A stretch of 64,000 bases of DNA from Erythrobacter sp. SD-21 (lineage in GTDB: Bacteria > Pseudomonadota > Alphaproteobacteria > Sphingomonadales > Sphingomonadaceae). The stretch spans positions 62,001 to 126,000 of the forward strand of contig NZ_ABCG01000007.1 of the NCBI RefSeq assembly GCF_000181515.1. Direction: 5' to 3'. Below, piece after piece: positions 1 to 64,000 of this stretch (positions within the stretch are counted from its first letter, which is position 1; every line of letters begins with the position of its first letter). The notes under the pieces were generated by a model. That model saw only the letters and a program-made list of their open reading frames with translations. It was not told the origin of the DNA and did not search any database. The position numbers and the translations under genes are program-made.

Positions 1-597
1 ATTTACGCCAACTATAACGACATGCCCAACCACAACCGCCTCGTCCCTCGCGCAGTGGCGAACGAAAAGGGCTGGGAGCCGCGCGGCCCGCAGGGCAATC
101 AAGGTGGCGGTGGTTCTGAAGGTGAGGGCTCGCCTCAGACCGGTACGCCGTTCGCCATCGACGTCAACGCTGGCTGGCGGCTCGGGCTGACCGGCCTTCT
201 GTGCAAAGAGCCACCTTATGGCGGCATTCGTGCGATCGATATGAATAGCGGCAAGACGCTATGGGACCGGCCCTTCGGTTCGGCGCGCGCGAACGGTCCT
301 TGGGCCCTCGCCCTTGGCATTCCGTTCACGATCGGCACGCCGAACAATGGTGGCGGTGTCGTAACAGCGGGAGGACTGCTGTTCATTGCAGCGACGACCG
401 ACAATCTGATTCGCGCAATCGATGTCGAAACAGGCGAAACGGTCTGGTCCGACGTCCTGCCGGGCGGCGGGCAGGCCAACGTAATGACCTACTCTCAGGG
501 CGGCCGCCAGTATGTCGTGATTATGGCAGGCGGGCATCATTTCATGAAGACACCTGTCAGCGATGCAATAGTGGCCTACGCGCTACCCCGGAACTAG
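1..597 (+). CDS. PQQ-dependent (quinoprotein) dehydrogenase, C-terminal part
   Basis: This is the 3' end of a longer gene that enters the window in frame at base 1; only the last 198 residues are visible. The fragment shows beta-propeller 'W-motif' style segments (GGIRAIDMNSGKTLWDRPFG, then NLIRAIDVETGETVW about 60 residues on) and a GGGVVTAGGLLFIAATTD stretch. These are typical of the C-terminal blades of PQQ-dependent glucose dehydrogenases, which oxidise sugars in the periplasm and pass electrons to ubiquinone. It ends in a normal TAG. The N-terminal membrane region cannot be seen, so membrane-bound and soluble forms cannot be told apart. It is followed by 167 bp without a gene and then by the sulfide module on the same strand. 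Confidence 0.85.
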   Translation: MYANYNDMPNHNRLVPRAVANEKGWEPRGPQGNQGGGGSEGEGSPQTGTPFAIDVNAGWRLGLTGLLCKEPPYGGIRAIDMNSGKTLWDRPFGSARANGPWALALGIPFTIGTPNNGGGVVTAGGLLFIAATTDNLIRAIDVETGETVWSDVLPGGGQANVMTYSQGGRQYVVIMAGGHHFMKTPVSDAIVAYALPRN

Positions 598-764
598 CGA
601 AGGAGAAATAACTGGGCAGAGGGTTTGTCTGCAAGCATTCCTAAGCAGAACCGGCCGACCCCATCGGCTTGTACGAGATGATCGTGCTAAGTTAAACTAA
701 AGGAACTCGTCTGCGAGGCAAAGGTTGGATTGGCGTATTCAAAACGCCCGAAGGAAAGCCAACG

Positions 765-1211
765 ATGGACCGTGCCAGAATCGATGAGAACCTCTCCCTG
801 CTGACATTCCCGCCCGCAGCACACGACCTGCAATCTCTTGCGGACGCTGGTTTCAAGTCGATTGTCAATTTGAGGCAGGTCGGCGAGCAGGGCGAAAAGC
901 TGAACCCGCAGGCAGAAGCGGAAGAAGCGCGCGAGAACGGATTGGAGTACCTTCACTATCCCGTTTCTCCGCCGGATTTGACGGCTGAGAAGGCGCAGGA
1001 CTTCACGGCTAGGCTCGAACAGCTTCCCGGTCCTGTGGCCATTCACTGCGCCAGTGGACGTCGGGCGAGCTTGTTGGGCCTTGCGTCCTGGGCGCGTCAA
1101 AAGGACTGTAATGCCGCCACGGCAGCGAAAAGAGGCCGCGAGTCCGGGCTGGAAATCAGTGAAGGCGATTTATCGCCACTGCTCAATGTAAACGAGGCAA
1201 ATGCGCGATGA
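765..1211 (+). CDS. DUF442 / TIGR01244-type sulfur-transfer phosphatase-like protein
   Basis: A 148-residue protein with a dual-specificity-phosphatase-like fold signature. The central motif HCASGRR (residues 94-100) matches the C-x-S-G-x-R loop of the DUF442 family, whose members are often found next to, or fused to, ETHE1-like metallo-hydrolases (as in Blh). An AAGGAAAG ribosome site lies about 6 nt before the ATG. The stop overlaps the start of the next gene in an ATGA, so the two are translationally coupled. The likely job is persulfide or thiosulfate-level sulfur transfer during sulfide detoxification; that role comes from family and context, not from the sequence alone. Confidence 0.75.
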   Translation: MDRARIDENLSLLTFPPAAHDLQSLADAGFKSIVNLRQVGEQGEKLNPQAEAEEARENGLEYLHYPVSPPDLTAEKAQDFTARLEQLPGPVAIHCASGRRASLLGLASWARQKDCNAATAAKRGRESGLEISEGDLSPLLNVNEANAR

Positions 1212-1960
1212 TCTTCAGGCAGCTTGTCGAACCGGAATCGTCGACTTACACCTATCTGATCGGATGCGAAAACACGGGCGAGGCCGTTCTGCTCGACCCG
1301 GTAATCGAGACTTGCGACAGGGATATGGAGGCAGTTGCTGCGCTGGGCCTGAACCTTGCTTTCACGCTCGACACCCATATTCACGCCGATCACATCAGTG
1401 GCGCATGTCGGCTGCGTAGCCTGACGGGGTGCGAGGTTGCCTATCCCGCTGATGACAATCTTTCTTGCGCGGATGTTGAAGTGAGCGAGGAAGCGCCTTT
1501 GTCTGTAGGCGATCTGACCATCCGCGCCTTGTTCACGCCCGGGCATACCGATAAGCATCATAGTTACGTAATAGAGCAAGGCGGCCATACGCAGGTCTTC
1601 ACCGGCGATGCGCTGCTCATCGATGGATGCGGTCGCACCGATTTCCAGAACGGCGATTCCGCGACCCTTTACAAGTCAGTTCGCGAAAAGCTGTTCGCTT
1701 TGCCGGAAGACACGTTGGTCTACCCTGCGCACGATTATTCAGGCCGCCGAGTCTCGACGATCATCCAAGAGCGTACCCGCAATCCTCGATTGAACGACGA
1801 AATTTCGCTTTCCGAGTTCCAGCGGATCATGGCCGAACTCGACTTGCCCTATCCCAAGAAGATCGACGTTGCCGTCCCTGCCAATTTGAAGTGCGGTGAC
1901 TGCGTGGAAGAAGCGGTTGAGCATCTGCACGAGATCGGCGGAAAATCGCCGCAGGGCTAA
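1208..1960 (+). CDS. ETHE1-like MBL-fold persulfide dioxygenase
   Basis: A 250-residue metallo-beta-lactamase-fold hydrolase. It carries HIHADH (residues 57-62), GHT (112-114), TGDALLIDGCGRTDF (from 132) and a late YPAHDY. This is the iron-binding set and the long GCGRTDF signature of the ETHE1/persulfide-dioxygenase subgroup rather than glyoxalase II. Such enzymes oxidise glutathione persulfide to sulfite in the cytosol. A C-x2-C pair (LKCGDCVEE) lies near the C-terminus. It starts inside the stop of the DUF442 gene (ATGA) and ends convergently 19 bp from the multicopper oxidase gene. No BigR/SqrR-type regulator is present beside it. Confidence 0.88.
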   Translation: MIFRQLVEPESSTYTYLIGCENTGEAVLLDPVIETCDRDMEAVAALGLNLAFTLDTHIHADHISGACRLRSLTGCEVAYPADDNLSCADVEVSEEAPLSVGDLTIRALFTPGHTDKHHSYVIEQGGHTQVFTGDALLIDGCGRTDFQNGDSATLYKSVREKLFALPEDTLVYPAHDYSGRRVSTIIQERTRNPRLNDEISLSEFQRIMAELDLPYPKKIDVAVPANLKCGDCVEEAVEHLHEIGGKSPQG

Positions 1961-1979
1961 TGCCCATCGGTGACCCTTC

Positions 1980-3518
1980 CTAGCTGTTCACGACGACGAA
2001 CTGCCCCATCATTCCGGCATCCTCATGCTCGAGAATGTGGCAGTGATACATATACGGCAAATCCGGGTCCGTGTGTTCCTCGAACCGTAATAGCAGGCGC
2101 ACTTGCTCGCGCGGGTCGACAATAACCGTATCCTTGTAACCAGTCTCCAATGGCGGCGGAGTGCGGCCGTTGCGGTCGATCACGCGGAACTGTGCATTAT
2201 GAATATGAAAGGGATGCGCCCTCATGGAGGCATTGGCGATTTCCCAGATTTCCCACTGGCCGACGGGCACCCTCTCGTTGATCACATTCATGTCCATGCT
2301 GGCACCATTGATAGACATCCCGCCGCCCATCATTCCCATATCGAGCACGAACCGCCGGGTTCGCACTGCAAGTGAGGGGTCGAGTGCCGGTAGCGCGGCA
2401 AGCTGCGGCGGCAGATTCTTTCGCCGCGAGGAGTCAGAGGGTCTGATATCGAGGACGCGGAACGGCTCGTCCATCTCGGTGTCGTCGCGGCGTCGGCCCA
2501 TCATACCGCCGCCCATCATGCCGGCGCCATCGCCCATCATTCCCATCGAATTGTCGGGACTGGTCGCCACAAGGCTGAGTGGGCGCCCCTCGGAAAGATC
2601 GACGACGATCTGCGCCCGCTCCCCCGGTGCGAGCCTGAGCGAACGGACCGCATGCGGACGGTCCAGCAAGCCACCATCGCTTGCGATGAGCTTCATTGTC
2701 TGACCGCCGGACAGCGAGAAATCGTAGAAACGAGCGTTCGATCCATTGAGGATCCGCAAACGTAACAGGCCGGTCCGCGCTTCAAACACCGCGTTTTGCG
2801 TGCCATTGACGTAGAGACGATCCCCGCGCACGCCCATCATTTGTGCATGCATATTCTGCGGATAGAGGAGCTTGCCCGAGCTATCGAGCAAGCGGTCCTG
2901 AACGATAAGCGGAATATCATCCACGCCGTATTCGCTCGGCAGATCCAGCGCATCCTCTTCATCATCGCGGACATAGATCGGTGCGGCAAGACCAGCATAG
3001 ACCTGCGGTCCCGTGCCGCGATGCAGGTGCGAGTGATACCAGTAGAGAGAGGCACGCTGCCGAACTTCGAAAGACGGGCTCCAGCGCGCGCCGGGGCGGA
3101 TAAGCTGGTGCGGCCCGCCGTCCGCAGCGGCGGGTAGTTCGAACCCGTGCCAGTGGACTGTGGCTCCATCGTCCAGGCCGTTGTCGACATGCAGCCGGAC
3201 GCGCTCGCCGCGGCGCATCTCCAATGTCGGACCCAGATAGGGCGCGTTCACTCCGATGGTAGGCGAAGCGACCCCGGGAGCGAATTCCTTCTGCCCCGCG
3301 GATATCGACAGTCGAAAGACCCGTTCGCCTTGCTCGACAATTCCCTGATCGAGCTTGGGAATGGCGAGCGGATTGGTGCCGGCTCCATCGGCACCAAGTA
3401 GGGAATTTCGCGCTTCGCACGCTGACAAGGGAAGAGCCACAAGGCCCGCCGCCGCTGTGCCAGCCCGTCGCAGCAAGGCACGTCGGTTAAGGCCGGATGC
3501 GTTCGCCCACTGGTCCAT
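1980..3518 (-). CDS. Tat-exported multicopper oxidase (CueO/CopA-like)
   Basis: A 512-residue three-domain cupredoxin oxidase. The N-terminus has an NRRALLRR twin-arginine motif and a hydrophobic core ending LPLSAC, so it may be both Tat-exported and lipid-anchored at Cys34. The copper sites are complete: HWHG (122-125), YHSH (161-164), HPFHIH (435-440) and YHCHILEHEDAGMM from 491, with the T1 Cys493 and an axial Met. A Met/Gly-rich insert (several GMMG units) resembles the CueO methionine-rich lid that binds Cu(I). It probably oxidises toxic Cu(I) in the periplasm. It is the last gene of the cus-like array; its ATG lies one base past the TGA of the small membrane peptide upstream. Confidence 0.9.
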   Translation of the reverse strand: MDQWANASGLNRRALLRRAGTAAAGLVALPLSACEARNSLLGADGAGTNPLAIPKLDQGIVEQGERVFRLSISAGQKEFAPGVASPTIGVNAPYLGPTLEMRRGERVRLHVDNGLDDGATVHWHGFELPAAADGGPHQLIRPGARWSPSFEVRQRASLYWYHSHLHRGTGPQVYAGLAAPIYVRDDEEDALDLPSEYGVDDIPLIVQDRLLDSSGKLLYPQNMHAQMMGVRGDRLYVNGTQNAVFEARTGLLRLRILNGSNARFYDFSLSGGQTMKLIASDGGLLDRPHAVRSLRLAPGERAQIVVDLSEGRPLSLVATSPDNSMGMMGDGAGMMGGGMMGRRRDDTEMDEPFRVLDIRPSDSSRRKNLPPQLAALPALDPSLAVRTRRFVLDMGMMGGGMSINGASMDMNVINERVPVGQWEIWEIANASMRAHPFHIHNAQFRVIDRNGRTPPPLETGYKDTVIVDPREQVRLLLRFEEHTDPDLPYMYHCHILEHEDAGMMGQFVVVNS

Positions 3519-3519
3519 T

Positions 3520-3639
3520 TCACTTGCTCCGGAGATATTTGATCAGCGCAGCGATGCCCAACACAAGAAGGATGGTCAGCAATAAGCAGAACAAACCCAT
3601 TATCCCCATCATGGCCGCTGGCATGTCACCATTCATCAT
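3520..3639 (-). CDS. Small Met-rich single-span membrane peptide
   Basis: A 39-residue peptide with MMNGDMPAAMMGIMG at the start, one long hydrophobic segment (about residues 14-33) and a basic KYLRSK tail. An AGGAAA site 6-7 nt before the ATG at 3639 decides the start; a longer reading frame exists but lacks a ribosome site. It sits between the CusF-like lipoprotein and the multicopper oxidase, one base from the latter's start, so it is very likely co-translated. The Met-rich face suggests a Cu(I)-linked role, perhaps as a membrane subunit or chaperone; no function is known. Confidence 0.6.
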   Translation of the reverse strand: MMNGDMPAAMMGIMGLFCLLLTILLVLGIAALIKYLRSK

Positions 3640-3694
3640 CGAACTTTTCCTAATTATACCGGCCCCGGAATACGATCCGGGGCCGGTTCGCAAA

Positions 3695-4093
3695 TTACTG
3701 CTTGGTGATCGAAGTGATCGTGTTTCCGCCTTCACCGGTTGTGAAGTCGAACGAGATCGTGTCACCAACCGCCACATCCTGACGCAGCTGCTCGTCGGCG
3801 TCGAACGCCATCGTCATGGCGGGCCACTCGATCGCGGGGACAGCGCCGTGATCGACAGTGATCGTTCCTGCATCGGCGTCGATGGCGGTTACGGTTCCTT
3901 CCGCACTGGCGGTCTGCATCGTGCTGTCCGATCCCATCATCGGCATATCGCCATCGTCCATCGGCATCTGACCGTCTGCCATCTGACCGTCTACCATGGC
4001 CGTGTCGTCCATCATTTCGGTATCGTCGCCGGAGCCACAGGCGGCGAGTGCCAGCGGCGCTGCCAGCAAGGTCACGAGGGTTGTAATACGCAT
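3695..4093 (-). CDS. cusF: CusF-like periplasmic copper-binding lipoprotein
   Basis: A 132-residue protein with a lipoprotein signal peptide (LALAAC, Cys19). A Met/Asp-rich linker (about residues 25-58, many M and D) follows, and then a CusF/copper-binding OB-fold domain with the WPAMTMAFD Cu(I)/Ag(I) motif, whose Trp and two Met are the known ligands. CusF delivers Cu(I)/Ag(I) to the CusCBA pump. Its start lies 22 nt inside the 3' end of the RND pump gene. The acidic Met-rich linker is longer than in E. coli CusF and could be an additional metal buffer (inference). Confidence 0.85.
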
Positions 4094-7000
4094 TCTTCTT
4101 CTCCTTCGAGGGGTTTGGACCGATTGGTCCGGGGACGCCGCATCATCAGATAGGCGGCGGGAAGTACGAACATTGAAAGCAGCGGAGCGGTGATCATCCC
4201 GCCGATCATCGGGGCCGCAATACGGCTCATCACCTCGGATCCGGCACCGGTGCCGATCAGGATCGGGAACAGGCCGGCGAGGATAACGGCGACGGTCATC
4301 GCCTTGGGCCGGACGCGCAGCAGCGCGCCTTCGCGGATGGCTGCCGATACCTCGTCGGCATCCAGCTCGCCCTCTCTCCGTTCCAGCGCGGCCTTCAGGT
4401 AGATCAGCATGACCACGCCGAATTCCGCCGAGACGCCTGCCAGCGCAATGAACCCGACGGCGGTGGCGACGGACTGGTTGTATCCCATAAGGTAGAGCAG
4501 CCAGAACCCGCCGGTCAGCGCGAAGGGTAGCGTGCCCATGATCAGTAGCGCCTCGTCGAAGCGGCGGAAGATCAGATAGAGCAGCAGGAAGATGATCGCG
4601 AGTGTTGCCGGCACGACGATCTGCAACCGCTCGTAGGCGCGCGTCAGATATTCGAACTGCCCTGCATAGGACAGACTGACGCCGGCAGGCAGATCGACCT
4701 CGGCGTCGATAGCCTCCTGCAAATCGCCCACCACCGAGGTAAGGTCGCGCCCGCGTACATCGACATAGACATAGCTGGTCGGCCTGCCCTGCTCGCTCTT
4801 GAGCATGGGCGGACCGCTGGTCACGCGAACATCCGCCACCGTGCCAAGCGTGATCTGCTGTCCCGCAGGGGTCAGGACCGGAAGATTGCGCAGTTCATCG
4901 ACGCTGTCGCGGATCTCGCGCGGATAGCGGACATTGACCGGATAGCGGGCCAGCCCCTCCACCGTGCGCGCAACATTCGCTCCGCCGATCGCGCCCGACA
5001 CGATCTGCTGCACATCGGCTATGTTGAGCCCGTAACGGGCCGCTTCCATGCGATCGATATCGACATCGACATAGCGCCCGCCGGACAGCCTTTCGGCCAG
5101 CGCCGAACTGACGCCTGGCACCTGCTTGGCAATCTGCTCGACCTGAAGGGCCACGCGTTCGATTTCGCCCAGGTCCTCGCCCGAGACCTTGACCCCGATG
5201 GGGCTCTTGATGCCCGTCGCGAGCATATCGATACGGTTGCGGATTGGGGGCACCCAGACATTGGCAAGGCCTGGAACCCGGACCACGCGGTCGAGCTCCT
5301 CGACCAGCTTGTCAGGCGTCATCCCCTCGCGCCATTCCTCGCGCGGTTTGAAGCTGATCGTCGTCTCGAACATCGTCAGCGGCGCGGGATCGGTGGCCGT
5401 ATCAGCGCGGCCGGCCTTGCCGAAAACGGTGTCGACCTCGGGAACTGTCTTGATCAGGCGGTCTGTCCGCTGAAGCAGGGATGATGCCTCACCAGGCGAC
5501 AGCCCAGGAAGCGCGCTTGGCATGTAAAGCAAATCGCCTTCATCGAGAGGAGGCAGGAATTCGCCGCCCAGCCGCGTGAAAGGCACTAGCGTCGTCGCGA
5601 AGATCAGCCCAGCAATGACCAGCGTCGCCTTCGGACGCCGCATCACCCAGTCGAGCCCCGGACGATAGGCGCGAGTAAGCGTCTTGTTGATCGGATTGCT
5701 GTCTTCCCTCGGTATCTTGCCGCGGATCAGCCATCCCATCAGCACTGGAACCAGCGTGACCGACAGGATCGCCGCCGCCGCCATCGCATAGGTCTTGGTG
5801 AAGGCCAGCGGAGCGAAGAGTCGTCCCTCCTGTGCCTGCAAAGTGAAGACCGGCAGGAACGAAAGGGTGATAATCAGCAGGCTGAAAAACAGCGCCGGAC
5901 CGACTTCCTTGGAAGCATCTGCGACGATCCGCCAGCGCTCCTCACCCGACATAACCGTATCGGGATTTTCCTCGGTCCATCGCTCGATGTGCTTGTGCGC
6001 GTTCTCGATCATCACCACCGCAGCATCGACCATCGCGCCGATCGCAATGGCGATGCCGCCAAGCGACATGATGTTGGCGTTCACGCCCTGGAAGCGCATC
6101 ACCAGAAAGGCTGCCAGAACGCCCAAGGGCAAGGTGACCACGGCGACCAGCGCAGAACGGGCGTGCCCCAAGAACAACAGGCACACGAGCGCAACGACGA
6201 CGAATTCCTCGATCAGCTTGGTCGTGAGGTTATCGACTGAGGCATCGATCAACTGCGATCGGTCATAGGTGGTGACGATCTCGACCCCTTCGGGCAGGCT
6301 TGCCTGCAACTGGTCGAGCTTCGCTTCGACCGCCTCGATCGCACCGCGCGCGTCGGCGCCTTGCCGCAGAATGACGATGCCGCCTGCGACTTCGCCCTGG
6401 CCGTTCAGCTCGGCGATACCGCGGCGCAGTTCGGGGCCGATTTGCACATTGGCGACATCGCCAAGCGTCACCGGCACACCGCCCGCTTCGGCGCGCAAAG
6501 GGATCGAGCGGAAATCATCGAGACTGCCGAGATAGCCCGACGAACGCACCATGAATTCCGCTTCGCCCATCTCGACGATGGAACCGCCTGCCTCCTGGTT
6601 GCCTGCCTGGATCGCGCTCACGATTTGGCCGTGGGTCACTCCGAAGGAAGCCATGCGGTAGGGGTCGAGCACGATCTGGTACTGCTTGACCATGCCGCCC
6701 ACACTGGCGACCTCGGCGATCCCAGGTATAGTCTTCAGCTCGTAGCGCAGGAACCAGTCCTGCAGGCTGCGCAGTCCGGCCAGATCGTGGCCGCCGCTGC
6801 GGTCGACCAAGGCGTATTCGTAGATCCATCCCACGCCGGTTGCGTCGGGGCCGAGCGTGCTCTCGACGCCTTCGGGCAAGCGGTTCTGGACCTGGTTGAG
6901 GTATTCGAGCACGCGCGAGCGCGCCCAGTAGAGATCGGTCCCGTCCTCGAAAATCACATAGACATAGCTATCGCCGAAAAACGAATAGCCACGCACGGTC

Positions 7001-7239
7001 TTCGCCCCCGGTACCGAGAGCATGGTCGTCGCCAGCGGATAGGTGACCTGGTCCTCGACGATACGCGGAGCCTGCCCGGCATAGTTCGAGCGGATGACAA
7101 CCTGTACATCCGACAAATCGGGCAGCGCATCGACAGGAGTGGTCCGCACGGCCCAGAAGCCGGCGAGCGCCAGACCGATCGCCGCCAGAACCACGAACAG
7201 GCGGTTGGCAATCGAACTTTCAATGATCCGCGCGATCAT
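4072..7239 (-). CDS. cusA: CusA-like Cu(I)/Ag(I) RND efflux pump
   Basis: A 1055-residue heavy-metal-efflux RND permease. It has the typical N-terminus ([19 protein letters not shown]) and the HME4-type TM4 motif [18 protein letters not shown]. Methionines sit at the places expected for the CusA porter-domain triad ([31 protein letters not shown]), so monovalent copper or silver is the likely substrate. It takes ions from the periplasm or the adaptor and exports them through the TolC-like channel, driven by protons. It overlaps cusB by 4 nt and cusF by 22 nt. It is full length with no lesion. Confidence 0.93.
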
Positions 7240-8747
7240 TGGCCGGTCTTCCGGATCGAGACGATGCGCGGACCGGTGCTTGCCTGAACGAAGGTAAAGG
7301 TTACCCGATCACCGCGTTGGAAACCGCGAACCTGAGCCGGACCTTCAGTGGCAAAACCCATCGTCATGGCTGGCCAGTCCAGAGCTTTGACCGGCCCGTG
7401 CCGCAAGGTGATGCTGCGGGCAGTGATGCGTTCGATCGTGCCGGTGGCTCGATAGGTGCGCGGTTCGTCCGCATCCGCCTGCGTTTCGTTTTCACCGGCA
7501 GTCGTCGGTGCGTCCTCGATGGAACGCACATCGATACCCGCGAGACTCGCTTCGGAATCGAGCAGGAACTGGCCGGAGGTTACGACCTCCTCGCCTGCCG
7601 CGAGCCCTGCGAGAACCTCGGTCCGACCGCCTGCTTCTCGGCCGATCCGGACTTCGGCCGGGCGGTATCCTCCGCCCTCTTGGGTAATCATAACCAAGGT
7701 TCGTTCGCCGGTGCGGATCACGGCCTCTGACGGGATGAGCAAGGCTTCACGCCGTTCAGGAGCAATCATGACCTGCGCAAACATGCCCGGTTTCAGGCGA
7801 AGCCCGGGGTTGGGCATCGCCGCGCGCACGGTAATCGTCCTGCTTGCCTCCTGCGCACTGGGCAGGATGGCAATGATCCGTCCGGCAAATCGCTCTCCGG
7901 GAAAAGCCGTGAGCGTCGCGCTTACCGGCTGTCCCACGCGAGCGCTTCCCGCAAGCGCCTCGGGCACGGCGGCTTCGAGCCAGATTGGGCTATAGCCGCT
8001 GATCTCGGCGAGGCTTTGCCCTGCCATCACGGTCATGCCCGGCCTGACACCGAGCGAGGTAATCGCACCCGATTGCGGCGCGGTGACAGTGATTGTCGAT
8101 TGCGGTCTGCCGCTTCGAGCCACCGAGGAGATCACGCCTTCCGGCATCCCAAGCAGTCGCAGACGTTGACGGGCAGCATTGGTAAGCGCCGCGTCGCCGG
8201 TAGCTGCTACGGCAAGAAATTCCTGCTGGGCGCCGCCCCACTCGGGCACCAGCAGGTCGACGATTGGCGCGCCTCGTGCGATAAGATCCTGCGGGGCGTG
8301 GCCATAAGTCCGCTGAACATAGCCGCCCGCGCGAGGCTGGACGATCGCAACCTCGCTGCCATTGTAGGCAAGCGTGCCAGTTACCGTGGTTTCCGGTTCC
8401 AGCACGCCGTATTCGGCCTCGGCAGTGCGAATGCCGAAGTTCTGGACCAATGCGGAATCGATGCTGACACCCTCGCCGGCCTGCGCATCACCGCCCGCGC
8501 ATTTCGGGACCAGCTGCATATCCATAAAGGGGGATTTGCCCGGCTCGTCGAAGCGCTGATCGGGCACCATCGGATCGTACCAGTAGAGCACTTCTTCGCA
8601 GCCGGTATCGGCAGCGGCGTCACCGCCATCGCTACCGCCGCCGAGCATCGACAGACCGTAGCCAGCCCCTAGGCTGACCAAGGCAATACCGGCCGCCGCT
8701 GCATAAGAGCGCTGGCGCGGAGAAAGACGTTCGAACACGGCTTTCAT
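7236..8747 (-). CDS. cusB: CusB-like RND adaptor with C-terminal CusF domain
   Basis: A 503-residue membrane-fusion protein. An N-terminal anchor is followed by a heavy-metal-binding domain of the YHS-like type ([20 protein letters not shown], then MQLVPKC). The barrel-sandwich and beta-barrel domains come next ([20 protein letters not shown]). The last ~75 residues form an extra CusF-type domain with [11 protein letters not shown]. It links the CusA pump to the outer-membrane channel and also binds Cu(I). The fused CusF domain means the operon encodes two of them. It overlaps the TolC gene upstream by 4 nt (ATGA). Confidence 0.9.
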
Positions 8748-10009
8748 GGCCTGTCCTCCCCATAAGTAAGACTTAGAGTTGCAGCGGCTTCGACAGCCAT
8801 CTGTTCGCGTTCGAGAATCTCGAGTTCGAGCAATGCCAGCGCAGATTTGGCCGCGATCACATCAACGAGGTCGGCGCGGCCAGCAGCGAAGCTGGCGGTT
8901 TCGAGTTCGGCACGGTCATGCGCGAGCGGTAGTAGCTCGTCCCTCGCACGTTCCCACTGCTGCACCGCGCTGCGCCACGCAGCCAGATCGGCTTCGAACC
9001 GGGCCCTGATCGCTCTCAGGCGATCGACCCGCTCAGCCGAGGCGGCAGCAGCGTCTGCTTCGGCTGCCGCGATGCGCGGGTTCTGCCGCCTGTCGGTGAA
9101 GATGGGCAAAGTGACCGATCCCATGACCGATACGGCACTGCCGAAATCGGGATTACGGTGACCATAAGTCACGCTGACACCGAAATCGGGCCGTTTTTCA
9201 GCGCGCGCCAGATTGGCTGCAGCCTCAGCACGACGTTGCTCTGCATCCGCCAAGCGCAATTCCGGATTGGCCTCCAACGTGAACCGAAGGCCTTCCGGGT
9301 CCAAGGTAGCTTGGGGAGCGGCCCCCGCAGCGACAGGCTCGCTTTCGGCGATATAGCGCTGCAGCCGGGCGCGAGCGGTTGCGCGCGCGGCCTCAATCCG
9401 GGTAATGGCATCCTCGATTTCAAGAAGCTCGCGCCGGATCGCGAGGCTCTCGGCAGGCCTCGCCGATCCCGAAGCGACGGCACTGACGGCGACCGGAACA
9501 AAATCCCTCAGGCCGTCCAGAGCGTTACGCGCAAGAGCGAGGCGTTGCTGGGCGTAATACAGACCGATCCAAGCCGTCCCCGCGTCGGCGAGGATGGAAC
9601 GTTCGGACAAGCCAAGACGGGCTTCGGCAATACCGATTTCGGACCCGGCAAGGCCGGATCGCGCTCGCCGCCTGGCAAGGTTAGGAATTTCCTGTTCGAC
9701 GCCAACCGCTAGCTGCGTCGGCAGTTGCGCATACGGATCAAATGCGGCCGGTCCGGTGACCGGCAAGTTCATCACGCCTGCACGAACGCGTGGGTCGGGC
9801 AATTCGTCCGCTGCTTCGGCGGCATCGCGCCTCGCCTGTATGCGGAATGCGCCCGCTTCGAGCATGGGCTGTTCCGCCCGCGCCGCCGCAAGGGTTTCTT
9901 CATAGCCGACCGACTGCGCTTGCGCAGTCTGAGCGACGAGCAGCGCCGAAAACGGCATCCAACCAATTCGCCAATTCATAAATCTCACTCGTGCAGAGCG
10001 AGCTGACAA
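8744..10009 (-). CDS. cusC: TolC-family outer-membrane channel of the cus system (CusC-like)
   Basis: A 421-residue outer-membrane factor. It has a signal peptide ending around AQTAQAQS, then Ala/Glu/Arg-rich helical repeats typical of the TolC coiled-coil tunnel (for example EARLGLSERSILADAGTAWI and the matching C-terminal half with RAELETASFAAGRADLVDV). It supplies the exit duct for the CusBA pump. It is the first pump gene; cusB begins inside its stop codon. The 88 bp between it and the small exported protein upstream holds a weak inverted repeat (ACCGG/CCGGT, 10025-10039) but no obvious promoter. Confidence 0.85.
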   Translation of the reverse strand: MSARSARVRFMNWRIGWMPFSALLVAQTAQAQSVGYEETLAAARAEQPMLEAGAFRIQARRDAAEAADELPDPRVRAGVMNLPVTGPAAFDPYAQLPTQLAVGVEQEIPNLARRRARSGLAGSEIGIAEARLGLSERSILADAGTAWIGLYYAQQRLALARNALDGLRDFVPVAVSAVASGSARPAESLAIRRELLEIEDAITRIEAARATARARLQRYIAESEPVAAGAAPQATLDPEGLRFTLEANPELRLADAEQRRAEAAANLARAEKRPDFGVSVTYGHRNPDFGSAVSVMGSVTLPIFTDRRQNPRIAAAEADAAAASAERVDRLRAIRARFEADLAAWRSAVQQWERARDELLPLAHDRAELETASFAAGRADLVDVIAAKSALALLELEILEREQMAVEAAATLSLTYGEDRP

Positions 10010-10097
10010 GACAAAACATACCGCACCGGCGATACCGGTTCGTGCGGTTGCATCGTTCGTCAGTCTCGCAAAAAGCGCAGCGCGCCTTCAGGAAAAA

Positions 10098-10448
10098 CTA
10101 GACGGTGAGGATTGGTTTTGGAGGGGGTGATTCCGGTCGTGGTGAATCTGTTTGAAACCACGGGGCCGCAGAAACAAGGTAGCTCGGCATCAAGCGAAGG
10201 GGCGCGCACTCCATTTCAGTCGCTGCCGACAGAGCCAGAGGCGGCAAGCAATTCATGGCAATCACGCAATCGAGCGTCATGTTGGAACATGGTCCTGCAG
10301 GATCGCGGGAAGTCTCGCTATCGGCCATCTCGGCACAATCGCTCATCGCCTCCGCCTCAATCTGAGGAAGGCCTGCTGCATTCGCTCCAACCTGGACGAA
10401 AAGTCCGAATCCAAAAAGGATTAAGGTCAAGGTACGAATGAACTTCAC
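10098..10448 (-). CDS. Small exported Cys/Met-containing protein of metal cluster
   Basis: An unrecognised protein of about 116 residues. I place the start at a GTG (10448) because a signal peptide begins there at once (KFIRTLTLILFGFGLFVQV, cleavage near NAAG). The reading frame stays open upstream to a TTG at 10511, but that extension looks non-coding. The mature part has four to five Cys among Met and acidic residues (MSDCAEMAD, GPCSNMTLDCVIAMNC) and a Pro-rich tail. Proteins of this kind accompany copper and cadmium efflux genes, and a periplasmic metal-sensing or buffering role is plausible but unproven. It lies between the CBS gene and cusC on the same strand. Confidence 0.5.
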   Translation of the reverse strand: MKFIRTLTLILFGFGLFVQVGANAAGLPQIEAEAMSDCAEMADSETSRDPAGPCSNMTLDCVIAMNCLPPLALSAATEMECAPLRLMPSYLVSAAPWFQTDSPRPESPPPKPILTV

Positions 10449-10561
10449 TAGGTCCAGATAGTCTGGGTCGAGGCGATTGGCAAGTAATGAGTGATGGCGG
10501 ACGGGGACCAATCAGATCGCCCCGTCCGCATTAACCGCGTGAAATAAATAGTCTTTTGTGA

Positions 10562-11005
10562 CTAGCAGCATCCCGCCGAAGCTGGCTCCGAGCTAGCTTC
10601 GGATACCTCGCGCACGAGGTCGCCGGTTTCTTTCTCGGCTGCACTTCTGGCGATGTCGGCCTGCGCAACGATGCCGCAACATTTGCCCTTGTCATCGACC
10701 ACCGGAAGCCGACGAACCTGATTGTCTTCCATCTTGGTGCAGCATTCGTCGACGCTGGCATCGGCGGTGACAGTAACAGGAGACGATGTCATAACCTCCT
10801 CAACGCGTTGGTCGGAAGACTTCCCCTTGGCCACACAGCGGCATGCAATGTCCCTGTCGGTTACTACTCCCACCAACGCACCGGAATCATCGACAACCGG
10901 GATTTCTCCGCAATCGTTATCGACCATCAACGAAGCTGCCTCTTGCACGGTGCTCGATGGACTGCAGCATGCAGGGTTCGATGTCATAACGTCTTGGGCT
11001 TTCAT
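10562..11005 (-). CDS. CBS-domain protein
   Basis: A 147-residue protein made of two CBS motifs (VMTSNPACCSPSSTVQEAASLM and VMTSSPVTVTADASVDECCTKM, each followed by an I/L-PVVDD and GIV/GVVT strand), a complete Bateman module. A GAGGAG site 7 nt before the ATG at 11005 fixes the start. It has many cysteines for this family (ACC, DCG, ACRCV, ECC, KCCG and a terminal GCC), which suggests thiol or metal sensing rather than plain nucleotide sensing (inference). No enzymatic domain is attached. It sits between the CDF gene and the cus cluster on the same strand. Confidence 0.85.
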   Translation of the reverse strand: MKAQDVMTSNPACCSPSSTVQEAASLMVDNDCGEIPVVDDSGALVGVVTDRDIACRCVAKGKSSDQRVEEVMTSSPVTVTADASVDECCTKMEDNQVRRLPVVDDKGKCCGIVAQADIARSAAEKETGDLVREVSEASSEPASAGCC

Positions 11006-11210
11006 GACTTGTCTCCTCATTCGTAATCGAACTTACAACGGAGGAAACGAGGCATTCCGAGTGCTGGTTCCACGCCTGTCGGTCAGTTGTGGGGCATGCA
11101 AGCCAACCCGTTCTGAGAACCCGGGTCGCCGACTGATCTTGCCGGGCCGATGACCGGGCCCATTTTCGGTCGCATAGCGAACAAGCCGCAGGTAACGCCA
11201 ATTCGGCCTC

Positions 11211-11849
11211 TTATCTTCCGAACTCGTCACCCTTGCGGTGTTCAGTGCCTTCCTCATCATGGACGTCCATGTGCGCATCCCGCAGTATATCGATGCCGCC
11301 GTAAAGCGCGATGCCGGCAACTGCGACACCGACCACGAGATCAGGCCAGTTCGCACCGGTCAGCATCACAACAATGCCGGCGATGATAATACCGCCGTTC
11401 GAGATGAAATCATTGAAGCTGAAAGTCGTGGCTGCCCGAAGATTGACGTCTTTCGACTTCATCTTTTGCAGCAATCGCAGCGAAATCAGGTTCACCACCG
11501 CAGCCACCGCCGCCATTGCCATCATCATGATCCCACCTGGATCAGACCCCTCCAGAAAGCGCCGGATGGCATCGGCAATGACGCCGCCGGCAAAAATGAG
11601 GAGCATAATGCCTGAAAAACGCGCAGCCCCACGCTTCCAGGTCCGTGACCGCGTCAGCGCGAGGAGGCTGAGCCCATAAACGACGGCGTCCGACGAATTG
11701 TCGAGGCCGTTAGCAAGCAGAGCGTTGGAATCAGCGAAATAACCAACCACGAAGAAGCCGATGGCAATCGCGACGTTCAGCCAGAGGACGATCCACAAAG
11801 TTTGGCGCTTGTCCGCCGAGTCTAGGTTGAGTTCACCTTCGCCACTCAT
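11211..11849 (-). CDS. Cation diffusion facilitator family transporter
   Basis: A 212-residue, six-helix CDF-type transporter without the usual long cytosolic C-terminal domain. TM2 has NGLDNSSDAVVYG and TM5 has SFNDFISNGGII, the Asp/Asn metal-site positions of the short Zn/Co/Cd CDF branch. The C-terminus is His/Asp-rich (DAHMDVHDEEGTEHRKGDE). It moves divalent cations from cytosol to periplasm by H+ antiport. It follows the Czc-type pump gene by 57 bp with its own AAAGGA site, so the two probably work in series: CDF to periplasm, then RND to outside. Confidence 0.85.
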   Translation of the reverse strand: MSGEGELNLDSADKRQTLWIVLWLNVAIAIGFFVVGYFADSNALLANGLDNSSDAVVYGLSLLALTRSRTWKRGAARFSGIMLLIFAGGVIADAIRRFLEGSDPGGIMMMAMAAVAAVVNLISLRLLQKMKSKDVNLRAATTFSFNDFISNGGIIIAGIVVMLTGANWPDLVVGVAVAGIALYGGIDILRDAHMDVHDEEGTEHRKGDEFGR

Positions 11850-11906
11850 GACGCATTCCTTTCATTAATGTTCTGATTCAAGAACCTGCGTTCCTGATAG
11901 TTCCGC

Positions 11907-14900
11907 TCACGCAATGTCAGCGAGCTCGCGCTGCTCCTCGCGCGTGACGTTGCGTCGCAGCCGCTCCCACCACTTCTCGCGCCAACTTTGCTCGTCATCC
12001 GGGTGGTGCAGCACAAGCCGTGCGATCGCGGGCAGAACGAACAGGGTCAGCGCGGTCGCGGTGATCAATCCGCCGATGACGACCGTAGCTAATGGACGCT
12101 GCACTTCCGCGCCCGTTCCGGTAGCGATGGCCATAGGCACGAAGCCAAGCGAAGCCACCAGCGCGGTCATCAGTACCGGGCGCAGGCGCGCAAGCGCGCC
12201 ATCGGCGATAGCTTCGTCGAGCGGCATTCCGTTCTCGAGCCGCTGCCGGATCGCGGTCATCATTACCAGGCCGTTGAGGGTCGCCACACCAGACAGGGCG
12301 ATGAAACCGACCGCCGCCGAGACCGAGAACGGCAACCCCCGCAGTGCCAGAGCGAACACCCCGCCAGCCAAGGCCATGGGAATGGCACTGAACACGGCAA
12401 GCGCCGGAACCCATCCGCCCAAAGCCATGAACAGCAAGAGCAGCACTAGAGCGAAGGCAATCGGGACGACGATGGCGAGCCGTGCCTGCGCTTCCTGCAG
12501 GTTCTGATACTGCCCACCCCATTCGATGAAGGATGCCGGCGGCATATCGACGCCGGCCGAAACACCCTCCTGCGCTTCTTCGACGAAGGAGCCGAGATCG
12601 CGTTCACGCACATTGGCCGACACGACCACGAGCCGGCGTCCCTGTTCACGCCGGACCTCGGCAAGGCCATCGACCACCTGGAACTCTGCCAGAGTCCGCA
12701 GGGGAACCGTGACGCCGTTCTCAAGCACGATCGGGAGCGCGCCAAGCTGGTCGAAATCGTCGCGCGTCGCGTCTTCGAGACGCACCACGACATCGAACCG
12801 GCGATCGCCTTCGAACACGAGGCCTGCCGGACGTCCACCGAGCGCGATGGCGACCGATTGGGCCACGTCTTCAACAGTCAGGCCGTAACGCGCGATGGTG
12901 GGGCGATCGAAAGCTATGTCGAGGGTCGGAAAGCCCGTCACCTGTTGCACTTTGACGTCTGCCGCGCCTTCGACGCCGCGCAGCACGCCGGCTACATCGC
13001 CCGCCGCTTCGGTGAGTGCGGTAAGGTCATCGCCGTAGAGCTTGACCGCCACGTCACCGCGCACCCCAGCGATGAGCTCGTTAAAGCGTAATTCGATTGG
13101 CTGGCTGAACTCGTAGAGGTTGCCAATCAAACCGCCCAGCGCAGTTTCCATCTCCTCTACCAGCTCATCCTTCGACAAGTCCGGATCAGGCCATTCTTCG
13201 CGCGGTTTCAGCATGACATAGGCGTCTGACGCATTGGGCGGCATGGGATCGCTGGCGACCTCGGCCGTGCCCGTCCGCGAAAACACCAGCTCGACTTGGG
13301 GAAACTCTTCAAGCCTGTTCTCGACCCGCCGCTGCATCGCGAGCGAACGTTCGAGCGACGTCGACGGTATTCGCAAGGATTGCACCGCAATGTCGCGTTC
13401 GTCGAGCTGCGGAGTAAATTCGCTACCCAGAAACCCGAAGATGACAGCCGCGATCGCAAAGATCCCGACCCCCGTGCCGATAACTGGCCAGGGCCGGGCA
13501 ATGGCCTTGCGAACCGCTGGGCCATAACGCTCCTTCGACCAGCGAATGGGCTTCGCTTCCTCCTCGGTCAGCTTCTTGTTGAGCAGCACCGCGATCATCG
13601 CCGGGACGAAGGTTAACGACAGAACGAAGGCCGAAGCCAGCGCGAGCATCATCGTGATCGCCATAGGGGAGAAGGTCTTGCCCTCGACCCCGGTAAAGGT
13701 GAGCAGCGGCGCGAAGACGAGGAAAATGATCGCCTGACCGTAGACGGTCGGTTTGATCATCTCCTGTGCTGCCAGACGCGTTTCGGTTAGCCGTTCGCCC
13801 AAGGATAGCAAGCGTCCCTCACGCTGTTGCCGCGCGGCGAGCCGAGCAACGCTGTTCTCGACAATGATGACCGCACCATCGACGATCAGGCCGAAGTCGA
13901 GCGCGCCCAGGCTCATCAGATTACCCGAGACACCAAGCCGGTTCATCCCCACCGCTGCCATCAGCATCGAAACGGGAATGACCAGTGCGGTGATTATGGC
14001 GGCGCGGATATTGCCGAGCAGGAGAAACAACACTGCAATTACCAGCAATGCGCCTTCAAGCAGGTTCTTCTCAACCGTCGAAATCGTCGCATCGACGAGC
14101 GAGGACCGGTTGTAGACGATCTCGGCCACAACGCCGTCTGGGAGCGATGAACGGACCTCGTCCAGCCTTTCTGCTGCACCGGCTGCGACGGTGCGGCTGT
14201 TCTCGCCTGCTCGCATCAGCACCGTGCCCACCACCGCCTCTTCGCCGTTCAGTGAAGCCGCGCCGGTTCGCAGGTCGCCGCCGATCTCGACATCGGCCAC
14301 ATCGCCGATACGAATGGGCACACCCTCGCGGGTCGCAATGACGGCTTCTTCTATGTCGGCAATGCTGCCCAGCCTCGCATCGACGCGGACGAGCAGCGCT
14401 TCATCGGCACGGTCCACGAAGTTGGCACCGGCCGCGAGGTTGGCGGCCTCGAGCGCATCGATCAATGAATCGAACGACAGGCCATAGCCGGTCAAGCGCG
14501 CGGGATCGGGCTGAACCAGAAACTGCTTTTCGAACCCACCGATCGAATCCACGCCGGCCACGCCGTCGATAGAGCGCATCAGTGGTGCGACGACCCAATC
14601 CTGCACAGTGCGCAGATAGGCCGCCTTCGCCACTTCGCTTTCGAGGCGGTCACCACGTTCGGTGATGAAGCTGCCGTCGGACTGCCAGCCTGTCCGGCCG
14701 CCAGTGGTAGCACCCTTGCCACCAGGGTGCTCATATTCGATCGTATACATCAGCACTTCGCCAAGGCCGGTGGAAATCGGACCCATGGTGGGCTCCGCTC
14801 CCTCTGGCAGCGAGGCTCCAATGGGTGCGAGCCGCTCGTTTACCTGCTGGCGGGCGAAGTATAGATCGGTGCCTTCCTCGAAGATCGCGGTGACCTGGCT

Positions 14901-15224
14901 GAAGCCGTTGCGCGAGATCGAACGGGTCATCTCCAGCCCCTCAATCCCGGCAAGACCGGTCTCGATCGGAAAGGTCACCTGCGTCTCGACCTGCGACGGC
15001 GAAAGCGCAGCAGCGCTGGTATTGATCTGGACCTGCGTATTCGTGATGTCCGGCACTGCGTCAATCGGCAGGCGCACTAGATTGAACGCGCCGTAGATTG
15101 CTGCGAAAACAGTCAGGACGATGATCGCCCAGCGAAAACGCACGGCAATATCAAGAACCATCCCGATCAGGCCATGGCGGTGGCTACCCTCGTCAGCGGG
15201 AGCCGCGGTATGATCAATGGCCAT
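11907..15224 (-). CDS. czcA: CzcA-like divalent-metal RND efflux pump
   Basis: A 1105-residue HME-RND permease. TM4 reads ALDFGLIVDGAVIIVEN, with the Asp/Asp/Glu proton-relay set of the HME1 (Co/Zn/Cd) branch. The Met triad of the Cus branch is absent (LRIPSTSLERS replaces [10 protein letters not shown]). These differences separate it from the pump at 4072-7239. The N-terminus has a 20-residue His-containing extension (EGSHRHGL) and the C-terminus a basic/acidic tail. It overlaps czcB by 11 nt and is intact. Confidence 0.93.
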   Translation of the reverse strand: MAIDHTAAPADEGSHRHGLIGMVLDIAVRFRWAIIVLTVFAAIYGAFNLVRLPIDAVPDITNTQVQINTSAAALSPSQVETQVTFPIETGLAGIEGLEMTRSISRNGFSQVTAIFEEGTDLYFARQQVNERLAPIGASLPEGAEPTMGPISTGLGEVLMYTIEYEHPGGKGATTGGRTGWQSDGSFITERGDRLESEVAKAAYLRTVQDWVVAPLMRSIDGVAGVDSIGGFEKQFLVQPDPARLTGYGLSFDSLIDALEAANLAAGANFVDRADEALLVRVDARLGSIADIEEAVIATREGVPIRIGDVADVEIGGDLRTGAASLNGEEAVVGTVLMRAGENSRTVAAGAAERLDEVRSSLPDGVVAEIVYNRSSLVDATISTVEKNLLEGALLVIAVLFLLLGNIRAAIITALVIPVSMLMAAVGMNRLGVSGNLMSLGALDFGLIVDGAVIIVENSVARLAARQQREGRLLSLGERLTETRLAAQEMIKPTVYGQAIIFLVFAPLLTFTGVEGKTFSPMAITMMLALASAFVLSLTFVPAMIAVLLNKKLTEEEAKPIRWSKERYGPAVRKAIARPWPVIGTGVGIFAIAAVIFGFLGSEFTPQLDERDIAVQSLRIPSTSLERSLAMQRRVENRLEEFPQVELVFSRTGTAEVASDPMPPNASDAYVMLKPREEWPDPDLSKDELVEEMETALGGLIGNLYEFSQPIELRFNELIAGVRGDVAVKLYGDDLTALTEAAGDVAGVLRGVEGAADVKVQQVTGFPTLDIAFDRPTIARYGLTVEDVAQSVAIALGGRPAGLVFEGDRRFDVVVRLEDATRDDFDQLGALPIVLENGVTVPLRTLAEFQVVDGLAEVRREQGRRLVVVSANVRERDLGSFVEEAQEGVSAGVDMPPASFIEWGGQYQNLQEAQARLAIVVPIAFALVLLLLFMALGGWVPALAVFSAIPMALAGGVFALALRGLPFSVSAAVGFIALSGVATLNGLVMMTAIRQRLENGMPLDEAIADGALARLRPVLMTALVASLGFVPMAIATGTGAEVQRPLATVVIGGLITATALTLFVLPAIARLVLHHPDDEQSWREKWWERLRRNVTREEQRELADIA

Positions 15225-16377
15225 GTTCGGCGCCCTCCTTTTCGAGTTCGGCCTTCAACAGGAAGGCGTTGTCGGTCGCGATCCGCTGCCCCGGTTCAAG
15301 ACCGGACAAGATCGTCACCATTCCGGCGGACCGGCTGCCTGTCGCTACCTCGCGAGCTTGGAAGCCGCGCTGTGTGCGCACAAACACGACGTCGCGGCCT
15401 TCGAGCACCTGCACGGCGTCCTCGGGAACCGCGATACGGCTCTGGTCCAATTCGCCCGACGGCCGGATGCGCGCCTGCAGAAAAGCGCCAGGTTGGAGAC
15501 CTGGTATCGCCCGCGTCAGACTGAGCACGGCAGTGGCACTGCGGCTTTCGGGATCGAGTGAAGGCGTGACCGAACGCACGCGTGCACCGATCTCGCGGCC
15601 ATCGCCGACGATCACGGCGGCCTCGTCGCCCGGCTGGATGCGCAACGCATCTTCCGAAGGCAACGCCACCTCTATCTGCAGCCCGTTCGGATTGATCACG
15701 CGGTAGAGTTCTTCACCAGCATCGACGAAGGAGCCAAGCACGATCGGAGCAGCGGTAACGCGGCCCGATAGCGGACTGGTGACAGCGAGCGAACGCCCAT
15801 CGCCGCTGACACCCGCTGCAGCCACAGCGGCCTGAGCGCGGTTCAGTTCGGAGCGGGCAACGTCGAGATTTGCGCGCGCTGCTTCAAGGTCCTGCCTTGC
15901 CGTTACATTGGCTTCGAACAAGCGCCGCTCGCGGTCATAGGCAGCTGAAAGCTCAGTTGCGCGGGCGCGGGCAACGCTAAGCTGTGAAGCGAGCGCAGCT
16001 GCATCGGCGCTTTCGATCCGAGCGACGGTCTCGCCTTGGCGGACATAGTCGCCAAGCGTCTTGCCAACACTACGGACCACGCCCGAAGCCCGCGCATCGA
16101 TCCGCGCGCTGGCCGTCGGGCTTGCCGCAACCGTTGCAGGAAATACCAGTTCGACAGTAGCCCCGGTCTGCACCGCGGCGACCTTGATTTCGGCTGCGCG
16201 AATTTGATCGTCATCGATCAGGACGAAGCCCTCAGGCAGTTCCGTTTCGGCGACCTTGTCTTCTGTACGAGGGTCAGCTTGATTATCAGGCCACAGCAAC
16301 ATCAACAGCGCTGCAGCGAGAATGATGATACCGGCGATGATCGCCAGTCTTCTCCGGTTCATTGGAATGTTCCTCAT
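15214..16377 (-). CDS. czcB: CzcB-like RND periplasmic adaptor
   Basis: A 387-residue membrane-fusion protein. It has an N-terminal anchor (RRLAIIAGIIILAAALLMLL), a lipoyl/barrel-sandwich domain (ASGVVRSVGKTLGDYVRQGETV), a long alpha-hairpin rich in Ala and Arg, and beta-barrel segments ending in a short His-containing tail (EGAEHGH). It connects CzcA to CzcC. Unlike the cus adaptor it carries neither a YHS-like domain nor a CusF domain. The start overlaps the czcC stop by 4 nt and its stop lies 11 nt inside czcA, so the three genes are one translational unit. Confidence 0.92.
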   Translation of the reverse strand: MRNIPMNRRRLAIIAGIIILAAALLMLLWPDNQADPRTEDKVAETELPEGFVLIDDDQIRAAEIKVAAVQTGATVELVFPATVAASPTASARIDARASGVVRSVGKTLGDYVRQGETVARIESADAAALASQLSVARARATELSAAYDRERRLFEANVTARQDLEAARANLDVARSELNRAQAAVAAAGVSGDGRSLAVTSPLSGRVTAAPIVLGSFVDAGEELYRVINPNGLQIEVALPSEDALRIQPGDEAAVIVGDGREIGARVRSVTPSLDPESRSATAVLSLTRAIPGLQPGAFLQARIRPSGELDQSRIAVPEDAVQVLEGRDVVFVRTQRGFQAREVATGSRSAGMVTILSGLEPGQRIATDNAFLLKAELEKEGAEHGH

Positions 16378-17627
16378 TGTGCGGCCAACCTGATGAGCTC
16401 GGCGGCAGCCTGTCCCCGGTCTTCTTGAGCGGTGATCAGCGCCTCGCGAATGGCATCACGCGCTTCGGCTGCGCTCAGCACCTCGATCAGCGGGAATCGG
16501 CCGTTGCGGTAACCGATGCGGACGAGCCGCAGCGCCTCCTCGGCCTGAGGAAGCGATGTCGTGGAAAGTGTTTCAACGCGCGCTTCGGCGGCAAGATATT
16601 GTGATCGTGCGCGCGTAACCGTCAGCTCAAAATCGGCCAGCGCGACAACCTCGCGTGCGTTGGCAGCGCGTAGCCTTGCTTCGGCCGCAGCGATGTTGCC
16701 CTGATTGCGGTTCCAGAAGGGAAGCGGAATGGATACGCCGACAAGAAAGGCGCTGTCGTTGCTTTCCTCGAAGCGTCGAACACCGGCGGAAACGACCGGA
16801 TCCGGAATGCGCAGGCTGCGCTCGTAGTCGATCTCGGCCGCTGCTGTCGCGCTTTGGCCGCGGGCAACCTGCAATGGCAAGCTGGTCGCCGACGCAAGCA
16901 CTGCGGCCGGAGGCTCGATGTTGGGAAACGCACCGGGAACGAGCGGCGGTGTGTCTTGCTCGCCCCATAGCGAGGCAAGCGCCGTGCGGGCTGCCAGGCT
17001 GTTCGCCTCCGCTGCCTGAAGTTCGGCACGCGCTTCTGCCAGCGTGGCCTCTGCCCGTAGTGCGCGCAGCGGTGGTTCGCGGCCCACCTCGACCAGGACG
17101 CCAGCTATGCGGGCCAGTTCCTCGTTTCGGTCGACCACATCGCGGGCAAGCTCGACCCGCGACGCTGCCGCCGCCGCTGCAACGTAGCGCTCACGGACAA
17201 GGAAGCCGAGTTCTGCACCGGCCAGGTCGGTCCGCAGATTTGCAAGCTGTGCCTGTGCCTCAGCTGCTGCGACGCGTGCGCCGCGCTTTCCGCCAAGTTC
17301 GATCCTCTGCCCGACCGCCAAAGTATATTCGGTAGCGCTTAGCCCAGAGAAGGCACCGCTCCCTGCGATGTTCTCGACCTCTAGCGAGACCTCGGGATTA
17401 GGCCGCAACCGGGCCTGGCCGACGAGCGCTTGCGCAGCTTCGGATTCCGCGCGCGGTCCGACAATGCGCGGATTGAATGTGCTGGAAGTCGCGTCGTCGG
17501 CGACCCCTGTGAGATCGAGTGCTTCTTCAAGCGACACGATGGACGCATCCTGCGCGATGGCAGGCTGCACGAGCATAGCGAGAGCTAACCCTGCAAAGAG
17601 GGCGCTCCGCCGGAATGTGGCGAACAT
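16374..17627 (-). CDS. czcC: CzcC-like outer-membrane efflux channel
   Basis: A 417-residue TolC-family protein. It has a signal peptide (LFAGLALAMLVQPAIAQ) and two repeated coiled-coil halves, with the GQRIELGGKRGARVAAAEAQ signature typical of CzcC/CusC channels at about residues 125-150. It is the first gene of czcCBA and overlaps czcB by 4 nt. It shares the TolC fold with the cus channel upstream in the array but differs clearly in sequence, so the two pumps have separate exit ducts. Confidence 0.9.
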   Translation of the reverse strand: MFATFRRSALFAGLALAMLVQPAIAQDASIVSLEEALDLTGVADDATSSTFNPRIVGPRAESEAAQALVGQARLRPNPEVSLEVENIAGSGAFSGLSATEYTLAVGQRIELGGKRGARVAAAEAQAQLANLRTDLAGAELGFLVRERYVAAAAAASRVELARDVVDRNEELARIAGVLVEVGREPPLRALRAEATLAEARAELQAAEANSLAARTALASLWGEQDTPPLVPGAFPNIEPPAAVLASATSLPLQVARGQSATAAAEIDYERSLRIPDPVVSAGVRRFEESNDSAFLVGVSIPLPFWNRNQGNIAAAEARLRAANAREVVALADFELTVTRARSQYLAAEARVETLSTTSLPQAEEALRLVRIGYRNGRFPLIEVLSAAEARDAIREALITAQEDRGQAAAELIRLAAQ

Positions 17628-17691
17628 ATTGGGTGAATTCCTCTGCTGACGTTCAAAACGGCATCGGAACGGGTCCGATGCGCGAAGTACG

Positions 17692-18030
17692 TCAGGCTCG
17701 AGGAGGTGGCGTATCCAGTTCGATAACGCCTGAATCGAGCGCAGCGTGGCGCTTGCCGGAGTTCAGTGCGACAACCGAAGGCATTGAAACGCCTTCTCCC
17801 GATCGCCCCACCGTCTGCGACACGTGGTGACAATGACCGTGTGCGCAGGTGCCGTGTTTCTCGGGCGCGTTGCTCTCTTCACCCGGTTCGCCGTGCTGCT
17901 CTATCAGTGAAGCGACTTCAGGCTCGTCCGCGCATTCAGCTGCTTCCGCGACCGGAGCCCACAGGACACCAATCGCGGTGAACAGCGTGATAAACTGCAG
18001 CATGAAGGATCGGGCGAAGAGCCGGGTCAT
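17692..18030 (-). CDS. Small exported His/Cys-rich protein upstream of czcCBA
   Basis: A 112-residue protein with a hydrophobic signal (MLQFITLFTAIGVLWAPVAEA) and a compact metal-ligand motif, KHGTCAHGHCHH, in the middle. The rest is acidic. Its place just before czcC recalls the small periplasmic CzcI/CzcE-type proteins of Czc clusters, but I see no clear sequence match. Two in-frame ATGs (18030 and 18003) precede the signal; neither has a good ribosome site, so the start is uncertain. Likely a periplasmic Zn/Cd-binding accessory (inference). Confidence 0.55.
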   Translation of the reverse strand: MTRLFARSFMLQFITLFTAIGVLWAPVAEAAECADEPEVASLIEQHGEPGEESNAPEKHGTCAHGHCHHVSQTVGRSGEGVSMPSVVALNSGKRHAALDSGVIELDTPPPRA

Positions 18031-18189
18031 CGGCGAGCGGTTAGCAGCCGGGTTCGGATTGCAAAAGAGATTATTTTCGGAATAGCATGTGATTTCATAA
18101 CATTATCCGGGATGCGCTGCTTTCACTATTGGACACCAAACGACCCATTGTAATGAATTCGCTGGTAAATACTTTTTCCGTTCCAACTG

Positions 18190-18549
18190 TCATTGTGTCG
18201 ATTGCAGAATTGCCCGCAAATCGCTCGGAATTCCCATCCGGGCGAATGCGCTGACATCGGAGCGCCCGCTATTTCCGACAGGCAAGCCGCCGATGAGATT
18301 CCCCAGCGGTGCGAGAGCCAGACGAACAATCTGACCGCTTACCTCCCTCCAGTCGCGCTGCCGGTAAGCGAGTGCCAGCATGCGCCAATGCGAGTAGCAA
18401 TGGGCTTTCAGCCAGTTCTGCGCGACGATGTGCGCGCGCTCGAGATGATGCCAGGACTGATCGATCTGGGCTTGATCTTCTGCCGCTCGCGCAGCTTGAT
18501 ATTCCCGAGCGAGAAATGCTGCGATCGCCGGAGGTGTGCGGTCAATCAT
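18190..18549 (-). CDS. DUF3703-family protein
   Basis: A 119-residue soluble protein beginning RTPPAIAAFLAREYQAA with the W-H-H-L-E-R-A-H-I-V-A-Q block (SWHHLERAHIVAQNW) and HCYSHWRMLALA. This is the DUF3703 pattern, a family commonly paired with cation diffusion facilitators and RND metal pumps in proteobacteria. The His residues line one helix face and could bind metal. Its ATG overlaps the CDF gene stop by 8 nt. Longer upstream reading in this frame is antisense to the transporter's own frame and is ignored. Function is unknown. Confidence 0.75.
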   Translation of the reverse strand: MIDRTPPAIAAFLAREYQAARAAEDQAQIDQSWHHLERAHIVAQNWLKAHCYSHWRMLALAYRQRDWREVSGQIVRLALAPLGNLIGGLPVGNSGRSDVSAFARMGIPSDLRAILQSTQ

Positions 18550-19162
18550 GCGCCAATTCCTGACGCGCCTGTGTGAATACTTCGCTGCTCCCCCAAATCG
18601 CGAGGCTCGCCATAATCCCGGCGACAAGCAGATCAGGCCAAGCCTGACCGGTGCCGAACACGCCCAGTGCGGCGGCAAGAACGGCGATATTGCCGATCGC
18701 GTCATTGCGCGAGCAGATCCAGACGGAGCGCATGTTCGCATCGCCTTCGCGATAGCGGAACAGCAGCAGCGCAACCGCTGCATTCACCAGCAGCGCCAGC
18801 GTTCCGATCAAACCCATCGTCTGCGGTTCGGGACTAGAGCCAACGGCGAGACCATAGACCGCATAACCAATGACCCAGAGACCGAAGGCAAACATCGTCG
18901 CCGCTTTGAATAGTGCAGCCCGCGCTCGCCAGGAAAGCGCCATGCCAGCAACACCGAGACTGATCGCATAGTTGGCTGCATCGCCGAAAAAGTCGAGCGC
19001 ATCGGCTTGAAGCGCGCGGGAGTCGGCCGCAATACCAGCGACAATCTCGACCACGAACATCGCAGCGTTCGCTATCAGGGCGATCCACAGGATCATCCTC
19101 CAGCGCGGGTTGTTGTGCGCGCTCTGGTAGGTTTCTGGGGTCTGGCAGCAGGAATTTCCCAT
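18542..19162 (-). CDS. CDF-family cation transporter under MerR control
   Basis: A 206-residue CDF transporter. Its metal-site motifs are QADALDFFGDAANYAIS in TM2 and SRNDAIGNIAVL in TM5. The N-terminus has a Cys pair (GNSCCQT). An AAGGAGC site 7 nt upstream makes 19162 the start; an upstream ATG at 19204 falls inside the MerR operator and is rejected. It moves Zn/Cd/Co-type ions to the periplasm. It heads a two-gene operon with the DUF3703 protein, driven by the MerR-type promoter at 19196-19226. Confidence 0.87.
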   Translation of the reverse strand: MGNSCCQTPETYQSAHNNPRWRMILWIALIANAAMFVVEIVAGIAADSRALQADALDFFGDAANYAISLGVAGMALSWRARAALFKAATMFAFGLWVIGYAVYGLAVGSSPEPQTMGLIGTLALLVNAAVALLLFRYREGDANMRSVWICSRNDAIGNIAVLAAALGVFGTGQAWPDLLVAGIMASLAIWGSSEVFTQARQELAHD

Positions 19163-19195
19163 GCCGCGCTCCTTGCAACGTTCGAGTCGCACTGA

Positions 19196-19226
19196 CATAT
19201 GCACCTTGTAGTAACTACAAGGTCAA
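19196..19226 (-). promoter_or_regulatory. MerR-type promoter and operator of the CDF operon
   Basis: A perfect inverted repeat with 9-bp arms, ACCTTGTAG at 19203-19211 and CTACAAGGT at 19215-19223, separated by TAA. On the minus strand it sits between TTGACC (-35, 19221-19226) and CATATG (-10, 19196-19201), giving the elongated 19-bp spacer that MerR-family activators untwist. On the plus strand the same CATATG pairs with TTGCAA (19173-19178) at 17 bp, a normal promoter for merR itself, placing the operator at its start point for autorepression. The boxes are seen; their use is inferred. Confidence 0.85.
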
Positions 19227-19625
19227 GTGATGCGTATCGGCGAACTGGCGAAAGCAACCGGCACCAAGGCGGAAACCATACGCTACTACGAGCGGGAAGG
19301 GATCCTGCCTGCGGCGGACCGAACAGACAGCAACTATCGTGACTATTCTGACGGACATCTCGCAACGCTGATTTTCGTGCGACGCGCCCGGACACTAGGA
19401 TTCACGATGGCCCAAGTTCGTGAACTGCTCGCCCTGTCTGACCACGAAGACAAACCATGCCGCGATGTGGACCAGCTCGTCCAGCGCCAGTTAGGCGAGG
19501 TCACGCGCAAGATCGCCGATCTGACGTCATTGCAAGACGAACTCCAGCACATGCTGCGATCATGCCAGGCAGACCGCATTGGTGAATGTCGGATCGTCGA
19601 AAGTCTGGCGCGGCCATTGCGGTGA
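19227..19625 (+). CDS. MerR-family regulator, CadR/PbrR-like
   Basis: A 132-residue regulator (GTG at 19227, or ATG at 19230). The N-terminal winged helix (RIGELAKATGTKAETIRYYERE) is standard. A dimer helix follows, with Cys78 in KPCRDVD and a C-terminal loop with Cys113 and Cys121 (SCQADRIGEC). This three-Cys pattern is the Cd/Pb-sensing type (CadR/PbrR) rather than CueR or ZntR. It is divergent from the CDF transporter and its operator lies directly before its start codon, so the message has almost no leader or the repressor sits on its own start site. Confidence 0.9.
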   Translation: MMRIGELAKATGTKAETIRYYEREGILPAADRTDSNYRDYSDGHLATLIFVRRARTLGFTMAQVRELLALSDHEDKPCRDVDQLVQRQLGEVTRKIADLTSLQDELQHMLRSCQADRIGECRIVESLARPLR

Positions 19626-19776
19626 TGGGGACTTCACTGAAGTCAGTTTGCGGCGCACAGCAGACCCTACACTTGCATCGGTCGCAACTAGGCGGAGAAG
19701 GAATGCGGGTTGCTATACGAGGTACAATTCCAGAGCATCCGTAGCCCACCTTACAGTCTTAGCGAGTTAAATTTAT

Positions 19777-19805
19777 CATTCGAATCCTTCCGCCGGATTC
19801 GAATG
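19777..19805. repeat. 11-bp perfect inverted repeat between merR and integrase
   Basis: CATTCGAATCC (19777-19787) and GGATTCGAATG (19795-19805) are exact reverse complements around a 7-nt loop. The site lies in the 278-bp gene-free stretch between convergent merR and the integrase gene. It could act as a bidirectional transcription stop, though no clear T-run follows on either side, or as a protein-binding or tRNA-T-arm-like site, because TTCGAATCC resembles a T-loop. A weaker GACTTC/GAAGTC hairpin lies at 19630-19644 just after merR. Confidence 0.6.
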
Positions 19806-19903
19806 CGCTAACAGCGAATTCTAGGCCGAGGCTCCGCACAAGGTTTGCTCATTGTCGATGGGTTACGACGACGATCATTCGCGCGAAGCCCGATACAGCT
19901 AGT

Positions 19904-21079
19904 CTACTGTTCAAGCACGAGTGTAGACAGTGCATCCTCTGAATCATCGTGCACTAGGTGCCCATAATGCTTCTCGATCATGGCGACGCTCGTGCCCGAT
20001 AACTGTGCAACGGTGAGTATAGGAAGGCGAGCGCGGATGAGGTCCGTAATCACGCTATGTCGAAGCGTATAAGCACAAACGGCAATCGGCAGATTGGCTG
20101 CTTTGGTCGCCTCTTTGATAGGGCGCTTCCATGAGTCCTTAGCCCAAGCCTTACCGCTCGATCGAACAAAGATGTAAGAGGCGGGTGGCTTTTGCTCGAC
20201 TTGTTCGGCGAAGAAATCTGCCGTGTCTTTGGGCAGGGAAATCTGACGAGACCTATCATTCTTGTCTTTGCCAACGATCAAGGAACGGGTGCGCTGATCA
20301 AATTCGCGCGCAGTCAGAGCTGCGAGCGCACCGGGCCGAAGTGGCAACAAACATAGCCCCTTCACGAAAGGTCGCGCCTCATCGCTGACGGCATCGATTA
20401 GCCGCTTGCGCTCAACCCGGTCCAGATAAAGATCACGAGGCTTGCCGGCGCCCTTGAAGGGTTTTAACGCTTCTTGCCAAGCGGCATCACTGCCTGGTCT
20501 ACCGGGCTCCAGCACTTGCCTTAGTGCTGCCCGCAAGGGAACCATATCCCGGTTGACGGTCGACTTAGCTCGTTCCTTCCATCGCTTCTCTCCAGTTTTG
20601 CTCCGGCTGACCAGTGCGGGCGCCTGTTCCAGTCGCTTGCGCCAACTCCGCAAATGGTGTCGGCGCAGTTTTTCGAGCTTCACCTTGGCGATGGGATCGC
20701 AATAGACATGCCGTCGAAAAACGCCTTCGGCAATCGATCCGGGCTTTTGCTCCAGGTAAGCTTCGCAGGCATCCCTCACCGTCACCATGCTGCGGGCAAG
20801 TTCGCCGCCAGATTCGACGGTGGCAGCCCATACCTCTGCGTCAGCCTTCGCCTGTCTAAAAACATCATGACCTGACAAGGTGCCATAATCGCCGAGCCGC
20901 TTTCGCTTATTGCGATTATTATCCGCGTCATAAAACCTGGCGAACCACGTGCCGCCAGCCGTCTTCTTCGACGGCCGATAACCGAGGTAAACGCCTTGGC
21001 GTAGACGATGCCAATGCGGTTCATCGCCCGCTTTTGGTTTCAACTTTTCACGATCCCCGATGCGGCTCAAATCTGGCAT
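19904..21079 (-). CDS. int: Tyrosine recombinase (site-specific integrase)
   Basis: A 391-residue integrase. The N-terminal arm-binding and SAM-like core-binding domains (about 1-200) lead to a catalytic domain with Arg248 (LLPLRPGALAAL), Lys271/273, the R-H pair at 340-341 (YTLRHSVITD) and the nucleophile Tyr372 (MIEKHYGHL). The box-II His that usually precedes LRH is Tyr here. Located 134 bp from a tRNA-Val 3' fragment, it is very likely the enzyme that inserted the metal island. Two copies of CATGAAAAA (21102-21110, 21113-21121) lie just upstream and could be arm-type sites. Confidence 0.88.
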   Translation of the reverse strand: MPDLSRIGDREKLKPKAGDEPHWHRLRQGVYLGYRPSKKTAGGTWFARFYDADNNRNKRKRLGDYGTLSGHDVFRQAKADAEVWAATVESGGELARSMVTVRDACEAYLEQKPGSIAEGVFRRHVYCDPIAKVKLEKLRRHHLRSWRKRLEQAPALVSRSKTGEKRWKERAKSTVNRDMVPLRAALRQVLEPGRPGSDAAWQEALKPFKGAGKPRDLYLDRVERKRLIDAVSDEARPFVKGLCLLPLRPGALAALTAREFDQRTRSLIVGKDKNDRSRQISLPKDTADFFAEQVEQKPPASYIFVRSSGKAWAKDSWKRPIKEATKAANLPIAVCAYTLRHSVITDLIRARLPILTVAQLSGTSVAMIEKHYGHLVHDDSEDALSTLVLEQ

Positions 21080-21212
21080 TCGGAATCGCTATCCTAAAAT
21101 CCATGAAAAAAACATGAAAAACTTGGGTGGGCAGCGGCGAACACCCGCGGGCATCAAGCTTTGTTTTTATTAGGTTTTATGCTTTTCGAAAACCGCAGAT
21201 TCCCGTCATTCC

Positions 21213-21262
21213 CACCCTTCACACGGGTGGGGTCGCAAGTTCAATCCTTGCCGCGCCCACCA
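21213..21262 (+). other. Partial tRNA-Val(CAC), 3' half: probable attachment site
   Basis: The 50 nt contain an anticodon arm (CACCC, loop TTCACAC with anticodon CAC at 21220-21222, GGGTG), a 5-nt variable loop, a T-arm (GCAAG, TTCAATC, CTTGC), the 3' acceptor strand CGCGCCC, discriminator A and encoded CCA. Everything 5' of the anticodon stem is missing: the preceding bases do not form a D-arm. This is the classic 3' tRNA fragment left at one end of an integrated element, with the integrase beside it. The intact gene should lie beyond the left edge of the window. Confidence 0.85.
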
Positions 21263-21355
21263 TTGCTTTCTTCGACATCATGCTCGCGCTGCCTGTCCTT
21301 TGGGCCGGGTAGTGTGATGCGCTGCCTGCCCAGAAGTCCCTGTCGAAACGCAAAC

Positions 21356-21386
21356 CGGGCGACCATCTGGAGTGGATGGCCGCCCG
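21356..21386. terminator. Bidirectional hairpin terminator after the RTX gene
   Basis: CGGGCG-A-CCATC (21356-21367) and GATGG-C-CGCCCG (21375-21386) form an 11-bp stem with one A-C mismatch and a 7-nt loop. TTTGTTCGTTCGTTT follows on the plus strand and GGTTTGCGTTT on the minus strand. The stem begins 22 bp past the RTX gene stop, so it most likely ends that transcript. Confidence 0.7.
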
Positions 21387-21407
21387 TTTGTTCGTTCGTT
21401 TCCCGGC

Positions 21408-24400
21408 CTAGAGCACGAAGTCCGCAACCGTCAGGTCGGTGAGATTGTCGACCTTGATGAGGAAGTCGGCGGCGCCGTCGCCGTCGATATCGCCCACCAC
21501 GATCAGGCCGTTCTCGCCCGCATAGGCGCGCAGTTCGCCCGCCGTGCCCGAGAAAGCCGCATCGCCGATGAAGGTGAAGGCATCGTCGCTGCCACCCGAA
21601 ATCGCGTCGATGGCCGAGAGGTCGATGAGATCGCCCTCGGCGCTCGAGAAGTCGATGATCGTGTCGGCGACGCTCGCAAACTTGCCGCTATGGCCCGATT
21701 GGGTGAAGCTGAAGGTGTCCGCTCCCTCGCCGCCGGTCATGGTGTCGACACCCCAGCCGCCGATCAGCACGTCGTTGCCGGTGCCGCCGAACAGGGTGTC
21801 GTTGCCCGCACCGCCGTTGACGGTGTCGTTGTCCGCACCGCCGTCGAGCGTGTCGTTGCCCTTGTTGCCCTGAACGAGGTCGTCCCCGCCATCGCCGTTG
21901 ACGACATCGTCGCCCGCCTGGCCGAAGAGCAGGTCGTTGTCATCGCCGCCGTGGAGCGTGTCTGCATCGTTTCCGCCATAGAGGCGGTCGGTGCCCGCAT
22001 CGCCCCAGAGCGTGTCGAGGCCCGTGCCGCCCAGCAGCGCGTCGCCACCATTGCCGCCGACAAGCGTATCGTCCCCGGCGTCGCCGCGGATGGTGTCCCA
22101 GCTGGCCTGGCCGTAGAGCGTGTCGTTGCCTTCCTCGCCGATGAGCAGGTCGTTGCCGATGCCGCCATAGACGGTGTCTGCCGCGCCGCCGCCATAGATC
22201 TGGTTGGCATCGTTGCTACCGGTCAGGATGTCGGCGAAGGCCGAGCCGACGAGGTATTCAATCGAAGCGAGCGTGTCCACGCCGGCGCCGATCGTGTCCT
22301 GGGCAGCGGCATCCAACAGGTCGACCGTGACGCCCGCGACCGCGTTCGCATAGTTCGCCGTGTCGTTGCCGTTCCCGCCATCGAGCAAATCGTCGCCCGC
22401 GCCGCTGTGAAGCATATCGAAACCAGCCCCGCCATAGAGGCTGTCGTTGCCGATTACCGCGTAGAGGATGTCGTTGCCGAAGCCGCCGAAGAGTGTGTCC
22501 ATACTCCCCTCGAAGGCCTCTTCGTCTGCTTGATCGGCGAAAAGCGTATCCGCGCCGTCCATACCGTGAAGCGTATCGCCGCCAGCGCCGCCTTCGATGA
22601 TGTTGGCGAGCGCATTACCGGTCAGGACCACACCGCTAGACGAACCGAGGTTTACCAGGTTCTCCAGATTGTCGCTGAGGGTGTAGTCGAAATACACGCG
22701 GACCGTGTCGGTTCCGCCGCCGATCTCCTCGAATACGACCGTATTGCGCTGGACCTGATAGTAGTCATCGCCAAGGCCGCCTTCGAGGGTCGCATCGTCC
22801 CCGCCGGAAATGCAATCGTCATTCGCGGTCCCGGTTACCGTACCGCCACCGTAGTAGGAGACCGCTTCGATATTGGCATCCATCGCGTAATCGAAGTCGA
22901 CGCTACCGAATGCGATCATGTCATAGCCGCCATCGTCCTCCTCGACGATCGTGAAGCCGTCTTCGGTGACGGAATAATAGTCGTTCCCGCGACCTCCGGT
23001 GACGGTATCGTTGCCGTCGATATTGTAGAAGCTCTCATCGCCATCGGTCCCGGTAACGCTCTGGGCGCTAATCCCGTCCAGGTAATAGGCTTGGATACCG
23101 GTGCCCAGGACGTAGGTCGATGCCGTGCTGCGGATCGTATTTCCGGAAAGGCCTTCACCCGCATAGCTGGATGCGATCACGACATCGCTTTCGTCGTCGA
23201 CATAGAAAGTCGCCTCCGCAGCAGTGTCGCTTGCGTCCATGATGTCCGCGCCGGCCCCGCCGTCGATGATCAGTTCCAGGTCGCCGTCGTGAACGGTAAT
23301 CGTGTCGTCGCCCTCTCCGCCATCGATTACGACCTCCCCAATGGCCTCACCCAGATAGGCTTCGATGGTGTCTGCACCGCCATGGCCGAAAATTTCGCCC
23401 TCGTCGGCGCCGGTGACGGTAATGTCGTTGGCGAGATCGTTGCCCTCGTAGGTGAAGGCCGTGTCGGTCACAGCTTCGAGGTTCTCGACATTGGCGTCCA
23501 GCGCATATTGCGAAGCGGTGGCGATGACGCGATCGGTGCCTTCGTCGACGCCTTCGCTCACCACGTCATTCGCATCGTCGACATGGTAGGTGTCATCGCC
23601 GAGGCCGCCGACGAGCCTATCTGCTCCCGCACCGCCGTCGAGCGTGTCGTTGTTGGCGCTGCCGGTGATGACATTGACCGCGGAGTTGCCGGTAAGGGCA
23701 TAATCGCCGGAATCGTCGCCTGCGGTCAGGTTCTCGACATGGCCGTCATCGCTCAGGTTCACGGTGGTGATCGTAGTGACGATCGTGTCATTCCCTTCGC
23801 CCTCGTATTCGGTGACTATGTCACCGACATTGTCGAGGTAGTAGGTGTCGTCGCCCTGGCCGCCGATCAGCTCATCCGCCCCGGCCCCGCCGTCGAGGGT
23901 ATCATTGTCGCGCTCGCCGATGATGGTGTTGTCGAGATCGTTGCCGGTCAGCACGGTGCCGTCGCTGTCCGTCCAGTCCAGCACGAGGATTTCGGTGTTA
24001 GCCGTCAGCGTGTAGCTGAAAAGGACATAGACGGTGTCGATGCCCTCGTCGGCCTCCTCGACAACCGTGACGCCGGAGAAATCAAGGTAGTATTCGTCGT
24101 CCCCGTCGCCTCCTTCGAGGGTGGCGATTCCTTCCGCATAAAGTGAATTGGCGAGTTCGTTGCCGGTAAGCGTGACGCCCTCTGCCGCGATCCCCCACTC
24201 GACGTTCGCGCAGAGGGTGTAGTCGACGAATGCGTGGATCACATCGTCGCCTTCGCCTTCCTCCTCGGTTACGAAGTCCAGCGCGTCGTCGACCGTGTAG
24301 TAATCGTCGCCCGCACCGGCGATCATCGCGTCGGCGCCAGTACCGCCATCGAGCGTATCCGCACCGGCCCCGCCGACGAGCAGGTCGTCTCCGGCATCGC

Positions 24401-27209
24401 CATATATTTCGTTGATCGTCTCCGAACTCGCGCCGCCATAGATCTGGTCGTTGTCGTCGCCGCCGTAGAGAGTGTTCCGGGTCGAATAGCCGACCGCGGA
24501 GAGACCATAGATGATGTCGTCGCCGGATCCGCCGTCCGCATAACCACCGTAGTGCGACGTGATGCTGGTTTCCGGAGCATGGAGCGTGAGTAAGTCGTCG
24601 CCCCCGTATCCCAGGAGGCCGGCATAGCCCCACTGGTCGGAGGTATAGGCCGTGATCTCGTTGGCGAGATCGTTGCCGTAGTAGGACGCTTCCTGCGTGT
24701 CGTAGGCGACGAGGTTCTCGACGTTGTCGGCAAGGGTGTAGCCGAAATTGTCGACATGAACCGTCTCGGTGCCGCCAAGGTCTTCCTCGACGATTTCATC
24801 GTTGCGATTGTCGACGTAGTAGGTGTCGTCGCCAAGCCCGCCGACCATGGTGTCCGCGCCTTCGCCTCCGTCGATCGTATCTTCATTGTCGCTGCCGGTA
24901 ATGGTGTTGGCGAGCGCGTTGCCGGTCAGCACGTAGGCCGAGGCGTTGTCACCCGCGGTCAGAATCTCGAGATGGTCACCCAGCGTGTAGGTTGCCAGCG
25001 TGGTCTCCACGGTGTCGGTGCCTTCGCCATCAAGCTCGGTGATCGTGTCGTTGGCATCGTCGACCCTGTAGGTGTCGTTCCCGGCGCCGCCGGTCATGTC
25101 GTCCGCGCCCGTGCCGCCGTCGAGCAGGTCGTCGCCATTGCCGCCAACGAGCGTGTCGTCGCCGCTGCCGCCGATCAGATTGTTGATGGTCTCTGCAGCA
25201 GTGCCGCCGTAAATGACGTCGTTATTGTCACCGCCGCTCAAGTAATTGGAAATGGCGACTCCAACGAGCGAAGCGCCGTGGAGCGTGTCTTCACCAATTC
25301 CGCCAAAGCCGTTTACCTGATAGGCATTGGTGGCGGATTCGGCTGCGATGAAGCGGATGACATCGTCACCGCCGAGGCCGTAGATGTCTGCCTGGCCATA
25401 ATCGACCGAGCCATAGGAAGTGATCTCGTTGTCGAGTTCGTTGCCCTGATACGACGATTCCTGCGAATCGTACGCCACGAGGTTTTCGACGTTTGCCCCG
25501 AGCGTGTAACCGCCAAGCCCGGTGTGGACCGTGTCCGTACCTGCGTCGGCATCTTCGGAGACGGTGTCGCCTGCGTCGTCGACATAATAGGTATCGTCGC
25601 CGGTGCCGCCGAGCATGGAGTCGTCGCCAGCCCCTCCGACAAGCGTATCGCTACCGCCAAGGCCAACCAGCAAGTCGTTGCTCGAGCCGCCGGTTATGAC
25701 ATTGTTTTCGTCGTTGCCGGTCAGGAGATAGGCCTGCACCGTCTCGCCGGCGGTCAGGTTCTCGACATGCACGCTCAGCATGTAACTCTGGACTTCGGTA
25801 ATGACCTCGTCGGCGCCGGCGCCCGCCTGCTCTGTGACGAAGTCCGATGCGTTGTCGACACGATAGGTATCGTTGCCGGCACCGCCGGCCATGGTGTCGG
25901 CACCGGCGCCGCCGTCCAGGATATCGTCGCCGTCGCCGCCATTGAGACTGTCGCCGTTCGCGCTGCCCGTGATGACATTGTCGAGCGCGTTGCCGGACAG
26001 GGCATAGGCGGAGGAATCGTCGCCTGCGGACAGGTCCTCGACATTGCCGGTGAGTGCATAGGTGGCCAGCGTGGTCACCACGTGGTCGGTGCCCTCGTCG
26101 GCAAGCTCGGTAACCGTGTCACCGGCATTGTCGACGTAGTAGGTGTCGTCGCCCGTGCCGCCGGCCATGGCGTCGGCCCCGGCACCGCCGTCGATGCTAT
26201 CGTCGCCGCCCAGGCCAAAGATCGTGTCGTCGCCGGACCCGCCATCGAGGACATTGGCCTCGTCGTTGCCGGTGATGGTATCGGCATAGGTCGATCCGAC
26301 CGCGTTCTCGATCACCACGCCGTTAGCGATGGTGTAGCCGCCATAGACGACGCCCGCCCCGCTGCTGCCGTCCTGGTAGCTGAGCCAGCCGCCGCCGCCG
26401 ACTTCGTTGAGCAGCGTTGCTGCGCGCAGGTCGATCGTGGTCCCGCCGTCGCTCAGTTCGGCGCTAATCGTATCGGTGCCGCTGACGTCCCAGATGCATT
26501 CGAAGGCCTGCGTACCGGTGCTGGGCGGGAGGTAATAGACATCGTCACCTGTCGCGGTCGTCATGTTTGCGCCGTAGATCGCCTGGATGGCCGCGATGTC
26601 GAAGGCCATGGGCGTGGCCGCGTAGCCGATGTTCGAATAGCCGCTTGCGTAGTCGGGGTTCTGGAACACATAGGCCATCACCGAATAGAGGCCGGTGCTG
26701 AGATTGTTGTCGCCCGGATCGTTCGACCCACTCACCCCAGGGAAGGGGCCGTCGCCATCGGTTTCGAAGGTGTGGTTGAGGCCAAGCGCGTGGCCGATTT
26801 CGTGGAGGAAGGTGTAAAGGCCATAACCGCCTTCCACATTGGTGGCGGTGTTGACGTAATAGGCGTTGTACGCCCCGCCCGGACCACCCGGCGTATAGTG
26901 ATAGGCGCCATAGCCGTAGTTCTGGCCGGAGACGATGTATTCGGTCCAGTCAGGGTTTTCGGAAGGGTCGCTCGCCTCCTGAAAGGTTATATTGGCCACG
27001 GCCGACCAGCGATCGATCGCAAGACGGAACATGTCGTCCGAATTGGTTGCTTCCCAGCCGCCGATGGTCGGGTTGCCGTAGGCATCGAGCGTCGCATCGT
27101 CGTCCGAGAGGTAATAGAGGATCGTGCCCCGGTAATAGGTCCCGTAGATAAGGGTGCGGAGATACTCGTTGGTGATCCCGCTCTCGTCAAAATACCGTGC
27201 ATTGGCCAT
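21408..27209 (-). CDS. Giant RTX protein with N-terminal M10-type metalloprotease domain
   Basis: A 1933-residue secreted protein. Residues 136-146 read HEIGHALGLNH, the metzincin zinc site, with the Met-turn SVMAY at 176-180, so the first ~230 residues are a serralysin-like M10 peptidase. Many GGxGxDxLx nonapeptide RTX blocks follow (for example DGGSGDDTIFGLGGDDSI), alternating with modules of the DDTYYVDNAGD...VENL type. The C-terminus (LTDLTVADFVL) is a type I secretion signal. Calcium-dependent folding outside the cell is expected. There is no N-terminal signal peptide, as normal for T1SS cargo, and no T1SS transporter genes lie in the window. The long reading frames on the opposite strand are codon-bias shadows. 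Confidence 0.9.
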   Translation of the reverse strand: MANARYFDESGITNEYLRTLIYGTYYRGTILYYLSDDDATLDAYGNPTIGGWEATNSDDMFRLAIDRWSAVANITFQEASDPSENPDWTEYIVSGQNYGYGAYHYTPGGPGGAYNAYYVNTATNVEGGYGLYTFLHEIGHALGLNHTFETDGDGPFPGVSGSNDPGDNNLSTGLYSVMAYVFQNPDYASGYSNIGYAATPMAFDIAAIQAIYGANMTTATGDDVYYLPPSTGTQAFECIWDVSGTDTISAELSDGGTTIDLRAATLLNEVGGGGWLSYQDGSSGAGVVYGGYTIANGVVIENAVGSTYADTITGNDEANVLDGGSGDDTIFGLGGDDSIDGGAGADAMAGGTGDDTYYVDNAGDTVTELADEGTDHVVTTLATYALTGNVEDLSAGDDSSAYALSGNALDNVITGSANGDSLNGGDGDDILDGGAGADTMAGGAGNDTYRVDNASDFVTEQAGAGADEVITEVQSYMLSVHVENLTAGETVQAYLLTGNDENNVITGGSSNDLLVGLGGSDTLVGGAGDDSMLGGTGDDTYYVDDAGDTVSEDADAGTDTVHTGLGGYTLGANVENLVAYDSQESSYQGNELDNEITSYGSVDYGQADIYGLGGDDVIRFIAAESATNAYQVNGFGGIGEDTLHGASLVGVAISNYLSGGDNNDVIYGGTAAETINNLIGGSGDDTLVGGNGDDLLDGGTGADDMTGGAGNDTYRVDDANDTITELDGEGTDTVETTLATYTLGDHLEILTAGDNASAYVLTGNALANTITGSDNEDTIDGGEGADTMVGGLGDDTYYVDNRNDEIVEEDLGGTETVHVDNFGYTLADNVENLVAYDTQEASYYGNDLANEITAYTSDQWGYAGLLGYGGDDLLTLHAPETSITSHYGGYADGGSGDDIIYGLSAVGYSTRNTLYGGDDNDQIYGGASSETINEIYGDAGDDLLVGGAGADTLDGGTGADAMIAGAGDDYYTVDDALDFVTEEEGEGDDVIHAFVDYTLCANVEWGIAAEGVTLTGNELANSLYAEGIATLEGGDGDDEYYLDFSGVTVVEEADEGIDTVYVLFSYTLTANTEILVLDWTDSDGTVLTGNDLDNTIIGERDNDTLDGGAGADELIGGQGDDTYYLDNVGDIVTEYEGEGNDTIVTTITTVNLSDDGHVENLTAGDDSGDYALTGNSAVNVITGSANNDTLDGGAGADRLVGGLGDDTYHVDDANDVVSEGVDEGTDRVIATASQYALDANVENLEAVTDTAFTYEGNDLANDITVTGADEGEIFGHGGADTIEAYLGEAIGEVVIDGGEGDDTITVHDGDLELIIDGGAGADIMDASDTAAEATFYVDDESDVVIASSYAGEGLSGNTIRSTASTYVLGTGIQAYYLDGISAQSVTGTDGDESFYNIDGNDTVTGGRGNDYYSVTEDGFTIVEEDDGGYDMIAFGSVDFDYAMDANIEAVSYYGGGTVTGTANDDCISGGDDATLEGGLGDDYYQVQRNTVVFEEIGGGTDTVRVYFDYTLSDNLENLVNLGSSSGVVLTGNALANIIEGGAGGDTLHGMDGADTLFADQADEEAFEGSMDTLFGGFGNDILYAVIGNDSLYGGAGFDMLHSGAGDDLLDGGNGNDTANYANAVAGVTVDLLDAAAQDTIGAGVDTLASIEYLVGSAFADILTGSNDANQIYGGGAADTVYGGIGNDLLIGEEGNDTLYGQASWDTIRGDAGDDTLVGGNGGDALLGGTGLDTLWGDAGTDRLYGGNDADTLHGGDDNDLLFGQAGDDVVNGDGGDDLVQGNKGNDTLDGGADNDTVNGGAGNDTLFGGTGNDVLIGGWGVDTMTGGEGADTFSFTQSGHSGKFASVADTIIDFSSAEGDLIDLSAIDAISGGSDDAFTFIGDAAFSGTAGELRAYAGENGLIVVGDIDGDGAADFLIKVDNLTDLTVADFVL

Positions 27210-27590
27210 AATTTTTTTGGCGTCCCGTCTTCACTATGGCGAAACGACCAGCAAGGTGCGCAGGAGGAGGGCCGGCATTCCGCCGGCATCACACAAACTG
27301 CTAGGCCGCATACACGCGTGGCGCGCGGCATGACCCCGAAGATCGATCCCTAAAGTCCCCCGCATGCACGCGATTGCGCTTACGGGCCCGTCAGCTACCC
27401 ATAGAAGTTCAAGGGTAAGCAGGCTGTAAACGAAACTTGGATTTTTCGTGGATTCTGCCCAAGCCAACGGCGCCATCGCGCGTCGGCACCGCCGGTCAAA
27501 AGCGAAAGCAGTCGCCGCCTACAAATCCGCCGGCCCTGGTTTTCCGATCCGGGAAGGTCGATGCGTAAAGAGCCTTCTTCGTGGCCCGGG
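27210..27590. other. Gene-free spacer between purA and the RTX gene
   Basis: No credible reading frame is found on either strand in these 381 bp. It must hold the 3' end of the purA transcript and the RTX gene's promoter. I could not pick a convincing -35/-10 pair. A poly-A tract (CCAAAAAAATT on the minus strand) directly precedes the RTX start codon where a ribosome site would be expected, and no purine-rich Shine-Dalgarno is seen. Confidence 0.6.
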
Positions 27591-28907
<1,317 letters not shown>

Positions 28908-29004
28908 TCAAACGCGCGCGGAACTAGGCTCATATGCAGCACGGGGCAAGGCGCAAACCGGAAACTTCGCGCCACTTCTCCATTGGTGTTGCAAAGGAGA
29001 CCTT

Positions 29005-29823
29005 ATGACCGACTACCCCACTCTCAACCTCAACGACGGCCGCCAGATTCCCCAGCTCGGCTTCGGCACTTGGCAGATGGAAGAGGAGGATGCGCCGCAA
29101 GCCGTATCCACCGCTATCGATGTCGGCTACTGGCTGATCGATACGGCGGCGATCTACGGCAATGAAAAAGGGGTCGGGAAAGGCGTCGGCGAATGGTCCG
29201 ATATCTTCCTGCAGACCAAGATCTGGAACGACAGCCAAGGTTACGACCGCACCCTGCGCGCAGCGGAAAAATGCCTCGAACGGCTGGGCCGCGAGCACGT
29301 CGACATGCTGCTGATCCACTGGCCTTGCCCCGAGAAGGACCAGTTCGTGGACACCTGGAAAGCGCTGATCGAACTGCGCGATGCGGGCAAGGCCAAGTCC
29401 ATCGGCGTATCCAATTTCCGGGAGGAAGACCTGAAGCGTATCATCGACGAGACCGGTGTGACTCCCGCGCTCAACCAGATCGAACTGCATCCCAGTTTCC
29501 AGCAGCGCGACATGCGCAAGGTGCACGAGGACCTTGGCATCGTAACGCAGAGCTGGTCGCCGCTTGGCCAAGGCAAGGGCATGTCCAACGAGGTGATCGA
29601 AGCGATTGCGGAGGAGACCGGCCAGCCGGAGACTGCCGTGATCCTGCGCTGGCATATCCAGCACGGGCTTTGCCCCATCCCAAAAGCGTCCAGCCGCGAT
29701 CATATCGAGGCGAACTTCAAGGCGCTGTCCTTCGAACTGTCGGACGAGCAGATGGGGCGGATCGACGCGCTCGACGATCCCAAGGGCCGGATGGGGCCCG
29801 ACCCGGCCGACTTCAACGGATAA
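29005..29823 (+). CDS. Aldo/keto reductase (2,5-diketo-gluconate reductase type)
   Basis: A 272-residue (alpha/beta)8 NADPH oxidoreductase. The catalytic tetrad is present: Asp46, Tyr51 (DTAAIYGNE), Lys72 (QTKIW) and His105 (LLIHWP). The cofactor motif IPKASSRDHIEANF is near the C-terminus. An AAAGGAGA site 5 nt before the ATG at 29005 rules out the longer frame that overlaps purA. It reduces small aldehydes or ketones; the exact substrate cannot be told. It is divergent from purA and 46 bp upstream of trhO on the same strand. Confidence 0.92.
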   Translation: MTDYPTLNLNDGRQIPQLGFGTWQMEEEDAPQAVSTAIDVGYWLIDTAAIYGNEKGVGKGVGEWSDIFLQTKIWNDSQGYDRTLRAAEKCLERLGREHVDMLLIHWPCPEKDQFVDTWKALIELRDAGKAKSIGVSNFREEDLKRIIDETGVTPALNQIELHPSFQQRDMRKVHEDLGIVTQSWSPLGQGKGMSNEVIEAIAEETGQPETAVILRWHIQHGLCPIPKASSRDHIEANFKALSFELSDEQMGRIDALDDPKGRMGPDPADFNG

Positions 29824-29869
29824 GAACCGGGATGCATGAGGCGCGTTGGGCTGCTATCGGCGCGCCATC

Positions 29870-30820
29870 ATGACCGACATGCCTATCCGTATCGCGGCGC
29901 TCTATCACTTCACGCGCTTCGAAGATCCCGCAGCCCTGCGCCCTGCCCTGCTCGCCCGCGCCGAGACGAATGGCGTGCGCGGGACGCTCCTGCTGGCGCA
30001 GGAAGGGATCAACGGCACCATCGCAGGCAGCGACGCCGGGATCGAGACAGTTCTCGACCATATCCGCTCGCTTCCGGGCTGCGAAAAACTCGACTGGAAG
30101 GAATCGCGTGCGGCTCAGATGCCCTTCCACCGTACCAAGGTGCGCCTCAAACACGAGATCGTGACCATGGGCCAGCCCGATCTCGACCCAGTGAACGGCG
30201 TCGGCACTTATGTCGATGCGCAGGACTGGAACGCGCTGATCGCCGACCCCGACACGATCCTGATCGACACGCGCAATGATTACGAAGTGGCCATCGGCAC
30301 TTTCGAAGGCGCGATCGATCCCGAGACCAAAAGCTTCCGCGAATTTCCCGAGTGGTTCCGCGCCCGCCGTGCCGAGTTCGAGGCCGAGGGGCGCACGCCG
30401 AAGATCGCCATGTTCTGCACCGGCGGCATCCGCTGCGAGAAATCGACCGCCTTCGTGAAGTCCGAAGGGTTGGACGAGGTCTATCACCTCAAGGGCGGCA
30501 TCCTCAAATACCTCGAGGACATTCCCGAGGACCAGAGCCGCTGGCAGGGCGAATGCTTTGTCTTCGACGAGCGGGTCAGCGTGAAACACAGCCTCGACGT
30601 CGGCTCGCACAGCCTGTGCCGCGCCTGTCGTCGCCCACTGAGCGAGCCCGACCTTGCCCACGAGCACTACGAGGAAGGCGTGTCCTGCCACCAGTGCTTC
30701 CCCGAGCGCAGCGACGAACAGCGCGCCCGATACCGCGAGCGCCAGCGACAGGAAAAGCTCGCCGCCGCGCGCGGGGAAGAGCACATCGGGCGCAGCGAGA
30801 CCGGGGGCGAGGATGACTGA
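29870..30820 (+). CDS. trhO: tRNA uridine(34) hydroxylase, rhodanese-like
   Basis: A 316-residue protein of the TrhO/YceA family, which makes 5-hydroxyuridine at tRNA position 34. It has an N-terminal acylphosphatase-like domain ([16 protein letters not shown]), a rhodanese domain with [10 protein letters not shown] and the active loop CTGGIRC (Cys183), and a C-terminal Cys-rich segment ([18 protein letters not shown]) that probably binds zinc. The start is chosen at ATG 29870; no good ribosome site is visible and an ATG three codons on is also possible. The stop overlaps the GST start by 8 nt. Confidence 0.93.
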
Positions 30821-31418
30821 AACGATTCTCTACAGCTTTCGCCGCTGCCCCTACGCCATGCGCGCCCGGATGGCGTTGCATGTCAGCGGCGCGCCGTACG
30901 AGCATCGCGAGGTGGTGTTGCGGGACAAGCCGGCGGAAATGCTGGAAGCATCGCCCAAGGGCACGGTGCCGGTGCTGGTCACGCAGGACGCGAGAGTGCT
31001 CGAAGAAAGCCTCGACATCATGCGCTGGGCCCTGGCCGAGGCCGATCCGGAGGGCTGGCTGGAGCGGCAGGATGAAGCCCTGCTCGCCGCCAATGACGGC
31101 CCCTTCAAGCACCACCTCGACCGCTACAAATATTCGACGCGCTATGAGGACGTTGACCCGGAGGAGCACGGCGCAGCGGCTGTCGAACATTTGCGCGTTC
31201 TCAACTCCCGCCTGTCAGCCCATCCCAATCTGTGCGGCGAGAAGCGCGGATTTGCCGACATCGCCATCTTCCCTTTCGTGCGCCAGTTCGCCAACGCCGA
31301 CCGCGAGTGGTTCGCCGCGCAGGACTTGCCGCATGTCCGCCGCTGGCTGGACGGGCTGGTGAATTCGGACCTCTTCGCCGCGATCATGGCGAAGCATAAA
31401 GCGTGGAAGTCCGCCTAG
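30813..31418 (+). CDS. Glutathione S-transferase family protein
   Basis: A 201-residue two-domain GST. The N-terminal thioredoxin-like domain has [13 protein letters not shown] (Cys12, glutaredoxin-type active site) and the cis-Pro loop GTVPVL, followed by EESLDIMRW for glutathione. The C-terminal helical domain has [14 protein letters not shown] (N-capping box). The Cys-Pro-Tyr active site is nearest to the Omega/GrxB-like class. It overlaps trhO by 8 nt and converges with hisZ, their stops sharing the palindrome CTAG (31415-31418). Confidence 0.9.
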
Positions 31419-32527
31419 AGCGGTTTGGGCTCGCCGCCTTCGAGAACATGGGTGCAACCGAGTGCAGCCGCCCGGTCCTCTTCCGCATTCGCGGCGACCG
31501 TACGCCAGCCATCTGCGCGCAGGCGCGTTGCCAGCGCGCGGTCATGGCCAAGCGGGAGGAAGACGGTGCGAGCGCTTGAGGCACCTTCGGTCCCGAGCAC
31601 TTCGAGCAGCGGCTCCATGTAAAGCGAGAAGCCGGTCGCGGCCTCGTCGCTGCCCTTGATCGCATAGGTCCCGCCACGTCCCAGCGCGGCGCGCGCGCCT
31701 TTCGCGTGCAGGGTAAAGCCGAACCAGCTCTGATATTCGAAGCCGTGGCGTTCCGAGGGGTCGAGTGTCAGCCGCGCCCGGTTACCGAGCGCAGCAGCCA
31801 CTTCGCGCAAGCCCGCAATACGGCTCGCCAGCGCGCCGCCCGCGTCGAGCGCGGCCAGTTTCTCGATCGCGTCCTCGAACGGACCGGTGGCATACAGCAG
31901 TGGCAAATAGTCTTCGCCGCCAGCGGCCTTGAGCGCGCCGGCGTCCTTCATATCGAGTTCGCGCCGCACCGCTTCGCGTTTGTGGTCGGCGAGCGGCAGC
32001 GCCTTTTCGGCCAGCGTATCGACGAGATCGGGCAAGGTGAAATCGACCGAGAGGCCGGTTACGCCTGCCGCCTCCAGCGCGTCGAGCGCGACGGTGACGG
32101 CCTCGACCGCAGCGGCGACATTGCCGCGCCCGATCAGTTCGGCGCCCAGCTGCAGGCGCTGGCGTGCGGGATCGAGCTGGTCCGCCTTGAGCAGGGCGAT
32201 ATCGCCTGCGTAGCACAGCCGCAAGGGGCGAGGAGCATCGGCAAGACCGGTGGCGGCAATCCGCCCCACCTGCACCGTCATGTCGGCGCGCAGGGCCAGT
32301 GTGCGCAGGCTTTCGGGATCGGTGAAACGCACCATCCGGCGCGTCGCCACGCCCTCCATTCGCCCGGCGAGCGATTGTTCGAATTCGATCAGCGGCGGGC
32401 GCACCCGGTCGTAGCCATGGCTGTCCATCGCCAGCAGGATGTCGCGCATTGTGCGCGTAATCGTGGAGGCGCGCACGGGCAGCGCGTCTTCGAGGCCGAT
32501 GGGCAGGAGATCGTCTGGCTTGGTCAT
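31415..32527 (-). CDS. hisZ: ATP phosphoribosyltransferase regulatory subunit
   Basis: A 370-residue paralogue of the histidyl-tRNA synthetase catalytic domain, with RPPLIEFEQSLAG, MVRFTDPESLRTLALRADMTVQVGR (motif 2-like) and RLCYAGDIALL. It lacks the anticodon-binding domain. HisZ activates the short-form HisG in the first step of histidine synthesis. HisG is not in the window. It lies 28 bp after serA on the same strand, so it is probably the last gene of a serC-serA-hisZ transcript. Confidence 0.93.
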   Translation of the reverse strand: MTKPDDLLPIGLEDALPVRASTITRTMRDILLAMDSHGYDRVRPPLIEFEQSLAGRMEGVATRRMVRFTDPESLRTLALRADMTVQVGRIAATGLADAPRPLRLCYAGDIALLKADQLDPARQRLQLGAELIGRGNVAAAVEAVTVALDALEAAGVTGLSVDFTLPDLVDTLAEKALPLADHKREAVRRELDMKDAGALKAAGGEDYLPLLYATGPFEDAIEKLAALDAGGALASRIAGLREVAAALGNRARLTLDPSERHGFEYQSWFGFTLHAKGARAALGRGGTYAIKGSDEAATGFSLYMEPLLEVLGTEGASSARTVFLPLGHDRALATRLRADGWRTVAANAEEDRAAALGCTHVLEGGEPKPL

Positions 32528-32555
32528 AGCGCGGCGACCCCTGCCCTATCGCGAA

Positions 32556-34139
32556 TTAGAATGCCAGTGGCATTACCGTTTTCACGCCTTCCAGCGCGCA
32601 GGCCTTCTTCACCACCTCGTTCGGGATAGGCTGATCGACGCTCAGCAGCAAAACCGCTTCTCCGCCCGCGGCGCGGCGGCCTAAGTTGAAGGTACCGATG
32701 TTGATGCCGTTCTCGCCCAGCAGCGAACCGATGCGGCCGATGAAGCCCGGCGCGTCCTCGTTGACGATGTAGAGCATGTGCCCGTCGAGTTCGGCCTCGA
32801 TACGCACGCCGAAGATTTCGACGAGACGCGGTGCGTCGGCTCCGAACAGCGTGCCGGCGACGGAGCGATCGCCGCTGTCCGTGCCCACCGTCACTCGCAG
32901 CAGCGTGTTGTAGGCACCTTCTTTCTCATGGCGGATCGAGCGGATGTCGAGACCACGTTCCTTCGCGAGGAAGGGCGCGTTGACCATGTTCACCGTGTCT
33001 GAATACTGGCGCATGAGGCCGGAGAGGACAGCGCCCTCGATCGGCTTGCCCGACAGCTCGGCTGCCGCGCCTTCGCGCTCGATATTGATCTTGGTGAGAT
33101 TGCCGTGGGCGAGCTGGCCCACGAGGCTGCCGAGATTTTCGGCGAGCTTCATGTAGGGCCGCAGCTTGGGCGCTTCTTCCGCGCTAAGCGAGGGCATGTT
33201 GAGTGCGTTGGTAACGCCGCCGTTGACGAGGTAATCAGCTAGCTGTTCGGCCACCTGCAGGGCGACATTGACCTGTGCTTCGGTGGTGCTGGCACCAAGG
33301 TGCGGGGTGCAGATGAAGTTGGGCTTGCCGAAGAGCGGCGAGTCCTTGGCCGGCTCGGTCTGGAACACGTCGAGCGCGGCACCTGCCGCCTGGCCGCTGT
33401 CGAGCGCTTCCGCCAGCGCTGCCTCGTCGATAAGACCACCACGCGCGCAATTGACGATACGCACGCCCTTCTTGGTCTTGGCGAGGTTCTCACGGCTCAG
33501 GATGTTGCGCGTCTCGTCGGTCAACGGCGTGTGCAGCGTGATGAAATCGGCGCGCGTAAGCAGCGTGTCGAGATCGACCTTCTCCACGCCGATTTCCAGC
33601 GCGCGGTCCTCGGTCAGGAAGGGATCGAAGGCGATGACCTTCATCTTCAGGCCCTGCGCACGAGCGGCGACGATCGAGCCGATATTTCCCGCGCCGATCA
33701 GGCCCAGCGTCTTACCGGTCACCTCGACGCCCATGAAGTCGTTCTTGGGCCATTCGCCGGCCTGCGTGCGGCGGTCGGCCTGCGGGATCTGGCGGGCGAG
33801 CGCCATGATCATGGCAATCGCGTGTTCGGCGGTGGTGATCGAGTTGCCGAAGGGGGTGTTCATCACCACCACGCCCTTGCCGCTGGCATAGGGGACATCG
33901 ACATTGTCGACGCCGATACCGGCGCGGCCGATGACCTTGAGGTTGGTCGCGGCGTCTAGGATCTCGGGCGTCACCTTGGTCGAGGAACGGATTGCAAGGC
34001 CATCGTATTCGCCGATGCGGGCTTTCAGCTCTTCGGGCGTTTCGCCGGTAATGACATCGACGTCGCAGCCACGCTCTTCGAAAATGCGCGCAGCGTTCGG
34101 GTCCATCTTGTCGCTGATAAGGACTTTGGGTTTGCTCAT
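32556..34139 (-). CDS. serA: D-3-phosphoglycerate dehydrogenase (long form)
   Basis: A 527-residue enzyme that oxidises 3-phosphoglycerate as the entry to serine synthesis. The catalytic domain has the NAD loop TLGLIGAGNIGSIVAARAQG and the Arg/Glu/His active set (NCARGGLIDEAAL, then FICTPHLGAST). The intervening ASB domain (residues about 320-450) and a C-terminal ACT domain (HMLYIVNEDAPGFIGRIGSLLGE) mark the type 1 long form with serine feedback. The start at 34139 has AGGAA upstream; an in-frame ATG at 34169 precedes it without support. It is 87 bp behind serC with a strong hairpin between them. Confidence 0.96.
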   Translation of the reverse strand: MSKPKVLISDKMDPNAARIFEERGCDVDVITGETPEELKARIGEYDGLAIRSSTKVTPEILDAATNLKVIGRAGIGVDNVDVPYASGKGVVVMNTPFGNSITTAEHAIAMIMALARQIPQADRRTQAGEWPKNDFMGVEVTGKTLGLIGAGNIGSIVAARAQGLKMKVIAFDPFLTEDRALEIGVEKVDLDTLLTRADFITLHTPLTDETRNILSRENLAKTKKGVRIVNCARGGLIDEAALAEALDSGQAAGAALDVFQTEPAKDSPLFGKPNFICTPHLGASTTEAQVNVALQVAEQLADYLVNGGVTNALNMPSLSAEEAPKLRPYMKLAENLGSLVGQLAHGNLTKINIEREGAAAELSGKPIEGAVLSGLMRQYSDTVNMVNAPFLAKERGLDIRSIRHEKEGAYNTLLRVTVGTDSGDRSVAGTLFGADAPRLVEIFGVRIEAELDGHMLYIVNEDAPGFIGRIGSLLGENGINIGTFNLGRRAAGGEAVLLLSVDQPIPNEVVKKACALEGVKTVMPLAF

Positions 34140-34196
34140 GACGGAATATTCCTGTCGTTTTCCCGACATATGGCCGGGCTGTAATAGGAAGAAGGC

Positions 34197-34219
34197 GGCG
34201 GCCCGAAATGCGGGCCGCC
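34197..34219 (-). terminator. 9-bp GC hairpin between serC and serA
   Basis: GGCGGCCCG (34197-34205) and CGGGCCGCC (34211-34219) pair perfectly around AAATG, 7 bp after the serC stop. On the minus strand it is followed by a mixed C/T stretch (GCCTTCTTCCTATT), not a clean T-run. It may be a weak terminator or an RNA-stability element that sets serA output below serC. Confidence 0.55.
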
Positions 34220-34226
34220 GGCCGGA

Positions 34227-35381
34227 TCAGCCGTTCTTGACCTGCTCGTAGGCCCACTCGATCCACGGCAGGAGACGCTTCAGGTCTTCCTGCTCGACCG
34301 TGCCGCCGCACCAGATGCGCAGGGACGGCGGGGCATCGCGATAGCCGTTGAAGTCATAGCCGACGTCGCGCTCTTCGAGGAGCTTGACGATCTTCTTCGG
34401 CACGCCTGCCTTGTCCTCGTCGGAGAGGCTGTCGTACCAATCACCCTGGAAGACGAAGCAAACGCCGGTGTTGGTCTGCTTGGCCGGGTCGGAGACCATG
34501 TTGCGCAACCACGGGGTCGCTTCGATCCAGTCTTTCACGATCTTGGCGTTTGCATCGGCGCGTTGGAACATCGCCTTGCGGCCACCCATCGCCTGCGCCC
34601 ATTCGAGCGCTTCGATGTAGTCTTCGGTGGCCAGCATCGAAGGCGTGTTGATCGTCGCGCCTTCGAAAATGCCGGTGTTGATCTTGCCGCCCTTCTTGAG
34701 GCGGAAGAGCTTGGGCAGCGGCCATTCAGGATCATATTCCTCGATGCGCTGCATGGCCTTGGGGCTGAGGATCAGCATGCCGTGCTGGGCTTCGCTGCCC
34801 ATTACCTTCTGCCAGCTGTAGGTCGTGGCATCGAGCTTGGCCCAGTCCATCTCCATCGCGAAGACGGCGCTGGTGGCATCGTTGATCGTCACGCCTTCGC
34901 GGCCCGGCGCGAGCCAGTCTGTATTCGGGATTTTTGCACCCGACGTCGTACCGTTCCAGGTGAACACGACGTCGTTCTCCTGAGGGATCGAGGCAAGGTC
35001 GGGGATTTCGCCATAGTCGGCGTCGAGCGTGGTCAGCTGCGGCAGCTTGAGCTGCTTGACCGCATCCTGGATCCAGACATTGCCGAAGCTTTCCCACGCC
35101 GCGACGGTGGCAGGACGATCGGGACGCAGCATCGTCCACATCGCGCATTCGAGCGCGCCCGTGTCCGAGGCCGGCATGATGCCGACAAGGTAATCCTCTG
35201 GCACGCCGAGCATCTCCTTGGACAGGTCGATGGCGTATTTCAGCCGCGACTTGCCGAGAGCGCTGCGATGCGAGCGTCCGAGCGATTCGGTTTTCAGATT
35301 GGCGGCAGACCAGCCCTTGTGTTTGGCGGTCGGCCCCGACGAGAAGAAGGGGCGCTCAGGCTTGAGCGTCGGTTCAGTCAT
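34227..35381 (-). CDS. serC: Phosphoserine aminotransferase
   Basis: A 384-residue PLP enzyme that converts 3-phosphohydroxypyruvate to phosphoserine. It belongs to the alphaproteobacterial SerC branch: PERPFFSSGPTAKHKGW at the N-terminus, GIMPASDTGALECAMW, and the PLP lysine in TTYSWQKVMGSEAQHG. AGGAGAG at 6-7 nt before ATG 35381 sets the start. It is the first gene of the serine block; the leader upstream is structured (separate entry). Confidence 0.95.
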   Translation of the reverse strand: MTEPTLKPERPFFSSGPTAKHKGWSAANLKTESLGRSHRSALGKSRLKYAIDLSKEMLGVPEDYLVGIMPASDTGALECAMWTMLRPDRPATVAAWESFGNVWIQDAVKQLKLPQLTTLDADYGEIPDLASIPQENDVVFTWNGTTSGAKIPNTDWLAPGREGVTINDATSAVFAMEMDWAKLDATTYSWQKVMGSEAQHGMLILSPKAMQRIEEYDPEWPLPKLFRLKKGGKINTGIFEGATINTPSMLATEDYIEALEWAQAMGGRKAMFQRADANAKIVKDWIEATPWLRNMVSDPAKQTNTGVCFVFQGDWYDSLSDEDKAGVPKKIVKLLEERDVGYDFNGYRDAPPSLRIWCGGTVEQEDLKRLLPWIEWAYEQVKNG

Positions 35382-35465
35382 GTATTCTCTCCTTGCAGAG
35401 AGCACGCGCGGCGTTGGGACCGCGTGGCCCGCTGGCGGCAATAAAGTTGCTTGGCCTCAAGTCAA
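35382..35465 (-). promoter_or_regulatory. serC promoter and structured 5' leader (serC-motif candidate)
   Basis: On the minus strand, TTGACT (35460-35465) and TATTGC (35438-35443) are spaced 16 bp. The ~50-nt leader downstream folds into two hairpins: CACGCG/CGCGTG (35403-35426) and CTCTC/GAGAG (35387-35402), the second enclosing the AGGAG ribosome site. An RNA 'serC motif' is known upstream of serC in alphaproteobacteria. Position and layout fit, but I cannot align it here, so identity with that family is tentative. Confidence 0.5.
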
Positions 35466-35639
35466 CGTGAAATAGGTATGCGTGGGAAAAGGCGCTGCAT
35501 CGCTGCACCAACTGCGTGACGGTGCGCAGCGTTCCGACTGCCCTCCCCGCGTGCGACGGAACGATGTCTCCCGGCGGTGCTGCGTGGAAAGACCCTAACC
35601 ACTCGCCAAAGCCCGCAGCTTTTCCTATGGCCGCGCGCA

Positions 35640-36812
35640 ATGGAAGCAAAAGACCTCCGCATCGCGCTGTTCAGCGGGAACTACAATTACACCCGCGACG
35701 GCTGCAATCAGGCGCTGAACCGGCTCGCCGACTATATCCTCCGGCAGGGGGCGGCGCTGCGCGTTTACGCCCCCGTCGTCGAAAATCCCGACTTCCCGCC
35801 GACCGGCGATCTCGTGGACGTTCCCAACATGCGCATGCCGGTGAAGAACCGCGGCGAATACCGCCTGACACTCGGCCTTGGCAGGGACGCGAAGAAGGAC
35901 CTCGAGGCCTTCAAGCCCAACCTCGTCCATGTCTCCGCCCCCGATCCGACGGGGCACGCAGCGGTCAAATGGGCGCGAGAGAACGACATTCCCATCCTCG
36001 CCAGCGTCCACACGCGTTTCGAAACCTATCCGCGCTATTATGGGCTGGGCTTCCTCGAGCCGGCGGTCGAGGCTCTGTTGCGCCGCTTCTATCACCGCAC
36101 CGATGCGCTGGTGGCCCCGTCGCAAAGCCAGATCGACGAACTCAAAGCGCAAGGGATGCATGAGGATATCAGCATCTGGTCGCGCGGCGTCGATCGCGAA
36201 GTCTTCGATCCCTCCCGCCGCGACATGGAGTGGCGGCGCGCCAACGGCTTAGCCGACGGCGACGTGGCGATCGTCTTCCTCGGTCGCCTCGTGATGGAAA
36301 AGGGCCTCGACGTCTTCGCCGATACGGTGGTCGAACTGCGCAAGCGACAGGTGCCGCACAAGGTGCTCGTAATCGGCGACGGCCCGGCGCGCGACTGGTT
36401 CAAAAAGGCGCTACCCGGCGGCACCTTTGTCGGCTTCCAGACCGGCAAGGACCTAGGCCGGGCGCTCGCGAGCGGCGACATCTTCTTCAACCCCTCGATC
36501 ACGGAAACCTTCGGTAACGTTACGCTGGAGGCGATGGCCTGCGGTCTGCCCGTGGTTGCTGCGGGTGCGACGGGCGCGGCCAGCCTCGTCCACGATGGCG
36601 AGACCGGCCGCCTCATTCCGCCCAGCAAGACCGAATCTTTCTCAAAAGCCTGCGCCGAGGCTCTCGCAGCCTATTGCACCGACGACGATCTGCGCCTTGC
36701 GCATGGTGCAGCGGGCGAGATGGCCGCGCGCGCCTATAGCTGGGATGCGATAAACCAAGCGGTGGTCGACACCTATTTGCGGCTGCACGACCAGCGCGCA
36801 GCCGCGAGCTAA
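35640..36812 (+). CDS. Family 4 glycosyltransferase
   Basis: A 390-residue GT-B glycosyltransferase. The N-terminal acceptor domain starts RIALFSGNYNYTRDGCNQAL. The C-terminal nucleotide-sugar domain has FLGRLVMEKGLDVF, VLVIGDGPARDWF and the E-x7-E type motif SITETFGNVTLEAMACGLPVVAA. It resembles mannosyl/glucosyl-transferases acting on lipids (SqdX/PimB-like); the product cannot be named. The ATG at 35640 has no clear ribosome site. It is divergent from serC and ends one base before the convergent membrane gene. Confidence 0.88.
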   Translation: MEAKDLRIALFSGNYNYTRDGCNQALNRLADYILRQGAALRVYAPVVENPDFPPTGDLVDVPNMRMPVKNRGEYRLTLGLGRDAKKDLEAFKPNLVHVSAPDPTGHAAVKWARENDIPILASVHTRFETYPRYYGLGFLEPAVEALLRRFYHRTDALVAPSQSQIDELKAQGMHEDISIWSRGVDREVFDPSRRDMEWRRANGLADGDVAIVFLGRLVMEKGLDVFADTVVELRKRQVPHKVLVIGDGPARDWFKKALPGGTFVGFQTGKDLGRALASGDIFFNPSITETFGNVTLEAMACGLPVVAAGATGAASLVHDGETGRLIPPSKTESFSKACAEALAAYCTDDDLRLAHGAAGEMAARAYSWDAINQAVVDTYLRLHDQRAAAS

Positions 36813-36813
36813 T

Positions 36814-37212
36814 TCAACGCAGCAAACCGCGCTTGCGCATGATCCAGCTATAGCCGAGCAGGACCAGCGCCGCCGCCCAGATGGCCAGCCGCTGCACTTC
36901 GTCCACGGGGACATCCCAGTTCATCTCGTATGTGGTCGTGCCAATCAGGCCGAGCAGCGAAATCGCGAAGGAATGCAAGGCGAAGCGGCTCCGGGCCAGG
37001 AGGAGCAACGATCCGGCAAGCCCGCCCCACACACCCAGGGCCCAGGCCCCGTTGGACCAGGCCGGCGCCTCTTCGAATGCGGCGACCATTTCGGGCGGCG
37101 CTGAGGCCATTATCTCCGGATCGCGGGTCATCGCCATCGTGTAGATGTAGCAGCCGAAGCCGTTCCAGAGCGCGCCGAGCACGCCGACCAGCCAGAGGTG
37201 CCACGGGGCCAT
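36814..37212 (-). CDS. Small four-helix membrane protein, paralogue B
   Basis: A 132-residue integral membrane protein with four hydrophobic stretches. It begins MAPWHLWLVGVLGALWNGFG and has LGVWGGLAGSLLLLARSRFALHSF in the middle. These blocks match the gene just upstream, so the two are tandem duplicates. Start and upstream stop overlap by one base (TGATG). Family function is unknown; I have no better name than a hypothetical membrane protein. Confidence 0.8.
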   Translation of the reverse strand: MAPWHLWLVGVLGALWNGFGCYIYTMAMTRDPEIMASAPPEMVAAFEEAPAWSNGAWALGVWGGLAGSLLLLARSRFALHSFAISLLGLIGTTTYEMNWDVPVDEVQRLAIWAAALVLLGYSWIMRKRGLLR

Positions 37213-37679
37213 CACCCCGCCTGCGCTGACCGCAGCACGCCGGCGGCGGTCATGCGCCGGGAATACCAGGCGAGCAGGATTATCGAGATCCAGATTGCGG
37301 CCGAGAATAGCCACATCGTCGGCGTGGAGAGCTCGGCCGGCAGATCCTCGCTCAGCGTGTAGACGGTCGTACCGGCAAGCCCGAGCAACGCCACCACGAA
37401 AGCGTGGAAGGCGAAGCGGCTGCGGAACAGCAGGAGCAATGAGCCCGCGAGCGCACCCCAGACGCCGAAGGCCCAGAGGGCATCCGCCCAGGCCGGGAAA
37501 TTCGTGTAATAATCGAGCATGACCTCGACCGGCACGCCCGCGCGTTCCGCCCCCATGGACAGATAGTCCATGTTGCGCGTCTGCGTCATCGTGTAGTCGT
37601 AGGCGCCGCCCGCATTCCAGATCGTGGCGATAATGCCGATCACCCATAGGTGCCACGGCCTCTTGGTAGCTAAGACCAT
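37212..37679 (-). CDS. Small four-helix membrane protein, paralogue A
   Basis: A 155-residue membrane protein with four hydrophobic helices: RPWHLWVIGIIATIWNAGGAYDYTM, then FGVWGALAGSLLLLFRSRFAFHAFVV, then two C-terminal helices. It shares the P-W-H-L-W start, the G-V-W-G-x-L-A-G-S-L-L-L-L block and R-S-R-F-A-x-H with its downstream neighbour. Translation is coupled to that gene. The role is unknown. Confidence 0.82.
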   Translation of the reverse strand: MVLATKRPWHLWVIGIIATIWNAGGAYDYTMTQTRNMDYLSMGAERAGVPVEVMLDYYTNFPAWADALWAFGVWGALAGSLLLLFRSRFAFHAFVVALLGLAGTTVYTLSEDLPAELSTPTMWLFSAAIWISIILLAWYSRRMTAAGVLRSAQAG

Positions 37680-37754
37680 GCGATTTTCTCCCCTCTCGCG
37701 TCCCTCGCCCCGCAGACTAGCGCCAAGCGCAGAGGACGCAAGTTCGGGGCGAAA

Positions 37755-38387
37755 TCACAGGCGCTCGATCTTCTTGGCAAGATCATCCACCAGATCGACG
37801 ATCTCCCGTACCGTGTCCTCGTTCAGCTTGCCCGAACGCGCGCGGTTCTTGAGCACGGTTGCGAGGTTGCCAACCGCACGGAACATCTCCGGCGTCGCGT
37901 AAGCACGGCGGTGTTCGCCATGTCCGGCGAGCCGTTCCATGAGCGCTTCCACCTCCTCGCCGCGCTCGGCGAGTTCCTCGCGACCGGCGGCGGAGACCTC
38001 GTAGGCCTTGCGCGTTTCGTCGCCCTTGGCCGGCTCGATCGCGCCCTCGTCTTCCAGCAGCGAGAGGGTGGGATAGACGGTACCGGGGCTCGGCGCATAG
38101 CTGCCGCCGGTCAGTTCCTCGATCGCCTTGATCAATTCGTAGCCGTGGCGCGGTTCGTCGCCGAGCAGCTTGAGCAGGGCCAGTCGCAGTTCACCCGATG
38201 CGAACATCCGGCGGCGACGCCCTCCCCCGCGTTTTCCGAAAGGACCGCCGGGGCCGAACGGCCCGCCCGGTCCGAACGGGCCTTTGGGTCCGAATGCATC
38301 GTCCCAGCCGCCCATCATTTCCATTGCGGGCCAAGCGCCCATCCTGCGCAATTTGCAGAGTTTCCTCAGCTTGTGTGCCTCATGCAT
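37755..38387 (-). CDS. PadR-family transcriptional regulator
   Basis: A 210-residue PadR regulator. The N-terminal 60 residues are a linker with a GPFGPGG-type tandem (three GGPFG units) and an arginine cluster (KRGGGRRRRMF). The winged-helix domain then begins GELRLALLKLLGDEPRHGYELIKAIEELTGG, with the recognition part SPGTVYPTLSLLEDEGAI. A C-terminal helix gives the dimer. An AAGGAAA site precedes ATG 38387. A 14-bp palindrome 32 bp upstream is a likely autoregulatory operator. Confidence 0.92.
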   Translation of the reverse strand: MHEAHKLRKLCKLRRMGAWPAMEMMGGWDDAFGPKGPFGPGGPFGPGGPFGKRGGGRRRRMFASGELRLALLKLLGDEPRHGYELIKAIEELTGGSYAPSPGTVYPTLSLLEDEGAIEPAKGDETRKAYEVSAAGREELAERGEEVEALMERLAGHGEHRRAYATPEMFRAVGNLATVLKNRARSGKLNEDTVREIVDLVDDLAKKIERL

Positions 38388-38419
38388 GGTGATTTTCCTT
38401 GCTGCATCTTCGATACTGC

Positions 38420-38433
38420 TAAGATATATCTTA
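38420..38433. promoter_or_regulatory. Palindromic operator upstream of padR
   Basis: TAAGATATATCTTA is a perfect 14-bp palindrome 32 bp before the padR start and 60 bp before rarA. On the minus strand TTGCAA followed 16 nt later by TATCTT could be the padR promoter, and the palindrome would then cover its -10. PadR proteins commonly repress themselves through such A/T-rich dyads. Confidence 0.55.
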
Positions 38434-38493
38434 CTGAATGAGTTGCAAGTGGACCCTGCAATTCCTCGGCGAAAACACTATGTCATCCGACCA

Positions 38494-39810
38494 ATGGCCG
38501 ACCTGTTTCCAGACGCACTACCCCAGACTTCCACCAAGGACGGTGTCCGCGAGGATGCACCGCTCGCCGACCGCTTGCGTCCTGCGAGCCTCGGTGAGGT
38601 GATCGGGCAGGACCACCTCACCGGCGCGGAAGGCGCGATCGGGCGGATGGTTGCGGCCGGAAAGCTTTCGAGCATGATCCTTTGGGGGCCGCCGGGGACA
38701 GGCAAGACGACGATTGCCCGCCTGCTCGCCGACAGCGTGGGGATGCGGTTCGAAAGCGTCTCGGCAGTGTTCTCGGGCGTGGCCGACCTCAAAAAGGCCT
38801 TCGCCGCTGCCGACAAGGCCGCGGAAGCCGGGCAGCGCACCCTGCTGTTCGTGGACGAGATCCACCGCTTCAACCGCGCGCAGCAGGACGGCTTCCTGCC
38901 CTTTGTCGAGCGTGGAACGGTGACGCTGGTCGGCGCGACGACGGAAAATCCTAGCTTCGCGCTCAACGCCGCGCTCTTGAGCCGCGCGCAGGTGCTGATC
39001 CTCCAGCGGCTCGATCACGGCGCGCTGGGTCAATTGCTCGACCGGGCGGAAGGGCTGGAAGGCCCCCTGCCCCTGACAACGAAAGCCCGCGATGCGCTGG
39101 TCGCAAGCGCCGATGGCGACGGGCGTTTCCTGCTCAACCAGGCCGAGATGCTCTACACCGCGAAGATAGAGGAACCCCTCGATCCGGGCGCGCTCGGCAA
39201 GTTCCTCCAGCGCCGCGTCGCGGTGTACGACAAGGACCGCGAGGGGCATTACAACCTCATCTCCGCGCTCCACAAGGCCGTGCGTGGCAGCGATGTGCAG
39301 GCGAGCCTCTACTATCTCGCGCGCATGCTCACCGCCGGCGAAGAGCCGCGTTTCCTCGCCCGACGCCTCGTGCGCATGGCGATGGAGGACATCGGGATGG
39401 CCGACCCGCAAGCGCTGGTGCAATGCATGGCAGCGAAAGACGCGTACGAGTTTCTCGGCAGTCCGGAGGGCGAGCTCGCGCTGGTGCAGGCCTGCACCTA
39501 TCTTGCCACCGCGCCCAAATCGAATGCGGTTTACAAGGCGCAGAAATCCTCGTTCAAATCGGCGAAGGAAACCGGCAGCCTGATGCCGCCGCAGAATATC
39601 CTCAATGCGCCCACCAAGCTGATGAAGGATATCGGCTATGGCGCAGGCTACCGTTACGACCACAATGCCGAGGACGGTTTTTCGGGTGCCAATTACTGGC
39701 CCGAGGAGATGGACCCGCAAAGCTATTACGAGCCAGTCGAACGCGGGTTCGAGCGCGAGGTGAAGAAACGCCTCGATTACTGGGACAAGCTGCGGCGTGA
39801 ACGCTCATAG
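38494..39810 (+). CDS. rarA: Replication-associated recombination protein A (MgsA family AAA ATPase)
   Basis: A 438-residue clamp-loader-like AAA+ ATPase acting at stalled forks. Walker A GPPGTGKT is at 65-72, Walker B VDEIHRF at 120-126, and sensor 1 is GATTENPSF. The C-terminal tetramerisation domain has HYNLISALHKAVRGSD and LARRLVRMAMEDIGMADP. The ATG at 38494 opens MADLFPDAL; upstream reading in this frame is antisense to padR. Its last 14 nt overlap the next gene. Confidence 0.95.
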   Translation: MADLFPDALPQTSTKDGVREDAPLADRLRPASLGEVIGQDHLTGAEGAIGRMVAAGKLSSMILWGPPGTGKTTIARLLADSVGMRFESVSAVFSGVADLKKAFAAADKAAEAGQRTLLFVDEIHRFNRAQQDGFLPFVERGTVTLVGATTENPSFALNAALLSRAQVLILQRLDHGALGQLLDRAEGLEGPLPLTTKARDALVASADGDGRFLLNQAEMLYTAKIEEPLDPGALGKFLQRRVAVYDKDREGHYNLISALHKAVRGSDVQASLYYLARMLTAGEEPRFLARRLVRMAMEDIGMADPQALVQCMAAKDAYEFLGSPEGELALVQACTYLATAPKSNAVYKAQKSSFKSAKETGSLMPPQNILNAPTKLMKDIGYGAGYRYDHNAEDGFSGANYWPEEMDPQSYYEPVERGFEREVKKRLDYWDKLRRERS

Positions 39811-40675
39811 GTTCGGGCATTATCTTGCAATCGACTGGTCGGGAGCCAAAAGCCCGCGGCAGAAGGGCATCGCTCTCGCGATCGCCGATGCGGCTGGCGG
39901 GCCGCCGGTGCTGGTGGAACACCGTTGGTCGCGCGAAGATGTCCTAGCAATCCTGCGCGATGAGTTGCCCGATAATACGCTAGTCGGTCTCGACCTTGGC
40001 ATCGCGCTGCCGCATGCCGATTGCGGAGACTACTTCCCGGGCCTGTCCGAAACACCCGAGAATGCGCCTTCCCTGTGGCAATTGATTGACAGGATCGCGG
40101 CCCAAGAGCCCAATCTCGGGGCCAACACATTCGTCGCCCATCCCGACCTGCGCCCCTATTTCCGCGATGGCAGCGAGACCGGCACGCATTTCGGCTGTGA
40201 CGGCGCAAGTCATGGTCGCGGCCGCTTTCGCGTCACCGAGCAGGCGCAGGCCGCCATGGGGTGCAAGCCCTACTCCAACTTCAACCTCGTCGGTGCGGCG
40301 CAGGTTGGAAAGTCCAGCATGACGGGGATGCGTATGCTGCATCACTTGCGCGGACACCTGCCGGTCTGGCCTATTGACCCGCTCCCGCACGAAGGCTCGG
40401 TTATCGTCGAGATCTACACCAGCCTCGCCGCGCTCGAAGCCGGACGCAGCGCGGCCAAGACCAAGATGCGCAGCTACGAGGCGCTCAACGAAGCGCTAGT
40501 GACGCTCGGCTCCCCTCCGGTAGAGCGGACAGGTGATATCGACGATCACGCCACCGACGCCCTTCTCACCGCCGCCTGGCTGCGCAAGGTGGCGGACGAG
40601 CCCGAACGCTGGTCGCCCAAGGAGCTAACGTCCGACATCGCGCGAACCGAAGGCTGGACCTTCGGCGCGCTCTAG
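39797..40675 (+). CDS. RNase H-fold (DUF429-like) predicted nuclease
   Basis: A 292-residue protein with the acidic motifs of DUF429-like RNase H-fold proteins: [10 protein letters not shown] at the N-terminus, GLDLGIALP around residue 65 and [14 protein letters not shown] near the C-terminus. Its activity is unknown; the fold suggests nucleic-acid cleavage or junction binding. It overlaps rarA by 14 nt, so it is translationally coupled to a replication-fork repair gene. It converges with the glutaminase gene, sharing the palindromic CTAG of both stops. Confidence 0.7.
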
Positions 40676-41613
40676 ATTTCGGGCAGCTTCCCGCTGAACA
40701 CCGACCAGCTCGTGCGTCGAGCAATCTGAGCAAGCGCCTTGGCGCCCAGCAGGCTCGTGCCCGCGCGGTTCAGCCCCGGCGACCACACCGCGATGGCCGC
40801 CCTCCCCGGCACGCTAGCGAGAATGCCGCCGCCCACACCCGACTTGCCGGGAAAGCCGACTTCGAAGGCGAACTGGCCCGAATTGTCGTAATGGCCGCAC
40901 AGGAGCATCAGCGCGTTGATCCGCCGCGCTCTGCTGGCGCTGCACATCTGCTGCCCCGTAACCGGATCGGTCCCATCAAAGGCGAGGAAAAGCGCGCTCT
41001 CGGCCAGCTGGCGGCAGCTCATGGCGAGGGCGCATTGACGGAAATAGACCGAGAGAACATCCTCCACCGGGTTCAGCAGCCGCCCAAAATCGGCAAGGAA
41101 CCACGCAAGACTGCGATTGCGCGAACCAGTCTCGCTTTCGCTGCGCGCCACTTCGGGATCGAACCGGATCGCTTCGTCGCGTCCCATCCGTTGAAGGCGC
41201 ACGAGCAAATCTCCGACCGCCTCGTCGGGCGAGCGGTCGCCGATGAAGCGGTCGGTCGTCACGATGGCACCGGAATTGATGAAGGGATTGCGCGGGATGC
41301 CCTTTTCGCGTTCCAACTGGACGATGGAATTAAAGGCGTTGCCCGAAGGCTCGCGGCCCACCGCATCCCACAGGGCCGGCCCCTCGCGCTCCAGCGCGAG
41401 CGCCAGGGCGAAGACCTTGGAAATCGACTGGATCGAAAACGCCTCGTCGGTATCGCCCGCGCAGAAGACCTCGCCGTCGCTGGTGGCCAGCGCGATGCCG
41501 AACTTGTTTGGGTCCACCAGCGCCAGCGCCGGGATATACCGCGCGGGGTTGCCGCTGCCGCGCTCGTCGGCCAATTCTGCCCAAGTTTCGGAAACGATTG
41601 CGCCCAGATCCAT
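40672..41613 (-). CDS. glsA: Glutaminase A
   Basis: A 313-residue serine-dependent amidohydrolase turning glutamine into glutamate and ammonia. It has the beta-lactamase-like catalytic S-x-x-K (Ser63, Lys66 in [10 protein letters not shown]), [13 protein letters not shown], and [13 protein letters not shown] with the C-terminal Lys-Ser-Gly. Length is normal. I take the ATG at 41613 ([11 protein letters not shown]) over an upstream one with a basic extension. The following tRNA-Thr lies 93 bp away on the other strand. Confidence 0.95.
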
Positions 41614-41706
41614 GTTCGGGCGATTAGACCTGCGCAAGCGGCAGCGCAATCGCACTGGACGCGCGGAGCATTTTCCGCCAGAGGCGCGCCACCATAACCA
41701 TTACGT

Positions 41707-41782
<76 letters not shown>

Positions 41783-41788
41783 CCTCAT

Positions 41789-41868
41789 TGTAGGGCGTCA
41801 GAACAAATTGGACGATGTCTAAGATGTTTGGACAAAATATTTAACGCAGGCGCCCCTTGTCCAATTTG
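41789..41868. repeat. Candidate Tn7-like transposon end next to tRNA-Thr
   Basis: Six bases after the tRNA, the sequence TGTAGGGCGTCAG begins and is followed by three related motifs: CAAATTGGAC (41804-41813), TTTGGACAAAA (41827-41837) and inverted GTCCAATTTG (41859-41868). A TGT terminus followed by repeated transposase-binding motifs is how Tn7/Tn5053-like ends look, and decayed transposition genes follow. The opposite end was not found in the window. Confidence 0.5.
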
Positions 41869-42086
41869 CTAAGATTTTAAAGTGACGTCCTCTTTCAACT
41901 TGGAGGCATACGCGGATTAATTTCCTCAACGGCGATATTTTCCCTGGCCAGTTTGGCCTAGTGGAATCGTGGGGCTACTCAATATTATTCCAGCAGTTGA
42001 GACCCGATTGCTATGGGGCTCGCTTGCCTATCCGGACAAAAATGAACCACCGTCGAGGATCGCTAGGCCTGTTCGTTTTGTTATGA

Positions 42087-42681
42087 CCGACGCTGGCAAA
42101 GAGCGCCGAGAGAAGCTCTACCCGGACGGCCAAGTACCAGATCCGTCGGGATCCGTTCGATCTTTCCGAGGTCTACCTGTCCAATCATCAAGCGAACGAG
42201 GTGATAGAGGTCCCGGTCGCCGATCGCTGGCGCCATTATGCGCAGAACCTATCACAGCACGAGCATCGGCTTTGCCGCGAGCATGAACTGGTCCGCGAGG
42301 GACAGAGTAACGACCCAACAGCACTCTGGAAGGCTTGTGGCGCTGATCGAAGCTGGCAAGGGCCAGCTGAGGCAGCATCGTGGCAAACAGTTGGAGCGAA
42401 ATTTGACACGCTGCCTTTACGGCGAAAGCTCGCTTTTGCTGGAAAGTACCTTGCAATCGTTTCCCGCGACTTCAGGAGGCGATGAACCTATCCCGCTCAG
42501 TTCTGTCGCAGAGGAACCCACCTTCATTCATTAGGTCAAGGACCAGCCGTATCAAGCGGATGACGTTTTAAGTCCCCAGAACACCTCGCCTTCTGTCGAA
42601 TTCTCCGCCTCGAACCACGACATCGACGACATAATTGCACTCGCTGCCGCGGTGAAATCAGCGAGCAGAAAGGATGCCTGA
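42087..42681 (+). pseudogene. Remnant of a Mu/TniA (TnsB-like) transposase, C-terminal domain
   Basis: One frame reads AKYQIRRDPFDLSEVYL, then VIEVPVADRWRHYAQNLSQH and DPTALWKA. This is the pattern of the Mu-type transposase C-terminal beta domain (R-x-D-P-x-D-L-S-x-V-Y-V, then a 'tL-w' segment). The homology moves to another frame near 42,330 (VALIEAGKGQLRQHRGK) and later crosses an in-frame TAG (42532-42534) before ending in TGA at 42681. The DDE catalytic core is missing altogether. I call it a decayed 3' end; an alignment is needed to be certain. Confidence 0.45.
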
Positions 42682-43630
42682 CCTTCGTGACCACACCATC
42701 GCCGAGCGTCAGACGAAGATGAACGATAGCTTCGTCGAGCATGCGAACCATCAAGAAGCAACGAGAGCGATTCAGCGCTTCCACAAACCCGTTGAGGGTG
42801 GACTGCATGGCCGGGGAAGCATTTGCGCACTTATTGGTGAAAGCAGGCCCGGCAAAACCTACGGAGCGTCGGAAATCCTCCGCCATAATGAAGCCCAGAT
42901 CGGCGCCGATGGCATCAAACGTCTGAAACACGATCCTACGCCCACCGAGTTGGCCAAAGAAGAAGCGGATCAAAAAGATCGCGAGCGTCGATGGAAGAGG
43001 AGTGGCTGGAGACCCGCTCCTGCCTCCAGTTTCACCCGCCATTGGCGGCAATGGGATTATACGCCGACCGGCAAGGTAACATTCGAATTCGATATCTTTC
43101 TGCGTAGCTCTTCGTCGATCCGGCGCTCGTTTAAGGATGCCAAAATTCAACGCCTCGAGAACATGGCGAGCGAGATCGGAATTGCGATGGCCGTACTCTC
43201 CGAGGCGAAGCGAGAGGATCAGATTTGCCAAGAACAGGAGAGGAAACGGGCGATGGATATCGAGGAGCGACGGTTGGTAGCGTTACGGCGACATCACGTC
43301 CATAATCGTCGCCTTGAAAGCCTTGAGAGGGTCGCGGCCCGCTTCGAGAAGCGTGATCGGCTGAAGACCCACGTTAAGTTTCTTTCGCGAGAGAAAGGGA
43401 CTTCCCTTCCTCCGAGAACGGCAAAGGACAAGGAATGGCTTGAAAATGAACTCGGGAAAGCGGAATTGGCGGTCACAGTCGACGGGGTGGAAGGGTTGTT
43501 CGAGAGCGAAGCCCTATTCGCTAGTGACGAAGAACAAGGCTTCGACCCACCGCACTGCACCGCACCGCACCGCACCGCGGCTGGTAGCTCTAATCGCAGC
43601 AATACGAAAAGAATAAATGGTGCCCCATAG
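42674..43630 (+). CDS. TniB/TnsC-like ATPase fragment joined to a coiled-coil C-terminus
   Basis: A 318-residue frame. Residues 17-70 (NDSFVEHANHQEATRAIQRF, then ICALIGESRPGKTYGASEIL) match the start and Walker A loop of TniB/TnsC transposition ATPases, but Walker B and the rest of the AAA+ domain are absent. From about residue 115 the sequence changes to a WDYTPTGKVTFEF module and a long charged coiled coil (EERRLVALRRHHVHNRR), like C-terminal parts of unrelated hypothetical proteins. Overlap with the transposase remnant keeps the tniA-tniB order. It is probably a deletion chimera, not a working TniB. Confidence 0.45.
   Translation: MPDLRDHTIAERQTKMNDSFVEHANHQEATRAIQRFHKPVEGGLHGRGSICALIGESRPGKTYGASEILRHNEAQIGADGIKRLKHDPTPTELAKEEADQKDRERRWKRSGWRPAPASSFTRHWRQWDYTPTGKVTFEFDIFLRSSSSIRRSFKDAKIQRLENMASEIGIAMAVLSEAKREDQICQEQERKRAMDIEERRLVALRRHHVHNRRLESLERVAARFEKRDRLKTHVKFLSREKGTSLPPRTAKDKEWLENELGKAELAVTVDGVEGLFESEALFASDEEQGFDPPHCTAPHRTAAGSSNRSNTKRINGAP
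43548..43579. repeat. CACCG pentanucleotide repeat
   Basis: Five to six near-perfect CACCG/CGCAC units lie in the 3' end of the TniB-like chimera (protein PPHCTAPHRTAAG). A pentamer tract can slip and shift the reading frame of the last 20 codons. Confidence 0.65.
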
Positions 43631-43829
43631 AAGACAAAAATGGGCACTCAAATCATTGGGAAATTTCGGTCCCACGCCCTTAGAACGTCACGGTTGTCTG
43701 CCTAGCAGTGCTTGTTGAGAGCGAAGCGATGGCATTCGTGATCAGCCTATGGCGGCACCACCTGCAATTGGTGCAAAAACATTTCTGGCCATGAATTGGA
43801 AGGGTCTGAGGTGAAAGGATGCCTCAAGA

Positions 43830-44402
43830 GTGAAAGACATATTGACCCAAACCGATAGGCGCGTTGCGATCCTTGATATTGAAGCCTCAGCCTTGGGTGC
43901 AGGGAGCTATCCGATCGAAGTCGGCGTGGCGCTGGTTCAGGGTGGGCCAAAACCGATCGAAACCGGGGCAAGGATTATCCGCCCGACACCTTCGTGGCGG
44001 AAGAGCGGTACTTGGTCCCCGGCATCGGAGGCAGTCCACGGCCTTTCGGTCGAAACTCTCAATCAGCACGGTCATGATCCAGGCGAGGTTTATAGTTGGC
44101 TCAATGCCCTCCTCGGGCAGCACGTGATCGTGGCTACGGATGCTCCCAGATACGATCAGGACTGGCTCGACAGATTAATCGACGCAGCGGGTCAGGAACA
44201 GCAATTCACGATCTACCACTTCGAAGTGCTTACACACGGCTTCAGTGCAGATCAGCATAGCCACCTGGCCTATCTGTTGCGGCGCTCACCAATCCCTCAT
44301 CGCGCAGCGCCTGACGCCTTACGGCTAGCCACCAAATTGATGGAGGCTCAGTTGGGCTATCCTCCACGTACCGCACCGATGGAACCGACGACCTCCGATT
44401 AA
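43830..44402 (+). CDS. DnaQ-like 3'-5' exonuclease (DEDDh)
   Basis: A 190-residue exonuclease. The motifs are Exo I DIEAS (Asp16, Glu18), HGLS at 70-73, APRYDQDWL (Exo II/III Asp) and the C-terminal H-x4-D (His157, Asp162 in PHRAAPDALRLA), so it is the DEDDh type. It is a stand-alone domain like small repair or defence exonucleases. The start is GTG 43830 with AAAGGA about 8-12 nt upstream. Its 3' end and the trailing 55 bp recur imperfectly at 48561-48660. Confidence 0.85.
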   Translation: MKDILTQTDRRVAILDIEASALGAGSYPIEVGVALVQGGPKPIETGARIIRPTPSWRKSGTWSPASEAVHGLSVETLNQHGHDPGEVYSWLNALLGQHVIVATDAPRYDQDWLDRLIDAAGQEQQFTIYHFEVLTHGFSADQHSHLAYLLRRSPIPHRAAPDALRLATKLMEAQLGYPPRTAPMEPTTSD

Positions 44403-44454
44403 GGCGGTCCCCTGCCCCTTTCCAATCACAAACGGCAAGAATGGGGCCGAGAGC
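44372..44454 (+). repeat. Direct repeat, copy 1 (3' end of exonuclease gene)
   Basis: From CGCACCGATGGAACCGAC through the stop codon to CCAATCACAAACGGCA and GGCCGAGAGC. The same order of blocks occurs at 48561-48660 with scattered mismatches and a ~17-nt insertion. Copy 1 is part of an intact gene end (APMEPTTSD), so it is the likely parent copy. Confidence 0.8.
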
Positions 44455-44649
44455 AGTCAGTCCGGTAATGATTGCTTTGGCAGGGACAGCTGACATTCGG
44501 CTAACGACCCGGATTGCGACAGTCCGCTATTAGTTCAAGTCTGGTGCAAGGGTCGATGGAAGGTCATAAGCTATAAAGAATTTACGATTGTGCTGTCTTC
44601 TGCCATTCACTCTGGAAGCTGCTCCAGCCCATAAAAACACGGAAAAGAC

Positions 44650-46812
44650 ATGACGACTGCTGTTCTGATCTTCCAGGCCTTCGTCATATTTACGATCCTG
44701 GTCACGCGTATCGTCGCCACGGACAAGTTGGTCCTAGTTTCCATAGCATGGACCATTTTTACCTTGGCCATGGTTTTTGCAACGCCGCTCGTGCTCCTGC
44801 AGTTGGCGGTAATCTGGGTTACCTACAGCATCGTAGCGCCGAAACATCGGCCAGACGAGCCCAACTTTTTGCCGCCGCCTGCCAGCCCTCCCGCAAAGCT
44901 CCACAGTCACAAAGCGACGTCGGGTTCGAGGGCTCAAAACAAAGGCTCGCCAGCGATTTCCCTTTCTCAAGGTACTCGTAAATCTCCTTCCAAACAGACT
45001 TCTGACAAGCAATCATGGCAATCAGCAGCTGCGAGGCTTTCGACGCAGACAAAGTATAGCAATATGGAAAATGCTAACCGGGTCGCTATCTTGAAAAGCC
45101 TGGGCCAAGACCAAGCGGTTCGAATTATTGAACGTTTTCAGCCGGTCTCGGAAAGTTTGCTCGAGCGGTATGTGGAGCACTGGGATTGGGGTGCCCTTTC
45201 TAGCAACCCGGACTTACCTTGGTCGGTTGAGCTGATCGAACGATACGAGAAGCGCTGGGACTGGTCTTCTGTGTCCCTCAACCCAGGTTTACCGTGGTCA
45301 GTTGAACTGCTCGAACGATACAAGGATCGCTGGGTGTGGTCGTCTCTTTCGCTCAACCGAGGTTTGCCGTGGTCGGTCGAACTGCTCAAACTATACAAAG
45401 AGCGATGGACCTGGGGTGACCGTGGCCTCTCCCTCAACCCGGGTTTGCCGTGGTCGGTTGAGCTGCTCGAAAAATACAAGGATCGCTGGAAATGGGATCA
45501 CCTCTCGGACAACGAGAGTTTGCCTTGGTCGCTAGATCTGCTCGAACGATATAAAGAGTATTGGGACTGGTCTTCTATCTCCCTCAACCCTGGTTTGCCG
45601 TGGTCAGTCGAACTGATCGAACGATACAAGGAACGCTGGGAATGGGGTGACTCGGGCTTACCCCTTAACCCTGGCTTGCCATGGTCGAGAGAGTTGATCG
45701 AGCGGTACAACGATCGCTGGAAATGGGAGCATCTCTGCCAAAATTCGGGTGTACCTTGGTCGGTCGAAACGCTCGAACGACATAAGGAGCGCTTGGACTG
45801 GCCTACTCTTTCTCGCAACAAGGGTTTGGCATGGTCGTTAGATCTGCTCGAACGATACAAGGAGCGCTGGGACTGGTCTTCTCTATCACTTAACGCCGGT
45901 TTGCCTTGGTCGGTCGAACTGCTCGAACGATACAAGAACCGCTGGAGATGGCAGGCATTTTCACGCAACAAATTTTGGGCTTTTCTCCGGCTTCAAGACT
46001 TCGACATCATCGAAATCATGGAGAAGGCTAATAGGCCGAAAGCGGACACTAAAACCCAGCCGCTACCCTCAATCTATTTGGCTCCGCATTCGATTGACGA
46101 GCGGGCCAAACCGCCTCGATCGGACGGATTCCAGTTTGGGAGCAGGGAAATTGGCCATCTTGTGCATTTCACCCAAGCCGAAAACCTCGCCTCGATCATG
46201 CAAAACGGCATCCTTTCCGTCTCGTCTCTTCGACGGCGCGGTATCAGCTTCCGACAAAATGATATCTCCAGGTATGACTACCAAATAAATGCCAGTTCGT
46301 TGAGCATCACACACCCGAACGAGAAATTGTTCTATAAATGGCGAATGGAAGACCCCTCTCAAGATTGGGTCGTTCTCCTGATCGAATCATCCATCCTGCG
46401 CCGGCGAGATCTAGCCTTTAATATCCACAATGCGGCCGATAAACGCATGAGTTCAAGGCCGCTATCCGCAAGGAAAGGGGTCGATGCATTCGAAGGTATG
46501 TTCGCTGAGATTGATGGGTTCGCAAAAAGAGCGGAGCTGGGATTACGGGATCAGGATACTACTGATGTGCAGGCAGAAGTGCTCGCCTTTCAAAAAATCG
46601 AACCGCGGCTGATCCTCGGTGCTGTCTTCGACAGCCTTGGGGCAATGGCGAGGTATAGCAATATTTTAGGCAATAGGGATATTTCGTGCGTGCAACCCAA
46701 TACTGGCCTGTTTGGCGTGCGAGAATACAACTACGGTCTTGTAAGAAGCCCGTTTCGGCACACGGGTTCCCGTACTAACAGCGGCAACTTGGGTGACGAC
46801 ATTCAATTTTAA
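44650..46812 (+). CDS. Membrane-anchored W-x-W repeat protein with DarT-like ADP-ribosyltransferase domain
   Basis: A 720-residue protein with three parts. Residues 4-62 hold two or three hydrophobic segments (VLIFQAFVIFTILVTRIVA; LAMVFATPLVLLQLAVIWV). After a Ser/Pro/Lys linker, residues 171-445 are 11 tandem units of 25-27 residues with the consensus ERYK-x-RW-x-W-x2-LS-x-N-x-GLPWS-x-ELL. Residues ~497-665 match DarT (DUF4433): VHFTQAENLASIMQNGIL, ISRYDYQ, KLFYKW and AEVLAFQKIEPRLILGAVF, with His506, Arg541 and the probable catalytic Glu643. DarT enzymes attach ADP-ribose to bases in DNA. The NADAR gene starts 8 nt after the stop, so this is the toxin of a toxin-antitoxin or anti-phage pair. 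A GGAAAAG ribosome site precedes the ATG. The membrane and repeat parts are unlike DarT proteins I know. Confidence 0.8.
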   Translation: MTTAVLIFQAFVIFTILVTRIVATDKLVLVSIAWTIFTLAMVFATPLVLLQLAVIWVTYSIVAPKHRPDEPNFLPPPASPPAKLHSHKATSGSRAQNKGSPAISLSQGTRKSPSKQTSDKQSWQSAAARLSTQTKYSNMENANRVAILKSLGQDQAVRIIERFQPVSESLLERYVEHWDWGALSSNPDLPWSVELIERYEKRWDWSSVSLNPGLPWSVELLERYKDRWVWSSLSLNRGLPWSVELLKLYKERWTWGDRGLSLNPGLPWSVELLEKYKDRWKWDHLSDNESLPWSLDLLERYKEYWDWSSISLNPGLPWSVELIERYKERWEWGDSGLPLNPGLPWSRELIERYNDRWKWEHLCQNSGVPWSVETLERHKERLDWPTLSRNKGLAWSLDLLERYKERWDWSSLSLNAGLPWSVELLERYKNRWRWQAFSRNKFWAFLRLQDFDIIEIMEKANRPKADTKTQPLPSIYLAPHSIDERAKPPRSDGFQFGSREIGHLVHFTQAENLASIMQNGILSVSSLRRRGISFRQNDISRYDYQINASSLSITHPNEKLFYKWRMEDPSQDWVVLLIESSILRRRDLAFNIHNAADKRMSSRPLSARKGVDAFEGMFAEIDGFAKRAELGLRDQDTTDVQAEVLAFQKIEPRLILGAVFDSLGAMARYSNILGNRDISCVQPNTGLFGVREYNYGLVRSPFRHTGSRTNSGNLGDDIQF
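45160..45984 (+). repeat. Eleven tandem 75-81-bp coding repeats
   Basis: Each unit encodes R/K-W-x-W, a S-x-N-x-G-L-P-W-S turn and a V-E-L-L/I-E-R-Y-K helix. Units four and seven carry a two-residue insertion (WGDRGLS, WGDSGLP); the last unit is incomplete (RWRWQAFSRNKFWAF). The DNA copies are diverged, so it is a protein-level repeat array, not a recent expansion. Confidence 0.9.
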
Positions 46813-46820
46813 GGGAGCTT

Positions 46821-47525
46821 ATGGCTGAAAGACCGATCTTCATCCCAAACATTAGCGGGCGTGCTGCAGTGACGACCCGAATGGTAAGCTTCGAGTGGCA
46901 CCCGGGGATGTCGCTGTCTCAAAAACAGAAATCAATTGCTTCCCTGCACCAGGCCGCAAGAGAACAATGCCAAGGCATCGAGAAGATTCTGGAAATTTCA
47001 AGTAAGTCTCTTGAGGATCTGGGAGTGCGGTCCAGCGCCTTCAACTTGAAGTGGCTTTCCTCCGTCGCGAACTTCCCGATCAGCGTTGAATGTGCCTTCC
47101 AAGGAAGCAAAGTTTTTTTGAATGGAGGTCCGTTTACCGATCTTTATGAGGCGCGCCCGATTGATGCGAAGCGTGATGTGCGATTGCGATCGTCGGGCAA
47201 CCTAAAAGCATTTGATTTTGATGGAGGGAACTGGCCGATAGAACCGCAAACAGCATTTTATGATTGGCTATATATTTCTGCGTTGAGAGAAAATCCGGAA
47301 ATTGCTGATGCCATCCTTAGTTTCGATGGTTTCACCGACATTGAGTTCAATCCGAAGAAGTCCATCAACTGCCAAGCTTACTCGGCGGCACTTTTTTGCT
47401 CACTTTACAAACAAGGAATGGTGGACGAAGTCCTCGAAAAAAGAGAGACTTTTCTCAATTATTGTAGGTCGCTGGATGTAAGCAATGCGCGACAAGATGA
47501 CACTATACAAGGAAGCCTTTTCTAA
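46821..47525 (+). CDS. DarT-associated NADAR-family antitoxin
   Basis: A 234-residue protein beginning RPIFIPNISGRAAV, followed by FEWHPGMSLSQKQKSIASLH, VECAFQGSKVFLNGGPFTDLY (91-109), DAKRDVRLRSSG and EPQTAFYDWLYISAL. This is the pattern of NADAR proteins that accompany DarT1-type toxins and remove ADP-ribose from guanosine. A GGGAG site lies 5-6 nt before the ATG. The 8-bp spacing from the DarT gene and the same strand indicate one operon in toxin-antitoxin order. No second macrodomain antitoxin (DarG) is nearby, which points to guanine rather than thymine as the target (inference). Confidence 0.82.
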   Translation: MAERPIFIPNISGRAAVTTRMVSFEWHPGMSLSQKQKSIASLHQAAREQCQGIEKILEISSKSLEDLGVRSSAFNLKWLSSVANFPISVECAFQGSKVFLNGGPFTDLYEARPIDAKRDVRLRSSGNLKAFDFDGGNWPIEPQTAFYDWLYISALRENPEIADAILSFDGFTDIEFNPKKSINCQAYSAALFCSLYKQGMVDEVLEKRETFLNYCRSLDVSNARQDDTIQGSLF

Positions 47526-47962
47526 CCATTCCGCAAAGATGTTAGGCACAGCTTGACGCGCAGTAGGGCGGAGATTTGGCGTCGCTGCTTCAGGCTATTT
47601 TAGCTCCGCGACAACCTATGAGGCATTCAATACGTTCTGCGCGATGGGTGTTCGGTGCATCCTTAGTTTGTCGCCTTTTGACCCAGAATTTTATTTAACT
47701 GCGACTGGTCTCCTCAATGGCTGAACTTACGATAGCTATGGGCCACAGAAATCGCAGTCCCATCGTCAGAGAGAACTATATACGCATTCTCCAGGCGGTC
47801 ACGTCGACTTGACGCTACCTCTGATTTTCCTCCAAGTTGGAGTAGAGATCGTCCTTCCTTAAGGGCAGACCCTAATCCCAGCTGTTGGAAATCTGGGGGT
47901 CAAATCAGGGCGGCTAATAACGTGGCTTGTACCTAGTGAACTTTAAATCAGCGGGGCGAACA
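47526..47962. other. Gene-free stretch after the DarT-NADAR pair
   Basis: No convincing coding frame on either strand in 437 bp. Base composition is lower in GC than the core. It presumably carries the terminator of the pair and the promoter of the next gene; I see no strong hairpin. Confidence 0.5.
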
Positions 47963-48454
47963 ATGACCTTTGATGTCGACACCGGGAGAAAGCCCTCGTG
48001 CCCCTTTTGCGACCTGCCGGAAGAAGATTGGGAGGACTGCCCCCACCTAGTGGCCGTCTTCGACCGTACCTTTCTTGATTGCTATGGTGGGGAGATCTTT
48101 GACCGAGACGGCGAGTTCCGAGACCTTGTAGAAGCGGCTTTCTCGAAGCGCCTGAAAGGCGCAGAAAGCGTAGCCTTCGAGAAGGCAGATCTGGAGCGCC
48201 TTTGGCAGCAATCCAAGTATGAGCAAGCTAGCCAAGCTGGAGAGGAGAGCTACTGGGACCTGAATGATCGCATCTTTCAGGAGCTTCTGATCGAAAGGCT
48301 GCTCGCTGCAGGCGCGAGGGCATTACCAGGACGCTGCGAGGATTCCACTCCGTTGGCTTCTTCGGTGTACACTATTCTATTTGCCACTTTCCCACGGATA
48401 GTAATCTTAAAGGCACTCCAGCTTTTGGTCGAGGAAACGATATTGAGCGAGTGA
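47963..48454 (+). CDS. Hypothetical protein with N-terminal Cys/His cluster
   Basis: A 163-residue unrecognised protein. The N-terminus has SCPFCDLPEEDWEDCPHLVAVFD, a CxxC...CxH arrangement that could bind one zinc. A charged helical middle (LERLWQQSKYEQ) and a hydrophobic C-terminal helix pair (TILFATFPRIVILKALQLLV) follow. The start is uncertain: ATG 47963 is preceded by GGGGCGA, but the frame is open to a TTG at 47927 (YLVNFKSAGR) that could be a real extension. It stands alone between the NADAR gene and the second repeat copy. Confidence 0.6.
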   Translation: MTFDVDTGRKPSCPFCDLPEEDWEDCPHLVAVFDRTFLDCYGGEIFDRDGEFRDLVEAAFSKRLKGAESVAFEKADLERLWQQSKYEQASQAGEESYWDLNDRIFQELLIERLLAAGARALPGRCEDSTPLASSVYTILFATFPRIVILKALQLLVEETILSE

Positions 48455-48807
48455 AAGGCGTGAGGAAGGCTCGTGCCATTTTTATTTAGGCGATGAGACC
48501 CGAGGTCGCATTTCCCGTCTTATAGGAGCCCGAGCACCGAAGAACGGGCGGCATGCGCAACGCACCGATGGAACCGACAACCTACGATTAAAGTCGGTGC
48601 CCCTACCCGTTATCGTCGCGAGAAGAGTCCAATCACAAACGGCAGCAAAGGGCCGAGAGCGGGCGGTAAGCTATTGGCCTATAGGTCGCAGGTCCAGACA
48701 TAGCGTTAGCCCCACGCCGGTGCTGTGTTGGGCTTGATCCTTCACCCGTGCTGGCGGTTGTGCGATTATATTTCTTCGCTAGTCTCTAATATGAGGAGGA
48801 GATCGTC
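48455..48807. other. Gene-free region holding repeat copy 2
   Basis: Apart from the direct-repeat copy at 48561-48660 nothing coding is seen. A GAGGAGG ribosome site at its end serves the next gene. Confidence 0.55.
48561..48660 (+). repeat. Direct repeat, copy 2 (remnant of exonuclease gene end)
   Basis: It matches 44372-44454: CGCACCGATGGAACCGAC, ACGATTAA at the old stop codon, CCAATCACAAACGGCA and GGGCCGAGAGC, with an extra ~17 nt (TATCGTCGCGAGAAGAG) in the middle. No exonuclease reading frame precedes it. The copies bracket 44,455-48,560, the DarT-NADAR segment. Confidence 0.8.
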
Positions 48808-49050
48808 ATGGGGATGTTTACGCCGCTAGCGGAATACTGCCGTAAACAAAAACTGAGACAGTTCGAACTGCCGTTTCACAAAATCGAGACCATCATCGGG
48901 AAGAAACTTCCCGACAGTGCCTTGAGGCCACAATATTGGGCCAACGTGGTCGCGGGGACTGGGCCGGTGCGTTCAGCCATGAAAGACACTTGCTACGATA
49001 GATTTCTGGTCGAAGGTTCTAAGCGCGCTCGGTTCGAGCGTCACCATTAG
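48808..49050 (+). CDS. Small DUF7662-like protein
   Basis: An 80-residue protein: PLAEYCRKQKLRQFELPFHKIETIIGKKLPDSALRPQYWANV, then a basic end. It resembles the short 'PL-x-x-Y-L ... F-x-x-I-E-x-I-I-G-x-x-L-P-x-S-A ... W-W-N' domain found alone or fused in many defence and restriction loci (DUF7662-type). GAGGAGG 7-8 nt upstream fixes the start. The molecular function is unknown. Confidence 0.65.
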   Translation: MGMFTPLAEYCRKQKLRQFELPFHKIETIIGKKLPDSALRPQYWANVVAGTGPVRSAMKDTCYDRFLVEGSKRARFERHH

Positions 49051-49120
49051 TTCTCTGTGGAGCGGGTGATCGAATATATTGAACAGAGTTCGCAAGGGAC
49101 TACTGGACCGTTGCTCTCTC

Positions 49121-49930
49121 CTATTCAAACGCGACTTGTGCCTCCGCAAGTCGAGCGAAATACGGGGGGGTCAAAGCGTCGATTATCGCTTGCCGTTGTT
49201 CCTCGCGCTCTACCCATAGCGTTTCAACTACCTCGTGTGTCAGAGACGCGCAGGCGACGCCCCACCAATAAGGTTCGTCGAACAGGTCATTTCGCCAAAG
49301 CGCGAGCGTTTCGTTGCCCGGTGCGTGCCAAATCGAGATAGCCTCAATCGTCCTTCGTGCTATGAACCAATCATATCGGCTCGCAAAAAGTTTCATGTCT
49401 TCCGGAGGCTGGCGCAACGCGTTCTCATAGCCTGTCAAAACGATAGAAAGAGCAGTCTTTCGATCCATTTCATCTTGCATATTACCGGTCACGATCCTCA
49501 CCATTAGACTGGCAATTTGATCGCCCCACCATTCAGGTTGATTGGCATCCTCTGAAATACACGCCGCGAACCCTTGGCCTTCGATAGACCACACACTTCC
49601 CACTTGCCGGTATCCATCTTGGGGCATGGCATGGTTTGGCTTTGGGAGCTCCAGGCTTCTCGCCGGATTGGTGTGATACATCTCTAGCCGAGGGTCTCGC
49701 AGCGTGGCGGTTACAAATTCAACATCCCCTTGCTTCCACAACAGTGTGCTCAAGGCATGACCAATCCAACGGCGCGTCGTTCTTGGTATTTCAACTGTTT
49801 TTAGTTCGGGGCAAGGTTCTAGATCGCCATTTGAGACCGACAAACAGATCGCGATTTCGGCCCCTTGAGGTAGGGGACGATAACAGAGCACTCGACCATC
49901 ATTCTCTCGGGTAATCTCAGTAAATTTCAT
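49121..49930 (-). CDS. Hypothetical protein, unrecognised
   Basis: A 269-residue soluble protein with no motif I recognise. It is rich in Trp and acidic residues (WWGDQIASLMVRIV, EPYWWGVACASL). These W-W-G pairs recur at equal intervals around residues 135 and 223, which suggests an internal duplication of a helical domain. AGGA lies 11 nt before the ATG. It has minus-strand orientation in an otherwise plus-strand stretch. Confidence 0.6.
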   Translation of the reverse strand: MKFTEITRENDGRVLCYRPLPQGAEIAICLSVSNGDLEPCPELKTVEIPRTTRRWIGHALSTLLWKQGDVEFVTATLRDPRLEMYHTNPARSLELPKPNHAMPQDGYRQVGSVWSIEGQGFAACISEDANQPEWWGDQIASLMVRIVTGNMQDEMDRKTALSIVLTGYENALRQPPEDMKLFASRYDWFIARRTIEAISIWHAPGNETLALWRNDLFDEPYWWGVACASLTHEVVETLWVEREEQRQAIIDALTPPYFARLAEAQVAFE

Positions 49931-50015
49931 CGAATATCTGATCCTGACGAGGCGCTCATCGAAACAAGCTTCTTGCGTAACTATATATCTGGAACTGAAA
50001 GACCGGAAGTTCAGG

Positions 50016-50375
50016 TCAGGCAGGCATTCGATCTACTTCAATTCCGATGCCTTCAAGCCGCTTCGCGCATTCCCGGAGTACTTCAAGCTGCCTGGGCCGA
50101 CGCGCCTTTGATGCCTCGCTCTGGCCTTCGTATGGTTCCAGCCAATCATTGTCCTCGATCGCTGCCTTCAGGATCGCACGGTCAATTTGCGTAAGCTCTT
50201 TCGGGACACAGAACTGCTCCATCATGTCCTGCATGACCATGGCGCGCTCGCAGACCTGATCGGCCGGATAGCGATGCTGTAGGCTTCGGATTACGAGCGG
50301 GAAATCATCAATGAAGTTAGCAAACGCCTCGCGTTGCATATCACTCATCGCAAAAAGCTGCATTTCTTCGTCCAT
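50016..50375 (-). CDS. Hypothetical small acidic helical protein
   Basis: A 119-residue, probably all-helical protein (EEMQLFAMSDMQREAFANFI, ILKAAIEDNDWLEPYE). GGAG lies 10 nt upstream of the ATG. No known domain is seen. It lies 85 bp beyond the previous minus-strand gene's start, so the two could form an operon. Confidence 0.55.
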   Translation of the reverse strand: MDEEMQLFAMSDMQREAFANFIDDFPLVIRSLQHRYPADQVCERAMVMQDMMEQFCVPKELTQIDRAILKAAIEDNDWLEPYEGQSEASKARRPRQLEVLRECAKRLEGIGIEVDRMPA

Positions 50376-50536
50376 AGTGGCGAAATCTCCAGTGGTTTCG
50401 TCAGCAATTACTCCTCAAAAAGCGAGCGGATAGTAAATTTCCGGTCCTGAAATTGCACACGGTGAGCGTGTGTAAGTATCTGACTTGATTGCTCTCTTGA
50501 GATCTAGCATTAAGCGACTTCGATGATGGGGGTCGC

Positions 50537-51029
50537 GTGACAGAGTTCTTCATTGCGGACATGCACTTTGGAAGTGCGTCCAATGCCAAATGGCGCAAAT
50601 TCGCCGCTTCCGCTGATATGGATGCCGCCATTAATTGAAGCATGGCGCGGACGGGTTACAGATGCCGATATCGTCTGGGTTCTTGGAGATGTTGGCTCGC
50701 TCAATCCCCTGCGCGATCTCCCCGGCACCAAGCACCTGATCTTCGGTAACGACGACAAGCCCAAGGGCATGTTCAAAGAAAGTGGTGCGTTCGCGAGTTA
50801 CTCCAATTCGCAAATCCATGGGTCAGATCACGGCTCGATGCTCTTGATCCATCGGCCCAATGACGCCGCCGAAAATGATGTGCCGGTTCTCCACGGCCAT
50901 ACGCATTCCATGCCTGATGAGCCCGATCCGAGGTTCGTCTCGGTGTCCGTCGATAAGACTGGTTGGGGGCCAATCACGCTTGATGAGGTATGGCTGCGGA
51001 TTGAAATGCGCAAGAGAGGCATGGCGTGA
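50537..51029 (+). pseudogene. Metallophosphoesterase with a 1-nt frameshift
   Basis: From GTG 50537 the frame reads VTEFFIADMHFGSAS (motif D-x-H), then hits TGA at 50636-50638. The rest of the enzyme continues in another frame: EAWRGRVTDADIVWVLGDVGS, HLIFGNDD, VLHGHTHSMP. Removing the A at 50630 joins the parts as ADMDAALIEAWRGR, just what the family has there. So a single-base insertion has broken an otherwise complete PP2A-like phosphoesterase (or the assembly has an error). Its end overlaps the next gene by 4 nt (GTGA). Confidence 0.75.
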
Positions 51030-52105
51030 AGATCGAGGGGTTTCAGCTACCTGCCCACCACGCGATTAATAGATATTTTCGTGAGCAACGCGAGAATTCT
51101 GACCACCTGATGGACAGCCTTTGCGAGGAACCATACCGCACTTGGAAGGCTGCTTACCAAAAGCCCAGGCTCTCGTCAGATCAGGTCAAGCAGCTTGGCG
51201 ATAGCTTTGACGCCACCCTCAAAGCTTCGCGTGCTTTTGAGATTACGAGAACGGCAAAGAAGGGCACTAAGGGGCTGCCAAATCGCGAATATGAGCGCGT
51301 TACAGGGTTCTACATGGAGCCGGTAACCTTCGGCGAGGGGATTCACGAGGAGGGCCTGCGCCCTTATGTCGAGAATGCCCTTCTCCTTCGTGTGGCAAGG
51401 GCCGAATTTCGTCGCAAAAGAGGCTTCCTCGGAATTGGCTTTTCAGGGATTGCTCTTACCCAGCACATGTTGAGCCGGGTCTATGAGCGGACTGGAGTTG
51501 ACCATGCCGAGTTAGGTTCGCTCATCAACACTCACGTCGCTGATTTAATGGCGAAGCTTGGTATGGCCGAGGCGCTGGGGCTTTGGACTGGAAACGCTGG
51601 GGGAAGAGCAACTGCCATTCCGTTCGCCAACGGCCTCCTCTTGGTAAACACGCGACTGTTGCTGGGGAAGATCCGAGATGGTGACTTTGGCTTTTACACG
51701 CGCTTCCCGAAGCCGAAGTCACAGGCCCCATTTGTCAATCAGTCATTGTTGATCGATTGCGACAAGAAATGGCGTGAGGCCGACTTACAGCCCGCGATCA
51801 CGCTTTGTGGGATGACATACCTCAATCTTTCGACACTCAATCGAGACCAGTTCGATTTTTACTTTCAGTTCGAAGCTTTGAAGGCAGATGTCGGACAGCC
51901 GGCGCTTGCAGCCCTAGCCAACCATTATTTCAGTCCAAGCTTGGCGCACGAGCGGGTTGATACGATCACATTTAGCGATGAACAATATCCGAAGCGCGCC
52001 AAGGCCCTCGCCCTGCTTCAGTCCGGGTGGCTGACCGCAGACAAACCCAGCTTCGCCGCTCTACTCTCATTCGAGAGCGTAGTGGCCAAAGACAAACGAA
52101 TTTAG
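51026..52105 (+). CDS. Hypothetical protein between two metallophosphoesterases
   Basis: A 359-residue protein (GTG start overlapping the previous stop). I recognise no catalytic domain. Notable stretches are FEITRTAKKGTKGLPNREYER, FLGIGFSGIALTQHMLSRVYERTG and a conserved-looking IPFANGLLLVNTRLLLGKI. Composition is that of a globular mixed alpha/beta protein. Translational coupling to the first phosphoesterase and a 37-bp gap to the second suggest one functional unit. Function unknown. Confidence 0.65.
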   Translation: MKIEGFQLPAHHAINRYFREQRENSDHLMDSLCEEPYRTWKAAYQKPRLSSDQVKQLGDSFDATLKASRAFEITRTAKKGTKGLPNREYERVTGFYMEPVTFGEGIHEEGLRPYVENALLLRVARAEFRRKRGFLGIGFSGIALTQHMLSRVYERTGVDHAELGSLINTHVADLMAKLGMAEALGLWTGNAGGRATAIPFANGLLLVNTRLLLGKIRDGDFGFYTRFPKPKSQAPFVNQSLLIDCDKKWREADLQPAITLCGMTYLNLSTLNRDQFDFYFQFEALKADVGQPALAALANHYFSPSLAHERVDTITFSDEQYPKRAKALALLQSGWLTADKPSFAALLSFESVVAKDKRI

Positions 52106-52142
52106 TCGGTTCCCTGCGACTCAATGTGGAGATCGCCGAATC

Positions 52143-53171
52143 ATGGATAATCTAGTTTTCTCAGATGAACCCAAGACTGTTCTTGAGGTAGCACGCGGCA
52201 TCGATATCTTTGGCGATATCCACGGCCAGGCTGAGGCGCTCCATGCTGGATTGGAAACTCTTGGTTACGAGCAACGCTCAGGTGTTTGGCGTCATCCCGA
52301 AGCGCGCAAGGCACTCTTCTTGGGCGACTTGATCGACCGTGGCCCAAAGAGTCGGCAGGTGGTCAACACTGTGCGCATGATGGTCGAGCATGCCGAGGCG
52401 GTCTGCATTATGGGCAACCACGAGCTCAATGCTGTTCACTTCGCGCAACCCCATCCCGAAACTGAAGGATTTCTTAGGCCGCGCACCGATAAGAACCTCT
52501 TTCAGCATGTGGCATTCCTTCACGAATATCGCGGAAAAGAGGAACGGGATGCTCTGACCATCGACTTGGCCTTTTTCCGCACCCTACCGATGATGGTCGA
52601 GCTGGATGGGATGCGGGCAGTCCATGCATGCTGGAATGAGCAGTACCTTAGCGAATTCACTGAAGCTGAAATCTCTGGCGCAAAACGCGGAGAGGATTTT
52701 TGGCTTCAGACATCTAAGCGAGGTCACCGTCAGCACAGCGCAATCGAAGTCTTACTAAAGGGGCCTGAAAAGGAGCTCCCTAATGGCAGGGCCTTCTACG
52801 ACAAAGACGGCCATAAACGCCGACACGCCAGGGTCCTCTGGTGATCGGATAGCCAAAGCCCTGAACACCGCGTGATCGGACCACCTTCGTTGGCTGATGT
52901 GGTCTCTGGCATGGATGAGTTCGACACTTCGGAATTCGCATACTCGCCAGATGAACCGCCGGTCTTCTTTGGGCATTATTGGCTGAGAAATGAGACAGGC
53001 ATTCCGCAGTTAACTCGGACACCCAATGTTCAATGCCTCGATTTCAGCGTGGGAGCCGGCAATGGCCAGCTAGGGATTTACCGCTGGAACGGCGAAGAAA
53101 AATTGCGCGCTGCCAACCTGTTCGCGGTATCTGCAGCGGGCGACCAAATCGTCCAAGGCGCCGAGGACTGA
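52143..53171 (+). pseudogene. PP2A-like metallophosphoesterase with in-frame TGA
   Basis: Residues 1-233 read DIFGDIHGQAEALHAGLETLGYE, FLGDLIDRGPKSRQVV, IMGNHELNAVHF and RAVHACWNEQYL, a calcineurin-type phosphatase (diadenosine-tetraphosphatase-like). At 52842 a TGA follows ARVLW. After it the same frame continues with PPVFFGHYWL, VQCLDFSVGAGNGQLGIYRWNGEEKL, the usual C-terminal third of the family. Relatives have W-W at this point, so TGA replaces TGG. Without readthrough the product lacks the last ~30% including the GHYW metal-site His. Confidence 0.75.
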
Positions 53172-53180
53172 TGGTTTCTA

Positions 53181-54446
53181 TTACGCTGGTCCTTCATTTT
53201 GCATACGTTCCCCGACAGCAAGATATTCCGAGTATGCTTTGTCCCAGTTCATTGCTGGATAAGCTTCTCGGACCGTCTCCAAGAAGCCTTCCTCATTCAG
53301 GGATTCAAACGTGAGGTCTTTGTATCGCACCTCGAGCTGCATCCGACTAATTAGTTTGTCGATCTTCGGCATGCTCTTTGCCAGTTCGTATTCTAGCCAT
53401 CGAGCCGCATGCTCTTCATCGAGCAAGGGCAATTGACCTCGCATTGCGTCAGGCGGGTTCTTGAGGACGATTGGCAAATAGTACTGGACGATCGAAGCAA
53501 GGGATTTTGACAGGTGGGCGTCGATCTGATTTTCAACCTTCTTCTGGTGCGCTTCGAGTTTCTTACGAAAGGCATCAATCCTCTCCTCAAATGCCTTTCG
53601 AACAACCTTCAGAATGACCCTTTCCCGGCCGATGGTCCGAGTGAAATCAGAGCGGATCTGGTTTAGCTCCTTTTCCAGCTCGCGAGATGACAGCGCACCC
53701 TCACTTTCTAACAGATCGAAGGTCGTCTTGAGACGGCCCTCCAAGTCCTTCCTCCCGCCTAGATCCTGAATTGCCTTGGGAATCCGCAACCTATGGCGTT
53801 GGATGGATGCACCTTTCAGACTGATTTCGACATATTGGAGCATGGCGTTGTAGACTCGAACCTGGCGGGCGACATCGAAGGGAGCAGAAGGCACGTTGAG
53901 CAGTTGCTTTTCCACTCGATCAAAATCAGCCTGCTCGACCTTGTTGGAAGTAATTTCGACCGTTCTGGTTCTGAGAGCCTCTCGCTCTTCTTCAGTCTTT
54001 GATTGCGCCAACGCGATCGCTTTCGCGGCCGGAGACAAACGCGCCAAAGCCTCCATTGCTTGATCATGCGAAAGCCGCATGGCATTTGGAGCCGTCGAGC
54101 TCCTTTCATCTGCCTCAAGGAGCAATGCTGTAGGGGTGAACATGAAGCCTTGTCGGTCAACGATAATCAGGCCTGTCCGCAATCCTGGTGCCGACTGGAT
54201 CTCAATCTTCTGATCACGCAAAAGTTCGATCGCCTCGATACTCCCATATCCCAACCGGAAGACATGCTCATCGAAGTCCAGGCAGACCGTGACAAGTTCC
54301 GGACCCAGGCGCTGAGCAACCGCAGCTATTGCTCCAGCCGGCTCGGAATGAATGCCAGGCGCAGCAAAACACAACGCCGTCTCTGTGCGGCGGATCAGAT
54401 CCGCTATGTTTCTGAAGTCTAGCGATTGGAAAAGGCAGTCAGTCAC
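53181..54446 (-). CDS. Pseudo-PLD/coiled-coil protein of the SNF2-Hsp70 operon
   Basis: A 421-residue protein. The first ~115 residues look like a phospholipase-D-type sandwich (TALCFAAPGIHSEPAGAIAA, then GLRTGLIIVDRQGFMFTPTALLLE), but the H-x-K catalytic pair is R-T-G, so the site is probably dead. The remainder is a long charged coiled coil (KELEKELNQIRSDF, RKAFEERIDAFRKKLEAHQKK) with a C-terminal helical domain. It could bind nucleic acid without cutting or act as a scaffold. Start and upstream stop share one base, so it is translated with the Hsp70-like gene. Confidence 0.7.
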   Translation of the reverse strand: MTDCLFQSLDFRNIADLIRRTETALCFAAPGIHSEPAGAIAAVAQRLGPELVTVCLDFDEHVFRLGYGSIEAIELLRDQKIEIQSAPGLRTGLIIVDRQGFMFTPTALLLEADERSSTAPNAMRLSHDQAMEALARLSPAAKAIALAQSKTEEEREALRTRTVEITSNKVEQADFDRVEKQLLNVPSAPFDVARQVRVYNAMLQYVEISLKGASIQRHRLRIPKAIQDLGGRKDLEGRLKTTFDLLESEGALSSRELEKELNQIRSDFTRTIGRERVILKVVRKAFEERIDAFRKKLEAHQKKVENQIDAHLSKSLASIVQYYLPIVLKNPPDAMRGQLPLLDEEHAARWLEYELAKSMPKIDKLISRMQLEVRYKDLTFESLNEEGFLETVREAYPAMNWDKAYSEYLAVGERMQNEGPA

Positions 54447-56302
54447 TACGTTTGTTCAGCTCCAACATACTCAGGGCCAGTGGCCTGTTTGGTTTGGAGG
54501 CGCGGAATTCTCGAGGGATTGGTCGTCGAGACAATGTCGGGAATATCATGCGCCAATCCGAACGCCAGAAGCAGTCGGGTTCGGTCGCAATCCAAGGCAA
54601 TTATCTCACTAGGTGGCGCGGGCTGATCTATGCGGCCCGGTCCAAGGGCTCTATGAGGATCCCTGAGGCGGGCAAAAAATTCTTTATGCAGAATGGAATT
54701 TGAGCCGCCACCGGTCACAACCAGATAAACGTCTTTTCGGTTTGGGTTTTTCGCCAGACTGAAATTCAGGGGGGCCAGGCGACAAGCTTGGGCAAACGTG
54801 TTGCCGAATTGATGATTACAGGCCTTGAGAAAATCAGACTTAAGAACGCCTTTATTCTGAGCGACCTCTAGGGCTGACGACCCAAGCAATTCGACGGTGG
54901 CCGAGAAAGCCTTTATCTCTGCTTCGTCTTCATCCTCGACCAAATTAAAGGCGACCATGTCCAGTGTCGATGCTCCGACATCGACGAGCACATGAGATCC
55001 CAGTGGCGAGGTCGGATCACTGGCGTAACCCACGAGCGCAGCGCTGAGTTCGGGAATGAGGTCGAACCCGTCGGGCAGATCTTCTGCGTGAACCATCTCC
55101 AATGCCGCTCGGACCATTTCGAGGGTCAAAGGTTCACAGGATCTAGCCAATTCGACAGCTGCGCGCACCACTTCCTTAAATGGCTGTAATGCAGCGGGGT
55201 TATCGCTGGTCGCAACCGGCACTCCGATATTGATAGCGAGAAAATTTTTCGCCTTGCTCCGCTCTAGAGGTTGCTCCTTCGCATACCATCCGAGCAGGTG
55301 GCAAAGGTGCAGCGCGATAAAAGCGGTGGCGCCTTCTGATCGAGAGATCTTGGGTTCGTCGAAAATGGCCTCGGAGCCGTTCCCAGCGATAATGCCCGTT
55401 TTGAAACCGTCTAGAGTAATAGCGCCGGGCGTCGGATAAAGCCGGAAGATTTCGACGGCAGGATCAAACCAAACGACCGTCTGCCACAAATACGGGTGAC
55501 CTTGGGAACGGAGTTCCACAGGCGCCGGCAGTGCCGCGAGAGGATTGCCCGCGACATAAGGGTCGCGAACCACGACCTTTAATGAACTGGTGCCAAAGTC
55601 GAAGCCCACGACAAAGCCATTGTCGAAATCGGGTTCAGGATTGTCGCGAAGCCACTCAGCTCCGCTTCGAACGGCCTCATCCAATCGCCGCGCTTCTTTC
55701 GATTGAATCCTGGTGGGCCGCTCTTCGATGGCAGGCGTTGAGGCACCCACGATCCGCGTGATGTGCGCGAACGCCTCAGCCGCGGTAAACGGCCGGGTCT
55801 CGCCTGGAATTTCGCGACGCGAAGGTTCGGGCGCTGGTGCTGGCTTGTGCGTCGGAGCGAGAGCGGGTTTGGCCGCAGCTTCGTGAACTTCCTTCACCGG
55901 GGGCTTTGGCTCGTAATGAAGCCGCCTTGCTGCTGACTGCGTCAATTGCCCCTTCGGCTGTTTGACCGGTTGCACTGGCTTGCTGGGCTTGCGGCTCGGG
56001 TCCACAGCTCGAGAGGGAAGCCTCTTTCGTGTCTCGATAATCACATGCGGCGCGTCGCGTTTGGCCGGCTTGATCTCGCGCGTCTTTGTCTGTTCGGCGT
56101 CCTCGCTCTGCGCATTGGCATCAGCGAGCTTCTGCCTGATCTGCGATTCGGGGTCGGCGACACCTGGTTCACGAGCAGCCTTTGAGCGAAAATTGGAAAC
56201 AGGTTTTTTGCTCTTGTTCTTAACGGGCTGTTTGGGTGCTTTCTGCTTTGCGACGCCAAGCGATTGCAGCTGGTCCGCTAGGCTACCGCTCGACTTGCTC
56301 AT
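54446..56302 (-). CDS. Hsp70/actin-like ATPase with long disordered N-terminus
   Basis: A 618-residue protein. Residues 1-200 are Lys/Pro/Arg-rich and probably unstructured. The ASKHA ATPase core follows: phosphate-1 GFDFGTSSLKVV (233-244), connect-1 NIGVPVAT (358-365), phosphate-2 DVGASTLDMV (441-450) and the adenosine motif VVTGGGSN (528-535). The substrate-binding domain of DnaK is absent. It likely senses or remodels a partner in an ATP-dependent way; with the SNF2 ATPase it makes a two-motor system. It overlaps the helicase gene by 4 nt. Confidence 0.82.
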   Translation of the reverse strand: MSKSSGSLADQLQSLGVAKQKAPKQPVKNKSKKPVSNFRSKAAREPGVADPESQIRQKLADANAQSEDAEQTKTREIKPAKRDAPHVIIETRKRLPSRAVDPSRKPSKPVQPVKQPKGQLTQSAARRLHYEPKPPVKEVHEAAAKPALAPTHKPAPAPEPSRREIPGETRPFTAAEAFAHITRIVGASTPAIEERPTRIQSKEARRLDEAVRSGAEWLRDNPEPDFDNGFVVGFDFGTSSLKVVVRDPYVAGNPLAALPAPVELRSQGHPYLWQTVVWFDPAVEIFRLYPTPGAITLDGFKTGIIAGNGSEAIFDEPKISRSEGATAFIALHLCHLLGWYAKEQPLERSKAKNFLAINIGVPVATSDNPAALQPFKEVVRAAVELARSCEPLTLEMVRAALEMVHAEDLPDGFDLIPELSAALVGYASDPTSPLGSHVLVDVGASTLDMVAFNLVEDEDEAEIKAFSATVELLGSSALEVAQNKGVLKSDFLKACNHQFGNTFAQACRLAPLNFSLAKNPNRKDVYLVVTGGGSNSILHKEFFARLRDPHRALGPGRIDQPAPPSEIIALDCDRTRLLLAFGLAHDIPDIVSTTNPSRIPRLQTKQATGPEYVGAEQT

Positions 56303-59300
56303 GCGGCGTCTCCAGTAAGATCGATGACCGCTATGCCAACGAGAAGGGGCTCCTCGTAGCTGAGCAGATTTTCACGCTGCCTTATCTCGTTTTCGCGAAG
56401 CTCGAGACGAGCCAGTACCTTTTGCAACTTGCCCTCAAGGGCTGGGATCAGCTTGCGTCGATTGAGGTTTTGCGAGAACAGCGCATCGGATTTTCGTTCC
56501 TCATATTTTTTGGTCTCGCGAGCGCGGTGCTCCTCGATCAAGGCTTTTTGGGTATTGACCAGGTCGAAGTGGCGGGCAGCTTCAGCATCTTCGAAATCCA
56601 AGCGCCGTTCTTCCAACCTTCCCGTCAAGACTTCTGCCGCAAGTTTATGAGCACGACCGCAATCCGCGCTCGATAGGCTTGTCATGCGCGCTTCACCGGT
56701 GAGACTCTCGATGAGAATACGTTCGGCCTGGTCCTCTTCGAGCAGCCTGTCGCCTGCGAAGGAGCACGCTGCAAAGGCCAGTTTGTCGACGGGGACGATA
56801 CCTTCAATCGACCAACGTTCGACAAGGAAGATATAGCGCCCTGAAGGAAGGCTCCATTCCGCTCGATTGGCGGTTTCAAACGCCGTTACCGGCTTTGCGC
56901 GCAGGCTTGCCTGGCGCTTATCCAATTGCTCGGCGGAGAACCGCGACAAAGGATGCGTCATTGGGATTGCTTCGATAGCGCGGTATTTCGAAGGCTGTGG
57001 ATTGCTCCCGAAGACTGACCGAACGCCGTTGGTCGCGTCGCGCGAAAACTTTGTAGGATACCGACGCGCTCTTGCATTTCGGAATTGATTGAATTCGACG
57101 TCTGCGGACGCAGAAAGCCTGATCTTGTAAGCTTCGATCTCGACATCTGAGATCGGCTCGATGCTGGTCCCTTTGTAGGCGGAAACAAGGACGTCAGCGA
57201 TGTAATCGCGCAAGTCTTCTGGCGTGAGGCGTTTGTGCGGCGCTTGAGCTTCATTGATCCGTTGAAGAATGCTGTCGCCATGAGCGATAAGACCCGGTGC
57301 TTCCTGCTCAAGCTCTTCGGCGATCGCCTTGCGTTTCTCCGCGGCGAGAACCGACCGATCGAGCTCGGCGACCTTTTGTTCTTCGGTCAGTTCGGGATTG
57401 ACGAGGGCGAGCTCGATATCGCGAATGATCTCGCCGAGAATGGGTTCAAAATCGCCCAGCGTGCTTCGAATGATCCCCAAGCGTTCATAGAGACGTTCGT
57501 AGACGCGCTCTTCGATCGTCTTCTCGGCGATGAGGTTGATAATGTCGATTGAAGGAGATTGCTGCCCAATACGATCGATACGGCCGATCCGTTGTTCGAC
57601 GCGCATCGGATTCCAAGGCAAATCCCAGTTGAAGAGGATTCGGCAAAATTGCAGGTCAAGACCTTCACCGCCTACCTCTGACGTCAACAAGACCGTGCCG
57701 GCGGGGGCGTCGGCAAAGCTATTGACGATTGTCTGTCGATCAAGATCGATCCCGCCATGGAGTTCGATCGATTCAAAGCCGGCATCCTCTAAGCGGCGCG
57801 CAAGGTAATCGATTGTCTTGCGGAAACTGGAGAAGATGATGACCTTCTCATCGGGATGGTCCTGACGGATCTTTCGCAGCCACTCCACGAGCCGCTGGAA
57901 CTTGGTATCGCTTGCCTCTAGTGAAGCGAGAACACGAGAATTATCACAAATCGCACCAAGCGTTTCAGTCAGAGGACCAGGCAGGGTCTTGTTTCCGTTG
58001 TCGTCGTCCTCATCATCGAGCGAGAGATTGCCGGTTCGGGTGCCCCAATGTCGGTAGCCGGCAGGGAGGCTTGAGGCGAGCAAGCGCTGCGTTTGCGCAA
58101 GCAGGAAACGCTCGTTGATGTCGTTGATGAGCGCATAGTTGGCGATCTCGTCGCTGGCGGCTTCGTAGAAGTCGCGTTCGACTTGCGCCATCGGCCATCG
58201 GACAGTGGTTGGACGCCGCTCGACCTTGAACTCCGCCACATCTCGCCTTCTGGTGCGATTGATGATCGTGCCGAGCAAGGACATCTCTTCGAGACGAGAG
58301 GCAATCCGCACACGATTGGCAGGCGTGTCTTCCATGCCCTTGGCCAGCTCCTCACGCAGACGTTCGAGACGCTTTCCAGTCTTTAAGACCTGACCTGCTG
58401 GAAGCTCTGAAATGAGCTCTTCAAGATCGCCGAATGACGCGCGCGGATCGCGCGCAGCTTCCCAGGCACGGACGTAAGGTTCGTTCTCATCCTGCAGCAG
58501 ATCGAAGAGCCACTCGCGTTCGAACGTATCGGGGTCGATGAGTTTGAGCAGGGCACGCAAATCGTTGGCGCGCAGATTGATCGGTGTTGCCGACAAGAAA
58601 AGCTTATGATCCGCGACCTCGCACACCAATTGGCCCAGCCGGTGGTTCATCGTGTCGGTGTTGCGAAGATGGTGTGCTTCATCGAACACGACGAGATCGA
58701 AGAGATCGTCGTCAGCCTCTTCGAGATATTTGGCGAGCTCTACGCGCGCTCCGGTTTTCTCTTCATCCTGATCCTCCCAGCCCTTGGGTGGACGAAGGCT
58801 CGGGAGCGATGCGATTGCCGCAAAACCATCGCCGCCGACACGATCATCTTTGAGGAGTTGCAGTAGCTGGTCAGCCTTGCAGACATGCGCTGTGATGTTG
58901 AACTTGTTGCGCAGCTCGTCGCGCCACTTTTCACACAGCGGTTTCGGGCAGACAATCAGCAAACGCCGACTATCGAACCGAGCAACAAGCTCGGTCCAAA
59001 CAAGACCCGCTTCGATGGTTTTGCCGAGACCAACTTCGTCTGCGATCAGCAATCCGCGCGAGGGCGAGTTGAGCAGCTTGAGAACCGGCTTGAACTGATA
59101 GGCGTGAAAGTCGGTGTTGGTCGCGCCCAGACTGTAGATCATGTCAGCCAGACGACCGGTCATCCGCAAATGCGTGATGGCGCGGCGCAGGTCAGACGGC
59201 GCGGAAAACTTGCCGTCCTTTAGGTCGGCAAATGCATCAGCCTCTTCCTGCACGATTTCGAGCTGATTGGCGGGCACGACCCGCTTCCGCCCAGTTGGCA

Positions 59301-59412
59301 GCTCGATTTTCTGAAACGGTCGCCCTCCACGCTCAGATGGAGGCTCATCAGTAACGACACCGACCACACTTGGATCATTCCGCAGCCGTACACGTGAACC
59401 AACTGGAATCAT
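56299..59412 (-). CDS. SNF2/RapA-family DEAD/DEAH-box helicase
   Basis: A 1037-residue ATPase. An N-terminal SH3-like segment (VGSRVRLRNDPSVVGVVT) precedes the Walker A DEVGLGKT (125-132), DEAH (244-247), motif III SATP, and the second RecA lobe with KVIIFSSFRKTIDYLARRL, LLTSEVGGEGLDLQFC and motif VI QRIGRIDRIGQ. The C-terminal 350 residues are charged helical repeats. SNF2 proteins of this type translocate on duplex DNA; RapA-like ones remodel RNA polymerase, and defence-linked ones act on invading DNA. It is the first gene of a three-gene operon (ATGA overlap next). A GGAGGG site lies 3-4 nt before ATG. Confidence 0.9.
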   Translation of the reverse strand: MIPVGSRVRLRNDPSVVGVVTDEPPSERGGRPFQKIELPTGRKRVVPANQLEIVQEEADAFADLKDGKFSAPSDLRRAITHLRMTGRLADMIYSLGATNTDFHAYQFKPVLKLLNSPSRGLLIADEVGLGKTIEAGLVWTELVARFDSRRLLIVCPKPLCEKWRDELRNKFNITAHVCKADQLLQLLKDDRVGGDGFAAIASLPSLRPPKGWEDQDEEKTGARVELAKYLEEADDDLFDLVVFDEAHHLRNTDTMNHRLGQLVCEVADHKLFLSATPINLRANDLRALLKLIDPDTFEREWLFDLLQDENEPYVRAWEAARDPRASFGDLEELISELPAGQVLKTGKRLERLREELAKGMEDTPANRVRIASRLEEMSLLGTIINRTRRRDVAEFKVERRPTTVRWPMAQVERDFYEAASDEIANYALINDINERFLLAQTQRLLASSLPAGYRHWGTRTGNLSLDDEDDDNGNKTLPGPLTETLGAICDNSRVLASLEASDTKFQRLVEWLRKIRQDHPDEKVIIFSSFRKTIDYLARRLEDAGFESIELHGGIDLDRQTIVNSFADAPAGTVLLTSEVGGEGLDLQFCRILFNWDLPWNPMRVEQRIGRIDRIGQQSPSIDIINLIAEKTIEERVYERLYERLGIIRSTLGDFEPILGEIIRDIELALVNPELTEEQKVAELDRSVLAAEKRKAIAEELEQEAPGLIAHGDSILQRINEAQAPHKRLTPEDLRDYIADVLVSAYKGTSIEPISDVEIEAYKIRLSASADVEFNQFRNARARRYPTKFSRDATNGVRSVFGSNPQPSKYRAIEAIPMTHPLSRFSAEQLDKRQASLRAKPVTAFETANRAEWSLPSGRYIFLVERWSIEGIVPVDKLAFAACSFAGDRLLEEDQAERILIESLTGEARMTSLSSADCGRAHKLAAEVLTGRLEERRLDFEDAEAARHFDLVNTQKALIEEHRARETKKYEERKSDALFSQNLNRRKLIPALEGKLQKVLARLELRENEIRQRENLLSYEEPLLVGIAVIDLTGDAA

Positions 59413-59488
59413 CTACCCTCCCCGGCATTGCCGTAAGTAACTGGAACTATTTATTTCCTTAAGATCGTCAAGAACTATCAGGCGGCGC

Positions 59489-59758
59489 TCAGAACTTGAG
59501 GCGTCCAAGCCGATGAGCGGCAGTGATTACCGCACCGTCATCCGCCACAACGAGATAGCTGTTGAGCGAGCGCTCGAGCTTCGAGTAGCTCTTCTTTCCC
59601 ATCGCCTGAGCCATGCGCGCCCTGGCTTTCTTGTCGAGAAAATAAACATCGGCGCCATCGTGCCGGCGCCGACAACCATAGGCCAAAATGGCATCGACCG
59701 CTGCATAAGGGATGCCGCGCTGCTGGATTCGGGCGGCGGCGTGATGGGTCAAGTTCAT
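59489..59758 (-). CDS. Small DUF4258-like protein, possible RelE-fold toxin
   Basis: An 89-residue protein: LTHHAAARIQQRGIPYAAVDAIL, then DVYFLDKKARARM and the last strand SYLVVADDGAVITAAHR. The 'H-A-x-x-R-x-x-x-R-G-I-x-x-x-x-V' start is the DUF4258 pattern, a small fold related to RelE-like RNases. A GAGGA site fits ATG 59758. No antitoxin gene is adjacent on the same strand, and it is divergent from the WYL regulator with 86 bp between. Confidence 0.65.
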   Translation of the reverse strand: MNLTHHAAARIQQRGIPYAAVDAILAYGCRRRHDGADVYFLDKKARARMAQAMGKKSYSKLERSLNSYLVVADDGAVITAAHRLGRLKF

Positions 59759-59844
59759 GATTTTTTTCCTCTTTGCTTGGTGACGAATCCAATCTACGGA
59801 AGCGGGGCGACAAAATCGGTCACCCCAGCAAGGAGCTGTGCTGC

Positions 59845-60837
59845 ATGTCATTTTCCAAAGCCGTTGATCTGCTGCGGCTAGCCATGATGGCCGGCGGACG
59901 AACAGGGGTTTGTCTCAGCGATATTGAACGTGAGTTCGGATGTGTAAGGCGAACCGCTCAACGAATGGTCGCGGCCCTGCAGGAAGCTTTTCCCGCAACC
60001 GAGCATTATGTCGGCTACGACGGCCGCCATTATTGGCGCGTCCCGGCTCGCGCTGTGGCGCCGCTCTTGTCTCCGAGCGTGGACGAACTGGTCGCGCTCA
60101 AGAGCGCGATCGAGCAACTCGACCGTGCAGGCATGAAAGCTGAAGTCCGAGCACTTAGAGAACTCGATCAAAAGGTCCACGCGCTGATCCCTAATGAAAG
60201 CTCATCGCGGCTAGCAACTGACGAAGAAGCGATCCTGGAGGCCATGGGATATGCCGCAAGGCCAGGCCCCCGCCCTGATCACGACAGCGCCGTCGACGGA
60301 GCCATTGCCGAAGCACTCAAGGGACCGTTCCGGCTGCGGATTGCTTACCAAAGCCGCGCTGACGAGGCTGCCACTTGGCGGGAGATTGAGCCGCTCGGTC
60401 TGTTGCTTGGCACACGCCGCTACTTGGTGGGAATCGACACGGCCAAGAGGGACGGACGCAATCGGCATTACAGAGTCGAAGACATCGGTGAGGCTGAGGT
60501 GCTGGATCAGAGTTTTGCGTACCCCGACGATTTCGATCTCAACGCCTATGCAGAGCGTGCCTTCGGCTCATTTCACAATGACCTGGAGTATGGCCAGGTC
60601 GTGTGGAGGTTTGCCCCCGATGCGGCAAATCAAGCAGCGCGTTTCCAATTCCACCCGTCTCAGACCAGTGAGGTTCTCGAGGACGGCTCTTTGGTGGTGC
60701 GCTTTAACGCCTCCGGCCATCTGGAAATGGCCTGGCATCTTTATGCATGGGGCGATGGAGTGGAAGTCTTGGAGCCTCCCCAGCTCGCCGAGCTCGTGCA
60801 CCCCTTTCGCCGTCACGACTTCCCAGCATACCCATGA
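59845..60837 (+). CDS. WYL-domain transcriptional regulator
   Basis: A 330-residue regulator. An N-terminal winged helix (KAVDLLRLAMMAGGRTGVCLSDIEREFGCVRRTAQRMVAALQ) leads to a WYL ligand-binding domain (FRLRIAYQSRAD, EIEPLGLLLGTRRYLVGI) and a WCX-type C-terminal domain ending ELVHPFRRHDFPAYP. WYL proteins in defence islands bind nucleotides or ssDNA and repress neighbouring immunity genes. AAGGAG about 10 nt before ATG 59845 sets the start; the longer upstream frame is not supported. A strong terminator follows it. Confidence 0.88.
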   Translation: MSFSKAVDLLRLAMMAGGRTGVCLSDIEREFGCVRRTAQRMVAALQEAFPATEHYVGYDGRHYWRVPARAVAPLLSPSVDELVALKSAIEQLDRAGMKAEVRALRELDQKVHALIPNESSSRLATDEEAILEAMGYAARPGPRPDHDSAVDGAIAEALKGPFRLRIAYQSRADEAATWREIEPLGLLLGTRRYLVGIDTAKRDGRNRHYRVEDIGEAEVLDQSFAYPDDFDLNAYAERAFGSFHNDLEYGQVVWRFAPDAANQAARFQFHPSQTSEVLEDGSLVVRFNASGHLEMAWHLYAWGDGVEVLEPPQLAELVHPFRRHDFPAYP

Positions 60838-60841
60838 GAAG

Positions 60842-60872
60842 CACCTCAAGATCCCTTGGGGTGACTGCTTTT
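60842..60872 (+). terminator. Intrinsic terminator after the WYL gene
   Basis: CACCTCAAG (60842-60850) pairs with CTTGGGGTG (60855-60863), nine pairs including one G-U, with a 4-nt loop, followed by a short TTTT run (60869-60872). It starts 5 bp after the WYL stop. It separates the regulator's transcript from the nuclease-helicase gene downstream. Confidence 0.7.
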
Positions 60873-60964
60873 GTCATGTCCATCTGCGATAAACGACCAT
60901 ACCGCGATCGCGGCCGTCACTCGAGATACGAAGTGGCGCAACACCAAACGGCGAGTTCAACCTA

Positions 60965-63900
60965 ATGCGCTTTTACGACGGCCAGCTTCTCCATTCAGCA
61001 AGCGACCTAAATGCCTTCCTGGGCTGCCGTCATGCGGTCGCGCTCAATCTGCAGAAGCTGCGTGACCCCTCGTCGCTTCCCGAGCGCGCGGTCGATGACG
61101 AATCAACAATCCTCGTGCAGGAAGCGGGGCACGCGCATGAGGGAAACTATCTCGAAGACCTGAAGCTGCAGCTACGGGTAATCGAGATCGACAACAACGC
61201 CTCGCTCGAAACGCAGGCCGAAGCGACTTTGGCGGCAATGCGTGATGGCGCGGACATAATCTACCAAGCCACTTTCCTCGATCAGCCCTGGCATGGTTTC
61301 GCCGACTTCCTGCGCCGAGTGGATGTACCTTCGCAGCTCGGCGATCACTCCTACGAGGTGATCGATACCAAACTTGCGCGCACGCCCAGCCCCAAGCACG
61401 TGCTGCAACTGGCGCTCTATTCCGACCTGATTGCCAAGGCCCAAGGCGTGGCTCCGCATGAGATGCATCTTGTCCTTGGTGACAAGAGCGAGGCAAGCTT
61501 CCGCCGGGTTGAGTTCGAGCACACGCTTGCCTCCGCGCAGGGCCGCTATCTCGATTTTGTGGACCAAGAGATCACGGAGACACGGCCCGAGCCGTGCAGT
61601 GCCTGCACCTATTGCGGGTGGCGCGATCTTTGCGCGGGCCGGTGGCGCGAGGAAGACCATTTGAGCCTGGTGGCTGGCATTCAGACATCACAGATCACCA
61701 AGCTCAAGGCTGCCGGGATTGAGTCGGTGGCGGACCTGGCTACGCTTGAGGCGGGCACTTCGATTCCGAAGCTCGCTCCCAAAACCTTCGAGCGCCTGCG
61801 CGCGCAAGCCGCGCTGCAGGTGGACAGGCGGGGCGGCGTACCGACAACGGAATTGCTTCCCATCGAGCCAGGTCGCGGTTTTGCCCGCATGCCGGCGCCC
61901 AGCCCGCATGATCTCTTCTTCGATCTGGAGGGCGATCCGCTCTATCCCGACGGGCTTGAGTATCTTTGGGGTGTGCATCTTCGCGATGCTCACGGCGAAC
62001 CGGTCTTTCGCTACGAATGGGGCCATAACCGCCAAGCCGAGCGAGAGGCGTTCGAGGCCATCGTTGATTTCTTTCGCGATCACCTTGCCGAGCATCCCGA
62101 GGCGCACATCTATCACTACGCGCCCTATGAGGTGACGGTGCTGCGCCGCCTCTCGACGCGCTTCGCTAGCCGCGAACACGCGGTCGACGAGATGCTTCGC
62201 GCTGAGAAGTTCGTCGATCTCTATTCCATCGTGCGCGGCGCGATCCGCACTTCGGAACCCGACCTTAGCCTCAAGACGCTGGAGACTTTCTTTGCTGAAA
62301 GCCGCGGCGAGGATGTCACCAAGGCCGACCAATCGATCGTGCATTACCATCGCTGGCGCGAAAGCGGAGAACAGACCCTGCTCGACGGGATCCTCGCCTA
62401 TAACAAGGTCGATTGTGAGAACACCGAAGGCCTGCGCGATTGGCTCTTGTCGCTGCGACCTGAGATCCCGTTCTGGCAGCCGAGTGCCGAGACTCCGTCA
62501 GACGAGCAGACCGAAGAAGCACGTCAAGCCGAAGAGGCGCGCGAAGCGCTGCGCAACAAGGTACGCACGGGAGCGCTCTGCCTGTCAGAGCGAGGGCGCG
62601 AGCTCGCAAGCCACCTGCTCGACTTTCACTACCGCGCGCGCAAGCCCGAGCTTTGGGCGATCTTCGATCGCTGCGAGCGCGAAGAGGACGAGCTAGTCGA
62701 TGATGGAGAATGCATCGGCGGGATCGAGCCTGATGGCGAGGATTGGCAGCGACCCGAAAAGCAGTCGATCGTGGCGCGCTACCGCTTCGCGCACCAGGAC
62801 ACCAAGCTGCGTATTGGCAGCACGGTCTTGCATGCGCCAAGCCTGGAACGGCTTGGCACCGTGTTCGACCTCGATCTTGACAGCGGCGTTGTTGAGCTCA
62901 AGCGCGGCAAGAAAAGTGGAACCGACTGGCCGCAGAATGGATCGGTCATTCCGAGCTGGCCCATCGGCACAGACATACTAGAAGCTGCCGTCGAGCGCGT
63001 GGTGCGAAGCTTGGCAAGCGCGGGCGGCAGCGCGACAATTCCCTACTACGCTTTGGTGGATGTGATCGAACGCGCGCGGCCGCGGTTCACTGACGGAACC
63101 TCAGGCGATCTCGTCCAGCCCGGACAGTCGCTGATCGAAGCAGCCACAACAGGCGCTCTAGCCTTGGACCATTCCTCGCTCTTCATTCAGGGGCCGCCGG
63201 GGACCGGTAAGACTTACACGAGTGCGCACATGATCCTCGCCTTGCTCAAAGCGGGTAAGCGTATTGGCGTCTCGTCGAACAGCCACAAGGCGATCAACAA
63301 TCTGCTGGGGAAAGTGGAGAAGGTCGCGCTGGAGGATGGCTACCATATTCATGGAGCTAAAAAGGCGAGCGCGGGTGACAAGGACAGCTACCTCAGGGGC
63401 GGCATGCTGGAGGATGTCACCGATGCCAAAGACATTGAGGATGGTGATTACGAGCTGGTCGGCGGGACTGCGTGGTTGTTCGCGCGCGGCGACCTCGATC
63501 AACGCTTCGACTATCTGATCGTGGATGAAGCGGGCCAGGTATCGCTGGGCCATCTGCTCGCTATGGGTGCGTCCGCCAAGAACATCATCCTGGTCGGCGA
63601 TCAGATGCAGCTGGGCCAACCCATCCAGGGCGCGCATCCTGGCGAAAGCGGAATGTCGACGCTCGACTATCTGCTGCAGGACGAGGCCACAATCGCGCCC
63701 GATCGAGGCATCCTGCTCGACACCAGCTGGCGCATGCATTTGGATATTAGCGGTTTCATTTCCGCAGCGGTCTATGACGGCCGGCTCAAGTCGCACCCGG
63801 ACTGCGCCAAGCAGGAGCTGCTCCTTGACGACAAGGCGCCAAGCGGAGCACTTCCACATGGCATCCGCATGCTTCCGATGGCGCACGAAGGCTGCCGCCA

Positions 63901-64000
63901 ATCAAGCGAAGAGGAAGTGACGAAGGTTGTCGAACTGGTAGCGGGGCTCCTGGGGCAGGCCTTCATCGACCGCGAAGGGGACAAGGGCACAATCGGGCTC
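60965..64000 (+). CDS. TM0106-type RecB nuclease / RNase H / SF1 helicase fusion (3' end beyond window)
   Basis: Open from ATG 60965 to the window end (1012 codons, no stop). The order is: a RecB/Cas4-like nuclease with Cys21, VIDTKLA (Asp134, Lys136) and a C-x2-C-x2-C-x5-C cluster (211-223) typical of an Fe-S nuclease; a DEDD/RNase H_2-type domain (FFDLEGDP at 318-325, HYAPYE, then NKVDCENTEGL with Asp483); and a superfamily I Upf1/Dna2-like helicase with Walker A GPPGTGKT (743-750), DEAGQ (854-858) and VGDQMQLGQP. The protein therefore couples DNA unwinding to one or two nucleases. It follows the WYL regulator after a terminator, so it has its own promoter in the 91-bp gap. Confidence 0.88.
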   Translation, partial: MRFYDGQLLHSASDLNAFLGCRHAVALNLQKLRDPSSLPERAVDDESTILVQEAGHAHEGNYLEDLKLQLRVIEIDNNASLETQAEATLAAMRDGADIIYQATFLDQPWHGFADFLRRVDVPSQLGDHSYEVIDTKLARTPSPKHVLQLALYSDLIAKAQGVAPHEMHLVLGDKSEASFRRVEFEHTLASAQGRYLDFVDQEITETRPEPCSACTYCGWRDLCAGRWREEDHLSLVAGIQTSQITKLKAAGIESVADLATLEAGTSIPKLAPKTFERLRAQAALQVDRRGGVPTTELLPIEPGRGFARMPAPSPHDLFFDLEGDPLYPDGLEYLWGVHLRDAHGEPVFRYEWGHNRQAEREAFEAIVDFFRDHLAEHPEAHIYHYAPYEVTVLRRLSTRFASREHAVDEMLRAEKFVDLYSIVRGAIRTSEPDLSLKTLETFFAESRGEDVTKADQSIVHYHRWRESGEQTLLDGILAYNKVDCENTEGLRDWLLSLRPEIPFWQPSAETPSDEQTEEARQAEEAREALRNKVRTGALCLSERGRELASHLLDFHYRARKPELWAIFDRCEREEDELVDDGECIGGIEPDGEDWQRPEKQSIVARYRFAHQDTKLRIGSTVLHAPSLERLGTVFDLDLDSGVVELKRGKKSGTDWPQNGSVIPSWPIGTDILEAAVERVVRSLASAGGSATIPYYALVDVIERARPRFTDGTSGDLVQPGQSLIEAATTGALALDHSSLFIQGPPGTGKTYTSAHMILALLKAGKRIGVSSNSHKAINNLLGKVEKVALEDGYHIHGAKKASAGDKDSYLRGGMLEDVTDAKDIEDGDYELVGGTAWLFARGDLDQRFDYLIVDEAGQVSLGHLLAMGASAKNIILVGDQMQLGQPIQGAHPGESGMSTLDYLLQDEATIAPDRGILLDTSWRMHLDISGFISAAVYDGRLKSHPDCAKQELLLDDKAPSGALPHGIRMLPMAHEGCRQSSEEEVTKVVELVAGLLGQAFIDREGDKGTIGL

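What the first reader, a model, noticed from the sequence alone, without database searches (positions are those of the whole stretch)
44650..47525. Membrane-anchored repeat-DarT toxin paired with a NADAR antitoxin
The gene at 44650-46812 joins an N-terminal membrane region, 11 W-x-W repeats and a C-terminal DarT-like DNA ADP-ribosyltransferase. The NADAR gene begins 8 nt later. Established: NADAR proteins counter a subset of DarT toxins by removing ADP-ribose from guanosine. Not known to me: a DarT tied to the inner membrane through a repeat array. Inference: the repeats may sense a phage protein or incoming DNA at the membrane, releasing or orienting the toxin, which would make it a new architecture of anti-phage ADP-ribosylation system.
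Basis: partly seen in the sequence, partly recalled or inferred. Interest (0 to 1): 0.9.

Follow-up and report, generated by a model that had tools for sequence, protein, structure and literature searches.

The report
Membrane-tethered DNA-tagging toxin with antitoxin
A bacterial gene pair encodes a toxin that probably tags guanines in DNA and the enzyme that removes the tag, but here the toxin is probably fixed to the cell membrane through a long repeat array; that could help show how such defence toxins are switched on, which is not known.

The parts
44650..44859 (+). Residues 1-70: conserved N-terminal hydrophobic hairpin (predicted membrane anchor)
   Evidence: Hydrophobic stretches 1-25 and 27-65; helices 2-22 and 24-62 in the model; homologous hairpin in 12 of 80 NADAR loci; invariant Q9, R20, W34, T38, V42, F43, A44, P46, L47, L49, Q51, L52, I55, W56 in an alignment of 10 sequences that I chose
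44860..45147 (+). Residues 71-166: linker, mostly low-confidence in the model, with two helices at 138-149 and 153-162
   Evidence: pLDDT under 50 at 63-167; 71-160 is 32% identical to P0002
45148..45972 (+). Residues 167-441: 11 W-repeat units of about 25 residues, alpha-solenoid array
   Evidence: HMM units; tandem repeat; model of residues 140-489 with mean pLDDT 87.8, mostly two short helices per unit
45973..46125 (+). Residues 442-492: linker between array and toxin domain, low-confidence in the model
   Evidence: pLDDT under 50 at 439-492; 29% identical to P0002
46126..46725 (+). Residues 493-692: DarT1 ADP-ribosyltransferase domain
46811..46817 (+). AAGGGAG, possible ribosome-binding site for NADAR, overlapping the darT stop codon
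   Evidence: Sequence at the junction
46821..47525 (+). NADAR antitoxin, 234 aa, DarT1-associated subfamily
   Evidence: PF22397 E 2e-89; G. lovleyi NADAR 8bat E 5.4e-75; E90, K97, K117, D173 correspond by spacing to C7 E88, K95, K115, D171 (residue roles from PMC11543638)

Best explanation
A two-gene DarT1-NADAR (DarTG1-type) toxin-antitoxin and probable anti-phage module whose toxin is tethered to the cytoplasmic face of the inner membrane. Normally NADAR removes ADP-ribose from guanines and so neutralises leak activity. The solenoid array between tether and toxin binds a protein cue and thereby holds, places or frees the DarT1 domain near the membrane, so that single-stranded DNA there (replicating or incoming phage DNA) is modified and replication stops. 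Shown here: domain make-up, catalytic residues, gene pair, conserved hairpin, different domains in the middle position. Inferred: topology, protein binding by the array, phage trigger, activity.
For: DarT1 and NADAR identity and active sites. Hairpin homologous across distant Proteobacteria and with invariant polar residues; five long relatives have a different single N-terminal hydrophobic segment instead, so being at the membrane seems to matter more than the anchor used. darT1 and NADAR are the only genes shared by all 14 loci compared. The middle position holds different domains, and the W-array pair is a clade (100/99) placed among extended, mostly anchored DarT1s (the enclosing fork, 92/91, is weak). 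Arrays of the family are net acidic in 116 of 120 proteins, which favours protein over nucleic-acid binding. The gene lies in a lower-GC stretch that starts at a tRNA-Thr, with a DrmD-like helicase nearby. The trigger that frees DarT is called unknown in passages of PMC9967889 and PMC11481870.
Against: No experiment. Topology rests on hydropathy and a medium-confidence hairpin model (pLDDT about 66-77 per block). Nothing ties the array to any ligand, and the window's own array is nearly neutral (39 K+R against 44 D+E), so the charge argument is weak here. M71, essential in C7 DarT1, is Leu560; two C7 contact residues also differ, R35 (Val524) and the guanine-contacting Y75 (Trp564), though Leu and Trp occur in several relatives at those columns. 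W-arrays also occur with domains not obviously about defence (Hsp70, DnaJ, TPR). The array is very rare: 1 of 398 phylum genomes, the window's own.
Confidence: 0.6

Rival explanations
1. The array is a passive spacer or oligomerisation scaffold that only sets the reach of the tethered toxin; the trigger lies in NADAR stability or in DNA availability, as in short DarT1s.
For: C7 DarT1, 207 aa without extension, works as a toxin countered by NADAR (PMC11543638). The array is rather regular, and P0001 and P0002 differ by one unit, 11 against 12. Linkers on both sides are low-confidence in the model.
Against: 18 of 23 hairpin proteins compared keep one homologous middle domain rather than unrelated spacers; the array stays 57% identical to P0002 while the linkers fall to about 30%.
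Confidence: 0.2
2. An ordinary addiction or island-stabilising toxin-antitoxin pair with no phage role.
For: The pair lies in a lower-GC stretch beginning right after a tRNA-Thr, where similarity to three relatives stops; DarT1-like genes occur on plasmids, one with the hairpin and a NADAR-like gene beside it (AP026901).
Against: DarTG1 is reported to protect E. coli against phage (passage of PMC9967889; section 8 of PMC11543638); a DrmD-like gene lies in the same stretch.
Confidence: 0.2
3. The array is a nucleic-acid-binding solenoid (PPR-like) that directs DarT1 to particular ssDNA or RNA.
Confidence: 0.1
4. A toxin exported to neighbouring bacteria, with the hairpin helping translocation and NADAR acting as immunity protein.
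For: N-terminal hydrophobic segments and a neighbouring neutraliser also occur in such effectors (recalled, not tested).
Against: No secretion-carrier family among the Pfam matches of the 16 window proteins scanned (not the whole window); nothing but NADAR is shared beside it by all 14 loci.
Confidence: 0.05

Closest known systems
E. coli C7 DarT1-NADAR (DarTG1; PDB 8baq; PMC11543638)
   Different: C7 DarT1 is 207 aa; here about 490 residues of hairpin, linker and W-array precede it; M71 is Leu560, Y75 is Trp564, R35 is Val524
Geobacter lovleyi NADAR (PDB 8bat)
   Same: Match over residues 1-233, E 5.4e-75
   Different: No structural difference was looked for; the partner toxin's architecture was not compared
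Hairpin DarT1 with the common middle domain (e.g. P0003 Erythrobacter MAG; L003 Pseudomonas sp. CFII64; L015 Caballeronia arationis; L017 Burkholderia paludis)
   Same: Homologous hairpin and DarT1 domain and, in the L loci, adjacent NADAR
   Different: Middle domain is not a W-array
P0002, metagenome protein of 762 aa
   Same: Same hairpin-array-DarT1 order (hairpin 67%, array 57%, DarT1 66% identical)
   Different: 12 units instead of 11; its neighbours could not be read
W-array with a DarT2-like domain: P0074, 861 aa
   Same: W-array followed by a DarT domain
   Different: No hydrophobic N-terminal segment; DarT domain nearest to T. africanus DarTG 7omu, E 5.9e-9, against 6e-5 for DarT1 8baq, so probably a separate fusion

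Membership tests
DarT1 (guanine-specific DarT) | ART fold closest to solved DarT1 | tested here: met
DarT1 (guanine-specific DarT) | Essential residues E152, N104, R52, D54 of C7 DarT1 | tested here: met
   E643, N594, R541, D543 (roles from PMC11543638 section 10)
DarT1 (guanine-specific DarT) | Essential residue M71 of C7 DarT1, and guanine contact Y75 | tested here: inconclusive
   Leu560 and Trp564 here; Leu and Met, Trp and Tyr all occur at these columns among close relatives, so not clearly defining
DarT1 (guanine-specific DarT) | ADP-ribosylates guanine in ssDNA | not testable with these tools
   Needs a biochemical assay
DarT1-associated NADAR | Match to the subfamily profile | tested here: met
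   PF22397 E 2e-89, score 299.1 bits against a cut-off of 27
DarT1-associated NADAR | Residues E88, K95, K115, D171 of C7 NADAR | tested here: met
   E90, K97, K117, D173 at the same spacing (roles from PMC11543638 section 12)
DarT1-associated NADAR | Neutralises the cognate toxin | not testable with these tools
   Needs a growth-rescue assay
DarTG1 toxin-antitoxin system | darT1 directly upstream of nadar | tested here: met
   8-nt gap; the pair is in 14 of 14 hairpin loci compared
DarTG1 toxin-antitoxin system | Phage defence | not testable with these tools
   Context only: DrmD-like gene nearby
Catalogued repeat families (Pfam) | Match of the array to a Pfam repeat family | tested here: not met
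   None at E 1 for the window protein (DUF7907, CgtA and CxC1 touch the array below their cut-offs). Of three other arrays at E 0.1, the Salinibacter one scores 53.5 bits to CaM-KIIN, above that family's cut-off of 27, but with no single stretch passing; taken as spurious. PHROG 3532, unknown function, matches the window array at 1.9e-16
PPR-like solenoid fold | Same fold as PPR structures | tested here: inconclusive

The most novel reading that the evidence does not exclude
Membrane-tethered DarT1-NADAR is a modular immune receptor: one hairpin tether, one DNA-ADP-ribosylating effector, and an exchangeable recognition slot. The W-repeat array is a recognition solenoid without a Pfam family that bacteria join to many effectors (kinases, nucleases, TIR, uracil-DNA glycosylase, two kinds of DarT), and jumbo phages carry free arrays of distantly related repeats as decoys or competitors. 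A sub-version: the tether puts a single-strand-specific DNA modifier where conjugative or transforming ssDNA enters, making it a barrier to DNA uptake.
Probability: 0.2. Interest if true: 0.87.

Novelty: new variant of a known kind. Interest (0 to 1): 0.6.

Why it matters
How infection frees DarT toxins is described as unknown in print (passages of PMC9967889 and PMC11481870). A family of anchored DarT1s with a constant tether, a constant toxin and differing middle domains offers natural versions, and removals of single parts, with which to ask which part receives the signal. The W-repeat array also recurs in proteins with 18 kinds of domain (45 of 120 listed proteins, the window's own and P0002 included), so learning what one array binds would inform many uncharacterised proteins.

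Tried and rejected
Considered and rejected: (1) array as chance or low-complexity sequence: a 25-residue profile finds 7 to 24 units in each of 120 proteins. (2) Anchored DarT as unique to this gene: rejected. (3) Upstream DEDDh exonuclease (43830-44402) as a third component: no homologue in the 13 other loci within the flanks held. (4) Phages carrying this NADAR: no match at E 1e-5 in 50,697 phage records. (5) A simple promoter upstream: the sigma-70-type scan gave 2 sites against 2.7 expected, both on the other strand. (6) Rfam at 41500-50000: only the tRNA.

Limits: sees only proteins 0.55 to 1.75 times 720 aa, so its share of anchored forms is biased to long ones. The 80 NADAR loci are the best 80 of 158. 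One search scored 8000 candidates and listed 120 of 219; names of several Pfam accessions there are recalled. The unit consensus comes from a pattern that fixes two Trp. Hydrophobic segments are from a hydropathy scan, not a trained predictor. The tree label 'hairpin_mid' includes L004, L038 and L045, whose middle regions showed no homology to the common one. In one search two further clusters of 10 and 9 loci are reverse-strand ORFs over the same two genes and were set aside. On checking I raised the nucleic-acid-binding rival from 0.08 to 0.1 because the window's own array is nearly neutral.

Full report
What is there. The two ORFs are as described: 44650-46812 (720 aa) and 46821-47525 (234 aa), same strand, 8 nt apart, with AAGGGAG overlapping the first stop codon. 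The repeat is visible in DNA as a 75-bp tandem array at 45220-45945. The first protein has Pfam DarT at residues 506-677 (E 2.6e-9); the second has Pfam NADAR-DarT1 (E 2e-89).

Antitoxin. The NADAR protein matches G. lovleyi NADAR 8bat over residues 1-233 (E 5.4e-75). The residues needed in C7 NADAR (E88, K95, K115, D171; PMC11543638, section 12 read) are E90, K97, K117 and D173 by spacing. Published work shows that such a pair is a toxin-antitoxin system acting on guanine (abstract and section 8).

Anchor. Residues 1-25 and 27-65 are strongly hydrophobic and modelled as helices 2-22 and 24-62. Among the 19 long DarT1 proteins, 16 have an N-terminal hydrophobic segment. In 80 NADAR loci from named genomes (best 80 of 158), 67 have a DarT hit and 46 a clear DarT1-type hit (E under 1e-20), and a homologous hairpin is found in 12: Pseudomonas (two), Martelella, Caballeronia, Burkholderia, Tianweitania, Phaeobacter, Rhodobacteraceae, two Enterobacterales MAGs, Marinicella (on its own ORF) and Methylophaga (weakest, 28.7 bits). 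In an alignment of 10 sequences 14 positions are invariant, including Q9, R20, W34, T38, P46, Q51 and W56, more than a mere anchor would need (inference). Five of the long proteins (P0004, P0005, P0006, P0017, P0018) instead start with one hydrophobic segment that the hairpin profile does not match. On a Salipiger plasmid the hairpin (41.8% identical to the window's, E 2e-6) precedes a DUF559/REase_MTES_1575 nuclease domain (E 3.9e-13) instead of DarT: one case only, and the annotated start lies inside the hairpin (5031 against a match from 5001). Direct surveys found the hairpin rarely: own gene only in 385 class genomes, and one weak extra in 347 family genomes.

Middle position. Cutting out the part between hairpin (or N-terminus) and DarT1 in 31 proteins, 25 fall into one single-linkage BLASTP group at E 1e-3; the window protein and P0002 form a pair, and L004, L038, L045 and P0018 stand alone. 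Of the 23 with the hairpin, 18 are in the common group. In a tree of 59 DarT domains the two W-array proteins form a clade (100/99) inside a group of 22 in which every row has an extension (13 hairpin, 4 other hydrophobic segment, 3 extension without a recognised segment, 2 W-array); that enclosing fork is 92/91 and drawn open. So the array most likely replaced the common middle domain in an anchored ancestor (inference). The hairpin label needs 11 changes on the tree, at least 4 forced by well-supported branches. Between the window protein and P0002 identity is 67% in the hairpin, 57% in the array, 66% in DarT1 and about 30% in both linkers. No W-array was found in ORFs of the 80 NADAR loci.

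Surroundings. Three same-genus relatives match the window up to the end of tRNA-Thr 41707-41782 and no further, nor do the stretches held from them match the next 57 kb of the contig; GC falls from 0.63-0.66 to 0.48-0.59: an island boundary (inference). The stretch holds a DrmD-like helicase (56302-59412, PADLOC DrmD E 1.6e-226), a neighbour without a match (54449-56302), one with a weak LeoA match (53184-54446, E 0.0016) and a WYL protein. No gene other than NADAR is shared by all 14 hairpin loci beside darT1.

How it likely works. Chemistry and antidote are established for the family (PMC11543638). The tether, the differing middle domains and the solenoid suggest that the toxin waits at the membrane, that NADAR erases background modification, and that the middle domain receives an infection cue. 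That last step is inference; how DarT is freed is called unknown in the passages I read. Rivals are a passive spacer, a plain addiction pair, a nucleic-acid-binding array and an exported effector.

Literature. I read the abstract and sections 8, 10 and 12 of PMC11543638; passages only of PMC11125620, PMC9503650, PMC7159879, PMC11833690, PMC9967889, PMC11481870, PMC10303552 and PMC8460666; other papers only as listing rows. I saw no mention of an anchored or repeat-bearing DarT1 in these or in the listings, and no description of the W-repeat in the listings or the passages. The library lacks most subscription papers, including the main DarTG phage-defence paper (PMC9250638, not held), and a repeat cannot be searched there by sequence, so this is not proof of absence.

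Noticed in passing
window 56302-59412 (-), with 53184-56302 (-) and 59773-60837 (+): DrmD-like SNF2 helicase (PADLOC DrmD E 1.6e-226) beside two proteins with no or only weak family matches and a WYL regulator: possibly a partial or variant DISARM-like cluster.
   Followed up: partly
window 41707-41782 and onward: Similarity to three same-genus relatives ends at the tRNA-Thr and GC drops: likely start of a genomic island; no second copy of the tRNA's last 15 bases or more in the 121 kb read.
   Followed up: partly
window 43830-44402 (+): DEDDh-type exonuclease gene just upstream (PADLOC DEDDh E 8.8e-10; PHROG 192); W-arrays elsewhere occur with exonucleases, but this gene has no homologue in the other loci compared.
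   Followed up: partly
L083:5001-5963: Salipiger plasmid protein with the DarT1-type hairpin in front of a DUF559/REase_MTES_1575 nuclease domain: same tether, different effector.
   Followed up: partly
L088:3719-9709: Listeria jumbo phage LPJP1 carries a run of neighbouring genes made largely of W-like repeats; relatives in six other phages over 220 kb. LPJP1 is named as a uracil-DNA phage (PMC10303552 passages), and three listed W-array proteins carry a uracil-DNA glycosylase domain: perhaps coincidence.
   Followed up: partly
L086:4614-10926: Salinibacter plasmid pSR116 has a stand-alone W-array gene and a W-array-ankyrin gene next to UvrD-helicase and PD-(D/E)XK nuclease genes.
   Followed up: no
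P0074: W-array with a DarT2-like domain and no hydrophobic N-terminal segment: probably an independent array-DarT fusion.
   Followed up: partly
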